The position numbers and the translations under genes are program-made. Below are positions 1 to 58,959 of a stretch of DNA of 58,959 nt, in pieces. The notes under the pieces were generated by a model. The model worked only from the letters and a program-made list of their open reading frames with translations, made no database searches and was not told where the DNA came from. Numbering within the stretch: position 1 is the first letter of the stretch; each line of letters opens with the position of its first letter. Where the stretch lies: assembly GCA_002869615.1 (NCBI GenBank), contig PKUH01000111.1:1-58959 (forward strand), in the 5' to 3' direction. This DNA is from Desulfuromonas sp. (lineage in GTDB: Bacteria > Desulfobacterota > Desulfuromonadia > Desulfuromonadales > UBA2294).

Positions 1-252
1 GAAGAACCGCCGGGTCCCGGCCCGGCAGCCGGGTTCATTTCTTTATTAAGCGATAAAGAAACGAACCAAAGAAACCGCTCCCTTGCAGGGGGCTTTTTTG
101 TGCGGGCTGGATTGTTTCTGTTCAATTGTGTTGCCGGGGAGTTTGCCTTGAGGCAAACGCAACACGTCGCTGTGGCGGTTGCGGTTGGGCTGCGGTTGAG
201 TGAACGCGGTGCCAAAGGGCGGCCTCAAGAGCTCCGGGGTAAGTCAAAGGCT
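1..252 (+). repeat. Structured dispersed repeat, copy A
   Basis: About 250 bases that recur, inverted, at 54922-55171. The order of parts is the same in both copies: GAAGAACC, a 6-bp hairpin (arms 9-14 and 21-26), an A/T-rich hairpin (arms 32-46 and 53-67), a GC hairpin followed by six T (about 81-104), then a conserved stretch with the hairpin GTTTGCC-TTGA-GGCAAAC, ending near AAGTCAAAGGCT. The hairpin arms differ between copies but stay complementary. The element may begin before the window. Short open frames across it have no recognisable product. Bases 253-346 hold nothing I recognise. Confidence 0.8.
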
Positions 253-346
253 CCAATGGATGTCCCCTTCGGCTACTTCGGCGAGCTCAGTACAGGACAA
301 CTCAGGGCAGGCGATCAGAGTCGAAAAGCAGACGGGGACAGAGCAA

Positions 347-772
347 TCACCTCTTGGCAACCACCGCCACCGTCAACCGCGACACGCAGATCAGCCGCTC
401 CCGCTCGTCGACAATCCGGATGTCCCAGACCTGGGTCGCTCGTCCGAGATGAATCGGGCGAGCGGTTCCGGTGACAACACCATCGGTTTTGGCCCGCACG
501 TGATTGGCGTTGATCTCGATGCCGACACAGTCGAACTTTCGGGCATCGACCGTCAGGTAGGCACCGTAGCTGCCGAGAGATTCGGCCAGAGCGGCCGAGG
601 CACCGCCATGCAGCAGACCGGCCGGCTGTACCGTACGGTGATCGACCGGCATGGTCGCAACCAGGAAATCGTCACCGACTTCGGTAAAAACCATCTCGAG
701 TTGTTCGAGCAGCGTCTGTTTTGCTTTTTCATTGAGCTGCTTCAGGGTCGGTTGGTGGAACCAGATAGACAT
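347..772 (-). CDS. Hotdog-fold thioesterase (PaaI/YbdB-like)
   Basis: A 141-residue protein of the hotdog-fold acyl-CoA thioesterase group. The family motif is visible as HGGASAALAESLGSYGA: the His-Gly-Gly turn and the Glu on the central helix are the usual active-site elements. Family members hydrolyse acyl-CoA or aroyl-CoA thioesters in the cytoplasm; the substrate cannot be told here. The start at 772 is chosen because AAGGAGT lies just upstream; the frame is open 13 codons further but those residues are basic and unlike the family. It is followed on the same strand, 49 bases away, by the end of an EamA transporter gene. Confidence 0.85.
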   Translation of the reverse strand: MSIWFHQPTLKQLNEKAKQTLLEQLEMVFTEVGDDFLVATMPVDHRTVQPAGLLHGGASAALAESLGSYGAYLTVDARKFDCVGIEINANHVRAKTDGVVTGTARPIHLGRATQVWDIRIVDERERLICVSRLTVAVVAKR

Positions 773-821
773 GCAAACACTCCTTTTTCTTACGTATAGC
801 ATGCGCGACATTTATGGAAAG

Positions 822-1718
822 TCAATCAGCTTGCCCCAGTTTCCGGCTGATCAGCGGCCATGATTCGGCAACGATCATTCCGAGGACAATCAGGACCCCA
901 CCGCACCAGGCAACTGCGGTCAACCGCTCGGCAAGCAGCCAGACCGAGGCGGCGGCGGCAAAAACCGGCTCCAGGGTATAAATCAGGGCGGCCCGGGTCG
1001 GGGTCGTCAGGCGTTGGAAGGTCGTCATCACCCAGAAGGCGTAGACCGTCGCAAAAACCGAGCAGACGAGCAGGGCGACCACTAACTGCTGATCCCAGAC
1101 GCGGGGCCAAAAGAACGGTTCGAAGAAGAAGCTGCCGACAAAAGCGAGCAGCGCCATGGTCGTGATCTGCACACAGGTGAGGGCGAGCCCATTATAGCCC
1201 GCGGTCCAGGCATCGAGCCCGAGGATATGCAGAGCGATAAAAATCGAGCAGATAAACACCAGGGCATCCCCGGGATTGAGGTGCCAGGGCGATTGCCAGG
1301 TCAACAGCAACAGGCCGGCAAAAGCCAGTCCGACCCCGATCCTGGCCCCGAATGCCGGCGGCTTTTGCAGAAGCGGCCCGGCCAGCAGCGGCACCCAGAC
1401 GACATTAAGCCCGGTCAGAAAGCCGGTATTGGCGGAGCTGGTGCGATCAAGCCCCCAGGTCTGAAACAGGTAAGAGAGGAAAAGCAGGCAGCCGAGAAGA
1501 ACGCCGCGTTTGACGCCGCGCCGGTCGAGGGTCAAAAGCTTCGGGCCGGCGAGCAGCGCCAGCAGGATTGCCGCCAGGGCAAAACGGACCCAGAGAAACG
1601 CCATGACCGGCAAGTCGACGATCGCTTCCTTGACCAGGGGGAAGGTTCCTCCCCAGAAGATGGTCACGGTCACCAGCAGAAACTCTGCAAGTCCGCGCTT
1701 GGGTTGTCTCAATTTCAC
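822..1718 (-). CDS. EamA/DMT-family transporter
   Basis: A 298-residue very hydrophobic protein with about ten predicted membrane segments in two EamA-type halves. The first half has the characteristic WGGTFPLVKEA, and the second half the LEPVFAAAASVWLLAERL block typical of the drug/metabolite transporter superfamily. It should be an inner-membrane exporter or permease of small metabolites; the substrate is unknown. The start is a GTG at 1718 with AAAGAG about nine bases upstream. It is divergent from the small zinc-ribbon gene at 1854 and may be co-transcribed with the thioesterase downstream. Confidence 0.88.
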   Translation of the reverse strand: MKLRQPKRGLAEFLLVTVTIFWGGTFPLVKEAIVDLPVMAFLWVRFALAAILLALLAGPKLLTLDRRGVKRGVLLGCLLFLSYLFQTWGLDRTSSANTGFLTGLNVVWVPLLAGPLLQKPPAFGARIGVGLAFAGLLLLTWQSPWHLNPGDALVFICSIFIALHILGLDAWTAGYNGLALTCVQITTMALLAFVGSFFFEPFFWPRVWDQQLVVALLVCSVFATVYAFWVMTTFQRLTTPTRAALIYTLEPVFAAAASVWLLAERLTAVAWCGGVLIVLGMIVAESWPLISRKLGQAD

Positions 1719-1768
1719 TCTTGCAGCTCTTTCAAGCCCGACTTCCGGGGCGGCATCGATGCTTGAGG

Positions 1769-1798
1769 TTGTAACTTGGTTTGCGGGTGTGCTATAAG
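1769..1798 (+). promoter_or_regulatory. Probable sigma-70 promoter for the zinc-ribbon gene
   Basis: TTGTAA at 1769-1774 and TATAAG at 1793-1798 are separated by 18 bases and lie 56 bases ahead of the start at 1854. The match is good but unremarkable. Confidence 0.4.
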
Positions 1799-1853
1799 CG
1801 TTTTAGCCACCCGAATAAAAGTTTGCCAACACCAAACGAGGCGGGAGCATAGC

Positions 1854-2009
1854 ATGGACCGAGGGAAAAAGGAACCGATTCAGATCAAGTGCCCCCGCTG
1901 CAAACTCACCAGAATCATCTACATCCCCGAACAGGATATCCCGAATTGCCCGGACTGCAATATTCCAATGATCATCAGCGAACTTCTCGATGAAGGGAAA
2001 TCATACTGA
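1854..2009 (+). CDS. Small zinc-ribbon protein
   Basis: A 51-residue protein with two Cys pairs, CPRC near residue 13 and CPDC near residue 33, the layout of a single zinc ribbon. The start is the ATG at 1854, preceded by GGCGGGAG; an upstream in-frame extension would lie over the promoter. It is followed 37 bases later by an amino-acid ABC transporter operon and might be read with it. Such small ribbons often mediate protein or nucleic-acid contacts, but no specific role is evident. Confidence 0.7.
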   Translation: MDRGKKEPIQIKCPRCKLTRIIYIPEQDIPNCPDCNIPMIISELLDEGKSY

Positions 2010-2046
2010 GCCCTTAATTGCCAGATAAAAAATCAAGGAGGAAAAC

Positions 2047-2847
2047 ATGAAAAAGATACTCTCTCTGCTGCTCGCCCTGCCCCTGGTCCTCAGCGTCATC
2101 ACTATGCCGGCCTTCGCCGGAACTCTCGAAGAAATCCAGAAGCGCGGCACCTTGCGGGTCGGCATGGAGCCCGGCTATATGCCGTTCGAGCTGACCAATA
2201 AAAAGGGTGAAATTATCGGTTTTGATGTTGACATGGCCAAGCGTATGGCCAAGGCGATGGACGTCGAACTCGAGCTGGTTTCGACGGCCTGGGACGGTAT
2301 TATCCCGGCCCTTCTGACCAAAAAATTCGACATCATCATGTCCGGCATGACCCTGACCCAGCAGCGCAACATGAAGATCAACTTCGCCGAACCCTACATC
2401 GTTATCGGCCAGACCATTCTGCTCAAAAAGAGCCTTGCCGGGAAGGTCAAGTCGTACAAGGATCTCAACGACAAGAAGTACACCGTCGCCTCGAAGCTCG
2501 GCACCACCGGCGAGCAGGCAACCAAACGGATGATTCCGCGGGCCAGGTACATCTCTTACGAAACCGAGCAGGAAGGAGTACTGGAACTGGCCAACGGCAA
2601 GATTGATGCATTTATCTACGACTTGCCCTATAATGCTGCTGCCTTTGTCCAGCGCGGTCAGGGCAAAATGGTGCACCTCGACAAATCCTTCACCTACGAA
2701 CCCCTCGCCTGGGCAATCCGCAAGGGTGATTACGACTTCGTCAATTGGCTCAACAACTTCCTTAACCAGGCCAGGAACGACGGCACCTACGACAAGATCT
2801 ACCGGAAATGGTTTGAAGATGATGCCTGGCTGAAGGATCTGCAGTAA
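2047..2847 (+). CDS. Amino-acid ABC transporter substrate-binding protein
   Basis: A 266-residue periplasmic binding protein of family 3 (polar amino acids: Gln, Arg, cystine and similar). It has a signal peptide ending near AFA-GTLEE, then the family blocks RGTLRVGMEPGYMPFE, GFDVDMAKRMA and GMTLTQQRN, and a C-terminal YDKIYRKWF. It captures the ligand and delivers it to the permease encoded next. AAGGAGG lies just before the ATG. The order binding protein-permease-ATPase (2047-4558) is a standard uptake operon. The ligand is not determined. Confidence 0.93.
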   Translation: MKKILSLLLALPLVLSVITMPAFAGTLEEIQKRGTLRVGMEPGYMPFELTNKKGEIIGFDVDMAKRMAKAMDVELELVSTAWDGIIPALLTKKFDIIMSGMTLTQQRNMKINFAEPYIVIGQTILLKKSLAGKVKSYKDLNDKKYTVASKLGTTGEQATKRMIPRARYISYETEQEGVLELANGKIDAFIYDLPYNAAAFVQRGQGKMVHLDKSFTYEPLAWAIRKGDYDFVNWLNNFLNQARNDGTYDKIYRKWFEDDAWLKDLQ

Positions 2848-2871
2848 AAAGAAAGCGGAAGGATCTTTACT

Positions 2872-3831
2872 TTGCATACCACACCGAAACTGTGGTTCTG
2901 GAAACTCCTGTTGGCGGTCATCCTGATCGGGATGGCCGCCGGCATCTGGGGGGCCGCCAAAAGGATTGACTACACCTGGCGCTGGGAACGCGTTCCACAG
3001 TATTTTTTCTACGAAGCTGAAACCTCACAGAAGATCCCCTTTGACGGCGTTGTCAGCACTATCTCCGAATCGGGACAGACCACAAAGCTCATCCTGACTT
3101 CCGAAACCGGTGAAACGGTAACCGTCAAGATTGACAGTGAGACCTTGCGCGTCAGCGAGGGCGAAGAGCTGTTTGCAGACGATACGGTCGGATTTACCAA
3201 ACAGTGGCGTTTCGGTCCGCTGATGACCGGACTCTGGACGACGCTCTGGCTCTCGGCCGGCGCCAGCGTTCTGGCGCTGATCATCGGACTGCTGGTCGGT
3301 CTGGCCCGAATTTCGCGCAACTACACGGTGCGCAGCCTCGCCGCCCTCTACGTCGAATTTATCCGCGGCACGCCGCTGCTGGTGCAGATCTTTATCGCTT
3401 ATTTCTTTATCGGTACGGTCTTCGACCTGAGCCGCAACGTCGCCGGGATGGGAGCCCTGGCCATTTTCGCCGGCGCTTATGTTGCCGAGATCGTCCGCGC
3501 CGGCATTCAGTCGATCTCGCGGGGGCAGATGGAGGCGGCCCGCTCGGTCGGCATGAACCTGATTCAGTCGATGTGGCACATTATCCTGCCGCAGGCTTTC
3601 AAACGGATACTCCCGCCGCTGGCCGGACAGTTCATCAGCCTGATCAAGGATTCATCGCTGGTCTCGGTCATCGCCATTACCGATCTGACCAAATCGGGCC
3701 GGGAAATCATCACCAGCACCTTTGCAACATTTGAAATCTGGCTGACCGTTGCCGCCATGTACCTGATTGTCACATCGGTTCTCTCGCAGCTGGTTTTCTA
3801 CCTTGAACGGAGGCTTGCAGTCAGTGATTAA
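2872..3831 (+). CDS. Amino-acid ABC transporter permease with periplasmic insertion
   Basis: A 319-residue inner-membrane permease of the HisM/GlnP type. The cytoplasmic EAA loop that contacts the ATPase is visible as [20 protein letters not shown] (about residues 222-241). Between the first membrane segment (about 9-28) and the permease domain (from about 110) lie roughly 75 hydrophilic, beta-rich residues, predicted periplasmic and not part of ordinary HisM/GlnP proteins. The start is a TTG at 2872 with GGAAGG upstream. It ends overlapping the ATPase gene by 8 bases, implying coupled translation. Confidence 0.88.
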
Positions 3832-4558
3832 AGCCAGAAACGTCGAAAAAATATTTACCGGGCGCGGCCAGGAAGTTCGCGCTGTAGACAATGTCTCGAC
3901 CGATGTCAAAAAAGCCGAGGTTGTGGTCATTATCGGACCTTCAGGTTCCGGCAAATCTACCTTCCTGCGCTGCCTCAACGGACTGGAAACATTTGAAGCC
4001 GGCCATATCGAAATCGACGGCATGGACCTGGCGAACCGCAAGACCGACCTCAACAAGATTCGGGCCGAAGTCGGCATGGTATTCCAGCAATTCAACCTGT
4101 TCCCGCACAAATCGGTCCTTGAAAACATCACCCTTGCGCAACAGGTTGTGCGCAAGCGCGATCGGGCAGCCGCCGAGAAGAAAGCCCGCGAGCTTCTGGT
4201 CAAGGTCGGCATTGCCGAAAAAGAATCGGAATACCCGTCACGCCTCTCCGGCGGCCAGCAGCAACGGGTGGCCATCGCCCGGGCCCTGGCGATGGATCCG
4301 AAGATCATGCTCTTTGATGAGCCGACCAGCGCCCTCGACCCGGAGATGGTCGGCGAAGTTCTCGATGTCATGAAACAGTTGGCCAAAGAGGGGATGACCA
4401 TGGTCGTCGTGACCCATGAGATGGGCTTTGCCAGGGAAGTCGCCGATCGGGTTCTGTTCATGGATGCCGGCAAACTGGTGGAAGAAGGAACGCCGGAGGA
4501 AATTTTCGGCAATCCGCAAAACGAGAGGACCAAGCTGTTCCTGAGCCAGATTCTCTGA
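3824..4558 (+). CDS. Amino-acid ABC transporter ATP-binding protein
   Basis: A 244-residue ABC ATPase of the GlnQ/HisP group. Visible are Walker [10 protein letters not shown], the Q-loop, signature LSGGQQQR, Walker [15 protein letters not shown] and the switch histidine in [10 protein letters not shown]. It energises uptake by the permease encoded just upstream. The start is taken as the GTG at 3824, with ACGGAGG about ten bases before it. The frame is open to 3767, but that part lies within the permease gene and is not family-like. Confidence 0.93.
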
Positions 4559-4581
4559 AGCAGCGGAAGAGAGGCTGAATC

Positions 4582-4770
4582 ATGCCCGACAACAACAAGC
4601 CCCCTGGGGATTGTCAGCAACCGGCTTATCACAGGATGCACCTTTGCATTCTCAGGCACATCAGCAAGCAGGAGGTCGATCAGTTGACGCTGAACCCGGC
4701 TTATCGCTGTCTGCGCTGTGATCTGAAGGCCGATCAGGGCGAGAACCTCTGCCAGCCGAAAAGGATCTGA
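4582..4770 (+). CDS. Cys/His mini-protein, family member 1
   Basis: A 62-residue protein I cannot assign to a named family. It shares a pattern with the products at 5103 and 11443: an N-terminal Cys, H-x2-H-x-C-x-L, about 20 residues, then Y-R/K-C-x2-C, a conserved Ala, and NLC near the C-terminus followed by a basic end. Seven Cys/His residues could bind zinc or another metal. It lies 23 bases after the amino-acid transporter operon, preceded by GAGAGG. Function unknown; the copies in this window argue that it is a real gene. Confidence 0.75.
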   Translation: MPDNNKPPGDCQQPAYHRMHLCILRHISKQEVDQLTLNPAYRCLRCDLKADQGENLCQPKRI

Positions 4771-4778
4771 TCGTCGAG

Positions 4779-4809
4779 AAAAAAGGCCCGCAGCTGCAGC
4801 TACGGGCCC
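4779..4809 (-). terminator. Rho-independent terminator of the candidate small RNA
   Basis: GGCCCG and CGGGCC arms (4785-4790 and 4803-4808) enclose CAGCTGCAGCTA, and on the minus strand six T follow directly. There is no T-run on the plus strand, so it serves minus-strand transcription. Confidence 0.75.
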
Positions 4810-4851
4810 CTGGCATCTAAACCGTCAGTTATGAACAGTCTCATTTGCCAC
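4779..4851 (-). ncRNA. Candidate sigma-54-dependent small RNA
   Basis: A consensus sigma-54 promoter at 4862-4877 would start transcription near 4851 on the minus strand. A strong GC hairpin with six U follows at 4809-4779. The transcript would be about 73 nucleotides. No gene on this strand begins or ends here. A 14-codon frame (ATG at 4842, stop at 4798) lies inside, without a good ribosome site, so a tiny peptide is a weaker alternative. Confidence 0.55.
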
Positions 4852-4861
4852 TCGGCTTTAC

Positions 4862-4877
4862 AGCAAAATTTTTGCCA
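4862..4877 (-). promoter_or_regulatory. Sigma-54 promoter (-24/-12)
   Basis: The minus strand reads TGGCAAAAATTTTGCT: TGGCA at -24 and TTGCT at -12 with the exact 16-base spacing of the RpoN consensus. The -24 GG and the -12 GC are both present. Confidence 0.65.
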
Positions 4878-5102
4878 AGTTGACCTCGGCTGTAAAAGGC
4901 ACTGGAAATATTCAGCTTTGCATAGAAGTGACATTCCCGGACCGTAAAACAGCCGCTGAATCCGGTCATTTCAATCGCCATATAACCAAAGCTGCCATGC
5001 GTCAACATACTTTTGCTGGGTCACTATATGCCAGCTGCCAGCCTTGCATTCGGCACAGGGACCGCTAAGATGATATTAACCTGCCGGAGTATGGAGAAAC
5101 CG

Positions 5103-5288
5103 ATGAGTGATGAGATTCCTGACGATTGTTTGTTGCCGGAATACCATTTCAAGCATATCTGTAAATTGCGCAAGAAGGGAATGGTACGTGAGATACAGGA
5201 ACTGGCCGCTGACGCAGATTATAGATGTGCCAAATGCAAAGCCGAGGCGCAAAAAGAGCGCAACCTCTGCCAATCGGTCAAAATCTAA
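5103..5288 (+). CDS. Cys/His mini-protein, family member 2
   Basis: A 61-residue paralogue of the products at 4582 and 11443, with the shared pattern DDC-x5-H-x2-H-x-C-x-L, YRCAKC and NLC-x2-K-I. The start at 5103 has GGAG eight bases upstream; an ATG four codons earlier is the alternative. It is followed within 11 bases by a YkgJ-type cysteine-cluster protein, possibly co-translated. No known function. Confidence 0.72.
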   Translation: MSDEIPDDCLLPEYHFKHICKLRKKGMVREIQELAADADYRCAKCKAEAQKERNLCQSVKI

Positions 5289-5299
5289 GAAGATCTTCT

Positions 5300-5977
5300 T
5301 TGCAAACAATACTCGCACAATACAAAGCACTCCTGGAAACGGTCGACGCGTGGTTTGATCGCTGTCTTTCCCGGTATGACGATCAGGTCTCATGCAAGAG
5401 GAACTGCAGCGGCTGCTGTCGCGGGCTGTTCGATATCAGCCTGCTCGATGCCGCCCTGCTACAGCAGGGTTTTGCCGAGCTTGAGCAGCAACAGCAAGAG
5501 AACTGCCGGAGTAAGGCCCGGAGCCGAGTACAGATGCTACGGTCACGCTGGCCGCAATTCGGACCACCATTTATTCTTAACGATCTGCCCGGCAACGAAT
5601 GGCAACGGATGCCGGAAGATGACCAGACCCCCTGCCCGCTGCTGTCCGATACCGGGAGCTGCCTGGTCTACCGCTACCGGCCGATGACCTGCCGTTTGCA
5701 CGGATTGCCCAATATCGACCTGTCGGGAGAATCTTTCTCCGATGATTACTGCACCCTGAACTTTCGCGACATTGATCCGTTAAAGATCCCGGAACTGCGT
5801 TGGCAATTCCGGGATTTATTTACACAGGAGTTTGACCTGCTCGGAGCTTTTAGCGAGCGGCTAAGCGGACAGCGCCGGCTCGAACTCGACACGTTCATTC
5901 CGACAGCCCTGCTGATAGATTTCAAGCGGACAGACTGGCGGCGAGCACCCTTTGGCGAAAAAGGTTGTACGTCCTGA
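5300..5977 (+). CDS. YkgJ-family cysteine-cluster protein
   Basis: A protein of about 225 residues with the YkgJ layout: C-x3-C-x2-CC in SCKRNCSGCCRG near residue 34, and C-P-L-L ... GSCLVYRYRPMTCRLHG further on. Family members are believed to bind an FeS cluster or zinc; biochemical function is generally unknown. The start is probably the TTG at 5300, which puts the family N-terminus (LQTILAQYKALLETVDAWF) at the beginning. The frame is open to 5225, overlapping the previous gene. Its 3' end overlaps the convergent dihydrouridine synthase gene by 56 bases. Confidence 0.82.
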   Translation: MQTILAQYKALLETVDAWFDRCLSRYDDQVSCKRNCSGCCRGLFDISLLDAALLQQGFAELEQQQQENCRSKARSRVQMLRSRWPQFGPPFILNDLPGNEWQRMPEDDQTPCPLLSDTGSCLVYRYRPMTCRLHGLPNIDLSGESFSDDYCTLNFRDIDPLKIPELRWQFRDLFTQEFDLLGAFSERLSGQRRLELDTFIPTALLIDFKRTDWRRAPFGEKGCTS

Positions 5978-6896
5978 TCCGCTTCAGCTCCCGCGCAAAT
6001 CCGACCAGGTCGGTATCCTCGATCGCCGCCAGAACCCCTTTCAATTTTGCCAGAACCTGGGCTTGTCCGCAAAACAATTCTTCGTACGGGTCGAAGAGCC
6101 GCTGCAGCAAGAGGCAGAGGTTCCTGACCTTTTCGTCAGCCGTCGGCTGATGAAACTCGTTTCGGCGCAACCGTTCAAATAATAGCGGATCCGAGAACAC
6201 GCCACGACCGAGCATCAGGCCGGCGGCGCCGGTCTGCTCAAGAATACGCCACCCGACATCCGCCGTGAAGATATCGCCATTGGCGATAACCGGCAGCGCT
6301 GTTGCCCTGACGACTTCGGTGGTGACCCGGTGATCGGCCTTGCCGCTATATTTCTGAATAACCAGCCGGGGATGGAGCACCAGAAAATCGACGCCGGCCG
6401 TTTCGAACATCGGCAGGACGGCAAAGATCTGTCGCTGATCATCGAATCCGGCTCTCAGCTTGACCGAAAGGGTTCCCGTGAATGATTCGCGCAATCCGCT
6501 CAGTATTTCGGGCAGCCGACCCGGATCCTTGAGCATGGCGCCGCCGGTCTGGCCGGTCGTCATTCGACCATAAGGACAGCCCATATTGAGATTGAGATGC
6601 TTCGCGCCCCGGGCAGCAACTTCCTGCGCCGCCTTGATCAGGCCTTCGGCACTGTTGCCAACCAGTTGCACGACCAGCGGCACGTCGCCGTGCACGGCGC
6701 CGGCCTCGATGCGGTCGCTGTTGGCGATCCTTTTGCGCGAAACCGCGCAGACCCGGACAAACTCGGTAAATACGGTGTCGGGATGTACCCAGTCAATCAA
6801 CGCCCGGCGCATGGCCCGGTTGGTCAGGCCCTGCATCGGTGCCAGCATCAGCGGCAAACAATTTTCATTCCAGGGAAGTTGTGATATCTCAGCCAT
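5922..6896 (-). CDS. tRNA-dihydrouridine synthase
   Basis: A 324-residue FMN-dependent Dus-family enzyme that reduces uridine to dihydrouridine in tRNA D-loops. Visible are MLAPMQGLTNRAMR at the barrel start, TEFVRV (closer to DusC than DusB), NMGCPYG with the catalytic Cys, GGAMLKDP, SVKLRAGFD, VIANGDI and MLGRGVFSDP of the FMN phosphate site. The ATG at 6896 has GGAG ten bases upstream; a TTG 30 bases further is the alternative. It is divergent from the kinase gene at 6970. Confidence 0.9.
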   Translation of the reverse strand: MAEISQLPWNENCLPLMLAPMQGLTNRAMRRALIDWVHPDTVFTEFVRVCAVSRKRIANSDRIEAGAVHGDVPLVVQLVGNSAEGLIKAAQEVAARGAKHLNLNMGCPYGRMTTGQTGGAMLKDPGRLPEILSGLRESFTGTLSVKLRAGFDDQRQIFAVLPMFETAGVDFLVLHPRLVIQKYSGKADHRVTTEVVRATALPVIANGDIFTADVGWRILEQTGAAGLMLGRGVFSDPLLFERLRRNEFHQPTADEKVRNLCLLLQRLFDPYEELFCGQAQVLAKLKGVLAAIEDTDLVGFARELKRIRTYNLFRQRVLAASLSA

Positions 6897-6969
6897 TCCG
6901 GCTTCACTCCGATTCTCTTTTTGCAATCAGTATGGTACCCTTCCGGGATCGAGACAACAAGGAAAAGTC

Positions 6970-7965
6970 ATGAATCAATCACTCTGGCCCGAAGTTGATA
7001 ATTATCTATCCGAACCACACCGCGAGAATCTGCTGCGTCGTCTCCGGCCAAACCTTGAAAGCTGGATAAAGAAGAGAGGTCTGCCGGTCGAAATCTGGCA
7101 GGTGATCGAAACGGCCTACCTGCCCCTGGCCGCTTATCTTGCCCGGGAAATAGACGAAAAAGGTTGTCGTATTCTCGGTGTCAGCGGTGGCCAGGGGGCG
7201 GGCAAATCAACCCTCTCCGGTTTGCTTATCGAAATTCTTGCCCAGGGCTTCGATAAAAAGGGAGTCACTTTTTCGATCGACGATATTTATCTCAGCCACG
7301 CCGAAAGGCAGCAGCTGGCGGTTGATGTCCACCCGCTGCTGGCAACGCGTGGCGTTCCCGGCACGCACGACCCTCTACTCGGACTCTACCTGCTCCAACA
7401 ACTCAAGGTCGCGGGCGAGGGAGACATGGCCCATCTTCCGGTGTTCGACAAGGCCATTGACGATCGGCTTCCCCCCGATCAGTGGAAAATCGTTGAAGGC
7501 CCATTCGATCTGATTATTTTTGAAGGATGGTGTGTCGGGGCGATGCCGCAAACTGAAGCCGAGCTGCATCAGCCGGTCAACAATCTCGAGCGGCAGGAAG
7601 ACACAGAAGGGATATGGCGCCGATTTGTTAACGACGAACTTTCCGGCTCCTACCTTGAGCTATTCGCCGCGATCGACATTCTCCTGATGTTGAAAGTTCC
7701 AGGCATGGAGCAGGTCTATGAGTGGCGCTTAAAACAGGAAGAGCAGTTGCGGGCACAACAAGGTGATAACGATTCGGCCTCACGCATTATGAATCGAGAG
7801 CAAATAGAAAGGTTCATCCAGCATTATGAGCGCATCAGCTGCAGCATGTTGAAGGAGATGCCGGAGCGGGCCGACCTGGTCTTCACCCTCGATCAAAGGC
7901 AACGCATTCAGAATATCACCTGCCGCAAGGATGCTGTTTCGCCTGTGAATCCCGGTCTGTTATAA
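6970..7965 (+). CDS. Glycerate kinase-like P-loop kinase
   Basis: A 331-residue cytoplasmic protein with Walker A in GVSGGQGAGKST near residue 66, followed by SIDDIYLSHAERQQLA and HDPLLGLYLL, blocks typical of the plant-type D-glycerate 3-kinase/phosphoribulokinase-like family. It would phosphorylate D-glycerate to 3-phosphoglycerate. IFEGWCVGAMPQ is another family block. The start at 6970 has AAGGAAAAG upstream. The open frame continues 128 codons 5' but opposite the dus gene and without family similarity. Substrate is inferred from the family only. Confidence 0.82.
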   Translation: MNQSLWPEVDNYLSEPHRENLLRRLRPNLESWIKKRGLPVEIWQVIETAYLPLAAYLAREIDEKGCRILGVSGGQGAGKSTLSGLLIEILAQGFDKKGVTFSIDDIYLSHAERQQLAVDVHPLLATRGVPGTHDPLLGLYLLQQLKVAGEGDMAHLPVFDKAIDDRLPPDQWKIVEGPFDLIIFEGWCVGAMPQTEAELHQPVNNLERQEDTEGIWRRFVNDELSGSYLELFAAIDILLMLKVPGMEQVYEWRLKQEEQLRAQQGDNDSASRIMNREQIERFIQHYERISCSMLKEMPERADLVFTLDQRQRIQNITCRKDAVSPVNPGLL

Positions 7966-8002
7966 TTGTGACATGATGTGACGAGCACTGAAGACAATTT
8001 CC

Positions 8003-8437
8003 ATGATCTTGCTTTTTCTTTCAGGACCGTTGGTTGCTTCCGCCACCGAGACTTTCCGTTGCCAGCCGACACGCCCTGACGCCGATGGTCCGTTTTACCG
8101 CGCCGACGCCCCGGAGCGGCACAAGATCGGTGAAGGATACCTTCTGACCGGCGCTGTCAAATCGGCCGCCGACTGTTCTATTATTCCAGGAGCGAAAATC
8201 GAAATCTGGATGAACGGCCCTGACGGCCGTTACGGCGATGAGTGGCGGGCAACTCTTTTTGCCGACCCGGAGGGGAAATACCGGTTCGAAAGCCATCTGC
8301 CGGTCGCCTACGGGAGTCGCCCTCCGCACATCCATATCATTGTCAACATGCCCGGATACCGGGAACTGATTACCCAGCATTACCCGAAGAAAAAGTCGAA
8401 AAAAGCAACTTTTGATCTTGTTCTGATTCCGGAATAA
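8003..8437 (+). CDS. Secreted intradiol-dioxygenase-like protein
   Basis: A 144-residue protein resembling the C-terminal beta-sandwich of intradiol ring-cleavage dioxygenases. The order G-R-Y-G-D-E-W, DPEGKYRFES, PVAYG and PPHIHI matches the family layout that carries the Tyr/Tyr/His/His iron ligands. It is about half the length of classical catechol dioxygenases and has an N-terminal hydrophobic segment ending near VASA-TETF, so it is probably exported. The signal lacks a basic N-region; a stop codon blocks extension beyond 7979. Whether it is a dioxygenase or only shares the fold is open. Confidence 0.7.
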   Translation: MILLFLSGPLVASATETFRCQPTRPDADGPFYRADAPERHKIGEGYLLTGAVKSAADCSIIPGAKIEIWMNGPDGRYGDEWRATLFADPEGKYRFESHLPVAYGSRPPHIHIIVNMPGYRELITQHYPKKKSKKATFDLVLIPE

Positions 8438-8478
8438 ATAGCGTTCAGAAAAGAAGCCGGCCGGACCGAAGATTGCGC

Positions 8479-8844
8479 CTATTTATGTTTGAGCAGATCA
8501 TAAACCGTCGCCGAACTGTCAAATTCATCCGGGAACCGCCCGGCTTCTGCAACTGCCGCTTTTTCAAATATCAGGACAGAATTGCCTATGGCAATCTTAT
8601 CCTTGTTTTCTAGGATGATTTTTTCGGTGACCAATCGACCGTTCAGGCGGGTGCCGTTGGTGCTTCTCTTGTCTTCGAGAAAATACGCTTCGCCGCGGCG
8701 GAAAATTTCGGCGTGATAGCGGGAGACGGTCGCCTCGTTGATCCGCACATGGCTCAACTTCTCCCGGCCGATCCGGGTCGAATCACCGAGTAGCGGGATC
8801 TCCGTTTTCAGTTTGCCATTTTCGATAATCAGTAACCGCGCCAT
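8479..8844 (-). CDS. FHA-domain protein
   Basis: A 121-residue protein that is essentially one forkhead-associated domain. Visible are RIGREKLSHVRINEATVSRYHAEI (Gly-Arg, Ser and His of the phosphothreonine site) and KRSTNGTRLNG. FHA domains bind phosphothreonine partners in Ser/Thr-kinase or secretion signalling. No kinase or phosphatase lies nearby, so the partner is unknown. The 3' end is convergent with the dioxygenase-like gene. Confidence 0.88.
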   Translation of the reverse strand: MARLLIIENGKLKTEIPLLGDSTRIGREKLSHVRINEATVSRYHAEIFRRGEAYFLEDKRSTNGTRLNGRLVTEKIILENKDKIAIGNSVLIFEKAAVAEAGRFPDEFDSSATVYDLLKHK

Positions 8845-8975
8845 GTCGCCTCCTGCATCATCGGAATTATAGGCGAGAACAACCGCTGAGACAAGAAGAC
8901 AAAAACCAAATTTCCGGCATGATGGATTCCCGCGAGCCGGACGCTGTCAACAGAATGGCAACGAGGAGGCCCTGA

Positions 8976-9659
8976 ATGAAAACCTTTGCCGAAATCACTG
9001 AACGGGCAGCCCGGCGCAAGGGCGGCATGAATGAGTTGAAAAAACTGCTGCCGGATGGCATCAAAACGGCAAAGCAGCTGGGAACGATCACCGATGACCG
9101 CTGGTTGTCGGGCATGACCCGGGCCGTGTTCAAGGCCGGATTCGTCTGGAAGATCATCGACCACAAGTGGCCCGGCTTTGAAGAGGCATTCTGGAATTTC
9201 GATCCGGCACGCTGTGCCGGCCTCTCTCCCGACGAGGAAGATGCGCTTTGCCGCGACCAACGAATTGTCCGCAATCGGCAAAAAATCCTGACGGTACCGC
9301 ACAATGCGGTGATGATCATTGAAGCCGGCCGCGAACATGGTTCATTCGGTCGAATGGTTGCCGACTGGCCGGCAGATGATTTTGTCGGCCTGCTCGATTA
9401 CCTCGGCCGCAACGGAGCCCGGCTCGGCGGCATGACCGCCCAGTACTTCCTGCGCGCCATGGGCAAGGACGGTTTTGCCCTGTCGCGCGACGGGGTTGCC
9501 GCCCTGATCGACGCCGGAGTCGTCAGTAGACAGCCGACAGGCAAGGCTGATAAGAAGAGAGTCCAGGATGCCTGCAATCTCTGGTCAGACGAGTCGGGAT
9601 ATGGCCTGGCCGAGATCAGCCGGATTCTCGCATTGTCGATCGATGCACCAAAAACCTAG
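8976..9659 (+). CDS. DNA-3-methyladenine glycosylase I-like protein
   Basis: A 227-residue protein of the Tag-like part of the HhH-GPD glycosylase superfamily, which removes 3-methyladenine from alkylated DNA. The stretch AGFVWKIIDHKWPGFEEAF, followed by a D-P-x-x-x-A block and IVRNRQKI, parallels the Tag core. The N-terminal and C-terminal zinc-binding Cys/His residues of E. coli Tag are not obvious, so it may belong to a diverged branch. GAGGAGG lies before the ATG. Convergent with the acetolactate-synthase-like gene, 8 bases apart. Confidence 0.72.
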   Translation: MKTFAEITERAARRKGGMNELKKLLPDGIKTAKQLGTITDDRWLSGMTRAVFKAGFVWKIIDHKWPGFEEAFWNFDPARCAGLSPDEEDALCRDQRIVRNRQKILTVPHNAVMIIEAGREHGSFGRMVADWPADDFVGLLDYLGRNGARLGGMTAQYFLRAMGKDGFALSRDGVAALIDAGVVSRQPTGKADKKRVQDACNLWSDESGYGLAEISRILALSIDAPKT

Positions 9660-9667
9660 GGAAAGCC

Positions 9668-11311
9668 TCAGATCAGGCAAACCTTCTCCTTGAGCTCATC
9701 AACCAGAACCTGGTTGTTTTCCGAATAGTCGATCGGCACATCGATCAGATGCAGACCGCCGTCCGAAAAACAGGACTCAAGCAATGGTAAAAAATCCTCC
9801 GCCTGTTCAACCCGGTGGCCATGCGCACCGAAGCTTTCGGCAAATTTGACAAAATCAGGGTTCGTGAATTCGAGGCCGAAATCCTCGAACCCCATGCTGT
9901 ACTGCTTCCAGCGGATCATTCCGTAGGCAGAATCATTGAGGATCAGGACGACCAGATCAAGGCCGAGGCGAACGGCCGTCTCCAGTTCCTGGCAGTTCAT
10001 CATAAAGCCGCCGTCACCGGTCACCGCCATAACCCGCCGGGAGGGATAGATCCGGGCCACTTCCATCGCCGAAGGGAGACCGGCTCCCATCGAGGCAAGG
10101 GCGTTATCGAGCAGAACGGAGTTCGGTTCGGAGGCGAGATAGTTGCGGGCAAACCAAATCTTGTACATCCCGTTATCCATGGCAAGCACACCGTTATCGG
10201 GCATCACCCGGCGCACATCGGCAACGATCCGTTGCGGCTTGAGCGGATATCCTGAATCGCTGGTTTTTTCGCGCAGATGCTCACATAAATTCGCCCGTAC
10301 CCTCTGGAAATAGGAAAAATCTTTTTCCAGTTCACCGACTTCTTCGGTGAGCCGAAAGATACTGCTCGAAATATCACCGACAACTTCCTGTTGCGGGAAA
10401 TAGACATTGTCGACGGTCGCCGAATTGAAATTCACATGAATCACCTTGCGCCCATTATGTTCCATGAAAAAAGGTGGTTTTTCGACGACGTCATGCCCGA
10501 CATTGATCACCAGATCGGATCGATCAATGGCGCAATGGATATAATCGTTTTCCGAGAGCGCCGCCGTTCCGAGAAAACGGGGGTTGTGTTCGTCGACTAC
10601 TCCCTTGCCCATCTGGGTATTGAAAAAATAGACTCCGGTCCGGTCGACAAACTCACTCAACGCCTTGCGGACCAGTTTGCGGTTGGCGCCGGCGCCGATC
10701 AGCAGCAGCGGATACTCAGCGGCCCTGATCATCTTTGCTGCCTCTTTGATGACCTTGTCATCAGCCTCGGGACGGCGGGCATGGCTGACCTGGAAAAGAT
10801 GCGTCTCTCCTTCGACCTGTTCGGCGGAGACATCCTCGGGAAACTCGAGATGAACGGCTCCCGGGCGCTCTTCCTGGGCGACCCGGAAGGCCTCGCGAAC
10901 CGTTGAGGCGATCCGGCTGACGTTTACGATCTGCCGTGAATACTTGGTCAGAGGCTCCATCATCCTGACCACGTCGACGATCTGGAACTGCCCCTGTTTG
11001 CTTTTTTTGATCGGTTTCTGCCCGGTGATCATCATCATCGGGAACGCCCCGAGCTGGGCATAGGCAGCCGCTGTCACCAGGTTGGTCGCGCCCGGACCGA
11101 GGGTGGCGAGGCAGACCCCCACCTTGCCGGTCAATCGGCCGTAGGTGGCCGCCATGAACCCGGCCCCCTGTTCATGGCGGGTCAGGATGAGCTCAATTGA
11201 AGATTTCCGGATCGCATCGAGGAGATCGAGATTCTCTTCGCCCGGCACACCGTAAACAACATTAACGCCCTCGTTTTCAAGCGCACTGACAAACAATTCG
11301 GATGCATTCAT
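9668..11311 (-). CDS. Acetolactate synthase, large-subunit type
   Basis: A 547-residue thiamine-diphosphate enzyme of the acetolactate synthase family; the length and the block ITGQKPIKKSKQGQFQ favour the catabolic AlsS type that condenses two pyruvates for acetoin formation. The catalytic Glu is in TRHEQGAGF (residue 47), and the ThDP motif is GDGGFMMNCQELETA with a downstream ND. No small regulatory subunit or acetolactate decarboxylase gene is adjacent. AAAGGAAACC precedes the ATG at 11311. Confidence 0.85.
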   Translation of the reverse strand: MNASELFVSALENEGVNVVYGVPGEENLDLLDAIRKSSIELILTRHEQGAGFMAATYGRLTGKVGVCLATLGPGATNLVTAAAYAQLGAFPMMMITGQKPIKKSKQGQFQIVDVVRMMEPLTKYSRQIVNVSRIASTVREAFRVAQEERPGAVHLEFPEDVSAEQVEGETHLFQVSHARRPEADDKVIKEAAKMIRAAEYPLLLIGAGANRKLVRKALSEFVDRTGVYFFNTQMGKGVVDEHNPRFLGTAALSENDYIHCAIDRSDLVINVGHDVVEKPPFFMEHNGRKVIHVNFNSATVDNVYFPQQEVVGDISSSIFRLTEEVGELEKDFSYFQRVRANLCEHLREKTSDSGYPLKPQRIVADVRRVMPDNGVLAMDNGMYKIWFARNYLASEPNSVLLDNALASMGAGLPSAMEVARIYPSRRVMAVTGDGGFMMNCQELETAVRLGLDLVVLILNDSAYGMIRWKQYSMGFEDFGLEFTNPDFVKFAESFGAHGHRVEQAEDFLPLLESCFSDGGLHLIDVPIDYSENNQVLVDELKEKVCLI

Positions 11312-11442
11312 GATGGTTTCCTTTGGCAACTTCGGATGTATATATAAGATAACACCTGACGAAACACCTACAAGTGCGGTTGCGATCCGGCTGGTCCCGG
11401 AGAAAACCTGCGGTATAATCTAATGACCAAAAGGAGGGATGC

Positions 11443-11628
11443 ATGACAACCGAGCTGAATTGCCAGAATCCGGAAGAACATCACCAGCATCTCTGCGTGT
11501 TGAAAACAAAGCTCAGCCGGTCCGAGCTGAAAAAACTGACCAGGCATCCGCACTATAAATGTGAGATCTGCAAAGGGATGGCCAACCACGGTCGCAATCT
11601 CTGTGTGCCGAAAAAAATCCGTTCCTGA
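11443..11628 (+). CDS. Cys/His mini-protein, family member 3
   Basis: A 61-residue paralogue of the products at 4582 and 5103. The shared residues are an N-terminal Cys, H-x2-H-L-C-x-L, HYKCEICKGMA and NLC-x2-K-K-I. AAGGAGG lies directly upstream of the ATG. It stands alone between the acetolactate synthase gene (divergent) and a bacteriohaemerythrin gene (convergent). Function unknown. Confidence 0.75.
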   Translation: MTTELNCQNPEEHHQHLCVLKTKLSRSELKKLTRHPHYKCEICKGMANHGRNLCVPKKIRS

Positions 11629-11941
11629 CCCCCTTCCCTTGACTTCAGCCATTTTCTAAGGGACGGCAGGTCAATCTGGCAGGAATCGAATCAGGGAGTT
11701 TCAGCCATAAGCAATTGCGGATGCGGCTATAGTGCCGGCAGTGACGGTTATGCCGGAGGTCAGGACTTGGTCGAATTTATTTGCCGGGCATACGGCGGGG
11801 GGACGGGTCAGCCTTCAGACTGAAGACGTTTGGCAAAAGCCACCCGGATTGCGGCGGGGTACACATTATCGCGCCACCGGGCAGTAATGATCCACCAGCG
11901 ATACAGTTTTCCGGAGCGGGTTCAAGCGACCTGGACAGGAT
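11629..11941. other. Intergenic stretch without a recognised feature
   Basis: 313 bases between convergent 3' ends. I see only a short CTTCAG/CTGAAG inverted pair near 11814-11826 and no promoter, riboswitch or conserved frame. Confidence 0.5.
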
Positions 11942-12373
11942 CTATTCCTTGAAAAAAGATTTTTGCGCCTCTTCACTCAGCTTGCGAAAATGCTTGCCGA
12001 ATTCGCCGTCAACTTCGGCAATATGTTGCTGAAACCATTCCTTGAGAAATTCAATCAGTTCAAAAGCCGAAATCCGTTGGTTCGACTGATAACTTTCGTA
12101 CATGGCCCGAACCTCGGCTTGCAGCCGCCGGTGCTCAGCCAGGTGGGGCTCGAGGTCGGGGTAGCCATACTGGCGCATCTCCGCCTCTTCGAAAGCGAAG
12201 TGTTCTTCGACATACAGCACTAATTTTTCCAGGTTTTTGCCGGCGGTCACGTCTGCCGCAGAAGAACCGAGCGCAACGAACAGTTCGTTAATCATATTGA
12301 CGATCATGGTATGCTGCAGATCGATCTGCGGCAGACCCGTTTCATACTCTTCGCGCCATTTAAAATAGACCAT
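11942..12373 (-). CDS. Bacteriohaemerythrin 1
   Basis: A 143-residue four-helix protein carrying the haemerythrin di-iron set: His in QIDLQHTMIV, H-x3-E in EEHFAFEEAEM, H-x3-H in EPHLAEHRRL, and the final H-x4-D in FQQHIAEVDGEFG. These proteins bind O2 reversibly and in anaerobes are thought to sense, store or scavenge oxygen. A paralogue lies at 12873 with one membrane-protein gene between them, so the three may form one minus-strand unit. Confidence 0.92.
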   Translation of the reverse strand: MVYFKWREEYETGLPQIDLQHTMIVNMINELFVALGSSAADVTAGKNLEKLVLYVEEHFAFEEAEMRQYGYPDLEPHLAEHRRLQAEVRAMYESYQSNQRISAFELIEFLKEWFQQHIAEVDGEFGKHFRKLSEEAQKSFFKE

Positions 12374-12399
12374 ACTCGTGACACCTTCCCTTTTCGGTT

Positions 12400-12849
12400 T
12401 CAGCTAGCTGACGCCTGCAATGCCAGCCAGACAACAATCGTGTATCGCGCAAGTTTACCAAGCCCGGCGAGAATAACAAACCGGGGGAAATTAATGCGCA
12501 AAATCCCCCCGACCAGACAGATCGGATCACCAATGACAGGCAGCCAGGTAAACAACAATGACCAGAAACCATAGCGCTGATAAAACTGTTCCGCCCGCAA
12601 CCTTTTCTCAGGATCAATCCGCAAGACCTTTTCCGTCACCCATGAACTGCCATAAATGCCGAGGCCATAGGTTGTGCAGGCGCCAAGGGTATTGCCGGAA
12701 GTTGCGATCAGCAAGGAGACGGTCGGGTCATATTTTTGCATAATCAGCAGCGCCAACAGCCATTCCGAGCCGAGCGGGACAAGGGTTGCCGCCAGAAAAC
12801 TGAGGATAAAAAGGGCGGTCCAGGCCGAGTCGGCAATCAGGCTATCCAT
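12400..12849 (-). CDS. YqaA/DedA-like membrane protein
   Basis: A 149-residue inner-membrane protein with about four hydrophobic segments and the DedA/SNARE-associated family features: GSEWLLALLI, the glycine-rich SGNTLGACTTYGLG and a conserved F-x-x-x-P/G region in FTWLPVIGDPICLVGG. YqaA-type proteins are a short DedA branch; roles in lipid or cation handling have been proposed for the wider family. It lies between two bacteriohaemerythrin genes, 23-26 bases from each. Confidence 0.8.
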   Translation of the reverse strand: MDSLIADSAWTALFILSFLAATLVPLGSEWLLALLIMQKYDPTVSLLIATSGNTLGACTTYGLGIYGSSWVTEKVLRIDPEKRLRAEQFYQRYGFWSLLFTWLPVIGDPICLVGGILRINFPRFVILAGLGKLARYTIVVWLALQASAS

Positions 12850-12872
12850 CCGGATTCAACAGGTTGAGAGAA

Positions 12873-13289
12873 TCAGACGAGAAGACTGCGGCCCTGGTTA
12901 ACCAGATACTGTCCAAAGGCGCGGTCGGCTTTGGCAATATGGTTTTTCAGCCAATCGGTTAAAAAGTTCAGAAGTTCAAAGGTCGCGACCTCACCACCCT
13001 GCAACTGGACTTTTTTCAGCTCCAGAACCTCTTCACGCAGCAGGTCGTGCAAATAGATATGGCCATCGAAATCGGGATAATGGTTCTGACGCATCGCCGC
13101 TTCTTCCGTTTCGAAATGAATTTCAACATATTGCAAAAGCCGGTTCAGGACGACATTGACCGTTTCACTCGAATGTTCCGACTTGAGTGCGGCATAAAGC
13201 TCATTGATCATCTTGACCAGCTCCTTGTGCTGATCATCAATCTTGGGGATTTTGAGTTCGTAATCCTCGGTCCATTCAAACAGAATCAT
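12873..13289 (-). CDS. Bacteriohaemerythrin 2
   Basis: A 138-residue paralogue of the protein at 11942. Iron ligands are in KIDDQHKELV, EIHFETEEAAM, GHIYLHDLL and LKNHIAKADRAFG. As with its neighbour, an oxygen-binding role is inferred from the family. It lies 20 bases downstream of the lipocalin gene on the same strand. Confidence 0.92.
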   Translation of the reverse strand: MILFEWTEDYELKIPKIDDQHKELVKMINELYAALKSEHSSETVNVVLNRLLQYVEIHFETEEAAMRQNHYPDFDGHIYLHDLLREEVLELKKVQLQGGEVATFELLNFLTDWLKNHIAKADRAFGQYLVNQGRSLLV

Positions 13290-13309
13290 TACCGGATCTC
13301 CCTGGATAG

Positions 13310-13855
13310 CTATGGTGCCGCGTCATCGTGTTCATGTCGAACAATCAACAAGCGCTCGACAGCAAAACCGAGCGATTCGGCTTTTGCAAAAAGTTTCTGC
13401 ATGAGCTCCTGATCGATTTTTTTCTGGCGGGCCAGAAGCCAGAGATAATCCCGATTCGGACCACAAACAAGAGCGTACTGGTAATCTTCCTTATCAAGAT
13501 TGATAATATTATAACCGCCGTAAAAGGGCCAGAAAAAGGTTACCTTGAGGCGACCGGTTTCCGGCCCGGCAACGAAATAAGCCCGACCTTTCGCCTCTTT
13601 CCAGACCTTCTTCTCGTAATTGTACCCCCGGTTGATCACATCGAGACCGCCATCCGGCCGGAGTTTGTAGGTCGCGGTAACATTCGATAGCCCCCGCTCG
13701 AAACGATGATCAAGTCGGGCAATTTCATACCATGTGCCGAGATAACGATTCAGCTCAAAGCCCCTTACCGGTTCAATCCCCACGGGTATGCCGGTGCAGC
13801 CGGAAATTCCGAGAATCGACATTAAGGTAAAAATTATATTTTTCCCGATCTTCAT
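13310..13855 (-). CDS. blc: Outer-membrane lipocalin (Blc-like)
   Basis: A 181-residue lipoprotein. The signal peptide ends in GISGC, the lipobox Cys at about residue 20. The lipocalin signature is visible as NRYLGTWYEIARLDHRFERG, followed by NVTATY and, near the C-terminus, YLWLLAR. Bacterial lipocalins bind fatty acids or lysophospholipids and help envelope maintenance. Its ATG overlaps the TGA of the SDR/DUF2867 gene (ATGA), so the two are translationally coupled. Confidence 0.9.
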   Translation of the reverse strand: MKIGKNIIFTLMSILGISGCTGIPVGIEPVRGFELNRYLGTWYEIARLDHRFERGLSNVTATYKLRPDGGLDVINRGYNYEKKVWKEAKGRAYFVAGPETGRLKVTFFWPFYGGYNIINLDKEDYQYALVCGPNRDYLWLLARQKKIDQELMQKLFAKAESLGFAVERLLIVRHEHDDAAP

Positions 13856-15357
13856 GTCGTCACTCGCTGCGGCCCGGCCAGAACCTTCTTTTCGAGGTGC
13901 CGGCCGACGCCACGCAGCATGCCGTTGAAAACCAGGCCATGGAAGGGTAGAACAAGGTACCAGTAAAGAATGCCGAACAGCCCGTTCGGAAGAAAATGCG
14001 CTTTCAGTTGCAGACAGGTTTCATCCGGCTTCTGTTCCTCAATCCGAAACTCAAGGATGGCTGATCCCGGCAATTTCATCTCGGCGACCAGTTGCAGGGA
14101 GTGGAACTTCTCGACCTTCCTGACCCGCCAGAAATCGAGGACATCTCCGGTGGCCAGCTCGAGCGGGCATCGGCGGCCGCGCTGCAATCCGACGCCGCCG
14201 ACCAGACGGTCCATCATCCCGCGGACCTCCCAGAGCCAATCGGCATAATACCAGCCGGTGCCGCCGCCGATTTTCAGGATGGCATCCCACACCTCTTCTC
14301 GTGATGCAGCGAAGGTTATCTCCCTGGCATCCACAAACCGGGTCCCTCCGGCCCATTCCGGATCGGCCGGATCGATCCATTCGACCGGTGGTAGAGCGCC
14401 GGCATCAAACCACGAGCTTTCAATCTCGTGGTTCCGGGTCTGCACCAGGGCCAGACGGATCGCCTGTCGGCAGTCGTACAGTTGTTGCGGGATCAATTCG
14501 CGAATCCGCAAGTCCTGACAAACAACCCTGTTACTCAGACCCTCGGCAAGCGGTCGCGCCAGGGCAGCCGGTACCGGTGTCACCAGGTGGATCCAATAGG
14601 AGCTGAGACGCGGCGTCAGAACCGGAACCGGCACGATCAGGCGGCGGCGCAATCCGGCTTCCTCAGCAAAGATTTCCATCAGCTGGCGGTAGGTGGTTAC
14701 GTCTTCCTGACCGATATCAAAGGTTTCACCGATCGTCCCGGCAGAGTCAAGACACCCGACCAGATAGTTGAGAACGTTGCGAATCCCGATGGGCTGACAG
14801 GCGGTATCGACCCAGCGCGGAGTAATCATCACCGGCAGCCGCTCAACCAGGTAGCGAAGGATTTCAAATGAAGCGCTGCCGGAGCCGATAATCATCGCTG
14901 CCCGCAATACCGTAACCGGAACCGATCCGCTTTTCAGAACTTCTTCAACTTCGCGGCGTGACTGCAGGTGGTGACTGAGCTCCGATTGATCGTCACCGAG
15001 ACCGGCAAGATAGATGATCTGCTCGAGCTTTGCATCCTCCGATGCTGCAGCCATGTTGCGCGCGGCGGTCCGGTCGATCTCGGCAAAATCGGAGCCGGGC
15101 ACGCCCATTGAATGGACCAGGTAGTATGCAGCACGGCACCCCTTGGCGGCCGCGGCCAATGATTCGTAATCGAGAAGGTCGCCTTTGACAATCTCGAGGC
15201 TCTCATTCTGCGCCCAGACCCTGGACAAGATCTTTTCCGGGGTTCGAACCAGGGCACGCACTCGGAACCCGGCCTGCAGCAGAGCCGGAATCAGGCGGGC
15301 ACCAATGTAACCGGAAGCGCCGGCGACGAGAACCGGTTTTTCGTTATTCGGGGTCAT
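13852..15357 (-). CDS. SDR-family protein with C-terminal DUF2867
   Basis: A protein of about 501 residues. The N-terminal half is an extended SDR Rossmann fold with the NAD(P) motif GASGYIGARL near residue 12. The C-terminal half (about 330-490) matches DUF2867, with REITFAASREEVWDAI and GGGTGWYYADWLWEVRGMMD. Substrate unknown; the fused form is common next to lipocalin-like or photolyase-type genes in other bacteria. Start chosen at 15357, with AGGGA upstream; the frame is open to 15885 but that part lies opposite the DUF523 gene. Confidence 0.85.
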   Translation of the reverse strand: MTPNNEKPVLVAGASGYIGARLIPALLQAGFRVRALVRTPEKILSRVWAQNESLEIVKGDLLDYESLAAAAKGCRAAYYLVHSMGVPGSDFAEIDRTAARNMAAASEDAKLEQIIYLAGLGDDQSELSHHLQSRREVEEVLKSGSVPVTVLRAAMIIGSGSASFEILRYLVERLPVMITPRWVDTACQPIGIRNVLNYLVGCLDSAGTIGETFDIGQEDVTTYRQLMEIFAEEAGLRRRLIVPVPVLTPRLSSYWIHLVTPVPAALARPLAEGLSNRVVCQDLRIRELIPQQLYDCRQAIRLALVQTRNHEIESSWFDAGALPPVEWIDPADPEWAGGTRFVDAREITFAASREEVWDAILKIGGGTGWYYADWLWEVRGMMDRLVGGVGLQRGRRCPLELATGDVLDFWRVRKVEKFHSLQLVAEMKLPGSAILEFRIEEQKPDETCLQLKAHFLPNGLFGILYWYLVLPFHGLVFNGMLRGVGRHLEKKVLAGPQRVTT

Positions 15358-15468
15358 TTGTTCATCCCTGGTGGCAAGTTTTTCTATTATCCGAAAAGTT
15401 GAAGCGCAATACAACCATACCATTCTTATTAATCCCTGATAGAATAGCTTAATAAAAAGGAGAAAGCC

Positions 15469-16419
15469 ATGTCGGATAAAATACGCCTCGGGATCAGCTC
15501 CTGCCTGCTCGGTGAAAAAGTCAGGTTCGACGGCGGCCATAAACTCGACCGGTTCCTGGTCGACACCCTCGGCCAGTATGTCGATTATGTACCGGTATGC
15601 CCGGAAGTCGAGGTCGGGCTGCCGACCCCCCGGGACGCCTTGCGGCTGATCGGCGACCCCGAAAACCAACGGCTGGTTTTTTCCAGGAACGGCGAAGACA
15701 TAACTGAAAGGATGAACGAATGGGCTGAACGAAGGGTCCGTGATCTCGAAAAAGAGGAGCTGTGCGGTTTTGTCTTCAAGAGCAAATCCCCGAGCAGCGG
15801 CATGGAACGCGTGCGCCTGTACGACAAGAACGGCGTCCCGAACAAAGTCGGAGTCGGTCTGTTCGCCAGAGCTTTCATGGAACACTTTCCGCTACTGCCG
15901 GTCGAAGAGGACGGGCGACTGCACGACCCGAAACTTCGCGAAAACTTTATCGAGAGTATCTTCACCTTCAAAAGATTGCGCGAATCGATGGCCGCCGGCA
16001 AAACTCGGGGCAATCTCGTCGACTTCCATACCCAGCACAAACTGCTCGTCATGGCCCACAGCCCGGAGCTGTACCGCGAATTGGGAAAGCTGGTAGCAGC
16101 AGCAAAATCATTTACCATCGATGAACTTTATGATCAGTATATCGTCCTGCTCGGCAAGGCACTTCGCCTGAAGACCACGCACAGCAAAAACGTCAATGTA
16201 TTGCAACACATCCTCGGGTATTTCAAAAAGCAGCTCAGCAGCGATGAAAAAAAAGAAGCCCTTGATCTGATCAACCGGTATCGTAATCAGTATGTCCCGT
16301 TGATCGTACCACTCACCCTGCTCAACCATTTCGTGCGCAAGTACGAACAGAGCTACCTGAAAGACCAGGTCTATCTCGAACCCCATCCGGTTGAATTGAA
16401 ACTAAGAAACCACGTATAA
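15469..16419 (+). CDS. DUF523 (TudS-like) + DUF1722 protein
   Basis: A 316-residue two-domain protein. The N-terminal domain (about 1-150) has the DUF523 cysteines in SSCLLG (C12), PVCPEVEVGLPTPR and LCGFVFKSKSPSSG. DUF523 proteins include the thiouracil desulfidase TudS, in which three such cysteines hold an FeS cluster. The C-terminal DUF1722 domain (about 180-310; HSKNVNVLQHILGYFK) has no firm function. The fusion is well known (YbgA-like). It is divergent from the SDR gene and preceded by AAAGGAG. Confidence 0.88.
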   Translation: MSDKIRLGISSCLLGEKVRFDGGHKLDRFLVDTLGQYVDYVPVCPEVEVGLPTPRDALRLIGDPENQRLVFSRNGEDITERMNEWAERRVRDLEKEELCGFVFKSKSPSSGMERVRLYDKNGVPNKVGVGLFARAFMEHFPLLPVEEDGRLHDPKLRENFIESIFTFKRLRESMAAGKTRGNLVDFHTQHKLLVMAHSPELYRELGKLVAAAKSFTIDELYDQYIVLLGKALRLKTTHSKNVNVLQHILGYFKKQLSSDEKKEALDLINRYRNQYVPLIVPLTLLNHFVRKYEQSYLKDQVYLEPHPVELKLRNHV

Positions 16420-16426
16420 GTGGATC

Positions 16427-16533
16427 ATAAACGAAGACCGCCGGTTCCATTCGGAACCGGCGGTCTGTCTGCGTTTCAATAAAGGAGGAAGAAGGTTTAA
16501 CCTGAAGCCCGCCTGCCACAACAGGCTTCATTT
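16427..16533 (-). ncRNA. Candidate Fur-controlled small RNA
   Basis: Read on the minus strand from a promoter with a Fur-like operator at 16549-16563. The roughly 107-nucleotide transcript would have a 5' hairpin (TGAAGCC/GGCTTCA), an unpaired pyrimidine-rich linker with CCTCCTTT, complementary to Shine-Dalgarno sequences (16481-16488), and a strong 3' hairpin at 16466-16435 followed by TTCGTTT. It lies between two convergent genes, where no mRNA needs a promoter. Layout and size resemble RyhB/PrrF-type iron-responsive sRNAs; this is inference from sequence only. Confidence 0.55.
16435..16466. terminator. GC-rich terminator hairpin (probably bidirectional)
   Basis: Arms AGACCGCCGGTTC and GAACCGGCGGTCT pair perfectly around CATTCG. 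It lies 15 bases after the DUF523 gene stop and also at the 3' end of the candidate sRNA on the other strand. The T-runs on both sides are modest. Confidence 0.7.
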
Positions 16534-16539
16534 GAAACA

Positions 16540-16568
16540 ACTATACTGAAAACGATTTTCATTTGCAA
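16540..16568 (-). promoter_or_regulatory. Sigma-70 promoter with embedded Fur box
   Basis: On the minus strand TTGCAA (16568-16563) and TATAGT (16545-16540) are exactly 17 bases apart. The spacer contains TGAAAATCGTTTTCA (16563-16549), an 11-of-14 match to the 7-1-7 Fur consensus TGATAATNATTATCA. A further ATTATCATT half-site-like stretch lies just upstream, near 16576-16584. Confidence 0.6.
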
Positions 16569-16893
16569 GCAAAAAATGATAATTTTTAATTTTTTTTAAA
16601 TCCGCCAAGACTTGAGTCATCAACCAACCGGCGAAACCCCGTAATACCGAGCTATGCACCCTTTCGAGCAAGAGTTTCGACAACGCTCCAATCGGCAACA
16701 GGGTCGACCTCTTTGCCAGAATCTTCGAGGTAAATCGCTGGATGCTGTACCATTTTTCATTCCGGTGCATCATCCCGCTCAAACGGGCACAATCAGGAAA
16801 AAGGATCAAGAGTGGGATTCCCGGCAGCAGAACGAGACGTCCCCGTAACAGGCGACCAAGAATCAATGTATCTGTTTTGCCTGGCCGTTCTGA

Positions 16894-17313
16894 CTATTGG
16901 CAGCGCATCACCTTGCGACCATCTGCAAACAATACTTCCACTTTGCGTGGACCCGCCTTCTTTTCGACCATACCGAAGCCGAAAACCGGATGCTTAATCA
17001 CATCCTTTTTCCTGAACAGACCATCCATGGAATAATTCTTGGCCCGGTCATCGGTCATCTCCGGACGCATCTGTGCCCATCTTTCCCGATCTGCAGCCTC
17101 GCTTTTCGCCTTGGCCCGTGCCGCAGCAATGACGACTTTTTCGGCTTTCGACGGGGGTGGTGATTTAAACTTGTGCTGGTCTTCACATTGATTGCACCTG
17201 ACCAGAGTCAGTTTTTCTCCCTCTGCGGCCAGAACCGTGTGCCTTGTCACATCCCGACAAACAGTACAGCGTCCCTTAACCCAATCTCCCTGATCTTTTG
17301 AAGTCTTTTGCAT
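16894..17313 (-). CDS. Zinc-ribbon protein with C-terminal small beta domain
   Basis: A 139-residue protein of unknown function. N-terminal CTVC (about residue 16) and CNQC (about 40) form a zinc ribbon, followed by a charged Ala/Lys/Glu helix. The C-terminal 45 residues (KDVIKHPVFGFGMVEKKAGPRKVEVLFADGRK, in segments) look like a KOW/Tudor-type small beta barrel. GGCGGAGAGGA precedes the ATG. The layout suggests nucleic-acid or ribosome binding, but this is inference. Confidence 0.75.
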   Translation of the reverse strand: MQKTSKDQGDWVKGRCTVCRDVTRHTVLAAEGEKLTLVRCNQCEDQHKFKSPPPSKAEKVVIAAARAKAKSEAADRERWAQMRPEMTDDRAKNYSMDGLFRKKDVIKHPVFGFGMVEKKAGPRKVEVLFADGRKVMRCQ

Positions 17314-17543
17314 CGTTCCTCTCCGCCACTACAGTTAGAACTAACAATTTTCCGCCTTAAAAAAGCAAAAAGGACAAGCAGCCATCCGCTGATTTCCGGA
17401 TAGATCATTGGTGTTCTGCCAGTTCAGGTCTGGAGTTGATTGTGGTTGGAGGAAGGCAGTTATCAGCGGACTGCAAACAAACCGCATCGCCCGTCTGAAC
17501 AGTCTATACGATAATGGTTTATTTTCAGCAGATGCTGTAATAT

Positions 17544-18173
17544 TTATCGATTATTTTTTCCAAACGGTCCAGCTAGCCCGGAATCATTCGCGGCAAGCAG
17601 CCGCCGATAATTATCGTAAGCCTGGAAACCAACCAGCTGCCGATCGCCATAAACAACGGTTGGTACGGCGGTCACGCCAAGTTCGCTCGCCCGCTGCCAG
17701 TCGGCATCAACGGCAGCGGCGTAACATTCTTGATCGAGGACCTGCCGGGCTTCGCCCGGATCGAGATCGATCATCGAGGCAAGAGCGGTCAACTCATGCG
17801 GCTGCGCAATATTACGACCATCGACAAAATAGGCATGGTAAATCGTTTTTTTAAACTGGTCTCCCCGGTTCACATCTTCGGCCCATTTTCCGAGCTCCTG
17901 AGCCCGGCGGCTGTTGTAGGTGCGAATCCTTTTACCGAAAGGGAGTTCGAGTTCGGAGGCGACCCCGTTGAGACGGGTCATTATCGCTGCAATATCGATC
18001 CTGCCACTGAACAGCTCTTCCAGGGTCATCCCCTCTTCCGGAATCTCCGGATGCAGCGGGAATACTCTCCAGGTGAGATCAAATTCAAATTCGCGACGCA
18101 ACTGCTCGATACGCACGGCACCGAAATAACACCAGGGTCAGATATAATCGAAGAAGACTTCAAGCGTTTTCAT
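17544..18173 (-). CDS. DsbA/FrnE-like thiol oxidoreductase, probable selenoprotein
   Basis: Read from ATG at 18173, the frame gives KTLEVFFDYI, then TGA (18140-18138), then PWCYFGAVRIEQLRREF and a DsbA/FrnE-type thioredoxin fold to 17544. The TGA sits exactly at the first Cys of the CPWC active site, so the product is best read as a 209-residue protein with Sec at position 12 (UPWC). The rest is intact: GVTAVPTVVYG holds the cis-Pro. A candidate SECIS hairpin starts 12 bases after the TGA. Upstream ribosome site is weak. Alternative: a point mutation or error inactivating a Cys enzyme. Confidence 0.75.
18090..18125 (-). promoter_or_regulatory. Candidate bacterial SECIS element
   Basis: Counting from the U of UGA as 1, nucleotides 16-19 (UUCG) can pair with 48-51 (CGAA), and 26-28 (UGC) with 36-38 (GCA) closing a 7-base loop, GUAUCGA, that begins with GU. 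A G/GU at the start of the apical loop about 16-37 bases after UGA is the bacterial pattern. Hand-folded and modest. Confidence 0.4.
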
Positions 18174-18381
18174 AAGAAAATTGTACCATTTTTTTATTAA
18201 TTTCGCGCCCGACCTCCTGACTTTAACTCCGTCTATTAAATTTCTCTTTATATCTCAATAACCTTTTGAATTCACTGCTAAATGTTTGATCGCACCAAAC
18301 AATTACGGAGTTCTTGACCTGTTATTTGCGCTCGGTTATGCTCGCCGGAATGACCTATTTTTAATGCCTAAAGGAGATGAC

Positions 18382-19425
18382 ATGATATTCAAAACCCCGG
18401 CAAAACTGTTGACGATCACCCTGCTCTTTATCGGGCTGATGGCCTTACCGGCCGGAGCGGCCAAGGATCCCCTGGCGCAATGGAAACCGGACTTTGATCC
18501 TTCCGGAGCGAAGTACACCTACCTGCTTTCCTGCGTCGGCCACCCGGCGATCGAAGGGGTCGCCGCCGGGTTCCGCATCCGCGACCGCATCTGGCAGGAG
18601 TCGAACGGCCAGATTTACGTCGACTTCCGCCCTTTGAGCCAGCTCGGCGGGGAAAAGGATGTCATCAACAAGCTCAAACTCGGTGCGGTGCAGGGCATGA
18701 TGAGTTCCTCGGTCGCGGCGGCCAACATTTCGCCGAAGCTCGGGATTGTCAACCTGCCGTTTGTCATCGACAGCTTCGAAAAGCTCGACCGCTTCCGCAT
18801 AACACCGGAACTCTGGGAGCCGTTTCGTGATGCTCCGCTGCAAGCCGGCCTGCAGGCGATCGATTTTACCGGATACGGCAGTTACGGCTGGGCGACAACC
18901 AAGCCGGTGAGGAACCTCGCTGACGCCCGAACCGTTAATTTCCGGATTGCCCAGGCTCCGGTCAATATCGATGCCTACAAAGCCTGGGGCCTGAAATTCA
19001 CGGTTCTGCCCTGGCCCGATGTGCCCCAGGCCCTGCAAACCGGGGTTATCGACGGCCTTGATCACACCCCGATCGTCTGCAACATTTCAAAAAAATTCAC
19101 CATTGCCAAATACTATACCGAGCTCAACTACGCCCAGGGGTTGTATGTACACATTATCAATCGGAAATGGCTGAACAAGCTTCCCGAAGATTTGCGCACA
19201 ACCTTCCTCAAAGTCGTCCGCGAAGAGAGTGCCGAGGCCCGCAAGATGACCCGTCAGCAGCAGCAGGAGCAGATCGCCGACGCCAAACAAAACGGTATCG
19301 AGTTCATCTCGCTCTCCGACCAGGACCGTCGTACGCTGGAGAAAAAAGCGGCCGGTATCTATGAAGAATGGGGACAGAAAATCGGCGAGAGCTATCTGCA
19401 GGAAGTCAGAGACACCCTGCAATAA
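18382..19425 (+). CDS. TRAP transporter substrate-binding protein (DctP type)
   Basis: A 347-residue periplasmic binding protein of the TRAP family, taking up carboxylates or related acids. It has a signal peptide (cleavage near AGAA-KDPLA), then GGEKDVINKLKLGAVQGM, the family Arg in NFRIAQAP and GVIDGLDHTP. AAAGGAG is ideally spaced before the ATG at 18382; 32 further upstream codons are open but not signal-like. No DctQ or DctM membrane genes lie nearby, so it is an orphan or partners with distant genes. Confidence 0.88.
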   Translation: MIFKTPAKLLTITLLFIGLMALPAGAAKDPLAQWKPDFDPSGAKYTYLLSCVGHPAIEGVAAGFRIRDRIWQESNGQIYVDFRPLSQLGGEKDVINKLKLGAVQGMMSSSVAAANISPKLGIVNLPFVIDSFEKLDRFRITPELWEPFRDAPLQAGLQAIDFTGYGSYGWATTKPVRNLADARTVNFRIAQAPVNIDAYKAWGLKFTVLPWPDVPQALQTGVIDGLDHTPIVCNISKKFTIAKYYTELNYAQGLYVHIINRKWLNKLPEDLRTTFLKVVREESAEARKMTRQQQQEQIADAKQNGIEFISLSDQDRRTLEKKAAGIYEEWGQKIGESYLQEVRDTLQ

Positions 19426-19513
19426 AACTTAACAGCCCAGGTTCGATAAGGCACTCGTTGTAAAACAGGAATGACATCGGACAGCTCGAGTCCTGCGCGG
19501 AAAACCGAGACAC

Positions 19514-19553
19514 AAAGGATGTGGCCCCGGAAATGGGGCCGCATCCTTTTTTT
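19514..19553 (+). terminator. Rho-independent terminator
   Basis: AAAGGATGTGGCCCC pairs with GGGGCCGCATCCTTT around GGAAAT (one internal mismatch), followed by a T-run. It ends the TRAP binding-protein transcript. Confidence 0.9.
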
Positions 19554-19761
19554 ATCAGAAATATTTTCTCGGCCTGCGGGACAGATTTGCAGCAGGAATT
19601 CAGCTTGAACGTCAGCAGCAAGAATTCCGGGCTTTTGCAATGTCGCCTTTTCAAGCACTGCGCGAAGACAAGCAAGAGTTATCTCTCTTTGACCTTGTTA
19701 TTCAATTACAGTAAATTGCTAGCATCCTTAAATTGCCGGGTTCCGGCCACCAAGAGCAAGA

Positions 19762-19878
19762 ATGGAAATGCCGGCAAAGTTATTTGAAGGACAAGAGATC
19801 CTGATTGTCGGTCGCGGACCGACGACGGTGGCGTCACGGCTGCAAAACAGGGTGCTGACGGCCCACAAAAGAGCCTGA
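19762..19878 (+). CDS. Possible short gene, unknown
   Basis: A 38-codon frame with ordinary codon choice (EGQEILIVGRGPTTVASRL within it), ending 22 bases before the HEGAH lipoprotein gene. Within it lies a perfect 7-bp hairpin, GTCGGTC/GACCGAC (19807-19823). It may be a small leader peptide, the remnant of a larger gene, or chance. The ribosome site is weak. The rest of 19554-19900 holds nothing recognised. Confidence 0.25.
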   Translation: MEMPAKLFEGQEILIVGRGPTTVASRLQNRVLTAHKRA

Positions 19879-19900
19879 TTACACTGAAGAGGAGAACAAA

Positions 19901-20779
19901 ATGAGAATCATCCCCCTGGCGGCATTGGGACTGGCACTGCTGCTCCTCTCCGGATGCGCCGCCGTCCCTTACCAGTACACCGAGAATATCGAGGCGCCGA
20001 ATTTACTCGAGCTGCGACCGGGCGAGGCGCAGATTGAGCGCGGCCGACCGGTTGCCTTCGTCGATGGCATCGGTCACTACTTCTTTTCCCTGCCGAGCAA
20101 GCTGATCCTCTGGAACTGGCGGGTCGATAATCATAACGTCTCCGCCGAGACCGAGGCAGCGCTCAGCGCCTACCTTGCCGCCAACGACCTCGACAATGTC
20201 AAAGTCCGCATCAACCAGTATGCGCCGGGCGGCGAGTGGCGCCGGCTGGTGCTCAACCGCTCGATCAACGGCTTCTGGCGCTACACCTTTGGTGTCATCG
20301 CCACTACCTTTTACACCATCAAGCCGGGACGTGTTTTTGGCGGAGACAATTACAACCCGTACACCAACACCATCAATATTTACTCTGACCACAGTTCAAT
20401 CGCTGTGCACGAGGGCGCGCACGCCAAGGATTTCGCGACGCGGGAGCACAAGGGAAGCTACGCCGCCGCTCGCATGATCCCGCTCTTTCCCCTCTACCAG
20501 GAGGCCGTCGCCACCGGAGATGCTATCGGTTATGTACGGGACAGGGAGCTACCCGAGGAGGAGCGAAAAGATTACAAAATCCTCTATCCCGCCTACGGGA
20601 CTTATATCGCCGGCGAAGGATTGGGGCTCGCATCCTGGTTCACGCCGATCAGTTACCCGGTCCAGCTCGGGGTTCAGCTCGGGGTCGCCATCCCGGGGCA
20701 TATTGTCGGGCGCATCAAGGCAGCCAACATTGATGAGCCGACCGAACCGGGCACGCCGGCGATCTCGCTGGTGAAGTGA
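19901..20779 (+). CDS. Lipoprotein with HExxH motif, function unknown
   Basis: A 292-residue lipoprotein; the signal peptide ends in LLSGC (Cys about residue 19). The middle contains NTINIYSDHSSIAVHEGAHAKDF: HEGAH fits the HExxH zinc-metallopeptidase motif, with nearby D/E residues that could supply the third ligand. The preceding helix and flanks do not match a peptidase family I can name. A GLGLASWFTPISYPVQLGVQLGV stretch near the C-terminus, in segments, is hydrophobic and could touch the membrane. GAGGAG lies before the ATG. Confidence 0.72.
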   Translation: MRIIPLAALGLALLLLSGCAAVPYQYTENIEAPNLLELRPGEAQIERGRPVAFVDGIGHYFFSLPSKLILWNWRVDNHNVSAETEAALSAYLAANDLDNVKVRINQYAPGGEWRRLVLNRSINGFWRYTFGVIATTFYTIKPGRVFGGDNYNPYTNTINIYSDHSSIAVHEGAHAKDFATREHKGSYAAARMIPLFPLYQEAVATGDAIGYVRDRELPEEERKDYKILYPAYGTYIAGEGLGLASWFTPISYPVQLGVQLGVAIPGHIVGRIKAANIDEPTEPGTPAISLVK

Positions 20780-20851
20780 TCGGGCATCCTGGCCTGGAAT
20801 TGCGGCCCTTTCTCTCGAACGGTTCAGTCACAATCCGCAAACAAATCCGGA

Positions 20852-23266
20852 TCAAAACTCAACCCGGTAGCCGACCGTAAAAAAGTAACCCCGGCGATCT
20901 TCCTGCAGACCAGCAGTCTTTTCACTTGACCACTCGCCACCCCCCTCAAACTCGAAGTGGTATTGTCTTTTCAGGACATAATCCAGCCGCAGGAGGGGCC
21001 GGAACTTCCACAGGCTGCCATCATCTAATTTATTGGTCCGATAGTCGTAAACAACCCTGGGGTTGACACGGAAATTCCGGGTCACGGGATAACGGGTGTT
21101 GACGTTCGCCGAGTAAAGCTTGGAACTGGTGCTGTCCGAATACCTTAATCCGAAAATAGCGATATCACCAACCTTAAACAGACTGCTGCCGATGAGTTGC
21201 AGAGAATAATATAATTCCGTGTCGGTCCCCGGTTGCGCGGCGACACCACCCGAAGCTGGCGTGCTGGAAAACCTCGATGCGGTCACATCGCCGCTGAGTT
21301 GAAATTTTTGCGTCAATGGTTGAGTAACACCAAAAGTATAGGAGGTACTTTTAGCGGTTCTGTCGAGGGCCAGTTGGCGTATTTCTTCATCGGTGTAGAG
21401 CGCCTGTAATTCGCTGATGGAATAGACAGGTTGCCCTTGCAGAGCGTTACTGGTCATCAATACGGGACTGTTGCGGTAATCGACTGACAGGTTCAATGAT
21501 GTTTTACCCGGAAGCTGCCAGTTCGCCGTCAGCAATGCGGTATTCAACTCCGAGTAAGAGGTATCGTAATCGACCAGGCTGAAGAACGACAGGGTCGGAT
21601 CAAAATAACGCACTTCGCCGCCAACCGCCTGCCGATCAAGCACCCCGTCATTTTCCTGGGTAATGTAGTAAGTACTAACATTCCAGCGGTTGGCAAAGGT
21701 CCCCAGGTAAATGCTGACTCCGTAGAAGGGTCGTTCGGTATCGATGGTCGTATCGGCCGCCGAAGCAACAGGATAACCACCGACCAGATTCATTGCCACC
21801 ATGTCATGCAGCTGCCAGCGCAACAAACCGCCATCAAACCGCCCGAGCACGCCGCCACTGCTGCGTGTTTGCCTGCCGATCCGGGCCGACAGATCGATTT
21901 TTCGCGCCAGGGTGTCAATATAGAGGGAACTGATGGTCGATTCGTCTTCACCGTCCGGCAAGTAGTTGTTTTCAAAACCGCCGACAAAGGCCGCGCGCAC
22001 ATCATAATTATCGCTTCGCAAACGGACATTGGCGTCAAGGTTGCTACTCAGGGAATCACGGTTGACGATGTGACCGGTAGTGTCTGAGTTAGTCACATCA
22101 CGATCATAATACTGGTAGAAGCTGCCATATTCCTCAAGCTGCCACTGATTTTCGGACAATGCTTCTTTGGCTTGACGCAACTTTTCCTTTGGCGTTTCAT
22201 GCGCGGTCAACAGACCTGCCAGGCGCTGCTTGACCCGCGCAAATCCTTCAGCTTCAGGATAAAGCTCAAGATAGGTTTCATATTCTGCCCGGGCATGAGC
22301 CAACTGACCGTTGCGCTCCCGGGCCAAACCGAGAAACTCCTGTGCCTGCTGCCGGACACCCGGATCACCGGACTGGACCAGGCGGGTGTAAACCTGAACC
22401 GCGCGTCGATAGTTCCCGGCGATCATTGCCGCCTTCCCTTCATCAAACAATGCCTGCTCATACGCATCGGCACGCAGAGGCCGCGCACTTTTCCCGACGG
22501 TAACAAGAGCCTCCGGTTGAGCTCCGACAGCAGATGATGGAGGAAAAACTTCCCGGGTCAAATGTCGAGTATTCTGCGGTGCCACGGTCACCCAGGCGTG
22601 CGGAAAGTCTTTTTTCAGGCGACCGAAAACTTCATTGGCTGATCGCTCATTGTCGAAAAAGCCGAGCCAGAGGCTATACCAGGGACGTCCATTCTGCGTG
22701 AACTTTGTACTGTAAAGTTGATACCGCTTGAGGAGATCTGGCTGCGGCAAAGCGGCCAGATCAAGCTCGGCCAACTTCGATTCCAGGTTGATCGCATAAC
22801 GGGTTTTTGTTTCGGGAGGAGTCGCCTCTGGGATGTCGCGGGTGACAATAATTTTCAGCAGACGAGGGTCTGCACTGCCCAGCCGATTAAAATACACCTC
22901 ATCTGCAAAGCGAAGCAGCAATTGGACCCGTCCACTTGCATCGGCTTCGTAACTGATCTCGGTCAACGCGCCGCTACTTTGCCGGTTCCAACTCAGATTT
23001 TTCGGACGATCCAGGTCAGAGAGTTGTCTCGGATCGCCAAGGGCGCGCAACTCGATCTGCAGCAGGTCTCCTTTTCCGATTGGCGAATGATTCTGGTATT
23101 GCATCGGCATGCCAAAATTCAGCTCTATCTTGGTCGTCGGTCCGGCGGTTTTGACATCGACTGAATCGACGACCGTTACTTCGGCCAGGGCGAACGCGGT
23201 ACCATCGAGCAGGCCAATACCGATCAGGAAGATAAACAAGGCTATCGCACGAATTGATCGAATCAT
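20852..23266 (-). CDS. AMIN-like/SPOR/TPR outer-membrane beta-barrel protein
   Basis: An 804-residue exported protein. After the signal peptide (1-28) comes an AMIN-like beta domain (about 30-145), a SPOR-like domain (about 160-235: YAINLES ... WYSLWLGFF ... FPHAWVTV), TPR-like helices (about 265-370), then about 400 residues of alternating, aromatic-rich strands ending in VGYRVEF, the terminal Phe typical of outer-membrane barrels. It is the last gene of the six-gene cytochrome operon, and its ATG follows the cytochrome stop directly. Inferred role: outer-membrane conduit or sleeve for the multihaem partner. Confidence 0.8.
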   Translation of the reverse strand: MIRSIRAIALFIFLIGIGLLDGTAFALAEVTVVDSVDVKTAGPTTKIELNFGMPMQYQNHSPIGKGDLLQIELRALGDPRQLSDLDRPKNLSWNRQSSGALTEISYEADASGRVQLLLRFADEVYFNRLGSADPRLLKIIVTRDIPEATPPETKTRYAINLESKLAELDLAALPQPDLLKRYQLYSTKFTQNGRPWYSLWLGFFDNERSANEVFGRLKKDFPHAWVTVAPQNTRHLTREVFPPSSAVGAQPEALVTVGKSARPLRADAYEQALFDEGKAAMIAGNYRRAVQVYTRLVQSGDPGVRQQAQEFLGLARERNGQLAHARAEYETYLELYPEAEGFARVKQRLAGLLTAHETPKEKLRQAKEALSENQWQLEEYGSFYQYYDRDVTNSDTTGHIVNRDSLSSNLDANVRLRSDNYDVRAAFVGGFENNYLPDGEDESTISSLYIDTLARKIDLSARIGRQTRSSGGVLGRFDGGLLRWQLHDMVAMNLVGGYPVASAADTTIDTERPFYGVSIYLGTFANRWNVSTYYITQENDGVLDRQAVGGEVRYFDPTLSFFSLVDYDTSYSELNTALLTANWQLPGKTSLNLSVDYRNSPVLMTSNALQGQPVYSISELQALYTDEEIRQLALDRTAKSTSYTFGVTQPLTQKFQLSGDVTASRFSSTPASGGVAAQPGTDTELYYSLQLIGSSLFKVGDIAIFGLRYSDSTSSKLYSANVNTRYPVTRNFRVNPRVVYDYRTNKLDDGSLWKFRPLLRLDYVLKRQYHFEFEGGGEWSSEKTAGLQEDRRGYFFTVGYRVEF

Positions 23267-25708
23267 CTAAAAACTCCCGTTGGAGCGATGTTCGCTGTTT
23301 CGGCTGCGCGAAATCGTCGACAGGGTACTGTCGGTATAGGTGTGACAGGCGCCGGCACAATTGCGCAGTTCACTGACGGTGTAATAGGCGCCACCACTGA
23401 CTTTCCTATGCTCGTCAGCCCTATAATCGTTGGCGTGGCAGCCGGCACAATCAGGCTTGTAGGCTGCGGTCGGCCAGGCAACAATCTGGCTGTTGCCGGT
23501 ATGGCAGTTCACGCAAGTGACGCTGGAACGATGGGTTCCGGGATATGCAGATGAGCTATGATTGAAACTGATGGTCGCCCAGCCGGTGGTTCGATGACAG
23601 CTGTCGCACTGTTGTGTCGTCACAAAATGCCCGCCCGGAGTACCGGTCGCTGTAGTGCCGTTATGACAGCTGGAGCAAACTCCGGCGGCAGCGGAATGAT
23701 CAAAGCTGGCCGGCGTCCAGGCCAGAGTCGAATGGCAGAGATCGCACGGGCCGCTGGTCTGGATATGGGTGCCCGGTTTGCCGGGAGCAGTTATTCCATT
23801 GTGGCAGCTGGTGCAACTACCGGTAATAGCAGAATGATCCATCCGGACCGTCGCCCAGTTATTGGTGATGTGGCAATCATCGCAATTATTCGTCGAAGCA
23901 ATATGGGTGGCACTCTTGCCTGGAGCCGTGCTGCCGTTGTGACAGCTGTAACAGGTGCCGCTGACGTTGGTGTGATCGATATTCGCCGGCAACCAGGCGC
24001 TGGTGCTATGACACAGATCGCATTGAGCCGTGGTCTGGACATGCGTTGCCGACTTTCCCGGTGCTACCGTTCCGTTATGACAAGTAGTGCAGATGCCGGT
24101 CACGGCGCTGTGATCCATCCGGATCGTCGCCCAGTTATTGGTGACATGACAGGCATCGCAACTGTTGGTCGAAGTAATATGGGTGGCACTCTTCCCCGGA
24201 GCGGTGCTGCCGTTGTGACAGCTGTAACAGGTGCCGCTGACGTTGGTGTGATCGATATTCGCCGGCAACCAGGCGCTGGTGCCATGACACAGATCGCATT
24301 GAGCCGTGGTCTGGACATGCGTTGCCGACTTTCCCGGTGCTACCGTTCCGTTATGACAGCCGGAGCAGGTGCCGGTCACGGCGCTGTGATCCATCCGGGT
24401 CGTCGCCCAGTTATTGGTGACATGACAGGCATCGCAATTATTGGTCGAAGTAATATGGGTGGCACTCTTCCCCGGAGCGGTACTGCCGTTGTGACAGCTG
24501 CCACAACTGGCCGTGATTGACGTATGGTCTACTTTACCCCCGACAAAGGTTGTTGTCGTATGACAGGCATCGCATTGGACAGTGGTCTGGACGTGGGTCG
24601 CCGACTTGCCCGGCGCCACCGTTCCGTTATGACAGCCGGAACAGGTACCGGTCGCCTGGCTGTGATCCATTGCTACACTGGCCCAGGCCGCTGCGACATG
24701 GCAGGCATCGCAACTGTTGGTCGAAGTGATGTGATTCGCAGGTTTACCATGAACCGACGACCCGTTGTGGCAGTTGAAGCAGGGGCCGGTTGCCAGGGAA
24801 TGATCATAGGTGGCATCAATCCATACGGTCGGCCGGTGACAGTTTTCGCAGTTATTGTCGCTGGCAATATGGCGGCTCGTTTTCCCCGGGATCGGGTTGC
24901 CGTTGTGACAGCTGAAACAGGTTTGTGTTATTGAGTTGTGATCAAAAAATGTCGCTTGCCAGCTGATCGTCGAGTGACAGGCGGAACAGAGACCACTACT
25001 GGCCGGATGATTCCCCGGTTTGCCAATGGCCATACTGTTATTGTGACAACCTGAGCAGTTAGCCGTGGTTGCCAGGCTATGGTCCATCCTGACCTTTGAC
25101 CAGGCCTGGGACGCGTGACACAGGTCACAATCCCCCTGTGTCGGAATGTGGTTAGCCGATACCCCTTGAGCCGCGATCCGGCCGCCACCGGAGTGACAGG
25201 GGGAGCATTGTCGTGGTGTCCCCTTGAAGATCCCATTCACATGACAACGCCCGCAGCGGAGGTTCTCATGCTCACCCTCGAGTGGAAAGCCGGTCGTAAA
25301 GTGATCAAACGATGGGCTTCTGACTGCTGATTCAGCCGGCTTTTCGGCGCTTGAAACAGCCTGTGCCAGCTGTTTTTCGCTGACGGAAACCCGGGTTATC
25401 CAGGCGTCCGGATAATTCTTTCGCCAGCGGTCCAGAGCAGCTTCGGCGTCCGACATGCTCGAAAAGAACCCAAGGCGCAGCCGGTGCCAGGTCTGCCCGT
25501 CTTTCCGGAACAGGGTCTGATAACCGAGTTTACCCATACCGACATTGTCGATTGCGCCCACAGGCGTTAAGGATGATTCAAGATTGAGCGCATAAATGAC
25601 GGTTGAGGGTCCGGCGGAATGGACAGGGGCCGGGATCAGAAAAAAACCGAGGATCAGCAGGCTCAGAAACAGACTCCGTACGGACTGAAAGAAAGGTTGA
25701 TATCTCAT
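23267..25708 (-). CDS. 27/28-haem c-type cytochrome with N-terminal SPOR-like domain
   Basis: A protein of about 813 residues with signal peptide (MRYQPFF ... HSA), then a SPOR-like domain (about 35-115: YALNLES ... WHRLRLGFF ... YPDAWITRV) resembling that in the barrel protein. The rest carries 27 CxxCH motifs plus one CAGACH near the C-terminus. Haem motifs alternate with D-H or N-H pairs (MDHS, IDHT, FDHS) that may give distal ligands. Much of it is a 92-residue, four-haem unit repeated in tandem. The ATG at 25708 gives a normal signal peptide; ATG at 25759, 3 bases after the previous stop, is also possible. Expected in periplasm/outer membrane. Confidence 0.92.
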   Translation of the reverse strand: MRYQPFFQSVRSLFLSLLILGFFLIPAPVHSAGPSTVIYALNLESSLTPVGAIDNVGMGKLGYQTLFRKDGQTWHRLRLGFFSSMSDAEAALDRWRKNYPDAWITRVSVSEKQLAQAVSSAEKPAESAVRSPSFDHFTTGFPLEGEHENLRCGRCHVNGIFKGTPRQCSPCHSGGGRIAAQGVSANHIPTQGDCDLCHASQAWSKVRMDHSLATTANCSGCHNNSMAIGKPGNHPASSGLCSACHSTISWQATFFDHNSITQTCFSCHNGNPIPGKTSRHIASDNNCENCHRPTVWIDATYDHSLATGPCFNCHNGSSVHGKPANHITSTNSCDACHVAAAWASVAMDHSQATGTCSGCHNGTVAPGKSATHVQTTVQCDACHTTTTFVGGKVDHTSITASCGSCHNGSTAPGKSATHITSTNNCDACHVTNNWATTRMDHSAVTGTCSGCHNGTVAPGKSATHVQTTAQCDLCHGTSAWLPANIDHTNVSGTCYSCHNGSTAPGKSATHITSTNSCDACHVTNNWATIRMDHSAVTGICTTCHNGTVAPGKSATHVQTTAQCDLCHSTSAWLPANIDHTNVSGTCYSCHNGSTAPGKSATHIASTNNCDDCHITNNWATVRMDHSAITGSCTSCHNGITAPGKPGTHIQTSGPCDLCHSTLAWTPASFDHSAAAGVCSSCHNGTTATGTPGGHFVTTQQCDSCHRTTGWATISFNHSSSAYPGTHRSSVTCVNCHTGNSQIVAWPTAAYKPDCAGCHANDYRADEHRKVSGGAYYTVSELRNCAGACHTYTDSTLSTISRSRNSEHRSNGSF
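23605..24985. repeat. 276-bp tandem coding repeat in the cytochrome gene
   Basis: The codon group for the CDxCH motif recurs at 23605, 23881, 24157, 24433 and 24709, always 276 bases apart (92 codons, four haems). Units between about 23880 and 24500 are almost identical at the DNA level; the outer ones have diverged. This is protein-coding amplification, not a CRISPR array. Confidence 0.9.
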
Positions 25709-25762
25709 ACAAAATATTCCATTCATCTGTATTTTTCTCTGCGACAGGGGTAAAAACATAAC

Positions 25763-27406
25763 CTATCTCGTTATCCTGAGTTGTTTGAAATCTTTACTAA
25801 TATGGCACCGGTCGCAATCGCGACCAAAATCGCCGCGATGGATATCGTCCTTGCGGTGACAGTTGCCACAGCTCTTGCCGATGCGGATTTTTTCTTTAAC
25901 CGGGTCCCGGTGGCAGGCGACACATTCAAGAGAAGCATGCGCTCCCTCAAGCTTGAATTTTGTCCGGGTATCGTGATCGAACAACCAGAGGTCCCAGCCA
26001 TTCGGATTATGGCAGGCCGCGCAATCCTTCCCCAGTCGCTGTTTATGGCGATCGTCCTTGCCGTGGCAACCAGCACAGTCGCCTGATACGTTCTTGAATG
26101 TCGTTTCGAGATGGCAAGATTCACAGGGGACTGTGGCATGAATTCCGATCAGCGGGAAACGACTCAGATCGTGCTCAAACCTGACATCGACCCGCCAGCC
26201 CCTCTGATTATGACAACTTTCGCATTGTTTTCCCTGCTGCAAGCGATGTGCATCATCCAGCTCATGACAGCTGAAACAGTTGGTCGCCTTTTTTTTCTGT
26301 TCCTGCCGGTTGCCGGAGTGACACTTGCTGCAAGCCAGTTTACTGTGCTTGTACCGCAACGGAAACTTCGTCTTGTCGTGATTAAACTGGCCCTTCTTCC
26401 AACCGGTGGTCTGATGGCACTCCTCGCATTTATTGCCGAAGCGGCCACGATGCAGGTCTTCCGAACGGTGGCATGATGCACAACCCGGATCCAGATTCTG
26501 ATTGTAAAGCTGTCGAGGATGACATGCGATGCACTGAACCTGCCGATGCTTGTTTTGCAGCGGGAACTTGGTCCGGCTGTGATCGAACAGAACAAACTTC
26601 CATGCCGAGGCCTGTTTATCAGTCAGCTTCTGCGCTCCTTCCGGGGTATGGCAGTTTTCGCATTTCTTGCCATAATTTCCCTGATGGCCGTCATTGAGCC
26701 GATGACAGGCGTAACAAGCACGCGGGACCTCTTTCCATCGCTGATTCGGGTGACAGAGGGCACAGCTGATTTTCCGGTGCCCGCCCAGCAACGGGAATCT
26801 CGTTTTTTCGTGGTTGAAACGGGTTTCTGCCCAGGTTGTGGATTTATGACAGTTCTGGCACTCTTTGCCCAGACGCCCCTTGTGAGGTTCAATCTCCTTG
26901 TGACAAAAAACGCACTGGCTGGCAGCGTTCCTGAATTTTCGTTTCTCCCACTCTTTTATTTCAGGTTTATTGAGAAGCTCCGGCTTGAGCTTATTCGGAT
27001 TGTGGCAGCCACTGCATTGAACATGCAGGTGTGCACCGATCAGCTCAAAATCAGTTTGGCGATGGTCAAAAGTCTCCGCGTCGAGCAGAACGATGTCGGC
27101 GGTCCGCCCCTGGTGCTCCGGGTGACACAAACTGCACTCCTTTTGCGCCGCATCCCGGTTTCTGCCATGAAACCCGGTCTTGCGCCGGAGATCCCCGTCG
27201 ACCTGCTTGTGACAGTCGAGACAAAGCCGGCCCTGTGAGGTCTTACTGAACAGTTGGTGGCAGCGTTTGCACTCACTTTCATACCGGGCGTGCCCCTCAA
27301 TCACCGGACCGGGCATGACCAGTTGCACCACTTCGGCCTGCGCCTGCTGAACAGACAGCGACGGGAGCAGCAAAGCAATCAAAATAATAATGAAGAGTCT
27401 GCACAT
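25763..27406 (-). CDS. 21-haem c-type cytochrome
   Basis: A 547-residue exported cytochrome with a signal peptide (MCRLFIIILIALLLP ... AQA) and 21 CxxCH motifs spread evenly, about one per 25 residues. Repeated blocks such as FDHSRTKFPL/FNHDKTKFPL, each followed by a K/H-rich segment and CxxCH, suggest an extended chain of similar modules; the conserved F-x-H may supply distal haem ligands. Start at 27406 preferred over the TTG at 27424. It lies between the membrane cytochrome-b-like gene and the SPOR cytochrome gene, suggesting a periplasmic link. Confidence 0.92.
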   Translation of the reverse strand: MCRLFIIILIALLLPSLSVQQAQAEVVQLVMPGPVIEGHARYESECKRCHQLFSKTSQGRLCLDCHKQVDGDLRRKTGFHGRNRDAAQKECSLCHPEHQGRTADIVLLDAETFDHRQTDFELIGAHLHVQCSGCHNPNKLKPELLNKPEIKEWEKRKFRNAASQCVFCHKEIEPHKGRLGKECQNCHKSTTWAETRFNHEKTRFPLLGGHRKISCALCHPNQRWKEVPRACYACHRLNDGHQGNYGKKCENCHTPEGAQKLTDKQASAWKFVLFDHSRTKFPLQNKHRQVQCIACHPRQLYNQNLDPGCASCHRSEDLHRGRFGNKCEECHQTTGWKKGQFNHDKTKFPLRYKHSKLACSKCHSGNRQEQKKKATNCFSCHELDDAHRLQQGKQCESCHNQRGWRVDVRFEHDLSRFPLIGIHATVPCESCHLETTFKNVSGDCAGCHGKDDRHKQRLGKDCAACHNPNGWDLWLFDHDTRTKFKLEGAHASLECVACHRDPVKEKIRIGKSCGNCHRKDDIHRGDFGRDCDRCHISKDFKQLRITR

Positions 27407-27420
27407 AATTTCTATTCGGA

Positions 27421-28950
27421 TCAAAACATGTGTACAGCGATGACGTGAACGATACCGGCGACGATCAACAACACGAACATCGGCATATGAAACAGGTGCC
27501 AGAGAGCAAAAAATCTCTCAAAAAAGCTGAACTCGGCCACCCGTAAGACTGCCTCAAGATGCCTGGAGATCAATATTCGGTCAGCTTTGAGCTGTCGCTT
27601 CAACTCCTGCTTTGGCCAGTCATTGCGCTTCGCGGTGATTTTCAGTGCCCGCCGCAATCCCCACAACAGAACCCTGCGGGTCCAGCGTTTGCGAATATTT
27701 ATGACAATGACCCGCAGCAAACCCTGAATTGCCCCGCTCGGGGGGGTCAATACCAATTTTTCGAAATTGAGTAGCCGTTGCCTGAGCATCGGTGCGTAAA
27801 CAAAAACGTAGGCCAGGTTATTGTGATTGGAAGTGATCTCCTTGCTCATTTTGCTGAGAGTGAGCCGCTCGCCATGCAGACCATAATGAATCCGGGTGTA
27901 CAGATAGCGCCCGAAAAAACCACTGAGAGCAATCAGCAAGGTACAACCGAGGACAACGGCACTGTTGATGGAGCCGAGACTGAAGTTGGCATGGAACAAA
28001 ACCAGGATCGGTCCGAGGATACCGAATACCACATGGGCGCTGAACCAGTGGCGGGTCGCTCCCCAGTTACGCATCAGGCGATTTTTTTTGCGCAATGGAT
28101 AGAGCAGCTGTGAAACCATTGCCAGGCCGCCGATAATGCCGAAGAGATAACCGACGCCCTCTTTCGGGATCAGGTACTGTTCGCCTCGCAGCAACCAGCC
28201 CGCAACCAGAACACTGATCGCCAGAAAGTACCCCGGCATGCTGATCCAGCGTGATGTCGGGGCGGCAAACATATCCTGTGTCGCCTCAGTTGAAGCCCCG
28301 ACTTCAGCAGGTTCCGGGCTGCTTTCGGGAGCCGCTGCAGTTTTGCTTTCAGGTGCTGGAGCATCCACCGGTACGGCCGGAGAAGAAGGTTCGGCGTCGA
28401 CCGGGGCAGCCGGTTTGAGATACTGTTCCCACTGGGCAGTAACCGACTGTTCCCATTCCGATATCGCCAGATGTTCCCATTCGGCGACGGGGGTCAGATG
28501 CCATTCGGCCAGAGACGACAGCTTCAGCTGATGCTGATCAGGGTTGTCGCCCAAAGCGGCGGCAACCTTCTCGATTTTTCGCAGCTGCTCCTGTATGGGG
28601 TGGCGCTGGGCAACCGTTAATTTTTTCAGTCGCAGGCCTTGCTGCAACAGGTTGATGGCTTTTCTCAGCCGACCCCTCTTCAGGTGGCATTGAGCCCCCA
28701 TGACGATACAGTCGACCAATCGGCCGGGACTGTTGGACGCCATGGAAAAGTTTTTCAGGGCACGATCGTACAAGCGGTTTTTGTAGTTGGCCATCCCCAT
28801 GGAGTACTGTTGCTCAAACTCTCCGGGTTCGACGATATGTTGCTGAATACTGTCAACACTTGCATCCGCCTGCCGGCCCGGACGGTCCTGGCGCAAGCGG
28901 GTCGGCCGCTTTTGTTCCGCAGATACTTGCTTTTTCTGTGCAGAATTCAT
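27421..28950 (-). CDS. TPR plus cytochrome-b-like membrane protein
   Basis: A 509-residue protein. Residues about 40-135 look like a TPR region (YSMGMANYKNRLYDRALKNFS), then a Pro/Ala/Glu linker (about 175-235), then several membrane segments (about 240-330 and the C-terminus). Histidines sit in or beside them: RHWFSAHVVFGILGPILVLFHANF and HLFHMPMFVLLIVAGIVHVIAVHMF (in parts). These could ligate haem b, as in NapC/ferric-reductase-like or DUF4405-like modules; I cannot name the family. Inferred role: quinol or flavoprotein to periplasmic cytochrome transfer. ATG at 28950 with AAAGGATC upstream. Confidence 0.75.
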   Translation of the reverse strand: MNSAQKKQVSAEQKRPTRLRQDRPGRQADASVDSIQQHIVEPGEFEQQYSMGMANYKNRLYDRALKNFSMASNSPGRLVDCIVMGAQCHLKRGRLRKAINLLQQGLRLKKLTVAQRHPIQEQLRKIEKVAAALGDNPDQHQLKLSSLAEWHLTPVAEWEHLAISEWEQSVTAQWEQYLKPAAPVDAEPSSPAVPVDAPAPESKTAAAPESSPEPAEVGASTEATQDMFAAPTSRWISMPGYFLAISVLVAGWLLRGEQYLIPKEGVGYLFGIIGGLAMVSQLLYPLRKKNRLMRNWGATRHWFSAHVVFGILGPILVLFHANFSLGSINSAVVLGCTLLIALSGFFGRYLYTRIHYGLHGERLTLSKMSKEITSNHNNLAYVFVYAPMLRQRLLNFEKLVLTPPSGAIQGLLRVIVINIRKRWTRRVLLWGLRRALKITAKRNDWPKQELKRQLKADRILISRHLEAVLRVAEFSFFERFFALWHLFHMPMFVLLIVAGIVHVIAVHMF

Positions 28951-28983
28951 CAATGATCCTTTAAAAAAGAAAGTCCGGTTTTA

Positions 28984-31011
28984 CTACAAGCCAAAAATCC
29001 GGCCGCCGGATGTCCCCCGGTTTTTGATCAGGTCACGAATCTGGTCATTGGAGGCCAGTGCCTCTGCCTGTAGATCTTTCTTGTTGCGCAGATGAGTCTT
29101 GGCTTTGCTGTCGAGCAGCAACCGGACTGCGGTTTCACGTCCTGCCGCAGCGGCGAGGATCAACGCTGTATTGCCGTTCTGATTCTTGTGGTTGATATCG
29201 TCAACGACAGGGATGAGTAGTTCCATGACGGCGGTATGGCCGTTGATCGCGGCCAGGGCCAGCGGCGTATTCCCTTCGTTGGTCGCGACATCCGGATTAG
29301 CCTTCGCCTGCAAAAGAGCCGAAACAGTGGCCGTATGCCCCTGCCGGGCGGCGACGGCCAGAGGAGTCACCCCGGCCTTGTCGCGCACGCTGTGTTTTGC
29401 CTTGCGCTGCAGAAGAATGGTTACGACCTCCCGGTGCCCTTCACGGGCGGCAAGCCATAGAGGGGTGGCCCCCTGCGGACTAACCACATCGACTATGGCC
29501 CTGGCGCTTAAGAGTTGCTTGACAACCGGCAGATGACCTGATTGAGCAGCGTAAGCCAGTGCGGTTCGACCCGCCAGATTTGTGCGGTTGGCATCGGCAC
29601 CGGCGGCAAGCAGCACCTTGACGATGGCCAGGTTTCCGTCACGCGCAGCACCAATCAGGGGGGTGCTGCCATCTTTTTCCGGTTGATCAATTTTCGCTCC
29701 GGCGCGCACAAGACGCCGGACTATTTCCGGCATATCCTGCTCGGCAGCCCAGGAAAGGGGTGATTTTCCTTCGGTCAAACCGGTATCTGGATCGGCACCG
29801 GCATCAAGTAGAGACCGAATGATTTTTTTCTGCCCCTGTCGTGCTGCCAGGCTTAGCGCACTATGGCCCAGAGGATCACGACCATTAACCTGAGCCCCTT
29901 TTTGCAAGAGGTTGCTGACCGTACTCTCCTGTCCGAGCCAACAGGCGGTCATTAATGTTGACCAGCCCGCAAAGGGATCGGCATTTTTCTTGGCACGGTT
30001 ATTCGGTGAAGGCGGCGGCAGCACATCGGCCAGTGACAGGCGAGGGCCCCGTTCAATTTTTTTATTTTCAGGCGGAGCGGCACCCTGAGCCACCAGATAA
30101 GCTGAAAGGTTGCGATGACCGCGACTTTTGGCAAGGCGCGCCGCTGTCCAGCCTTCATCGTTAGCCAGGTTCAGATCGGCCTTTGCCTCAATCAGCTGAT
30201 CTACCAGGCCCTGGTCCCCTTTCCCTGCCGCAATAATCAAGGGCGTATTGCCATGGATGTCCCGGGTATTGACGGGAGCCTGTTTCCGAGTCAGAACCCC
30301 GACCGTTGTCAGCTGCTGATGGCTGGTCGCCAGCAAGAGGGCGTCATCGCCATAGATATCTCGAGATCTGATATCTGCCCCCCTGGCGAGAAGGGTTTTC
30401 ACGACTTCAACATGCCCCTCTCTGGCCGCCAGTATCAGTGGGGTATGTTGTTGGGCATCCCGGCAATTCGGATCGACGCCTTCGTTCAAAAGTTGCCGAA
30501 CCTTCGCCAAGTCACCTCTGTCGGAAAACCTGAGCAGAGCCTGCTGTTGCCGCTCCGGAGTCGATGACTGGCCAGCCCCCTGATCTTCGCCGACTGCTTT
30601 TCCTCCGGAATCTGGCGGAGAGAGAACTCCATTCGTCTCGGCAGTAGCCAGCCAGTTTCTGGCTGCAGCAGGGTCAGCAGGAACGCCACTTCCATTCCTG
30701 TACATGACACCAATACTGTGCTGAGCCCTTGGATCGCCGTGTTTTGCTGCCTTGAGCATCCATTTCGCCGCTTGTTTCAGATCGGTCTCGACCCCGCGTC
30801 CGCTCCGGTAAAGACCGGCGAGCAGGAACTCGGCATCACGATTCCCTTGCTCGGCAAGAGGCCTCAGCAGCTGAACAGCCCGGTTATAATCGCGCACCCT
30901 GATTGCGGCGCTGATCCCTTCCGGCAGTTCAGCCCGAACCGGCTTTGCTTGCACCAGCAGAGAACATGCAAGGAACAGCAGGCAGATAACTGACAACTTA
31001 TGGCGTCCCAT
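28984..31011 (-). CDS. Exported Sel1/ankyrin-repeat protein
   Basis: A 675-residue protein with signal peptide (cleavage near VRA-ELPEG), Sel1-type helices (about 40-120: DAEFLLAGLYRSGRGVETD, DPRAQHSIGVMYRNGSGVP) and then about a dozen ankyrin repeats (about 155-660; e.g. GHTATVSALLQAKANPDV). Such solenoids are protein-protein scaffolds. Placement inside a cytochrome operon suggests it organises the periplasmic electron carriers, which is inference. It overlaps the end of the upstream FeS-flavoprotein gene by 14 bases. Confidence 0.88.
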   Translation of the reverse strand: MGRHKLSVICLLFLACSLLVQAKPVRAELPEGISAAIRVRDYNRAVQLLRPLAEQGNRDAEFLLAGLYRSGRGVETDLKQAAKWMLKAAKHGDPRAQHSIGVMYRNGSGVPADPAAARNWLATAETNGVLSPPDSGGKAVGEDQGAGQSSTPERQQQALLRFSDRGDLAKVRQLLNEGVDPNCRDAQQHTPLILAAREGHVEVVKTLLARGADIRSRDIYGDDALLLATSHQQLTTVGVLTRKQAPVNTRDIHGNTPLIIAAGKGDQGLVDQLIEAKADLNLANDEGWTAARLAKSRGHRNLSAYLVAQGAAPPENKKIERGPRLSLADVLPPPSPNNRAKKNADPFAGWSTLMTACWLGQESTVSNLLQKGAQVNGRDPLGHSALSLAARQGQKKIIRSLLDAGADPDTGLTEGKSPLSWAAEQDMPEIVRRLVRAGAKIDQPEKDGSTPLIGAARDGNLAIVKVLLAAGADANRTNLAGRTALAYAAQSGHLPVVKQLLSARAIVDVVSPQGATPLWLAAREGHREVVTILLQRKAKHSVRDKAGVTPLAVAARQGHTATVSALLQAKANPDVATNEGNTPLALAAINGHTAVMELLIPVVDDINHKNQNGNTALILAAAAGRETAVRLLLDSKAKTHLRNKKDLQAEALASNDQIRDLIKNRGTSGGRIFGL

Positions 31012-32317
31012 ATTTCGTCTCCACCAGCACTCCGCTATCTTTCAGAAAGCCGGTCGGCAGAATGCCGCCGGCGCAGATAATGACCGCATCGTTCTCCAGT
31101 TCCAGATCTTCCCCTTCAAATTCGAGCCGGACCTTGGTTTCAGTGATCTCCTTGACCTGGGACTTGAGCAGAATCTGCAACCGGCCGGCCTCACCGGTCT
31201 TTTTCGCCAGATCGACATTTTTCGGTTTGGCTCTGGAGAACGCCTCGCTCCGGTAGGAGATGGCCACCGTGGTCCCCGGTTCGGCAGCAATACTGGTTGC
31301 TGCTTCAAGGGCACTGTCGCCACCGCCGACAACCAGCACTTTCTGGCCGCGGTACTGTTGCGGATCGATCAACTGGTAAACCACCTTGGGCTGGTTTTCA
31401 CCCGGTACATCGAGTGTTCGTGGCGTCCCGCGGCGCCCCAGGGAGAGCAAAACGGTACGGGTCTGATAACTGCCATTATTGGTTTTAACTTCAAACCCCT
31501 GGTCATTCTTGCGGATCATTTCCACCCGCTCCTGATAGTTGATCTTGACTCCGGTTTTTTTCTCTGCCGACAACCAGAAGGCCATCAATTTCTCCTTGGT
31601 GGTTTCCTTGAAATTAACCTTCCCGAGCAGCGGAATCTCAACCGGTGCCGTCATGACCAGCTTGCCACGCGGAAATTTCGAGACCGTCCCCCCCAGGGTG
31701 TCTTGCTCAATGGTCTTGGTGCGCAACTTGTGACTCTTGGCACTCAAGGTTGCGGCAAAACCGGCCGGACCGGCACCGACAATCAGAACATCGAGTTGGT
31801 TCCCACGACCGATCCCTTCAACTTTGCGAATCGATTCCATCGCCGCACACCCCTGGCGAATCGCATTGCGGATCAAGCCCATACCGCCCAGTTCGCCGGC
31901 GATGAAAAGTCCGGGGACATTGCTTTCAAAGTTCGGCTTGACCTTGGGAATATCGACCCCACGCGTCTCTGTGCCAAAAACCAGAGTGATCGCGTCCTGA
32001 GGGCAGGCTGCCGCGCAGGCGCCGTGACCGATACAGTGGGTCGGTTCGATCAGGGTCGACTTGCCGTTGATCAGACCGAGAACATGATGCCCGCCCTGCT
32101 CCGGACAGGCATTGATACAACACCCGCAGCCGAGGCAGCGATTTGTATTGATCACGGGATGCAGCGAGGCCGGTTCAGTCAGACCGGCTTCAACCGCCTC
32201 TTTTTGCAGGGAAAGGTTCCGGCTTTCAATCCGTTTTTTTCGCCAGACAAAGAGCCACCAAAGGGCTCCCATCAGGGCCGGATAGACCCATAAGTCGGTC
32301 AAGGCAATTGTGGTCAT
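30998..32317 (-). CDS. Membrane-anchored FeS-flavoprotein oxidoreductase
   Basis: A 439-residue protein with one N-terminal membrane segment (about 8-26), a ferredoxin-like domain and a thioredoxin-reductase-like FAD/NAD(P) fold. Cluster motifs are CLGCGCCINACP (classical) and CIGHGACAAACP, where the second cluster has His in place of the second Cys (CxxHxxCxxxCP). FAD site: VGAGPAGFAA; pyridine nucleotide site: VGGGDSALEAA. First gene of the operon; it would be the entry point for electrons from NAD(P)H or ferredoxin. Direction and donor are inference. Confidence 0.88.
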   Translation of the reverse strand: MTTIALTDLWVYPALMGALWWLFVWRKKRIESRNLSLQKEAVEAGLTEPASLHPVINTNRCLGCGCCINACPEQGGHHVLGLINGKSTLIEPTHCIGHGACAAACPQDAITLVFGTETRGVDIPKVKPNFESNVPGLFIAGELGGMGLIRNAIRQGCAAMESIRKVEGIGRGNQLDVLIVGAGPAGFAATLSAKSHKLRTKTIEQDTLGGTVSKFPRGKLVMTAPVEIPLLGKVNFKETTKEKLMAFWLSAEKKTGVKINYQERVEMIRKNDQGFEVKTNNGSYQTRTVLLSLGRRGTPRTLDVPGENQPKVVYQLIDPQQYRGQKVLVVGGGDSALEAATSIAAEPGTTVAISYRSEAFSRAKPKNVDLAKKTGEAGRLQILLKSQVKEITETKVRLEFEGEDLELENDAVIICAGGILPTGFLKDSGVLVETKYGTP

Positions 32318-32377
32318 ATTCGTGTAATTCCCGGTTTTGATTCGGTAAACAGTCCAGCTCAGCAGTCAATGCCGTAA

Positions 32378-32412
32378 AATAAAAAAGGCCGCCAGAGTTT
32401 CCTCTGGCGGCC
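32378..32412 (-). terminator. Riboswitch expression-platform terminator
   Basis: GGCCGCCAGAG and CTCTGGCGGCC pair perfectly around a four-base loop and are followed on the minus strand by TTTTTTATTTT. It lies directly after the GEMM aptamer and 61 bases before the start of the FeS-flavoprotein gene. The end of the aptamer (CCGGGCC) overlaps the hairpin foot, so folding can be mutually exclusive. Confidence 0.88.
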
Positions 32413-32510
32413 CGGCTGACAGTCGGTTCATGGCAAGCGCCATGTCCTCAAGCCCCGAAGCTCTGCGTCCCAGGGTTTCCCCTGGTTTGCTTTGAGCAAA
32501 GGTTACTGAA
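32408..32510 (-). promoter_or_regulatory. GEMM-I riboswitch (cyclic dinucleotide)
   Basis: Minus strand: AAAGCAAACC, a hairpin with GAAA tetraloop (CCAGGG/CCCTGG), GGGACGCAGAGC, TTCGGGGCTTGAGGAC, the hairpin ATGGCGCTTGCCAT, and CAGCCGGGCC. This is the GEMM-I order (GCAAACC, P2 with GNRA loop, GACGCAAAGC, receptor hairpin, AGCCGGG). By my alignment to Vc2, position 20 is A, as in the GEMM-Ib type that answers to cyclic AMP-GMP in Geobacter. It is followed by a terminator and controls the cytochrome operon. Confidence 0.82.
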
Positions 32511-33018
32511 TCAAAGTCGATCCAGATTAAATTTTGTGTCCGAGTGTGAAATGCAAATCCTCTGCCGGAAAACATTTCCGTACCGTCAGAGTCCGGCAAA
32601 CAAATCCAAATCGATTATTCGCCCTGAGTTCCATTCATGATAAAGAACTGAAATTACTGCAGCATGCAAGCCTGTAAAAACTTTACCAACAGGACATTAT
32701 TTTTCATTAAGGGTGCGATGAGAACAGTAACTTAACAGGTTCTGTTTTAACTTTTCCTGGAATTTTTGACACAGTCAGGTGCTTCCATGGCATTTTTGGC
32801 ACAGTTGGTCGTTTTTGCAATAATCAAAATCTATTGCGTCATCCACATAAGACCACGCTCTGACATCTGTTGAAAAAGACAGGAACCGGATGGTGGCGCG
32901 TTGCTGGTCAGCTGAAAAGAAGAGTGCGATAAAAACACTCATTTTGAAATATAGCGCTGGTGAATACAGAGGCAAAAAACAGCCTCAGCCCATCAGATCA
33001 AGTCGCGATTTAAGTATG
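32511..33018. other. Long intergenic region upstream of the cytochrome operon
   Basis: About 500 bases between the riboswitch and the 3' end of the minus-strand gene at 33051. It must hold the promoter of the cytochrome operon, but I cannot place it with confidence. A minus-strand frame at 32775-32975 encodes one CQKCH motif near its end, and two similar stretches, TTTTTGACACAGTCAGGTG (32765-32783) and TTTTTGGCACAGTTGGTCG (32794-32812), repeat about 29 bases apart. No convincing gene. Confidence 0.5.
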
Positions 33019-33049
33019 AAAAAGGAGAGGCTGTCTGCCTCTCCTTTTT
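33019..33049. terminator. Bidirectional terminator
   Basis: AAAAAGGAGAGGC pairs with GCCTCTCCTTTTT around TGTCT, with A/T runs on both sides. It directly follows the stop of the minus-strand gene at 33051. Confidence 0.88.
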
Positions 33050-33050
33050 G

Positions 33051-33581
33051 CTATTTCATTTTATTGGCTCTCTCCTGCCGTTTCTTTTCCTTGCGTTCGT
33101 GAGCCTCTCTTATTTTCCGCTCCCTCTCTGTTTCAACCACAGCCTCGCCGGAAGCGCCCTTCGGTTTTTTCAGGTCCTTCATCACTTCATCGAAATTCTT
33201 CGGCAACCAGTCAATCTCGCCCTTTTTCAACTTTTTGAACGCTGGAGAACCGGGCTGGATTCCGACCTTCTTGGCAATCACACCCCATCCCTGGCCACGC
33301 CGCAGGCGGTACTGCCGGATCACATCGTCGACCGGCTTTTCCGCCTTTAAGCCGAGCCAGAGAGAAACCGCGAGGTCGCCGGGCGAATCAACGCGCCCGA
33401 GCAGCGTATCAAAACGGGTCCGTGAAATTCCGTAACGATAAGAGAGTTCGGCCCGGAAGTTGTCAAACTGCCGGCTGGCATAGATATTTAAATCACTGAC
33501 ATAGAGATCAACTTCAGCCAGAGCCGACCCGGAGGTTACCACAACCAGAAGAACCGCAACGAGAAACCTGCGCATGAACAT
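33051..33581 (-). CDS. Exported basic protein, unknown
   Basis: A 176-residue protein with a signal peptide (cleavage near ALA-EVDLY). The mature part has a compact region (RAELSYRYGISRTRFDTLLGRVDSPGDLAV, in parts, to about residue 130, with RGQGWGVIAKKVGIQPGS) and a Lys/Glu/Arg-rich, probably helical tail. AAAAGGAG precedes the ATG. It follows the NlpC/P60 lipoprotein gene on the same strand by 36 bases, so it may be the last gene of the long cobalamin transcript. I do not recognise the family. Confidence 0.72.
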   Translation of the reverse strand: MFMRRFLVAVLLVVVTSGSALAEVDLYVSDLNIYASRQFDNFRAELSYRYGISRTRFDTLLGRVDSPGDLAVSLWLGLKAEKPVDDVIRQYRLRRGQGWGVIAKKVGIQPGSPAFKKLKKGEIDWLPKNFDEVMKDLKKPKGASGEAVVETERERKIREAHERKEKKRQERANKMK

Positions 33582-33617
33582 TATCGTCTCCTTTTAGCTA
33601 CCTGTTGAGCAATAGTA

Positions 33618-34415
33618 TCACAAATAGGTTCGGCCGCCCATATACCGTCTGGCAAACCATTTGTTTGACATCTTTTCAATCCTGACCTTTTTGCCGGTTC
33701 GCGGCGCGTGAATGAATCGGTCACTGCCGATAAACATCCCGACATGCGAAACCCGTTTGCCGCCGCGGGTTGCGAAAAAGACCAGGTCACCGGGCCTGAG
33801 CTTGGCCTTTGCCACCCAGCGCCCGCTACTGAACTGACTGCGCGAATTCCGGGGCAGGTTCAATCCGTTCAATCGATAGCAGACCATGGTGAGGCCGCTG
33901 CAATCAAAACCGTTGCGGCTGTCTTCGCCACCCCACCGGTACGGGACACCGATAAACCGCCTGGCCGTTTTAACCAGTTCGGTCCGCAGGTTGCCGTGAC
34001 CGCTTTGCCGGATCCGGGCCGCCGTATGGGCCTCCGGTGTAACGATAAAAAACGTCTCGATCAGCCCAGAACCCTGCAGCCTCTCGGCCGCACTCCGGGC
34101 CTGATCATAGGCAATGTAATCACCGAACCGGACCTTGTAAAGGCCCGAGTCGTGGCGAAAGTAATAGGCATCAATACCCCGGGAACCGAGTTGACGTTCT
34201 AGCCGGACCGCGTTTTCAAGGTTGGAAAAGGCACCGACCTGGACGGTATAGCCGAGCTGCGATATGCCCTGCTCCGGTGCTCCAGGGGAGACGGGTTCCT
34301 CGAGCAGCAGAGAGGCAATCGGATCGTTCACCGGGCCGGCTGAAGAAGACGGACCGGAGCAACCGGAAAGAATGCCGAGGAAACAAGCAAGAATGAGAAC
34401 AGGGCGCAGCATCAT
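33618..34415 (-). CDS. SPOR + NlpC/P60 lipoprotein (cell-wall endopeptidase)
   Basis: A protein of about 265 residues. The signal peptide ends in GILSGC (lipid-anchored Cys about 18), then a SPOR domain (about 45-120: YTVQVGAFSNLENAVRLERQL) that binds glycan strands, then an NlpC/P60 peptidase domain with catalytic Cys in GFDCSGL and His residues in RVSHVGMF and RFIHAPR. It should cleave peptide stems in peptidoglycan from the outer-membrane side. Start at 34415 is seven bases after the cobD stop; the frame runs further into cobD. Confidence 0.9.
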   Translation of the reverse strand: MMLRPVLILACFLGILSGCSGPSSSAGPVNDPIASLLLEEPVSPGAPEQGISQLGYTVQVGAFSNLENAVRLERQLGSRGIDAYYFRHDSGLYKVRFGDYIAYDQARSAAERLQGSGLIETFFIVTPEAHTAARIRQSGHGNLRTELVKTARRFIGVPYRWGGEDSRNGFDCSGLTMVCYRLNGLNLPRNSRSQFSSGRWVAKAKLRPGDLVFFATRGGKRVSHVGMFIGSDRFIHAPRTGKKVRIEKMSNKWFARRYMGGRTYL

Positions 34416-34422
34416 GGCCAAA

Positions 34423-35505
34423 TCAGAGGAGAATTCCCTTGAGCCCGCTGAGCAGCCGCAGGTTTTCCTGCGCTCCGCGAACAGCGATCCTGAAATATCG
34501 CTCATCCAGAGAAACAAAATCGCTGCAATCACGAATCAGCACTCCCTGCTGCAGGAGAACCTGGCTCACCGTACCGGCGGTTCGCCCATCTTTGGGCAAG
34601 CGAACTAGCAGATAGTTGGCATCAGAGGGATATACATGAAGGTTCAAGGCGCGGAGACCATCGACGAGCTGCTGCCGCCACTGCGGTATCAGCTTAAGGC
34701 TGCGCTCCCGGTAATCTTTCTCGAGCAGACAGGACCGGGCCGCGGCGATGGCCGGTGTGGCCAGCGTCCATGGCGCCGAAAAAGAGCGCAATTGCTGAAT
34801 CAGTTCAGATGAAGCGGCGAGGTACCCGGCGCGCAAACCGGGGATTGCATAAAACTTGGTCAGAGAGCGCAAAACAATAAGGTTTGGCCGCTCATCAACC
34901 TCTTCAATGATCGAAAGCTCCGGGCAAAAGTCGATAAAAGCCTCATCGACCACCAGCAGACAGTTCTCCGGCAACCGGTCGGCCAGTTGCTGCAGCCCTT
35001 TCCGCTCAATTCCAGTACCGGTCGGGTTGCCCGGGTTGGCGAGAAAAACAAGGTCGGTAGTCCCGTCAACCGCACTCAGAACCTTTTCAGCGTCAAAGCT
35101 GAAATCATCATCTGCTGACAGGGCCACTGTTTCCGTTCGACAGCCGACCTGCTGCAAACTTCGAGCATATTCACTGAACGCCGGGGCAACAATCAAGGCT
35201 TTCGCCGGCCGGAAACAGCGCGGAACAAGATAGATCAGTTCGGTCGAGCCGGACCCGGCGAGAAAATTTGCATGATCGAGTTCGTAGCATTCGGCGAGAC
35301 GATCAATGAACGATGCGGCATCAACTTCCGGGTAGTGAATCGATGTTGAAATGGCATCGACCGCCGCCTTATGAACCGCTTCCGGCATGCCGAGGGGATT
35401 GATGCTGGCTGAAAAATCGAGGATTTTCTCGAGGGGCAAACCGAGCTCCCGGGTCGCCTGAAAAACCTTGCCGCCGTGCGTCGAATTTACATCTGAAATA
35501 GCCAT
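34423..35505 (-). CDS. cobD: Threonine-phosphate decarboxylase CobD
   Basis: A 360-residue PLP enzyme of the aminotransferase class I/II fold, in the branch that decarboxylates L-threonine phosphate to (R)-1-amino-2-propanol phosphate, the linker of the cobalamin lower loop. The PLP lysine is in SLTKFYAIPGLRAGYL, and FLANPGNPTGT binds the cofactor. Histidinol-phosphate aminotransferase is the close look-alike, but its position overlapping cbiB by 19 bases within a cobalamin operon favours CobD. Confidence 0.9.
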   Translation of the reverse strand: MAISDVNSTHGGKVFQATRELGLPLEKILDFSASINPLGMPEAVHKAAVDAISTSIHYPEVDAASFIDRLAECYELDHANFLAGSGSTELIYLVPRCFRPAKALIVAPAFSEYARSLQQVGCRTETVALSADDDFSFDAEKVLSAVDGTTDLVFLANPGNPTGTGIERKGLQQLADRLPENCLLVVDEAFIDFCPELSIIEEVDERPNLIVLRSLTKFYAIPGLRAGYLAASSELIQQLRSFSAPWTLATPAIAAARSCLLEKDYRERSLKLIPQWRQQLVDGLRALNLHVYPSDANYLLVRLPKDGRTAGTVSQVLLQQGVLIRDCSDFVSLDERYFRIAVRGAQENLRLLSGLKGILL

Positions 35506-36431
35506 GACAGAAATACCCCCAATCCAAGAGTTAAGAAAGCCGTGACGTACATCAAGCGGATCATCGCCCGGTAACGCCCGATATTGATCTGGCGATCAGG
35601 ATCACCGAGAAACGGTTTTTCGACCATTTCACCGAAATACCTGGCCGGACCTCCGAGCTGAATTCCTAAAGCGCCGGCTGCGGCAGCTTCGGGGTATCCG
35701 GCATTGGGGCTGCTCGTCTTGCGGGCGTCACGCAGCATTACCTTGAGCGCCGCCCAGGGATTAAGTGCCAGCGGAAACGAAGCGATGACCATCAACAATC
35801 CGGTCAGACGGGCCGGCACCAGGTTGAGCAGATCATCAAAGCGGGCCGAAACCCAACCCATTTCACGGTAGCGATCATCGCGATAGCCAACCATTGAATC
35901 GAGTGTATTCGCCGCTTTGTATATCATTGCCAGCACCGGTCCTCCGAGGAACAGATAAAAGAGCGGTGCGATCACACCATCCGAAGTGTTTTCGGAAACC
36001 GTCTCGATACAGGCCTGCAGGATCTGCTCCTCATCGAGTTTGGCCGTATCCCGTCCGACGATCAGGGAGAGGGATCTTCTGGCCGCATCCAGCTGACCTC
36101 TCTCGACCAGATGCACCACTTCCCGACTCTCGATATGCAACTGCCGCAGGGCGATTGTCGTATAGGCGAGATAAAGCGATATCAGGCCGTGGATAACCGG
36201 GTGCAGGCGTAAAGCAACCAGCAGCACCAGCCAGGTCAGACCGCCGGTCACCGCGACGACGGAGCCACACAGGAGGAACCCGGCCAGCTTACGGTTGTCG
36301 AGCATGCTGGCCAGCAGCAGCTCGAGCCAGTTGATCAGGGTACCGATATAGATAACCGGGTGATGCATGAACCGGGGATCACCGACCAGCAGGTCGAGAG
36401 CAAAAGCCGCAAGCAATAACCAGATATCCAT
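35487..36431 (-). CDS. cbiB: Adenosylcobinamide-phosphate synthase CbiB
   Basis: A 314-residue inner-membrane protein with about five membrane segments. Conserved blocks are LLVGDPRFMHHPVIYIGTLI, the SENTSDGVIAPLFYLFLGG motif, and YKAANTLDSMVGYRDDRYREMGW. CbiB attaches aminopropanol phosphate to adenosylcobyric acid. It sits between the cbiH/P fusion and cobD, which makes its substrate. Confidence 0.94.
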   Translation of the reverse strand: MDIWLLLAAFALDLLVGDPRFMHHPVIYIGTLINWLELLLASMLDNRKLAGFLLCGSVVAVTGGLTWLVLLVALRLHPVIHGLISLYLAYTTIALRQLHIESREVVHLVERGQLDAARRSLSLIVGRDTAKLDEEQILQACIETVSENTSDGVIAPLFYLFLGGPVLAMIYKAANTLDSMVGYRDDRYREMGWVSARFDDLLNLVPARLTGLLMVIASFPLALNPWAALKVMLRDARKTSSPNAGYPEAAAAGALGIQLGGPARYFGEMVEKPFLGDPDRQINIGRYRAMIRLMYVTAFLTLGLGVFLSWLFQM

Positions 36432-36440
36432 AAGACTATG

Positions 36441-38756
36441 CTACCCTGCAAAGCCGATCAGGGCAAAAATTTTCTGCAGATCAAGATGTTCTTCAAGGTG
36501 TGCCGCCAAGCGGTCGAGCTCATTCTCCAGTGATAGCTGTAACGGCGCCGCCTTGCGAACCTGGCCACGATCATGCCAGAGTTGGTCAATCAGAACCCGC
36601 CGCAGTTCCGGGTTGTCAAAAAGACCATGCAGATAGGTTCCCCAAACCCGGCCATCGGGAGATATCGCACCATCGGCAAGGTCAACCGGCGAACCGGAGC
36701 GGCTGCGCAACCGCACCAACGGTCGGGCCAGGGGGCCACAGGTGGTATCGCCCATGTGGATTTCATACCCGCTGAGCTGTCCAACACCGGAAAAACCATG
36801 CGCGAGCGCTGTCTCGAAAAATTCCGCTGTAACCCGGTGAGTCTGTTTGTCCGGCATCATACGGGTCTTTATATCGAGCAGGCCAAGGCCGGAGGTTTCC
36901 GGAATATCTGACTCGACGCCGTCCGGGTCTGACAATGTCCGCCCGAGCATTTGCAGCCCGCCGCAAATTCCGGCGACCCTTTTACCGTTCGCATGAAATT
37001 CGCGAACAGCTTCGGCGAATCCGCTTTCGACCAGCCAGAGCATGTCCGACAAGGTATTTTTGGTCCCGGGAAGTATCAGCAGATCGCAATCCGAAACCGT
37101 GGTCGGATCCTCAAGATAATCAAGACAAATATCCTTCTCGGATGCCAGGGTATCGAAATCGGTATAATTGGAGATGCGCGGCAGTCGAATCACACCGATC
37201 TGCAGGCAACCTTCTTTATGCGAGGCAGATTTTCGTGACAGGGCGACCGAATCCTCTTCCGGAAGGTCGATCTTGAGCCAGGGGACAACACCGACAACCG
37301 GGATCCCGGTTCGATCCTCGATTTGCCGCAGACCGTCGGTCAATAGCGTGGCATCGCCACGGAAACGGTTGATCACCAGCCCCTTGACCCGGCTCTTTTC
37401 CGCCGGTGCGAGCAGCTCGATGGTTCCGAGCAAGGCGGCAAACACGCCGCCACGATCAATATCGGCAACCAGCAAAACCGGAGCATCGGCCATTTCTGCC
37501 GCCTTCAGGTTGGTGATATCATGCGCCTTGAGGTTGATCTCGGCAATACTGCCGGCACCCTCGAGGATAACGACATCATGTCGGGATGCCAGCCGCCGAT
37601 AGGCCGCTTCGACCTCGGAAAACAGTTCCTTTTTTCCGGCATGGTATTCCGCGACCGTCCGGTTGCCGGTCGACCGACCGAGCACGACCACCTGGCTTCC
37701 GGTGTCGGAATTCGGTTTCAGAAGAATCGGGTTCATATCGACATGCGGCTCGAGCCGACTGGCCGCTGCCTGCAGGGCCTGGGCCCGACCGATTTCGCCA
37801 CCGGCGGGAGTGACCGCCGAATTGAGTGCCATATTCTGCGCCTTGAACGGCGCCACATTAACACCCCTGTCATTGAGCAGCCGACAAAGGCCGGCGGTCA
37901 GGACACTCTTGCCGACATCACTGCCGGTGCCACCGATAAAGAGAGACCTGGCCATTTCCCCGGAGGCGGATTGTCGGTCCGCCCCCGCTCTCTTGACCGC
38001 CGGTACTTCATGCTTTTTTTCATAACCGCGCGGTGTCACCATCCTGCCGCCCGGGTCGATTCTGGTCTGGCTGTTACCGATGATGACCAGACTGAACATA
38101 TCAACCCCGGCGACCGAAAAACTTGCGAGTTCGCCGGTCTCAACGGTCTCATCAGCACGGGTTGCATGGCGGACAATACCGACCGGGTTTGCCGCCGCGC
38201 GGTGACGCAGGATAATCTGCCGCGCCGCATCGAGGTGGCCAGGTCGACCCTTGCTCCGGGGATTATAGAGTGCGATGACAAAATCTGCCGAAGCGGCAGC
38301 TTCAAGACGTTGCCGAATCAGCGGCCACGGGGTCAGTAGATCGGAAAGTGAAATAACAGCAAAATCGTGCATCAACGGCGCCCCGAGACGGGCGGCGGCG
38401 GCCTGCACCGCCGAGACCGCCGGCACAATTTCAACCTCGGGACCATCGGCACCGGCCAATTCAAGAGTGAGCCCGGCCATACCGTAGACTCCCGCATCAC
38501 CACCTGAGACCAGAGCTACAGTCCTGCCGGCTGCCGCAAAGGCAATGGCCTTTCGGCAGCGATCGACCTCCTGACGCATGCCGGAGGAGACAACATCCTT
38601 ACCCTGGAGAAAGGGCGTAATCAGCTCAAGGTAGGTCTTGTAGCCAACCACCGTATCGGCGCTTTCGATGGCACTTGCCGCTGCCGGTGTCAGATACTCG
38701 ACGCCCCCCGGCCCGATGCCGACTACATAAAGTTTTCCGGTTTTGTCGGAGTTCAT
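36441..38756 (-). CDS. Fusion: CbiH (C17-methyltransferase) + CbiP (cobyric acid synthase)
   Basis: A 771-residue fusion. Residues about 8-245 are a tetrapyrrole methylase of the CbiH/CobJ type (VVGIGPGGVEYLT, SGGDAGVYGMAGL), which methylates C17 and contracts the ring. After a short Lys/Arg-rich linker (about 245-270), residues about 270-765 are CbiP/CobQ: P-loop-like GTGSDVGKS, EGAGSIAEINL, the glutaminase Cys in GICGGLQML and His in TYLHGLFD. CbiP amidates four side chains of adenosylcobyrinic a,c-diamide. The two activities act far apart in the pathway. The start overlaps the cbiG stop (ATGA). Confidence 0.92.
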   Translation of the reverse strand: MNSDKTGKLYVVGIGPGGVEYLTPAAASAIESADTVVGYKTYLELITPFLQGKDVVSSGMRQEVDRCRKAIAFAAAGRTVALVSGGDAGVYGMAGLTLELAGADGPEVEIVPAVSAVQAAAARLGAPLMHDFAVISLSDLLTPWPLIRQRLEAAASADFVIALYNPRSKGRPGHLDAARQIILRHRAAANPVGIVRHATRADETVETGELASFSVAGVDMFSLVIIGNSQTRIDPGGRMVTPRGYEKKHEVPAVKRAGADRQSASGEMARSLFIGGTGSDVGKSVLTAGLCRLLNDRGVNVAPFKAQNMALNSAVTPAGGEIGRAQALQAAASRLEPHVDMNPILLKPNSDTGSQVVVLGRSTGNRTVAEYHAGKKELFSEVEAAYRRLASRHDVVILEGAGSIAEINLKAHDITNLKAAEMADAPVLLVADIDRGGVFAALLGTIELLAPAEKSRVKGLVINRFRGDATLLTDGLRQIEDRTGIPVVGVVPWLKIDLPEEDSVALSRKSASHKEGCLQIGVIRLPRISNYTDFDTLASEKDICLDYLEDPTTVSDCDLLILPGTKNTLSDMLWLVESGFAEAVREFHANGKRVAGICGGLQMLGRTLSDPDGVESDIPETSGLGLLDIKTRMMPDKQTHRVTAEFFETALAHGFSGVGQLSGYEIHMGDTTCGPLARPLVRLRSRSGSPVDLADGAISPDGRVWGTYLHGLFDNPELRRVLIDQLWHDRGQVRKAAPLQLSLENELDRLAAHLEEHLDLQKIFALIGFAG

Positions 38757-39823
38757 AATGGGTCAGGAATTGACACTGTTTTTTCGGCAATGGCGATAGT
38801 CACGTTGCCCCGTTTCTGTTTCCCCAGAAGCATCCGGTCGCAACCGGCCGACAGGAGTGCTGCCGGTTCACAAACACCCTGTGCCCCCACCGCTTCCCGA
38901 GCGTGCGGCGACGGTTCACTCGGCACCCGAATGGTGTTGAGGGCGGCAGCGGAGTGAAACTCAATGGGGAGGTTTTCCCGGGACGCGAACTGCAGCAGAC
39001 CGGCCTCGTCGTTCTTGGCATCGATCGTGGCGATACAGGCGATACTATGTTGACTGAGATGCAGTCGGCTGAATTCCTCCTGCACGACAGATTCGATTTC
39101 GTCGGCCGTCGTATCACGATTGCAGCCGATACCGACGACCAGGTCCCTGGGCCGCAGAACAAGAACATCCTGGCGCTGCTGCCACTGGTTGATATTGTAA
39201 TGGGTGACAAAGACATAGCCTTTGGCCGAGACCTTCATCCCTTCACCAATATTTTCAAAAAACCCGACCCCCGGCACCCCGGAAAAATATTCGGATATCC
39301 GTTTGCAGCGATCGACAAGAACGATATTCTGCTTATCAAGCAGCAGGCTGTTAAGCTTGCGGATATTTTTGATCGGTTCGACGCGCAAACCCTCCTTGCG
39401 GGCAATATCATCCCAGGCCGGAAGCCGGTTGACATCGGTAGCCGTCGTAATAACGGCCTGGCCGCCGCTAGCGCGGGCGGCACTGCGGGCAAGGTCGTTG
39501 GCACCACCGAGGTGTCCCGATAGCAGGCTGACCGCGTACTGCCCCTTTTCATCCATAACGACAACAGCCGGGTCGACATCCTTGCCCCTGAGAAAAGGAG
39601 CCAGGGCCCGGAATACGATGCCGGTCGCCATGACGCAGATCAAACCCTCATACTCAGCAAAGAGCTCCGGCAACAGTTCGACCACCGGTGCCGTAAAGAC
39701 CTGTTCATCGTTCGGGCGGGCATAGCGCTCGGGACAATAGACCGTACTCTCCGGCAACGCATTGCCGAGATCGCGGGCCTGTTGAACACCGGGACCGGTT
39801 ATGGCAACGATGGCAACTCTCAT
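38753..39823 (-). CDS. cbiG: Cobalt-precorrin-5A hydrolase CbiG
   Basis: A 356-residue protein with the CbiG N-terminal (GPGVQQARDL ... MATGIVFRALAPFL, LLSGHLGGANDLA), central and C-terminal (VVGIGCNRDTTADEI) regions. CbiG opens the delta-lactone of cobalt-precorrin-5A and releases acetaldehyde, the step characteristic of the anaerobic pathway. It lies 24 bases after cbiF and is coupled to the cbiH/P fusion. Confidence 0.94.
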   Translation of the reverse strand: MRVAIVAITGPGVQQARDLGNALPESTVYCPERYARPNDEQVFTAPVVELLPELFAEYEGLICVMATGIVFRALAPFLRGKDVDPAVVVMDEKGQYAVSLLSGHLGGANDLARSAARASGGQAVITTATDVNRLPAWDDIARKEGLRVEPIKNIRKLNSLLLDKQNIVLVDRCKRISEYFSGVPGVGFFENIGEGMKVSAKGYVFVTHYNINQWQQRQDVLVLRPRDLVVGIGCNRDTTADEIESVVQEEFSRLHLSQHSIACIATIDAKNDEAGLLQFASRENLPIEFHSAAALNTIRVPSEPSPHAREAVGAQGVCEPAALLSAGCDRMLLGKQKRGNVTIAIAEKTVSIPDPL

Positions 39824-39847
39824 ATCAGCAGCTTCCGGGCATTTCGT

Positions 39848-40630
39848 TTACTCCTCCTTGCCCGTACGGAAACCATGGGCAAATGAGGCATCATACAATT
39901 TCGATTTTTCCCGTAGCCCTCGGCTGCGGGCCGCCAGACTCTCCCCGACAATAATGAGCGCCTGCCGGGTCAGGCCGGCGGCTTTGACTTTAGCAGCGAT
40001 ATCAGCCAGGGTTCCCTCGACGATCATCTCGTCATCCCAGCTCGCCCGGCTGACCACGGCGACCGGTGTTTGTTCGCTATAGGCACCGGCCAGTAGTTCG
40101 GAGACCACCTTATCAATCATGCCGACGGAGAGATAAAGACAGGTCGTCGCTCCGATAGCCGCTATTTTCGCCAGCTTCTCCTTTTCAGGAACCGGTGTCC
40201 GCCCCTCAATCCGGGTCAGGATAACAGTCTGGCTGACGCCCGGCAGAGTCAGTTCCTGCCTGATACTGGCCGCCGCCGCAAAGGCCGCGGTGACGCCGGG
40301 GACAACCTCGTAGTCAACCTGATGTGCCTGCAGCGCCTCCATCTGTTCCTGGATAGCGCCGTACAGCGAGGGGTCACCGGTATGCAGGCGGACCACCTTT
40401 TTCCCGGCCCGGGCCGCCGGCACCATGATCGCCACCGCTTCATCAAGGGTCAGGCTGGCGCTGTCGAAACATTCGGCACCCTCTTTCAGTCCGGCCAGAA
40501 GTTCCCGATTGACCAGCGATCCGGCGTAGACAACAACATCGGCCTGGTCGAGTATCTTTTTCCCCTTGACCGTAATCAGGTCGGGATCGCCCGGACCGGC
40601 GCCGACAAAAACAACTTTACTTTCAGACAT
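39848..40630 (-). CDS. cbiF: Cobalt-precorrin-4 C11-methyltransferase CbiF
   Basis: A 260-residue SAM-dependent tetrapyrrole methylase of the CbiF/CobM type. Visible are VFVGAGPGDPDLITVKG (SAM site), VVRLHTGDPSLYGAI and GVTAAFAAAA; it methylates C11. The ATG at 40630 overlaps the last codons of cbiL by 8 bases and gives the usual family N-terminus; a longer frame starts within cbiL. Confidence 0.94.
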   Translation of the reverse strand: MSESKVVFVGAGPGDPDLITVKGKKILDQADVVVYAGSLVNRELLAGLKEGAECFDSASLTLDEAVAIMVPAARAGKKVVRLHTGDPSLYGAIQEQMEALQAHQVDYEVVPGVTAAFAAAASIRQELTLPGVSQTVILTRIEGRTPVPEKEKLAKIAAIGATTCLYLSVGMIDKVVSELLAGAYSEQTPVAVVSRASWDDEMIVEGTLADIAAKVKAAGLTRQALIIVGESLAARSRGLREKSKLYDASFAHGFRTGKEE

Positions 40631-41372
40631 CCATTTTCTCCCGTCGAACCAGGACCAGGGAGAGATAGTCGAGATCATCTTCCGCAACATTTGCGAGGTC
40701 GTGAATCACTTTTTCGCCCGGCAGTCCGAGCCGCTTGATATAGACGGCATTCTTCTCAAGACCAGCCTCTTGCAGCAGCGTGCGCAGCCGGTCGAATGAT
40801 CGGTAAACCTTGAGCAGGACAAAGGTCCCGGCCAGGTCGATCGCGGCGCCGATCTGCGCATCGGTAAGGGTTGCCGGCACGACGGTCAGGATATCATCAC
40901 CGAGGCCGAGCGCGACTCCGCTCTTGCCGGCGGCGGCCAGAATCGATGAAATGCCGGGAACGGTTGCGATCGGCACATCCGGGTATGCGCTCTGCAATTC
41001 ATCCTGCAGGTAAAGATAGGTCGAATAGAACATCGGGTCGCCGAGGGTGACAAAGGCAACCCGCTTGCCCTGACGCACCAGCTCGGCAATCTCGGCGGCG
41101 ATATCCTGCCAGGCCGCTGCCATCTCGGCGGCCGGCTGACGCATCGGGAAAACCCGGGTCAAAACCTCCTGCCGGGAACGGTCAATATGGGCTTCAACGA
41201 TCGACAGGGCGATCGACGAATCGGAGCGATCACCAACCGGGGTCAGGATCACATCGGCATCCTTAAGGACCCTGACCCCTTTCAGGGTCAACAGCTCCGG
41301 ATCACCCGGGCCGACTCCAACAGCGGTCAGAAGGCCGGGTTCGGCAGAACCTGTTTGTGCGATTTCTGCCAT
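40623..41372 (-). CDS. cbiL: Cobalt-precorrin-2 C20-methyltransferase CbiL
   Basis: A 249-residue tetrapyrrole methylase with VGVGPGDPELLTLKGVRVL, ADVILTPV, VAFVTLGDPMFYSTYLYL and VPGISSILAAA, the CbiL/CobI set. It methylates C20 of cobalt-precorrin-2. Its start shares one base with the cbiET stop, so translation is coupled. Confidence 0.94.
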   Translation of the reverse strand: MAEIAQTGSAEPGLLTAVGVGPGDPELLTLKGVRVLKDADVILTPVGDRSDSSIALSIVEAHIDRSRQEVLTRVFPMRQPAAEMAAAWQDIAAEIAELVRQGKRVAFVTLGDPMFYSTYLYLQDELQSAYPDVPIATVPGISSILAAAGKSGVALGLGDDILTVVPATLTDAQIGAAIDLAGTFVLLKVYRSFDRLRTLLQEAGLEKNAVYIKRLGLPGEKVIHDLANVAEDDLDYLSLVLVRREKMDV

Positions 41373-42586
41373 TACGCCTCTTTGATCGCCGACAGGATAT
41401 AGACCGGGTTGTAGGCTTCGAACATCTTGTAATCGGTCAACGGCCGGGTACGGGCAATATTGACCGTCGTCACCTCGACCGCATAACCGGCGTTGTTAAA
41501 GAATTCGAGAGCGGCGGTCAGGGTATCCAGGGTGATCGCATTCAGCACGATCCGACCGGACGACGGCAGCCGCCGATCGGCGATCTTCAGAATATCCCAG
41601 AGGTGGCCGCCACTGCCGCCGATAAATACCCGGTCGGGATCGGGCAATTCGTCGAGACATTCCGGCGCTGTCCCTTCCACCAGGGTAACATTGCGGGCGT
41701 TGAACTTCTGCAGATTCTGCCTGATGAATTCGCGGCACTCGTCATTCCGTTCAACCGCCAGTATCCGCCCGTTCGGAAGAAGATGATCGGCCTCGATACT
41801 GATCGAACCGGAGCCGGCACCGATATCCCAGAGGGTCATGTCGTGCCGCAGCTTGAGCTTGGAAAGGGTCACGACCCGGATCTCTTCTTTGGTAATCAGT
41901 TTCTTGACCGTTGCAAATTCGTCATCCGGGATGCCGAGGGTCGGAACATAGTGGTCAACGTCGGTTTCATATCGCTTGATCAGAATCAGAACGTTGAGCG
42001 GCGCCGCCTCGATATCGAGCAGCCCCTTGACATCGGTATTAACGATCCGTTCGTCGTCGCCACCAAGGTTCTCACAGATCCAGGCGGCGTATCCGTCGCG
42101 ACCCCGTTCAATCAGTTCAGCCGCTATCGCCGCCGGCGTATTGACCTCATCGGTCAGAATCGCGGCTTTATCGTTGGCGACAACCCGGTCGACCGCCCCG
42201 GTAACTCCACGGCCATGCGCCGAGACAAAAACGGCATCGTCCCACGGTTCCCTGATCTTGGAAAAAGCATACTGCACAGAGCTGACATTCGGAATAAATT
42301 CAAGCGAATTTGGCGACAGATTGCGCAGCAATAAACGACCAATGCCGAAAAAAAGCGGATCGCCGGAAGCGACGACAACCACCCGCCCCTTGTTCTTTTT
42401 CAGCAGATCGACAACCTCGCTGAGGTTATTCCCGATAACAACCTTTTCCCCGGTAAAATCGGGAAAGAGCTTGAGCTGGCGCTCACCACCAATCAGGGTG
42501 TCGGCCTGATTGATCAGTTCAAGCGCCCGGCTGCCGAACCCCTCCTGCCCTTCGACCCCGGCACCAATAACGTAGATTGACTTCAT
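41372..42586 (-). CDS. cbiET: CbiE/CbiT fusion (C5,C15-methyltransferase and decarboxylase)
   Basis: A 404-residue fusion comparable to CobL. Residues about 1-205 are a tetrapyrrole methylase (CbiE; VVVVASGDPLFFGIGRLLL), about 215-400 a class I methyltransferase (CbiT; LWDIGAGSGSISIEADHL, ERNDECREFI, VFIGGSGGHLWDIL). Together they methylate C5 and C15 and decarboxylate the C12 acetate chain. It overlaps cbiD by 4 bases. Confidence 0.94.
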   Translation of the reverse strand: MKSIYVIGAGVEGQEGFGSRALELINQADTLIGGERQLKLFPDFTGEKVVIGNNLSEVVDLLKKNKGRVVVVASGDPLFFGIGRLLLRNLSPNSLEFIPNVSSVQYAFSKIREPWDDAVFVSAHGRGVTGAVDRVVANDKAAILTDEVNTPAAIAAELIERGRDGYAAWICENLGGDDERIVNTDVKGLLDIEAAPLNVLILIKRYETDVDHYVPTLGIPDDEFATVKKLITKEEIRVVTLSKLKLRHDMTLWDIGAGSGSISIEADHLLPNGRILAVERNDECREFIRQNLQKFNARNVTLVEGTAPECLDELPDPDRVFIGGSGGHLWDILKIADRRLPSSGRIVLNAITLDTLTAALEFFNNAGYAVEVTTVNIARTRPLTDYKMFEAYNPVYILSAIKEA

Positions 42587-43668
42587 AGATTATGATCCTC
42601 TTCGCTTTCCGGGCCATAACGCCCGGCTACCTTTCCATTATAGTCGATCAGCATGATATCGACCCGGTTCTTGCCAAACCATTGTTCGAGATGAGTTAAT
42701 GCCCGTTGTGCAACCAGCCGGCATAAGCGCCCGGCATCCGATAGTGTTGTCAAGACCTCGCGGGCCGTGTTTGCACACTCTATCTTTTCCGCTGTCGATG
42801 CGTCAAGGCCGGCTTCGTGCGCCCAGGCGGCGAGCTGCGACAAGTCCAGACGCGAAGAGTCGACGTGCGTCTGCCGATGACCGCAGGCGATCTTCAGCAA
42901 CTTGGCAAACTGGGCGGCAACAATCACCTCCGGAACGTCCTTGCGCCGGCACGCCTCCATGGCGTAACCGACATGGTCGCCCATCATGATGAACGCCTCG
43001 TCCGGCAGATTCAGGACGCCCTGCGCAACCTGCTCGCTGGTCCGTCCGGTCACCACAACAACCGGATCGCAGCCACAGGCCAGGGCAACATCTATCGCAA
43101 CATCGATGGTGTCGGTCCAGGCCTGATGGGACACCGGGCGGACGATGCCGGTTGTACCGAGAACAGAGAGCCCGCCGATGATGCCGAGACGTTGGTTGAG
43201 CGTTCGCCGCGACCGTTCCTCGCCATCCGGAATACTGATGATCACGGTGATCGGCGAATCGGCAAAAATTGATCGGACAGCCTGCTCAATCATGCTGCGC
43301 GGCACCGGGTTGATCGCCGGTTCACCGACCGCGACCGGCAGACCGGGCTTGGTCACCATGCCGACGCCAACCCCGCCTTCAATCACAACCCCGCCCGGAC
43401 CGGACAGGGAGACGACGGCATGGACCTCGACCCCGTCAGTGACATCGGGATCATCACCGGCATCCTTGACGACACAACAGCTTGCCCGGTCCTGTCCAAA
43501 CTGCTGGCCCTGCAAGGCAAATTCGACAATAACGGAAGCCGGCAACTCGAGTTCAACCTTCTCGACAATCTGCTGCTCTTTCAGCATCCGTGCCGCTCCA
43601 AGCGCCGCCGCCGCGGCACAGGCGCCGGTGGTGTAGCCGAACCGGAGTTTCTTTTTCTGCTTTGCCAT
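42583..43668 (-). CDS. cbiD: Cobalt-precorrin-5B C1-methyltransferase CbiD
   Basis: A 361-residue CbiD with the family start LRFGYTTGACAAAAALGA and blocks SGPGGVVIEGGVGVGMVTKPGL, in parts, and GTTGIVRPVSHQAW. It transfers a methyl group to C1 in the anaerobic route. It overlaps cbiO by one base and cbiET by four. Confidence 0.94.
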   Translation of the reverse strand: MAKQKKKLRFGYTTGACAAAAALGAARMLKEQQIVEKVELELPASVIVEFALQGQQFGQDRASCCVVKDAGDDPDVTDGVEVHAVVSLSGPGGVVIEGGVGVGMVTKPGLPVAVGEPAINPVPRSMIEQAVRSIFADSPITVIISIPDGEERSRRTLNQRLGIIGGLSVLGTTGIVRPVSHQAWTDTIDVAIDVALACGCDPVVVVTGRTSEQVAQGVLNLPDEAFIMMGDHVGYAMEACRRKDVPEVIVAAQFAKLLKIACGHRQTHVDSSRLDLSQLAAWAHEAGLDASTAEKIECANTAREVLTTLSDAGRLCRLVAQRALTHLEQWFGKNRVDIMLIDYNGKVAGRYGPESEEDHNL

Positions 43669-44516
43669 TAAACCCTTTGCTTCACATCATCAACGGTCAA
43701 CAATCGCAAAATTTCCCTTCGCGCTTCGCCAACCGTCAACGGAATATGATGCAGCTTGACATTATCCCGGGTTTTCAGAATATGCATCAACTCGGCGATC
43801 AGCGGCAGATGTAATTTTGCCTGTTCAAGTACTTCGGCGTCGCCGAAAACCTCGTCCGGGTTTCCACAACGAAGAACTGTCCCTTTTGACAGGATAGCGA
43901 TCTTGCTCATGAAGAGTGGCACCAGGTCAACGACATGGGTTGCCATGATCATGGTAATCCCCTTGGTCCGGTTTAAATCCTCGAGCAGATGCATCAGCGA
44001 ATGCACTCCCATCGGATCGAGTCCGGCGGTCGGCTCGTCGAGAATGATGATCTCCGGCTCCATCGCCAGGATACCGGCGATACAGACCCGCTTCTTCTGG
44101 CCATGCGACAGGGCATGCACTGACTTGCGGGCTAAAGCCTGCATGTTGACCATGTGCAAAGCCTGATGAACCCGCTCCTTGATCTCTTCCGGCTCCAGCC
44201 CCATGTTGGTCGGACCGAAGGCGACATCCTCCTCGACGGTTGAAGCGAAGAGCTGATCATCCGGATCCTGGAAAACAATCCCGATCTTGCTGAACACCTC
44301 CCGGTCCTCGACATTGCCGAGTTCATTCCCCTGGAACTTGATCCGGCCGAGTGAGGGCTTGAACAGTCCATTGAGGTGCCTGATCAGGGTCGACTTGCCG
44401 CTGCCGTTGGAACCGAGCATGGCAACGAACTCACCCTTCGCAATTTCGAGATTGATGCCATTTAAAGCCGGCGTACCATCTTCGTAGGTATAGTGCAGAT
44501 TTTCGATCCTGAGCAT
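43668..44516 (-). CDS. cbiO: Cobalt ECF transporter ATPase CbiO
   Basis: A 282-residue ABC ATPase: Walker A MLGSNGSGKST, Q-loop VFQDPDDQLFASTVEEDVAFG (segments typical of ECF ATPases), signature LSHGQKKR in place of the usual LSGGQ, Walker B IIILDEPTAGLDP and switch His in ATHVVDL. It powers cobalt import with CbiM, CbiN-like and CbiQ proteins encoded just upstream. Confidence 0.94.
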   Translation of the reverse strand: MLRIENLHYTYEDGTPALNGINLEIAKGEFVAMLGSNGSGKSTLIRHLNGLFKPSLGRIKFQGNELGNVEDREVFSKIGIVFQDPDDQLFASTVEEDVAFGPTNMGLEPEEIKERVHQALHMVNMQALARKSVHALSHGQKKRVCIAGILAMEPEIIILDEPTAGLDPMGVHSLMHLLEDLNRTKGITMIMATHVVDLVPLFMSKIAILSKGTVLRCGNPDEVFGDAEVLEQAKLHLPLIAELMHILKTRDNVKLHHIPLTVGEARREILRLLTVDDVKQRV

Positions 44517-44528
44517 TACAGTTGTCCT

Positions 44529-45299
44529 TTATCGCATGACCCAGAGAGTAGTCAGGATACCGATGGCACTCAGCAACACCCCCCAGTCGAGGCTCTTGAT
44601 CCGGGTCAGTGCGACCGCCGTCATCACACCGCGATAACCGCGACAACGCATCGCGGCAAAACTCCGTTCGGCCCGATCGTAGGAACGGAGGATCAACATC
44701 CCGCCAAGAGTCGAAACGGAACGGAGCGTATTCCGGAAACCGGCATAGCCGAGTCGCGATTTCTGGGCGCTCCTGATCCGCGATGCTTCTTCGAACATCA
44801 GGAAAATATAACGATACATGATCAGCGCCAGTTCAACCAGCACCGAAGGACAACGGAAGAAGTGAGCGGCCCGCATCAACTCCAGCAACGGGGTCGTCAA
44901 CGAAAAGAAGAGGAGCACGCTCATGCCACCGAGGATCCGGCAACCGAGTTCAAGCCCCCGGGCAAGCGCCCCCTGATAAATCAAAACGTCGTAGCCGAAC
45001 AGCGGTAGCGTCTGTACCAGCGCCCCTTCCGGGTACCAGAAGAGTTGTGTCACAAAAGCAATAACCGCCAGAGTGAACGGCACCATCATCCGTAAGAGAA
45101 ATGAACGGACCCGCACTCCGGAAGCGGTCACCGCCAGTAAGGAAATAACGAGCAAGGCGAGGGGGAAGCGGACACCGCCGGCCGCCAGATTAAGGCCCAG
45201 TGCCAGCAGCATCAGAAGGAGCTTGACCCGCCCATCGAGAGCAACCAGCAGGCGCCGTCGCTCGCCCTGAATATCGGTAAACTGATGAATACCACTCAT
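44529..45299 (-). CDS. cbiQ: Cobalt ECF transporter transmembrane protein CbiQ
   Basis: A 256-residue membrane protein with about five to six hydrophobic segments and two Ala-Arg-Gly-type coupling motifs: EASRIRSAQKSRLGYAGF and AERSFAAMRCRGYRG, which contact the ATPase. It is the T component of the cobalt transporter. It lies 12 bases from cbiO and 2 bases after the CbiN-like gene. Confidence 0.93.
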   Translation of the reverse strand: MSGIHQFTDIQGERRRLLVALDGRVKLLLMLLALGLNLAAGGVRFPLALLVISLLAVTASGVRVRSFLLRMMVPFTLAVIAFVTQLFWYPEGALVQTLPLFGYDVLIYQGALARGLELGCRILGGMSVLLFFSLTTPLLELMRAAHFFRCPSVLVELALIMYRYIFLMFEEASRIRSAQKSRLGYAGFRNTLRSVSTLGGMLILRSYDRAERSFAAMRCRGYRGVMTAVALTRIKSLDWGVLLSAIGILTTLWVMR

Positions 45300-45301
45300 C
45301 T

Positions 45302-45583
45302 TCAGCGGTCACCTTCACCTTCCGGTTGGCCAACGACAAAAACCTTGTGCCAATAGAAACCCATCACAAAACCACCGATCGTACCGGCCAGGGCAAAGAG
45401 GAACAGAAGCATATCGCCTTCGACATTGAATAACGGCTCGGCCGCCTCCCGACCCTTGTCAGCGGCATACTTCTCAACGACCGCTTCATCAATCCCGGCC
45501 CACTTTTCCGGTTTAGCCTCATCGGCAAACACAAACCCACTCATCAGAACAGGGGCGATCAGGATAATCAGCAACTTCTTCAT
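45302..45583 (-). CDS. CbiN-like small cobalt-transporter subunit
   Basis: A 93-residue protein with an N-terminal signal-like segment (LLIILIAPVLMSGFVFA), a hydrophilic middle and a C-terminal membrane segment beginning EGDMLLFLFALAGTIGG. This matches CbiN in length, topology and position between cbiM and cbiQ, but overall similarity to enteric CbiN is weak, so it may be an analogous subunit. It overlaps cbiM by four bases. Confidence 0.78.
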   Translation of the reverse strand: MKKLLIILIAPVLMSGFVFADEAKPEKWAGIDEAVVEKYAADKGREAAEPLFNVEGDMLLFLFALAGTIGGFVMGFYWHKVFVVGQPEGEGDR

Positions 45584-46317
45584 ACCCCCTCCTCTGCCGG
45601 AATAATTTTCAGCCGGCGCAGAATGTCGGGGCGGTGGGTACGGACATAAACCAGAATACTTCCGGTCAGCACACCCTCAATCAGCATCAAAACCACGACA
45701 TAAGGCGCTAGCACCGTGAAGATCGCCGCAACTTCTGAAAGATAACTGCCGCTGCCGTGCAGCCCGGAGGCGAGACCGATCGAGGTACCGAGATAGGTAA
45801 AAAAATCGGCCATCGCCCCCGCCAGGAAGCCTGCCCAGAAAAGATTAAACCTTAACTTGCGGGACACAACAAAAGCGATGATCCCGGCGAAGGAGCCAAG
45901 GACCCCCATTGAGAAGGTATTGGCGCCGAGAGTCGTCAGGCCGCCGTGGGCGAGGAAGAGCCCCTGCAGCAGCAGTGAAACAAAAGCGACCACGACGCTC
46001 GGCAACGGACCGAGAAGAATGGCACTGAAGCCGGTACCGGCCGGATGAGCGGTGGCGCCGATTCCGGGGATAGGAACCGGAAGACAACTGAACACGAAGA
46101 CTGCCGCCCCGAAAATGCCAACCATCGGCATATAGGTTGGCGACTCTTTTTTCCGCTTGGTCATCTGCCAGATACCGGCGGCGACAAACGGCAGGGCGAC
46201 AACGAACCAGAAGCTGGCGACCTTCCACGGCAGCAACCCCTCGGTGATGTGCATCGCCAGAGCCTGGCTGGCCAGTACCAGAACCAGCACTCCGGTCACA
46301 GATACGATCATATACAT
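45580..46317 (-). CDS. cbiM: Cobalt ECF transporter substrate-specific protein CbiM
   Basis: A 245-residue membrane protein. The N-terminal hydrophobic stretch ends in LASQALA-MHITEGLLP: in CbiM/NikM proteins the Met-His after this point forms the metal site, so the leader is probably removed. Other blocks are GIGATAHPAGTGFSAILLG and HGGLTTLGANTFSMGVLG. ATG at 46317 has GAGAGGA upstream. The whole first half lies inside the run-on frame of cbiC. Confidence 0.93.
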   Translation of the reverse strand: MYMIVSVTGVLVLVLASQALAMHITEGLLPWKVASFWFVVALPFVAAGIWQMTKRKKESPTYMPMVGIFGAAVFVFSCLPVPIPGIGATAHPAGTGFSAILLGPLPSVVVAFVSLLLQGLFLAHGGLTTLGANTFSMGVLGSFAGIIAFVVSRKLRFNLFWAGFLAGAMADFFTYLGTSIGLASGLHGSGSYLSEVAAIFTVLAPYVVVLMLIEGVLTGSILVYVRTHRPDILRRLKIIPAEEGV

Positions 46318-46951
46318 GTTCAGCAATCCTCTCTTTATCGAGAATCAACAGAGCATTACAGATCGCCGCAGCAATGGTCGAACCGCCCTTGCGACCGCGG
46401 CAGGTAATCTGCGGCAGCCCGGAGGCGACCAGCTCCTCCTTCGATTCGGCAGCGCCGACAAACCCGACCGGCACCCCGACCACCAGGGCCGGATTCACTT
46501 TGTTCTCTTTATACAGCTCGAGCAGTTCGTAAAGGGCGGTCGGGGCATTGCCGATCAAAAAAATCCCGGCTCCCGATGCGACCCCTTTGCGCAGGGCGAC
46601 AATTGATCGGGTGACCCCCTCGGCCTTGGCCTGAATGGCGACATCGTCATCGGCGACATGACAAGAGAGCGTGCAACCGGCTTCAGTCAGGCGACTTTTA
46701 TTGATCCCCGCAAGAACCATATTGGTGTCGCAATAGATCCCGCAGCCCGACCTGATCGCCTCGAGGGCCGACGCAACCGCACCGTTACTGATCAGGGTAT
46801 TCATCACAAAATCGTAGTCGGCCGAGGTATGTATGATCCGACGGACAATCGGCCATTCAAGGTCGCTGAAATTGTGAGCGCCGACCTCGGCATCGATAAT
46901 TTCGAAACTCTTTGCCTCGATCGCCTGCGGATCGCGTATGATCTTTATCAT
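45845..46951 (-). CDS. cbiC: Cobalt-precorrin-8 methylmutase CbiC with run-on frame
   Basis: Residues 1 to about 211 are a complete CbiC/CobH: HTSADYDFVMN, NTLISNGAVASALEAI, CDTNMVLAGI, GNAPTALYEL, VGVPVGFVGAAESKEEL and RGRKGGSTIAAAICNALL. The enzyme moves a methyl from C11 to C12. No stop follows: the frame continues, out of phase with cbiM, for 473 bases to 45845, adding an Arg-rich tail that looks like a shadow. Either the stop was lost (a one-base change near 46320 would give TGA), or a 368-residue protein is made. The functional part ends near 46318. Confidence 0.85.
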   Translation of the reverse strand: MIKIIRDPQAIEAKSFEIIDAEVGAHNFSDLEWPIVRRIIHTSADYDFVMNTLISNGAVASALEAIRSGCGIYCDTNMVLAGINKSRLTEAGCTLSCHVADDDVAIQAKAEGVTRSIVALRKGVASGAGIFLIGNAPTALYELLELYKENKVNPALVVGVPVGFVGAAESKEELVASGLPQITCRGRKGGSTIAAAICNALLILDKERIAEHVYDRICDRSAGSGTGQPGSGDAHHRGVAAVEGRQLLVRCRPAVCRRRYLADDQAEKRVANLYADGWHFRGGSLRVQLSSGSYPRNRRHRSSGRYRLQCHSSRSVAERRGRFCFTAAAGALPRPRRPDDSRRQYLLNGGPWLLRRDHRFCCVPQVKV

Positions 46952-46963
46952 AATGATTCCTTG

Positions 46964-47347
46964 TTAGCTCCAGCCGGCGGCTGTAAGCGATTCGGCAACA
47001 CGTTCACATACGATTTCACCGAGCTTGGGATGAATACCGAGCGGCTGGCCCATGATCATCTCGAGGTCCGGGTAGCGTTCTTTCGCCTGTGCCATCTCGT
47101 TTGGCAGGTCTTCCAGAACATGCGCCCCGGCAAAAAGGAAGTAGGGGTACAACAGAACCCTTGTCGCCCCCTGTTCGACACATGCGTCGATGCCGGCCTG
47201 GATGTCCGGCGCATGCAACTCCCGAAAGGAGACCTCGACAACATCGAAGCCGCCTTCTTTTTTAACCTGCTCGGCAATCACCCGCAAGGCGTCATTCGCC
47301 GCCGATACCCGGGAGCCATGCCCCATCAATAAAATTCCGGTTTTCAT
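46964..47347 (-). CDS. cbiX: Sirohydrochlorin cobaltochelatase CbiX (short form)
   Basis: A 127-residue half-length chelatase (CbiX-S), which as a homodimer inserts cobalt into sirohydrochlorin. Active-site histidines are in LLMGHGSR and LFAGAHVLEDLP. GGAGGAAG precedes the ATG at 47347. First gene after the B12 riboswitch; it has no His-rich tail. Confidence 0.93.
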   Translation of the reverse strand: MKTGILLMGHGSRVSAANDALRVIAEQVKKEGGFDVVEVSFRELHAPDIQAGIDACVEQGATRVLLYPYFLFAGAHVLEDLPNEMAQAKERYPDLEMIMGQPLGIHPKLGEIVCERVAESLTAAGWS

Positions 47348-47382
47348 TTTATCTTCCTCCATGCCCGGGAACCCTCGTCCCG

Positions 47383-47417
47383 AAAAAAATCCCCCGTCCA
47401 AAGCTGGCGCGGGGGAT
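47383..47417 (-). terminator. Terminator downstream of B12 riboswitch 1
   Basis: On the minus strand ATCCCCCG pairs with CGGGGGAT around a 13-base loop and is followed by seven T. It sits between the cobalamin aptamer and cbiX, as expected for transcriptional attenuation by B12. Confidence 0.85.
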
Positions 47418-47492
47418 CAGATGTGAAAACAAATCACACCTTTTCCTCCGGCCGCCTTTACCTTGAGCGAACGGGTTGGCACGTCATGTGCC

Positions 47493-47645
47493 GGATTCCG
47501 GACAGGCTTTCTGGCTTCGGGATCGCCCTTTCCTCTCCCCTTCCCGAACAGCTTATCACTGTTCAGTGGTTTTCGAGAGGTCAGTCCCCCGTCACAGCGG
47601 CGGGTCCGCGGGGGAATCGCACCCCCTTTCCTGCATCCGGAATCT
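47493..47645 (-). promoter_or_regulatory. Cobalamin riboswitch 1 (cbiX-cobD operon)
   Basis: The minus strand shows the class landmarks in order: P1 GATTCCGG, GGGTGCGATTCCCCCGCGG, CCGCCGCTGTGACGGGGGA, CCACTG, the long hairpin arm, and CCCGAAGCCAGAA followed by GCCTGTCCGGAATC closing P1. It precedes cbiX by about 145 bases with a terminator between. Binding of adenosylcobalamin should lower expression of the synthesis operon. Confidence 0.93.
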
Positions 47646-47669
47646 AGAATCTATCCGGCCAGAATGCCG

Positions 47670-49025
47670 TCAGGCAACCTGGCCTCTGTAGTCACGACAG
47701 GCCGCTACGAAATGCCCGGCGGTCTGTGAGTTGCTGGCGAAGTGAAGATGTACATACGATCCGAGGATATTGCCATCGACATAGCCTTCACTGAACTGTT
47801 CCTGACCATTACGGGCAGAGACTCTGTAAACGCGCTCAACCCGATCGGGCATCTGCAGTTCGGAATAATGAAACTCGTGCCCCCGGAGCACAGCCCCGGC
47901 CGGCCCGAGGATGGTGTCACCGAGCAGGGTGATCTCGCGATAGCCGAGCGCCTTGCGCCGAGGCAGCATCCGGGCCACGGTCGGAAACATTCCGACGACC
48001 GGGTGCCCATCGATTGCCTCGGCCAGATAGACCAGGCCACCACATTCAGCATATATCGGCCGACCACTTTCAGCAAAAGTACGAACCGCCTGCAGCATCG
48101 CCTTATTCTTCGCCAATTTCGCGGCATATAATTCCGGATAGCCGCCGCCGATATATAACCCGTCGAGGCTGTCCGGCAGGAGATTGTCCCTGAGCGGCGA
48201 AAACTCGAGAAGTTCGGCCCCGGCCGACTCGAGCAGTTCCAGATTGTCGGGATAATAAAAGCTGAACGCCTCATCACGGGCGATCCCGAGGCGGACCGAC
48301 TTGTCGACTGCCTTGAACGTTTCCACAGATTCCTGATTCATTGGCCGGCCGGCAATCAGGGCTTCAACATCGACAGCATTTTCGACGAGATCGGCCAGTC
48401 GGCCCAGCAGCTGCTCATCGAGCAGGCCTTCTTCGGCGGTGACCAAACCGAGGTGCCGCTGCGGCAGCGAAACTTCATCATCCCGGCGGATACAGCCGAG
48501 AACCGGTGGCAACCCGTCAACGGATAAGCAGGCCTGACGCAGCAGTTCCTCGTGGCGGTCGCTGCCAACCCGGTTGAAAATAACGCCGGCAAAATCGAGA
48601 GCCGGCTCGAAATTAACGAAACCGGAGACCAGGGCAGCTGCACTCCGGGCCTGGGCCCGGGCATCAACGACGAGGACAATCCGGCCATTCAACCATCCGG
48701 CAATCTCGGCGGTACTGCCGACATCACTCTGCCCCGAGGCGCCGTCGAACAAACCCATCACCCCTTCGACAAGTGCAACATCGGCTCCGCTGCAGCCTCT
48801 TTTGAAAGAGCTCCGCACGTTCTCCTGCCCGCACATCCAGCCGTCGAGATTCCGCGACTGCCGACCACTGGCAACGGCGTGCAGACCGGGGTCGATATAG
48901 TCGGGCCCGACCTTGAACGGTGCAACCTGCAGGCCACGCCGCCGCAAAGCCGCGAGCAACCCGAGAGTAACCGTTGTTTTGCCGCTGCCGCTGGACGGGG
49001 CGGCGATGATCAAGGGTTTCAGCAT
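47670..49025 (-). CDS. cbiA: Cobyrinate a,c-diamide synthase CbiA
   Basis: A 451-residue two-domain enzyme: an N-terminal P-loop ATPase (AAPSSGSGKTTVTLGLL) and a C-terminal glutamine amidotransferase with Cys in YAECGGLVYLA and His in SYVHLHFAS. It amidates the a and c acetates. It is the last gene of the cobO-cbiA group, separated from cobC by 233 bases with a palindromic repeat. Confidence 0.94.
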   Translation of the reverse strand: MLKPLIIAAPSSGSGKTTVTLGLLAALRRRGLQVAPFKVGPDYIDPGLHAVASGRQSRNLDGWMCGQENVRSSFKRGCSGADVALVEGVMGLFDGASGQSDVGSTAEIAGWLNGRIVLVVDARAQARSAAALVSGFVNFEPALDFAGVIFNRVGSDRHEELLRQACLSVDGLPPVLGCIRRDDEVSLPQRHLGLVTAEEGLLDEQLLGRLADLVENAVDVEALIAGRPMNQESVETFKAVDKSVRLGIARDEAFSFYYPDNLELLESAGAELLEFSPLRDNLLPDSLDGLYIGGGYPELYAAKLAKNKAMLQAVRTFAESGRPIYAECGGLVYLAEAIDGHPVVGMFPTVARMLPRRKALGYREITLLGDTILGPAGAVLRGHEFHYSELQMPDRVERVYRVSARNGQEQFSEGYVDGNILGSYVHLHFASNSQTAGHFVAACRDYRGQVA

Positions 49026-49055
49026 TTACAAGTCACTTATTTAAGATCGAAAAAA

Positions 49056-49206
49056 TTCTTAACGCAAAGGCGCAATGACGCTAAGGAAACTTATAATAAC
49101 AAGAAAACTCCGTTGATAATAATCAGGGCAAAACCCAACGTGTATAATCAAAAATTTCAATTGCGCTGTTTTTTCTCTGCGCCTTGGCGTCTTTGCGTTA
49201 AAGGCT
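49056..49206. repeat. Dispersed palindromic repeat, CGCAAAGGCGC type
   Basis: TTCTTAACGCAAAGGCGC at the left and GCGCCTTGGCGTCTTTGCGTTAA at the right (in parts) are inverted copies around an A/T-rich middle. CTTCGTGGC-type words follow at 49227-49245. A second element of the same build but different core lies at 52812-52952. Confidence 0.7.
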
Positions 49207-49258
49207 TTTGTTATTTCTCCTGCTTTTCGTGGCTTCGTGGCAAAACGGTTTTCGCTTT

Positions 49259-49858
49259 TCAACCATTCAAAAGACGAACAACCGAGTTGCCGTCTTCATA
49301 ATAATCGATGCTGTTGAGGCATCCGAAATCCTGCTCGATCGCAAAAAGCGATTCGAGCGGGGCGCCGATGGCATCGAGCAGAATGACCCGGTTTACGCCG
49401 CCATGAGCAACGACGATGACTTCTTCGCCCATATATTTCTTGACGATTTTCTTGATCACCGGGCGGACGCGGCCTGCCAGATCATTGAGATTTTCGCCTC
49501 CCGGCATCGGCACGTTGACAATATCCTTGAGCCGCGCCTGCCATTCCTTCGGGTACTTTTTTTGAATTTCATCCCAGGTCAGCCGTTCCCATTCACCGGC
49601 ATCGAGTTCACGCAAATTCTTTTCCGTGACAGTCTCCAGCCCATAGCCGGCGGCAAGGATCCGGGCGCCGTCCAGACAACGACCGAGGTCACTGCTGTAA
49701 ACGGCTGAGATCGGCAGTTTCTGCATCCGGAGTTGAAGCATGCCGAGCTGGGCGTTCCCTTTCGGCGTCACGCTGACATCGGCCTGGCCATTGTAGCGTT
49801 TCTCTTCATGACCTTCGACTTCGCCATGGCGTATCAAGTGAATACGGGTTCGCTTCAT
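49259..49858 (-). CDS. cobC: Histidine phosphatase, alpha-ribazole phosphatase CobC type
   Basis: A 199-residue phosphoglycerate-mutase-like phosphatase: RHGEVEGHEEKRYNG at the N-terminus (catalytic His), SSDLGRCLDGA, LRELDAGEWERL and VVAHGGVNR with the second His. Placement next to cobS indicates removal of the phosphate from alpha-ribazole phosphate or adenosylcobalamin phosphate. Confidence 0.9.
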   Translation of the reverse strand: MKRTRIHLIRHGEVEGHEEKRYNGQADVSVTPKGNAQLGMLQLRMQKLPISAVYSSDLGRCLDGARILAAGYGLETVTEKNLRELDAGEWERLTWDEIQKKYPKEWQARLKDIVNVPMPGGENLNDLAGRVRPVIKKIVKKYMGEEVIVVAHGGVNRVILLDAIGAPLESLFAIEQDFGCLNSIDYYEDGNSVVRLLNG

Positions 49859-49874
49859 ATTTGCTCCTGTCGGC

Positions 49875-50624
49875 TCAAAAAAGAGCCAGAATGAAAAGTA
49901 GGGTCAGGACTTCGAGCAGTTCTGTCGCTGCGCCAAGAACATCACCCGTCACCCCGCCAAGCCGATTCTCGAAGTAGCGCAACTGCACCATCGCGATCAG
50001 CCCGATCAGAAAAACCAGAAATACGCCCTTGAGCCCGAACAACACGATCGCGGCCGCGACCAAGGTGCCGGTGGCAATCATCACTTCCCGTTCGCCGACA
50101 TTCTTGACAAAGGCACTTCCGGTTCCCCCTTCAGGCCTGATGTAGCGGCTGTAACTGGCCAGGATGACCTGTATCCAGCGTCCGGCAGTCGGCATCATGA
50201 TCAGGGCGGCCGACTTTAATTCGATCGAAACATTGTAAAGAGACAGATACTTCAACAGCAGCACCATCACCAGGCCGACGACACCGATCGCGCCGACCCG
50301 GCTGTCTTTCATGATATGCAACACCGACTGCTTGTCCTTGCCACCGGCGAGCCCATCGATCAGATCGGCGATGCCGTCGAGATGCAGAGCCCCGGTTGCC
50401 AGAATCAGGCAGAGAATCAACAGGCAGTCAAGGACCGGTCGCGGAATCAGCGCATCGAGCAGCCAATTGAGAACGACCAGACCGAGACCGAGCACCAGGC
50501 CGACCGCCGGGAAAAACCCCATACTGCGCGCCAGACGCTCCTGGTCAATTTCGACCTTGTCAGCAACCGGGAATATGGTCAGAAAAGCCACTGCTGATTT
50601 AAAGTCATCCCATTCGCGATTCAT
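49875..50624 (-). CDS. cobS: Adenosylcobinamide-GDP ribazoletransferase CobS
   Basis: A 249-residue membrane enzyme. [10 protein letters not shown] at the N-terminus and [36 protein letters not shown] (in parts) hold the Asp-rich active site. It joins the lower nucleotide to adenosylcobinamide-GDP. It overlaps cobT by four bases. Confidence 0.94.
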
Positions 50625-51682
50625 TTTGCCTCCTGAACGTCCGACTCTGAAACTCCGGCTTCGGAAAAAGTAGCAATTTCGCGGTAGCCTTTGAGGGCGG
50701 CTTCAACCAGGGTCATCGCCAGAGCCGCTCCGGTCCCTTCGCCGAGTCGCATCCTCAGATCGAGCATCGGCTCCTGGCCGATCCTTTCAAGCATGTGGAT
50801 ATGCCCGATCTCGACCGATTTGTGCGCAGCAAAAATATAGCTATTAACATCCGGGTGCAGTTCCGAAGCGATCAGGGCGCCGGCGGTCGAAATAAATCCG
50901 TCGACAACCACCGGGATACCGACGGCGGCACAACCGAGCACCAGACCGGCGATGCCGCCGATTTCGAAACCGCCGACCTTGGCCAGCACATCGACTGGAT
51001 CGTTCGCATCCGGGCGATTAACTGCGAGCCCTTTCTTGATAACGGCAACTTTCCGCTTGAGCCCCTCATCATCGATGCCGGTCCCGTGAAACGTCACCTC
51101 TTCAACTGTGAGATCGGTGATGGCGGCAACGATCGCCGCCGACGGGGTCGTATTACCGATCCCCATATCGCCGGTACCGACCAGGTCAACATTCTCATTT
51201 TTACACTTCTCAGCCAGCAAGATCCCGGCTTCGAGACAACGGACCGCATCATCGCGGCTCATCGCCGGGCCCGCAGCGAAATTGGCGGTGCCGTAACCGA
51301 TTTTGTTTTTAACCAGTCCGGTCAAATCTGCAAAATCGTGATCGACCCCCATGTCGACGACGGTCAGATCGGCACCGGCATGGCTGGCCAGAGCATTGAC
51401 GCCGGCACCACCATTGACAAAATTATAAACCATTTGCGGCGTCACTTCCCGCGGAAAAGCGCTGACACCCTCTTCGGTGATACCATGGTCACCGGCAAAG
51501 GTGAATATCGCTTTTTTGCGAATATCGTCGCGGCCGGTGATTGCAATAAATCGGCGGGCAAACTCCTCGAGCCGCCCAAGTGATCCCCGCGGCTTGGTCT
51601 GTTGATCAATATGCGCCTGGACCGCATCGGCTTTTTTTTGATCGATCGGCCTGATCGATTCAAGAGCTTCATTCAAGGTCAT
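50621..51682 (-). CDS. cobT: Nicotinate-nucleotide:base phosphoribosyltransferase CobT
   Basis: A 353-residue enzyme with family blocks [47 protein letters not shown], and the catalytic Glu in [12 protein letters not shown]. It makes alpha-ribazole phosphate from 5,6-dimethylbenzimidazole (or another base) and nicotinate mononucleotide. No gene for making dimethylbenzimidazole is seen in the window. Confidence 0.95.
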
Positions 51683-51704
51683 CAGTTACAAATCCCTTCC
51701 GATT

Positions 51705-52226
51705 TCATTTCAATTTCAAGGGCAAACCGGAGACTACCAGCCAGGCTTCATCAGCCGCTTCGGCAATTTTCTGGTTCAACAGGCCGGCGAGATCCCTGAA
51801 GGTTCTGGCCACACGATTTTCCGGCACGATTCCGGAACCGAGCTCATTACTGACAATATAGGTCGTCGCATTGAGCTGGCGGAGCGCTTCAATCAACGTC
51901 GTCGCCTCATGGTAAATTTTCAACTCCTTGTCGCCGTACTCTTCAAGCTGATTGCTGAGCCAGAGCGTCAGGCAATCGATGAGAATGGCCGCAGCCTCTC
52001 CGGCCGCCGGTGGAATTGCCTCCGCCAGCTGCAGCGGCTCCTCAAGAACCTGCCAACGTTCACCCCGCTCGGCCTGATGGCGCCCGACCCGAACGGCCAT
52101 CTCGTCGTCACGCACTTCAGCAGTGGCAACGTAGAGCAGATCGCCAACATGTTCCTCGGCGAGTTTCTGGGCATAACTGCTCTTGCCGGACCGGCTGCCG
52201 CCGGTGATATAGACAATGCGACCCAT
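51705..52226 (-). CDS. cobU: Adenosylcobinamide kinase/guanylyltransferase CobU
   Basis: A 173-residue bifunctional enzyme with P-loop ITGGSRSGKSSYAQ, the guanylyl-accepting His in RVGRHQAERG, and VSNELGSGIVP. It phosphorylates adenosylcobinamide and activates it as the GDP derivative. It shares one base with the cobO stop. Confidence 0.94.
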   Translation of the reverse strand: MGRIVYITGGSRSGKSSYAQKLAEEHVGDLLYVATAEVRDDEMAVRVGRHQAERGERWQVLEEPLQLAEAIPPAAGEAAAILIDCLTLWLSNQLEEYGDKELKIYHEATTLIEALRQLNATTYIVSNELGSGIVPENRVARTFRDLAGLLNQKIAEAADEAWLVVSGLPLKLK

Positions 52227-52747
52227 CAGAACTCCAGCCCCTTGCGGGCCGGGATACCGGCATCGTACGGATGCTTGACTTTTTCCATTGAAGTGACCAG
52301 GTCGGCCAGATCCCGGATCTCATCCGGGGCATTGCGCCCGGTCAGAATAAGATTCATTGGTTCCGGACGCTCTTCAATCAGTTTGCGAATCGCCGCGATT
52401 TCGATATACCCGTTGTGCATCGAATTATTGATTTCGTCGAACACCGCCAGATCGTATGCACCGGAGAGAACCAGCTCCTTCGCCTCGGCAAAGGTCTCGT
52501 TTACGCTTTTTACGATGATCTCCTTCTCCGGCATCTTGCCGATGATGCCGATACCGGCGGTGAGGATGGTCATGTTCGGCTGCTGACTCAGCAGCTTGAT
52601 CTCGCCGCTCTCCGGCTTATCCGGCTTGAGAAATCGGGCGAGCAAAACCTTCTGCCCCTGACCGAGCGCCCGGACGATGACTCCGGTCGCCGCCGTGGTT
52701 TTGCCTTTACCGTTGCCGGTGTAGATGTGAACGAGACCTTTTTGCAT
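52226..52747 (-). CDS. cobO: Corrinoid adenosyltransferase CobO/BtuR
   Basis: A 173-residue ATP:corrinoid adenosyltransferase with the atypical P-loop YTGNGKGKTTAATG near the N-terminus, and FDEINNSMHNGYI and LTGRNAPDEI. It adds the upper 5'-deoxyadenosyl ligand. First gene of the second riboswitch-controlled cobalamin operon, but about 265 bases of repeat-containing sequence lie between it and the riboswitch terminator. Confidence 0.94.
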   Translation of the reverse strand: MQKGLVHIYTGNGKGKTTAATGVIVRALGQGQKVLLARFLKPDKPESGEIKLLSQQPNMTILTAGIGIIGKMPEKEIIVKSVNETFAEAKELVLSGAYDLAVFDEINNSMHNGYIEIAAIRKLIEERPEPMNLILTGRNAPDEIRDLADLVTSMEKVKHPYDAGIPARKGLEF

Positions 52748-52811
52748 GGAAAACCTCTTTCAAAATCGCCACTAAGGCACGAAGAACATCAAGGAGCTCA
52801 AAATCTATTAA

Positions 52812-52952
52812 TTAACGGAGAGGCGGAGAACTGGAGAGAAAAGCAACTTCAAATCCAAACTCTCCTGGTTAGGTCAACACCATAAAAGCTATTGATTTGT
52901 TTCTCCCCGCTTAATAGGTCTTCGGCTCTGCCTCTCTCCGCCTCTCCGTTAA
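52812..52952. repeat. Dispersed palindromic repeat, GGAGAGGCGGAG type
   Basis: TTAACGGAGAGGCGGAGA at 52812-52829 is inverted as CTCTCCGCCTCTCCGTTAA at the right end. CTTCGTGGCCAAAAGG-type words follow at 52982-52998. Like the element at 49056 it consists of a TTAACG-headed palindrome with a neighbouring CTTCGTGG block, but the core sequence differs. Confidence 0.7.
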
Positions 52953-53011
52953 GATGCTTTTGAAGTTGTCTTTCTTGGTCTCTTCGTGGCCAAAAGGTTT
53001 TAGACTTAAAA

Positions 53012-53041
53012 CAAAAACCCGGACTCCACAGGGAATCCGGG
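53012..53041 (-). terminator. Terminator downstream of B12 riboswitch 2
   Basis: On the minus strand CCCGGAT and GTCCGGG (one G-T pair) enclose a short loop and are followed by TTTTTGTTTT. It lies between the aptamer and cobO. Confidence 0.8.
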
Positions 53042-53094
53042 TCAAGCATAACTTGGAAACCCGAACCTCTCCCGCGAAGGTCATTACGGAACAG

Positions 53095-53240
53095 CTTCCG
53101 GGCAGGTCTCCTGGCTTGTGGGTCAACTTACTGGCCGGCCCTTCCCGTTTAAAAAAACAGTGGTCTGCCGGCGGTCATCGCCACTCACAGTTGCGGGGCA
53201 GCGAGGGAATCTCACCCTCTTCCCTATTCTTCCGCCTTTT
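53095..53240 (-). promoter_or_regulatory. Cobalamin riboswitch 2 (cobO-cbiA operon)
   Basis: Minus strand landmarks: GAGGGTGAGATTCCCTCGC, CCCCGCAACTGTGAGTGGCGA, the B12-box region with ACCACTG, the variable hairpin, and CAAGCCAGGAGACCTGCCCGG. A terminator follows about 55 bases on. It should repress the cobO-cobU-cobT-cobS-cobC-cbiA genes when cobalamin is plentiful. Confidence 0.93.
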
Positions 53241-53339
53241 TTTACTGCGGCGGACACCCGAAAGCGTTGTACTCAATATTAATGTCCGACCTTTGTAGCA
53301 AAGGAAAAAGGCCGGTGTCAATCAATCATAGCGAATCGA

Positions 53340-53939
53340 TCAGGATTCTTCCTCACCGACCGCAAGCGTCGATTCGATCAACTCCCAGATAGCTTCTATT
53401 CCCTGTCGTTTGAGCGCTGAAAAAAGGGTAAAAGCATCGGCCGGCAGACCGGTCGCTTCAGCAATGGTTCTGACATGTTTCGCCTGCTGGCTCCGGTTGA
53501 CCTTGTCGGCCTTGGTAATGATCGGAATGGTCGGAATGTCAAGCTCCTCGAGCCAGTCGAGCAACTGAATATCTTCATCGCGCGGCGTCCGACGGATATC
53601 GAACAGCAACACCACCGCCGCCAGATTCTGCCGCGACTGCAGGTAGGTCCGGATCATCGGTCCCCACGCTTTTTTCACCGACAGCGGGACCTTGGCAAAA
53701 CCGTAGCCGGGCAGATCGACCAGCAGGAATTGTTCGTTGATGCAGAAGAAATTGAGCATCTGCGTCCGGCCCGGAGTTGACGAGGTTCGGACCAGGCTCT
53801 TGCGATTGATCAGGACGTTGATCAGCGAACTCTTGCCGACATTGCTACGCCCGGCAAAAGCGACTTCCGGCATTGAAATCTCCGGATAGCCCTTCGGCTG
53901 AACCGCACTGGTCAGGTATGTGGCTGTCTTGACATGCAT
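53340..53939 (-). CDS. engB: Ribosome-biogenesis GTPase EngB (YihA/YsxC)
   Basis: A 199-residue small GTPase: G1 AFAGRSNVGKSSL, G2 TSSTPGRTQ, G3 LVDLPGYGFAKV, G4 ITKADKV, and G5 in the FSALKRQG block. It assists assembly of the large ribosomal subunit. Start at 53939 with GGAG seven bases upstream; the longer frame is not family-like. It ends about 100 bases before riboswitch 2. Confidence 0.95.
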   Translation of the reverse strand: MHVKTATYLTSAVQPKGYPEISMPEVAFAGRSNVGKSSLINVLINRKSLVRTSSTPGRTQMLNFFCINEQFLLVDLPGYGFAKVPLSVKKAWGPMIRTYLQSRQNLAAVVLLFDIRRTPRDEDIQLLDWLEELDIPTIPIITKADKVNRSQQAKHVRTIAEATGLPADAFTLFSALKRQGIEAIWELIESTLAVGEEES

Positions 53940-54001
53940 CTTGATTCTCCGGACGTCAGCGTAGCACAGGACGGCAAAAGACGAAACAAATGATCGACAA
54001 C

Positions 54002-54030
54002 TTTTCACCAGAGAAATGGTATGCTATATT
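54002..54030 (+). promoter_or_regulatory. Probable promoter of the ferritin gene
   Basis: TTTTCA at 54002-54007 and TATATT at 54025-54030 are 17 bases apart, 69 bases before the ferritin ATG. No clear Fur box is visible. Confidence 0.45.
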
Positions 54031-54098
54031 TTACGAGTTGAGAGTTGAATGATCAAACTCCAGCTTTACTTTATAAATCCAGAGGAGGAACTTCTAAA

Positions 54099-54611
54099 AT
54101 GATGAGTCAGAAGCTGCAAGATGCCATGAATGAACAGATGAAGAACGAATTTTTTTCCGGCTACCTCTATCAGGCGATGGCCGGTTATTTCGAATCTGAA
54201 GACCTTCCCGGGTTTGCCAACTGGATGCGTATTCAGGCGCTGGAAGAATTGACCCACGGCGAAAAGTTCTTCAACTTCATGTGTGAAGTCGGCGCCCGCA
54301 CCAACCTGTTGCCGATCGATGGCCCGAAAAACAACTACAAATCGCCACTTGAAGTTCTTGAATACTCACTCGAACATGAAAAATTTGTGACCGCCAGCAT
54401 TGGCAAGCTGATGACCATTGCCAAAGAGGAAGGGGACCACGCCAGTGAAATCTTCCTGCAGTGGTTTGTTACCGAACAGGTCGAGGAAGAAGCTTCCTTC
54501 GGTCTGCTGGTCAAGAAGCTCGAGCGGATCGGCGACGACTGCAACGGCCTGCTCCGCCTCGATGAGGAACTGGCCGGGCGGTCTTTTGTCCCGCCGGCAG
54601 CAGAAGAGTAA
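54099..54611 (+). CDS. Ferritin (FtnA-like)
   Basis: A 170-residue non-haem ferritin. Ferroxidase ligands are in MNEQMKNEFFSGYLY, EELTHGEKFF (E-x2-H), the YSLEHEKFV helix and QWFVTEQVEEEA. It stores iron and detoxifies Fe(II). GAGGAGG lies upstream of ATG 54099; a further in-frame extension includes the ribosome site and is rejected. A strong terminator follows. Confidence 0.94.
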   Translation: MMSQKLQDAMNEQMKNEFFSGYLYQAMAGYFESEDLPGFANWMRIQALEELTHGEKFFNFMCEVGARTNLLPIDGPKNNYKSPLEVLEYSLEHEKFVTASIGKLMTIAKEEGDHASEIFLQWFVTEQVEEEASFGLLVKKLERIGDDCNGLLRLDEELAGRSFVPPAAEE

Positions 54612-54636
54612 TTTAAAAACATAAAACAGAATTCAA

Positions 54637-54668
54637 AAGAGGGCTGAAAAAATCAGCCCTCTTTTTTT
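54637..54668 (+). terminator. Ferritin gene terminator
   Basis: AAAGAGGGCTGA pairs with TCAGCCCTCTTT around AAAAA, followed by a T-run. Confidence 0.92.
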
Positions 54669-54806
54669 GGTTTATCGTACTTTACCGGGAACAATTGGTG
54701 CGCACTCAAATTCTGCCATACTTTTTAACCACATCTGAAAAGCATAAACCCAGTTCGGCGTCTTACATGGGGCCCCGGTAGAGCAATTGGACAGTCAAAG
54801 AAATCA

Positions 54807-54840
54807 GGTGACACTTCCCTCGACTACGGGTAGTGTCACC
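54807..54840. repeat. TCCC/GGGT hairpin, version 1
   Basis: GGTGACACT-TCCC, a seven-base loop, CGGGT-AGTGTCACC. The same build with different stem sequence occurs at 55190-55221, next to repeat copy B. Bases 54669-54806 hold nothing recognised. Confidence 0.6.
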
Positions 54841-54921
54841 GTCAGGTTATATAAAACAGCTGTAAGTTTTAAGTTGTCAGCTGTCAGAGGAAACCAGGAA
54901 AGTCTCAAAACTTTAAAAGCA

Positions 54922-55171
54922 AAGCCTTTGACTTACCCCCGTTGCTCTTGAGGTCGCACCTGCCAGCACGATCACTGAACCGTAGCCCGACCGCAACCGC
55001 CACGGAGACATTCCGCGTTTGCCTCAAGGCAAACTCCCCGGCAGCACAGTTGAACAGAAACAATCCAGACCGCGAAAAAAGCCCCCGTCAAGGGAGCCGT
55101 TTTCTGCATACTCTTTTATGGCTCAATAAAAGAGTATGGCGGAGTGCGCGGCCGCGACCGCGCGGTTCTTC
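54922..55171 (-). repeat. Structured dispersed repeat, copy B
   Basis: Inverted relative to copy A at 1-252. Read on the minus strand: GAAGAACC (55171-55164), 6-bp hairpin GCGCGG/CCGCGC, 12-bp hairpin CATACTCTTTTA/TAAAAGAGTATG (55138-55107), GC hairpin with TTTTTT, then the conserved block with GTTTGCC-TTGA-GGCAAAC. Both hairpins have different sequences from copy A but perfect pairing. No coding frame recognised. Confidence 0.8.
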
Positions 55172-55189
55172 CTGGCTTCTGTCTTCAGG

Positions 55190-55221
55190 GGGACACGTCC
55201 CTGTACTTCGGGTCGTGTCCC
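55190..55221. repeat. TCCC/GGGT hairpin, version 2
   Basis: GGGACACG-TCCC, loop, CGGGT-CGTGTCCC: same architecture as the hairpin at 54807 with compensating stem changes. It lies 18 bases beyond the end of repeat copy B. Confidence 0.6.
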
Positions 55222-55307
55222 TGTCATACCAATCAAGGTCGCCGGTATGGCCCTGCAAAGACACCCAATTCAGTCTCTTGCGCCGGTGAGCGCCGTCGAG
55301 CAACGGA

Positions 55308-55685
55308 TTAATCTGGCTTTTTTGGCAATCGATGCCGGTTCGCCGCAAACATCCGGTAACCGATACGGGAGAAGAGGTTGATCCCCGGCAGGCCGGTCAT
55401 AATAGCGAGAAGATGGTAATGAGCTCCGGGCAGCTGACGCCAGATCAACCGGAAAGCGTCGACTCCGACATGGAAGGTTCCGTCTCGATCCTGAACGTGC
55501 AGCTGCTCCATGAATTCATCGAGATTTTTTCCATAAGCAGCAGGATCAAATCCGGGATCGTTGATATTGACATACTCAAGGTCGACCCCGTCTTCGATCT
55601 TCATATAATGGCTGATCTCAGCATCGCAAACCCGACAACTGGCATCGTAAAAAATCTTGATCTTTTCATTCTCCATAGTTGCCAT
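55308..55685 (-). CDS. DCC-family thiol-disulfide oxidoreductase (DUF393)
   Basis: A 125-residue protein with FYDASCRVCDAEI near the N-terminus, the YDxxCxxC hallmark of the DCC family (thioredoxin-like, redox role proposed). Further family blocks are LEYVNINDP and GVDAFRLIWRQLPG. Start could be ATG 55685 or ATG 55676; neither has a good ribosome site. It is followed on its 3' side by the repeat-rich region. Confidence 0.85.
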   Translation of the reverse strand: MATMENEKIKIFYDASCRVCDAEISHYMKIEDGVDLEYVNINDPGFDPAAYGKNLDEFMEQLHVQDRDGTFHVGVDAFRLIWRQLPGAHYHLLAIMTGLPGINLFSRIGYRMFAANRHRLPKKPD

Positions 55686-55688
55686 TAT

Positions 55689-55719
55689 AACAAAAGACCG
55701 CCATAAGCGGTCTTTTGTT
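55689..55719. terminator. Terminator hairpin
   Basis: AACAAAAGACCGC pairs with GCGGTCTTTTGTT around CATAA. It lies between two minus-strand genes, after the stop of the Arg-rich protein gene (55743). Confidence 0.8.
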
Positions 55720-55742
55720 GTGTCGTTTTTGAGATTGATCCA

Positions 55743-56222
55743 TTAATTGAGTAAATCCTGGAGATCTTCGCGGCGTTCATCGCGAAAACTCTGCCTCTCT
55801 TCGCGCCGCTCCTGGCGATATTCCTGCCGGTCGTCTCTTCGGTCCTGACGAAAGGCCTGACGATCTCCGAAACGATCCTGCCGATGCTCACGCCGCTCCG
55901 CACGGTATTCATGACGAACTTCACGCCTTTCGGCCGGGTTATCGGCATGAAGCATTTCACGTTTCATCTCTCGCTTTTCATGCCGCCACTCTTTTCCATC
56001 CTGCCGCCGCTCCTGCCGGAATCCTTTACGATCATCAATTCTTTGATGCCTGAAATCCATGCGGTCCGATCGCTTTTGCTGGCGAAAGTCCTGCCGGGCG
56101 TCTCTCCTCTCAACCCGATATTCGTGGCGCTCGCCGCGAGTCGGCTGCTCCCAGGCGTAAGCCGGAATTGCGATAAAGACAACCATGGCTGCTGTCAATG
56201 TCAATTTTGCAAAATTAAACAT
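55743..56222 (-). CDS. Exported Arg/Asp/Gln/His-rich repeat protein
   Basis: A 159-residue protein with a signal peptide (cleavage near AYA-WEQPT). The mature part is almost wholly charged, made of short degenerate units such as DRQEYRQERREER and DRKGFRQERRQD, spaced by Phe/Tyr about every 7-8 residues, predicted helical. A high content of Arg, Asp, Glu, His suggests metal or polyanion binding in the periplasm, but no function is known. AAGGAGG lies upstream of the ATG. Confidence 0.78.
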   Translation of the reverse strand: MFNFAKLTLTAAMVVFIAIPAYAWEQPTRGERHEYRVERRDARQDFRQQKRSDRMDFRHQRIDDRKGFRQERRQDGKEWRHEKREMKREMLHADNPAERREVRHEYRAERREHRQDRFGDRQAFRQDRRDDRQEYRQERREERQSFRDERREDLQDLLN

Positions 56223-56331
56223 CTGATCCTCCTTGGGTTTATATGTATTGTTTGACTGGTCAGACGGCTATCTATCCTGTTCGGTTGACAATCAACAATA
56301 ATTTTCTCTCATAATGGTCATTCCATCCAGT

Positions 56332-56360
56332 TGACAAAGAACCGATTTTCGCTTAAAGTA
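56332..56360 (+). promoter_or_regulatory. Strong sigma-70 promoter
   Basis: TTGACA at 56332-56337 and TAAAGT at 56355-56360 with a 17-base spacer, 58 bases before the ferritin-like gene start. Confidence 0.7.
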
Positions 56361-56418
56361 CGCTGTCTTTGAACATTAAAAAAATAATGATTATTTGAGA
56401 AAAAGGAGAGAGATCATA

Positions 56419-56901
56419 ATGAGTTCAACAACCGATGCAATCAAGCGTTCCATTCTTACGGAAAAGAGCGCCATGGATTTTTACACCAGCTGTGCTTCTC
56501 ACATGAAAAAAGAAGAGGCGATCAAAACGTTTGAGCTTCTGGCACGCGAAGAACGCGAGCATGCAGAATCGTTCTTCCAGATCTATGACGGTGATGACAT
56601 CGGATCTTTCGAAGAATTCATGAAGACCGAGACTGATTCAGACTGGCTGAGCGATGTCGAAAAATCAGCACTACCGAACATGGACGAGCGCAAGGCAATG
56701 GAATTTGCCATGGAGAAAGAAAAGCAGCTTGAGGAGCATCTGCGCAACATGGCCGAAAAAGTTGATGACCCGAAAATCAAGGCTGTTTACGAAGCGAACG
56801 CCAAGTCGACCCACAACCACTACGTTCTGATCGAATCGGAATATGCCCGCCTCATGGGAATGGTTCACGAAACGGATATCGACACCTTCGTTCGCGAATA
56901 A
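56419..56901 (+). CDS. Ferritin-like (rubrerythrin-type di-iron) protein 1
   Basis: A 160-residue helical protein with di-iron motifs: TEKSAMDFY (first Glu), EEREHAESF (E-x2-H), and further E/H residues in EKEKQLEEHLR and HNHYVLIESEY. It lacks the rubredoxin Cys domain of classical rubrerythrin. Probable role in peroxide or oxygen protection or iron handling. AAGGAGAG precedes ATG 56419. A paralogue is at 57673. Confidence 0.85.
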   Translation: MSSTTDAIKRSILTEKSAMDFYTSCASHMKKEEAIKTFELLAREEREHAESFFQIYDGDDIGSFEEFMKTETDSDWLSDVEKSALPNMDERKAMEFAMEKEKQLEEHLRNMAEKVDDPKIKAVYEANAKSTHNHYVLIESEYARLMGMVHETDIDTFVRE

Positions 56902-56925
56902 TTACACGACTCCCCTGCACCACCC

Positions 56926-56955
56926 AGCCCCGGTCGATTTCGACCGGGGCTTTTT
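56926..56955 (+). terminator. Rho-independent terminator
   Basis: AGCCCCGGTCG pairs with CGACCGGGGCT around ATTT, then TTTTT. Confidence 0.93.
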
Positions 56956-57016
56956 GTATCTCTGCGCTTTGATCTGAATATGATATGCTAAATGACATTG
57001 AGCCGGGAGGGTCATC

Positions 57017-57655
57017 ATGAAGGCGGAATTCGATCGACAGTTTTTCATGGATAGGGTTTCAAAAAGCGTGCAGCGGATCATGAAGGAACCGGAAGTCGAT
57101 GGCGCTAGCGATGCCGCCGAGACAGTTCAGCAGATGGCTGAAAAAGTCTGCGCCGAGCTGGTTGGACGGGACCATCGAATCGCCTGCAGCGAAGGTTGCT
57201 CACACTGCTGCGTTGTCAATGTTTCAATTCTGCCACCTGAGGCCGAGGCGATTTGTAATTACCTGCTAAGTGTCAGCACCGAAGAAGAGCTTGAACTCTT
57301 GCGCAAAAAACTTCACGCACTTGATCTCGAAACACGCTGGCTCGATGATGAAGAGCGGATTATGGCGAGAAAACAGTGTGCATTTCTGACTGAAGCGGGA
57401 AGCTGCAGTATCTACCCGGTCCGCCCCCTGCTCTGCCGGGCAATGACATCGACCGATGGCAACAATTGCCGCGAGGCTTTAAACATGCTGGCCCTGGATG
57501 AAGAGACCCCGATTTTTATCAACCTGCAGCAGCAGGAAATTTTTGAAGCCGCCTTTATCGGCTTCGGTGAGGCCCTGAAAAGCCTCAGCCTTGAATACAG
57601 AAGTCTTCGCCTGACCGGAGCAGTCAGTCAATTTATGCTCAAACAATTGCACTAG
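57017..57655 (+). CDS. YkgJ-family cysteine-cluster protein 2
   Basis: A 212-residue protein with RIACSEGCSHCCVVN (C-x3-C-x2-CC) near residue 58 and RKQCAFLTEAGSCSIYPVRPLLCRAM further on, the YkgJ pattern seen also at 5300. Probably binds a metal or FeS cluster. It lies between the two ferritin-like genes and is read in one direction with the second, 17 bases apart, suggesting a joint role in iron/oxygen physiology. Confidence 0.87.
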   Translation: MKAEFDRQFFMDRVSKSVQRIMKEPEVDGASDAAETVQQMAEKVCAELVGRDHRIACSEGCSHCCVVNVSILPPEAEAICNYLLSVSTEEELELLRKKLHALDLETRWLDDEERIMARKQCAFLTEAGSCSIYPVRPLLCRAMTSTDGNNCREALNMLALDEETPIFINLQQQEIFEAAFIGFGEALKSLSLEYRSLRLTGAVSQFMLKQLH

Positions 57656-57672
57656 CCGGAGTCGACAGAATC

Positions 57673-58140
57673 ATGGAATCTGAAAAGACTATTCAAGACG
57701 CGATTTACCATTCGATGCTGACCGAAAAGGACGCAATGGATTTCTACCGGACGGCTTCGCAGTATGTCCGCAATCCCGACGCCCGCAAAACTCTCGAGTT
57801 GCTGGCCCAGGAAGAGCGGGAGCACGCAGAGTGGTTTCACCGTATCTGCAATGGTGTTGACCTCGAAGAATTTCTTGAATTAATTGATAGTGGCCCGAAT
57901 GAGAATTCCGACTGGCTGATCAAACTCAAGGAGATCAACCTTGAAAACGGCGAACTCGAGGTTCTGGAAATTGCCATGCGCCAGGAAAAGGAACTCGAAA
58001 AGGAATTGGCCCGAATCGCCGCTGAAACCAGCGATGAAGATGTTCGCAGGATCTACCAGGCGAATATTGAATCAACCCGGGAACATTTTAAAATGATCGC
58101 TGAAGAATATAATCGACTGAAAGAGCTCCTCTTCTCCTGA
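57673..58140 (+). CDS. Ferritin-like (rubrerythrin-type di-iron) protein 2
   Basis: A 155-residue paralogue of the protein at 56419, with TEKDAMDFYRTA, EEREHAEWFH and RQEKELEKELARI, ending in STREHFKMIAEEYNRL. Same expected role. Co-directional with the YkgJ gene. Confidence 0.85.
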   Translation: MESEKTIQDAIYHSMLTEKDAMDFYRTASQYVRNPDARKTLELLAQEEREHAEWFHRICNGVDLEEFLELIDSGPNENSDWLIKLKEINLENGELEVLEIAMRQEKELEKELARIAAETSDEDVRRIYQANIESTREHFKMIAEEYNRLKELLFS

Positions 58141-58183
58141 TACCCCACCAATTCCCTAAGGGTCTGCCTCACTGGATCACACC

Positions 58184-58228
58184 AACTGAAACAAAATGTT
58201 TCGCGGAACGTTTTGTTTCAGTTTTTTA
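58184..58228 (+). terminator. Terminator hairpin
   Basis: AACTGAAACAAAATGTT pairs with AACGTTTTGTTTCAGTT (one mismatch) and runs into TTTTTT. It contains the TGAAACA/TGTTTC words that recur in the palindrome at 58291. Confidence 0.8.
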
Positions 58229-58290
58229 ATGTTCTGCCGTCAACTGGCGGAATAGCCGCATTTAATTCGATTTCCTGAATATAAAACCAG

Positions 58291-58313
58291 GATTGAAACA
58301 AATTGTTTCAATC
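58291..58313. promoter_or_regulatory. Palindromic operator-like site
   Basis: GATTGAAACA-AAT-TGTTTCAATC is a 23-base palindrome (10-bp arms) 154 bases before the monohaem cytochrome start. The spacing fits an enhancer for a bacterial enhancer-binding protein; a weak -24/-12-like sequence, TGGCATGAATCGTGTT, lies at 58388-58403. Confidence 0.45.
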
Positions 58314-58466
58314 CCACGAATTCCCCTCTGACCTGACAGGCAGATATAACCACTCGGAATTACTATATATAATTTTTTTCGGCAAGTTGGCATGAATCGT
58401 GTTTTCTGTATATCAGGAATTATGAAACTAAACCAAGGACTCATCACACATAACATGGAGGAAAAA

Positions 58467-58793
58467 ATGAAAATCACGACCAAGATTCTGATCATGCTGA
58501 TCATTGTTGTCTTCACGGCAACGTCCGCCCTCGCCGTCAAGGGAGGCAACCCGAAAAAAGGAAAGTACCTCTACAAGAAACACTGCAAGGCCTGCCACAG
58601 CGCTGATAGCGACGGCGGCGAGCTGACTCCGATGTCAAAGACCATGAGCCAGTGGGATCGCCTGTTCAAGCGCGGCAAGCACAAGGGCGGCCAGGAAGCA
58701 TGGGACAAGATGAAGCCGCAAGAGCTCAAGGACATCAACCAGTTCCTTTTTGACCATGCAGCCGATTCGCCTTCGCCACAGACTTGCGGCTAA
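58467..58793 (+). CDS. Small monohaem c-type cytochrome
   Basis: A 108-residue periplasmic protein with a signal peptide (cleavage near ALA-VKGGN) and one haem site CKACHSAD; the region around KTMSQWDRLF may hold the Met ligand (PMSKTM). Probably a small electron carrier. GGAGG is ideally placed before ATG 58467; the frame is open 25 codons further but overlaps the candidate promoter. Confidence 0.9.
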   Translation: MKITTKILIMLIIVVFTATSALAVKGGNPKKGKYLYKKHCKACHSADSDGGELTPMSKTMSQWDRLFKRGKHKGGQEAWDKMKPQELKDINQFLFDHAADSPSPQTCG

Positions 58794-58849
58794 AAAATTA
58801 ACTGCCACGCTACAAACTTATCAATGGAAGAAAAGAGGAGGCAAAACCG

Positions 58850-58959
58850 ATGAAAAAACTTTTTGTTCTGCTGCTGACCATCATGCTGGTTGCTCCGGCA
58901 ACCATAATGGCGGCCACCCCGGCCGAACTGGAGAAAATGATCAAGGATCTCCAGGAAGA
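58850..58959 (+). CDS. Exported protein, 5' part only
   Basis: Starts with a clear signal peptide (MKKLFVLLLTIML ... IMA-ATPAELEKM) after AGAGGAGG, and runs off the window after about 36 codons. The start of a Glu/Lys-rich helix after the signal is reminiscent of porins with an N-terminal coiled coil, but too little is visible to name it. It is 56 bases after the monohaem cytochrome and may be co-transcribed. Confidence 0.7.
   Translation, partial: MKKLFVLLLTIMLVAPATIMAATPAELEKMIKDLQE

What the first reader, a model, noticed from the sequence alone, without database searches (positions are those of the whole stretch)
20852..32317. Six-gene trans-envelope electron conduit with 21- and 27/28-haem cytochromes
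Order of transcription: membrane-anchored FeS-flavoprotein, Sel1/ankyrin scaffold, TPR/cytochrome-b-like membrane protein, 21-haem cytochrome, 27/28-haem SPOR cytochrome, AMIN-like/SPOR/TPR beta-barrel. Genes overlap or nearly touch, and together they could carry electrons from a cytoplasmic carrier through both membranes (or inward). It differs from the MtrCAB, OmcB-type and Ext conduits in having an FeS-flavoprotein and an ankyrin scaffold. From memory it recalls the PCC3-type clusters with very large cytochromes proposed from iron-oxidiser genomes.
Basis: partly seen in the sequence, partly recalled or inferred. Interest (0 to 1): 0.82.

Follow-up and report, generated by a model that had tools for sequence, protein, structure and literature searches.

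The report
Riboswitch-controlled PCC3 electron conduit operon

Summary
The six-gene operon is real (21 CXXCH; 27 CXXCH plus one CX3CH). It is a PCC3 porin-cytochrome cluster, not a new conduit type: the membrane protein has both WX3HX13H motifs and SGxxG, the barrel is predicted with 22 strands, the periplasmic cytochrome has 21 haems, residues per haem are 25-28. The FeS-flavoprotein and Sel1/ankyrin genes are no peculiarity: they adjoin PCC3 genes across Proteobacteria, usually divergently, including in the published PCC3 host Amphritea atlantica. New here: PCC3 in Deltaproteobacteria/Desulfobacterota, and a GEMM-I riboswitch with terminator (32386-32502) directly ahead of the first gene. 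It precedes the flavoprotein gene in 12 genomes; among named loci it occurs in 5 of 6 collinear clusters and 0 of 59 divergent ones. All 14 copies carry A at the ligand-selecting position (cGAMP type). P1 and terminator share a strand, so ligand should switch transcription ON, as in Geobacter metallireducens pilM. The genome has two GGDEF enzymes with the signature of cGAMP synthases. Electron direction, and whether the flavoprotein feeds the b-haem protein, remain inference.

The parts
32386..32413 (-). Intrinsic terminator, GGGCCGCCAGAG-GAAA-CTCTGGCGGCC then T-run; its 5' arm contains the 3' strand of aptamer helix P1
32401..32502 (-). GEMM-I (c-di-GMP-I family) riboswitch aptamer including P1 (32497-32502 with 32401-32406); ligand-selecting position 20 is A at 32491
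   Evidence: Rfam RF01051 50.8 bits over gathering 35; P1 and comparison with 14 copies
30998..32317 (-). FeS-flavoprotein: N-terminal membrane anchor, two ferredoxin-like cluster sites (one with His in place of a Cys), thioredoxin-reductase-like FAD/NAD(P)H domain
28984..31011 (-). Sel1 + ankyrin repeat protein with signal-peptide-like N-terminus (presumed periplasmic)
27421..28953 (-). PCC3 inner-membrane protein: extra N-terminal TPR part, then the membrane part with two WX3HX13H and SGxxG (two b haems expected)
25763..27424 (-). 21-haem cytochrome (presumed periplasmic)
23267..25759 (-). 27/28-haem cytochrome with N-terminal SPOR domain; 22 successive haems spaced exactly 23 residues
20852..23266 (-). 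Outer-membrane protein: AMIN-like and SPOR-like domains, TPR, then 22-strand beta-barrel (residues 376-803)

Best explanation
The operon encodes a PCC3-type porin-cytochrome conduit whose transcription is switched on by a cyclic dinucleotide, most likely 3',3'-cGAMP. Without ligand the leader folds into the terminator. Ligand stabilises aptamer helix P1, which uses the same strand as the terminator's 5' arm, and RNA polymerase reads into the six genes (inferred from structure; ON logic as in the pilM cGAMP riboswitch). In the envelope, electrons pass between the cytoplasmic side and the outside through the di-b-haem membrane protein, the 21-haem cytochrome and the 27/28-haem cytochrome held by the 22-strand barrel; SPOR domains on both the big cytochrome and the barrel tie them to peptidoglycan (inferred). 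The membrane-anchored FeS-flavoprotein probably exchanges electrons with the b-haem protein on the cytoplasmic side, a split module laid out like NADPH oxidases/ferric reductases (inferred, weaker). Direction is not settled.
For: PCC3 motifs and conservation (definition in PMC5566968). Barrel: 22 strands, pLDDT about 93, Foldseek hits to outer-membrane barrels. Synteny in three families of the same order and beyond. Riboswitch ahead of the flavoprotein gene in 12 genomes; in the class search 7 of 277 genomes have the flavoprotein and all 7 have operon and riboswitch. A at position 20 in all 14 copies; J1/2 length and the G8-C76 and C75 equivalents match the cGAMP aptamer. P1/terminator overlap. 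Ser + GGDEF cyclases in 7 of 8 genomes looked at. Flavoprotein near the membrane-protein gene in 45 of 47 loci with enough flank. IMP model resembles SpNOX, rmsd 2.8 A over 117 residues.
Against: No functional data; no PCC3 has been tested (PMC12442390). Position 20 is described as a selectivity factor, not a hard filter. The SpNOX match has Z 8.8, within the range of chance for helical proteins, and Foldseek alone gave no significant IMP match. No Ser-type GGDEF was seen among the hits examined in G022. The collinear Nitrospinaceae cluster L113 lacks the riboswitch.
Confidence: 0.72

Rival explanations
1. Same conduit, but the riboswitch senses c-di-GMP in the cell, so the operon belongs to a general biofilm response.
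For: Rfam family is c-di-GMP-I; most GGDEFs in the genome are canonical Asp types; position 20 is only a selectivity factor.
Against: A20 in 14 of 14 copies while the same genome also has G20 copies; two Ser + GGDEF cyclases.
Confidence: 0.18
2. The conduit works inward: electrons from Fe(II), an electrode or a partner cell enter and are passed to oxygen and to NAD(P)+ through the FeS-flavoprotein (reverse electron flow).
For: PCC3 occurs in iron oxidisers; the genome has two haem-copper oxidases and no dsrA; in L073 and L075 genes with the layout of a cytochrome c oxidase operon lie just upstream.
Against: In Geobacter the cGAMP regulon serves Fe(III) reduction (PMC6456294); multihaem conduits are reversible.
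Confidence: 0.4
3. The b-haem protein exchanges electrons with the quinone pool, as proposed for PCC3, and the FeS-flavoprotein has another job (for example redox maturation of haem-binding cysteines, as its nearest solved relatives are disulfide reductases).
For: He 2017 model; nearest solved chains are thioredoxin reductase and YpdA; in most genomes the flavoprotein/ankyrin pair is a separate divergent transcript.
Against: The flavoprotein has its own iron-sulfur cluster sites and membrane anchor and lies beside the IMP gene in nearly all loci; it is the first gene of the collinear operon.
Confidence: 0.35
4. The 27/28-haem cytochrome is periplasmic, bound to peptidoglycan by its SPOR domain, and stores or spreads charge rather than reaching outside.
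For: N-terminal SPOR domain homologous to that of the barrel protein.
Against: The barrel gene directly follows; second cytochromes of PCC3 vary widely in haem number, as surface wires might.
Confidence: 0.2

Closest known systems
PCC3 porin-cytochrome cluster (He et al. 2017, PMC5566968; Gallionellaceae, PMC10734462)
   Same: Four core parts, IMP motifs, 21-haem periplasmic cytochrome, large second cytochrome, residues per haem, large barrel
   Different: Deltaproteobacterial host, IMP with an added TPR part, collinear six-gene operon including flavoprotein and ankyrin genes, riboswitch leader
cGAMP (GEMM-Ib) riboswitches ahead of electron-transfer genes in Geobacter (PMC8835794, PMC9262584)
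   Same: Aptamer class, A at the selecting position, terminator mutually exclusive with P1, Ser-type GGDEF cyclases in the genome
   Different: Controls a PCC3 conduit, in a lineage for which the papers read here do not report it
NADPH oxidase / ferric reductase transmembrane domain (SpNOX 8qt6)
   Same: Two HX13H helices expected to hold two b haems; flavin dehydrogenase on the cytoplasmic side
   Different: Dehydrogenase is a separate FeS-flavoprotein of the thioredoxin-reductase type; acceptor is a multihaem wire
MtrCAB/MtoAB and Geobacter OmcB/Ext conduits
   Same: Barrel plus multihaem cytochrome design
   Different: 21 and 27/28 haems instead of 10 (Mtr); the DmsE/MtrA-type model TIGR03508 matches only far below cut-off

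Membership tests
PCC3 | Inner-membrane protein with two WX3HX13H motifs and SGxxG | tested here: met
   Sequence of P0004; haem-ligand His and SGxxG columns invariant over 22 PCC3 IMPs
PCC3 | Periplasmic multihaem cytochrome of about 21 haems | tested here: met
   21 CXXCH; location from signal peptide only
PCC3 | Second, larger multihaem cytochrome (published median 34), extracellular | tested here: inconclusive
   Haem number 27+1 fits; location unknown, SPOR domain argues for at least a periplasmic N-terminus
PCC3 | Large outer-membrane barrel | tested here: met
   22 strands predicted at pLDDT about 93, hits to outer-membrane barrels
PCC3 | Low residues per haem (22-39) | tested here: met
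   25 and 28
PCC3 | Homology to a published PCC3 host | tested here: met
   Amphritea atlantica DSM 18887 (L119): IMP 33%, MHC21 42%, FeSflav 62%
PCC3 | Extracellular electron transfer | not testable with these tools
   No assay; unproven for any PCC3
GEMM-I riboswitch (RF01051) | Score above gathering threshold with consensus fold | tested here: met
   50.8 bits vs 35; pairs hold in 96.7% of cells over 8 copies
cGAMP (GEMM-Ib) subclass | A instead of G at Vc2 position 20 | tested here: met
   A at 32491 and in all 14 PCC3-linked copies
cGAMP (GEMM-Ib) subclass | cGAMP binding | not testable with these tools
   Needs in-line probing or ITC
Hypr GGDEF | Ser at the substrate position with GGDEF, not GGEEF | tested here: met
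   Two in own genome, G000:C1:9713 and G000:C91:51312
MtrA/DmsE decahaem family | TIGR03508 above cut-off | tested here: not met
   84.5 and 26 bits vs cut-off 192.2

The most novel reading that the evidence does not exclude
A cGAMP-switched conduit that runs from cytoplasmic NAD(P)H to the outside (or back) without the quinone pool: FeS-flavoprotein plus di-b-haem protein form a split NOX-like module that couples directly to a periplasm-spanning 21-haem wire.
Probability: 0.25. Interest if true: 0.82.

Novelty: new variant of a known kind. Interest (0 to 1): 0.64.

Why it matters
PCC3 is a widespread but functionally untested conduit. Here a conserved regulatory RNA ties it to a messenger (cGAMP) known from Geobacter to control extracellular metal respiration, which is independent evidence that PCC3 serves extracellular electron transfer and gives a handle to turn it on. 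It also adds two proteins, a FeS-flavoprotein and an ankyrin protein, to the PCC3 parts list across Proteobacteria, and widens the reach of cGAMP-type control. The riboswitch claim can be tested with one RNA.

Tried and rejected
Name look-up with P0004 alone in genome contigs found nothing; the FeSflav alignment was used instead. phmmer of the 21-haem protein against PDB: no hit. The IMP profile against PDB returned TPR chains from its N-terminal TPR part. Foldseek of the IMP: no significant match. The idea that flavoprotein and ankyrin are peculiar to this cluster was rejected. The idea that the riboswitch belongs to PCC3 in general was rejected: 0 of 59 divergent loci and none in a plain PCC3 of the same order (L078). 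A strict DNA pattern for Ser-type GGDEFs missed four genomes because of one residue (R for T) and was replaced by reading the domains. Organism name not resolved beyond relatives deposited as Deltaproteobacteria.

Full report
OBSERVATION. The six ORFs are present on the minus strand as described, in transcription order 32317 to 20852. A script counts 21 CXXCH in P0003 and 27 CXXCH plus one CX3CH in P0002. Pfam shows FeS and FAD/NAD(P)H domains in P0006, Sel1 and ankyrin repeats in P0005, multihaem domains in P0003 and P0002, and SPOR in P0002; in P0001 only TPR is found, weakly, and its SPOR-like region was recognised by alignment to that of P0002. Genes overlap or nearly touch; the largest gap is 30 nt.

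WHAT IT IS. The membrane protein P0004 contains WX3HX13H twice and SGxxG, the motifs He et al. [quoted passage not shown] Over 22 homologues the haem-ligand histidines (columns H85, H99, H267, H281) and the SGxxG residues are invariant, and the set includes Amphritea atlantica DSM 18887 and Bradyrhizobium sp. STM 3843, both named as PCC3 hosts in that paper. The 21-haem periplasmic cytochrome, a larger second cytochrome and 25-28 residues per haem fit as well. AlphaFold2 on 18 sequences predicts residues 376-803 of P0001 as 22 strands at pLDDT about 93, preceded by small beta, SPOR-like and TPR domains; Foldseek places it among outer-membrane barrels.

FLAVOPROTEIN AND ANKYRIN PROTEIN. A search of genome contigs with the flavoprotein alignment kept 80 loci. 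In 47 loci with at least 3.5 kb on both sides, 45 have the PCC3 membrane protein, 44 the 21-haem-type cytochrome and 38 the ankyrin protein. In Gamma-, Beta- and Alphaproteobacteria the pair FeSflav-Ank is usually divergent from IMP-MHC-MHC-barrel. The published PCC3 text mentions neither; figures and supplements could not be read. These 80 loci were chosen by similarity to the window's flavoprotein, so the rates apply to that set.

THE RIBOSWITCH. Rfam finds a c-di-GMP-I aptamer at 32403-32501 on the minus strand, 86 nt ahead of the first start codon, followed by a 12-pair terminator and T-run. The same element lies ahead of the flavoprotein gene in L072 (G106, which has a second one mid-operon), L073, L074, L075, L076, L077, L098, L104, L105, L125 (two in tandem) and L165: 12 genomes with the window, 14 copies. 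L096, L097 and L098 are the named records of G106, G095 and G530 and are not counted twice. Among the 80 named loci, 5 of 6 collinear clusters and 0 of 59 divergent ones have it; the collinear exception is a Nitrospinaceae cluster, L113. L105 and L125 carry the riboswitch but their contigs end before the order can be read. In the class-level search 7 of 277 genomes carry the flavoprotein and all 7 have operon and riboswitch. Several of the 12 are congeners, so they are not all independent. The genome holds 16 such aptamers in 3.08 Mb, so one this close ahead of a given gene by chance is improbable (inference).

LIGAND AND LOGIC. At the position equivalent to Vc2 G20 all 14 copies have A. In the cGAMP aptamer P1 ends at G8-C76, J1/2 is A9-A14 and C75 pairs the ligand (PMC6274999; PMC9262584); here G32497 pairs C32406, J1/2 is six nt ending in A32491, and C is at 32407. 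The G20 site is described as a selectivity factor, not a hard filter, and a G20A mutant binds cGAMP. P1 (CCUUUG/CAGAGG) and the terminator 5' arm share a strand in every copy, as in the ON-acting pilM cGAMP riboswitch (PMC9262584). The pairs of the fold hold in 96.7% of cells over eight copies, with changes on both sides at two P2 pairs. In the unbound MFE of the window's leader the terminator forms. Of 17 GGDEF matches in the genome, two carry Ser at the substrate position together with GGDEF, the signature of cGAMP synthases (PMC6456294); G093-G096, G106 and G530 also have one, G022 none among the hits examined. G. sulfurreducens likewise has two such enzymes and 17 GEMM-I riboswitches (PMC8835794).

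MECHANISM. Shown: gene content, motifs, predicted barrel, conserved leader. Inferred: electron path IMP - 21-haem - 27/28-haem - outside, cGAMP activation, role of SPOR domains as peptidoglycan anchors. The big cytochrome's 23-residue haem period and near-identical 276-bp DNA repeats (93%) suggest it grows and shrinks by repeat copying, as seen in relatives with 19 to 49 haems. The flavoprotein has one normal [4Fe-4S] site and one in which a Cys is replaced by His; the His is present in all 68 loci where the motif could be read (part of this set was recruited by a CIGHGAC pattern, so the rate is biased). Its nearest solved relatives are thioredoxin-reductase-type enzymes. The predicted IMP superposes on SpNOX at 2.8 A over 117 residues, Z 8.8; for helical models this is suggestive only, and Foldseek alone gave no significant match. 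Together they suggest a split NAD(P)H-oxidase-like entry, rival to the quinone model of He et al.

DIRECTION. Unsettled. For uptake: two haem-copper oxidases and no dsrA in the genome, genes with oxidase-operon layout next to the cluster in L073 and L075 (recognised by layout and sequence, not by a family search), PCC3 in iron oxidisers. For output: the cGAMP regulon of Geobacter serves Fe(III) respiration.

NOVELTY. Searches of the held library found no paper joining PCC3 with a riboswitch, and He et al. report PCC3 only from Alpha-, Beta- and Gammaproteobacteria. A 2025 survey of conduits in Desulfobacterota has no mention of PCC3 by that name (read in part). Absence in this library is not proof of absence in the literature. 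Verdict: new variant of a known kind.

Noticed in passing
G000:C53:14475 (L043; L087 1991-2084): Another A20 riboswitch 25 nt ahead of a 4-haem cytochrome gene followed by ORFs of 1713 aa (36 haems) and 1058 aa (21 haems): probably the same regulon.
   Followed up: partly
G000:C81:12038-12115 (L045; L089): Aptamer with C at the ligand-selecting position upstream of giant cytochromes with 17, 12 and 10 haems; ligand unclear.
   Followed up: no
window 30998-32317, protein residues 95-105: FeS-flavoprotein second cluster site reads CxxHxxCxxxCP: a conserved His replaces a cluster Cys.
   Followed up: partly
L072:5849-5967: A second riboswitch of the same type with its own terminator inside the operon, between the 21-haem gene and an extra 12-haem copy.
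   Followed up: partly
L125:9590-9876: Two such riboswitches in tandem ahead of the flavoprotein gene.
   Followed up: no
L073:13287-13658, L074:7896-8294, L074:11772-12248: Small ORFs resembling only the N-terminal part (SPOR region) that in the window is fused to the big cytochrome or the barrel.
   Followed up: no
L073 and L075, upstream of the operon: Genes with the size and order of a cytochrome c oxidase operon lie within a few kb; annotation not checked by family search.
   Followed up: no
window 23835-24727: 276-bp tandem repeats (4 haem units each) at 93% identity inside the 27/28-haem gene: recent repeat expansion.
   Followed up: partly
window 34423-39823 and 47484-47655, 53084-53276: Cobalamin biosynthesis genes (CobD, CbiB, CbiH/CobQ fusion, CbiG) and two cobalamin riboswitches.
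   Followed up: no
L192, L194: More distant flavoprotein homologues (49-51%) near 47- and 35-haem cytochromes and a weak IMP homologue, a possible further PCC subtype in the phylum; no R1 riboswitch near.
   Followed up: no
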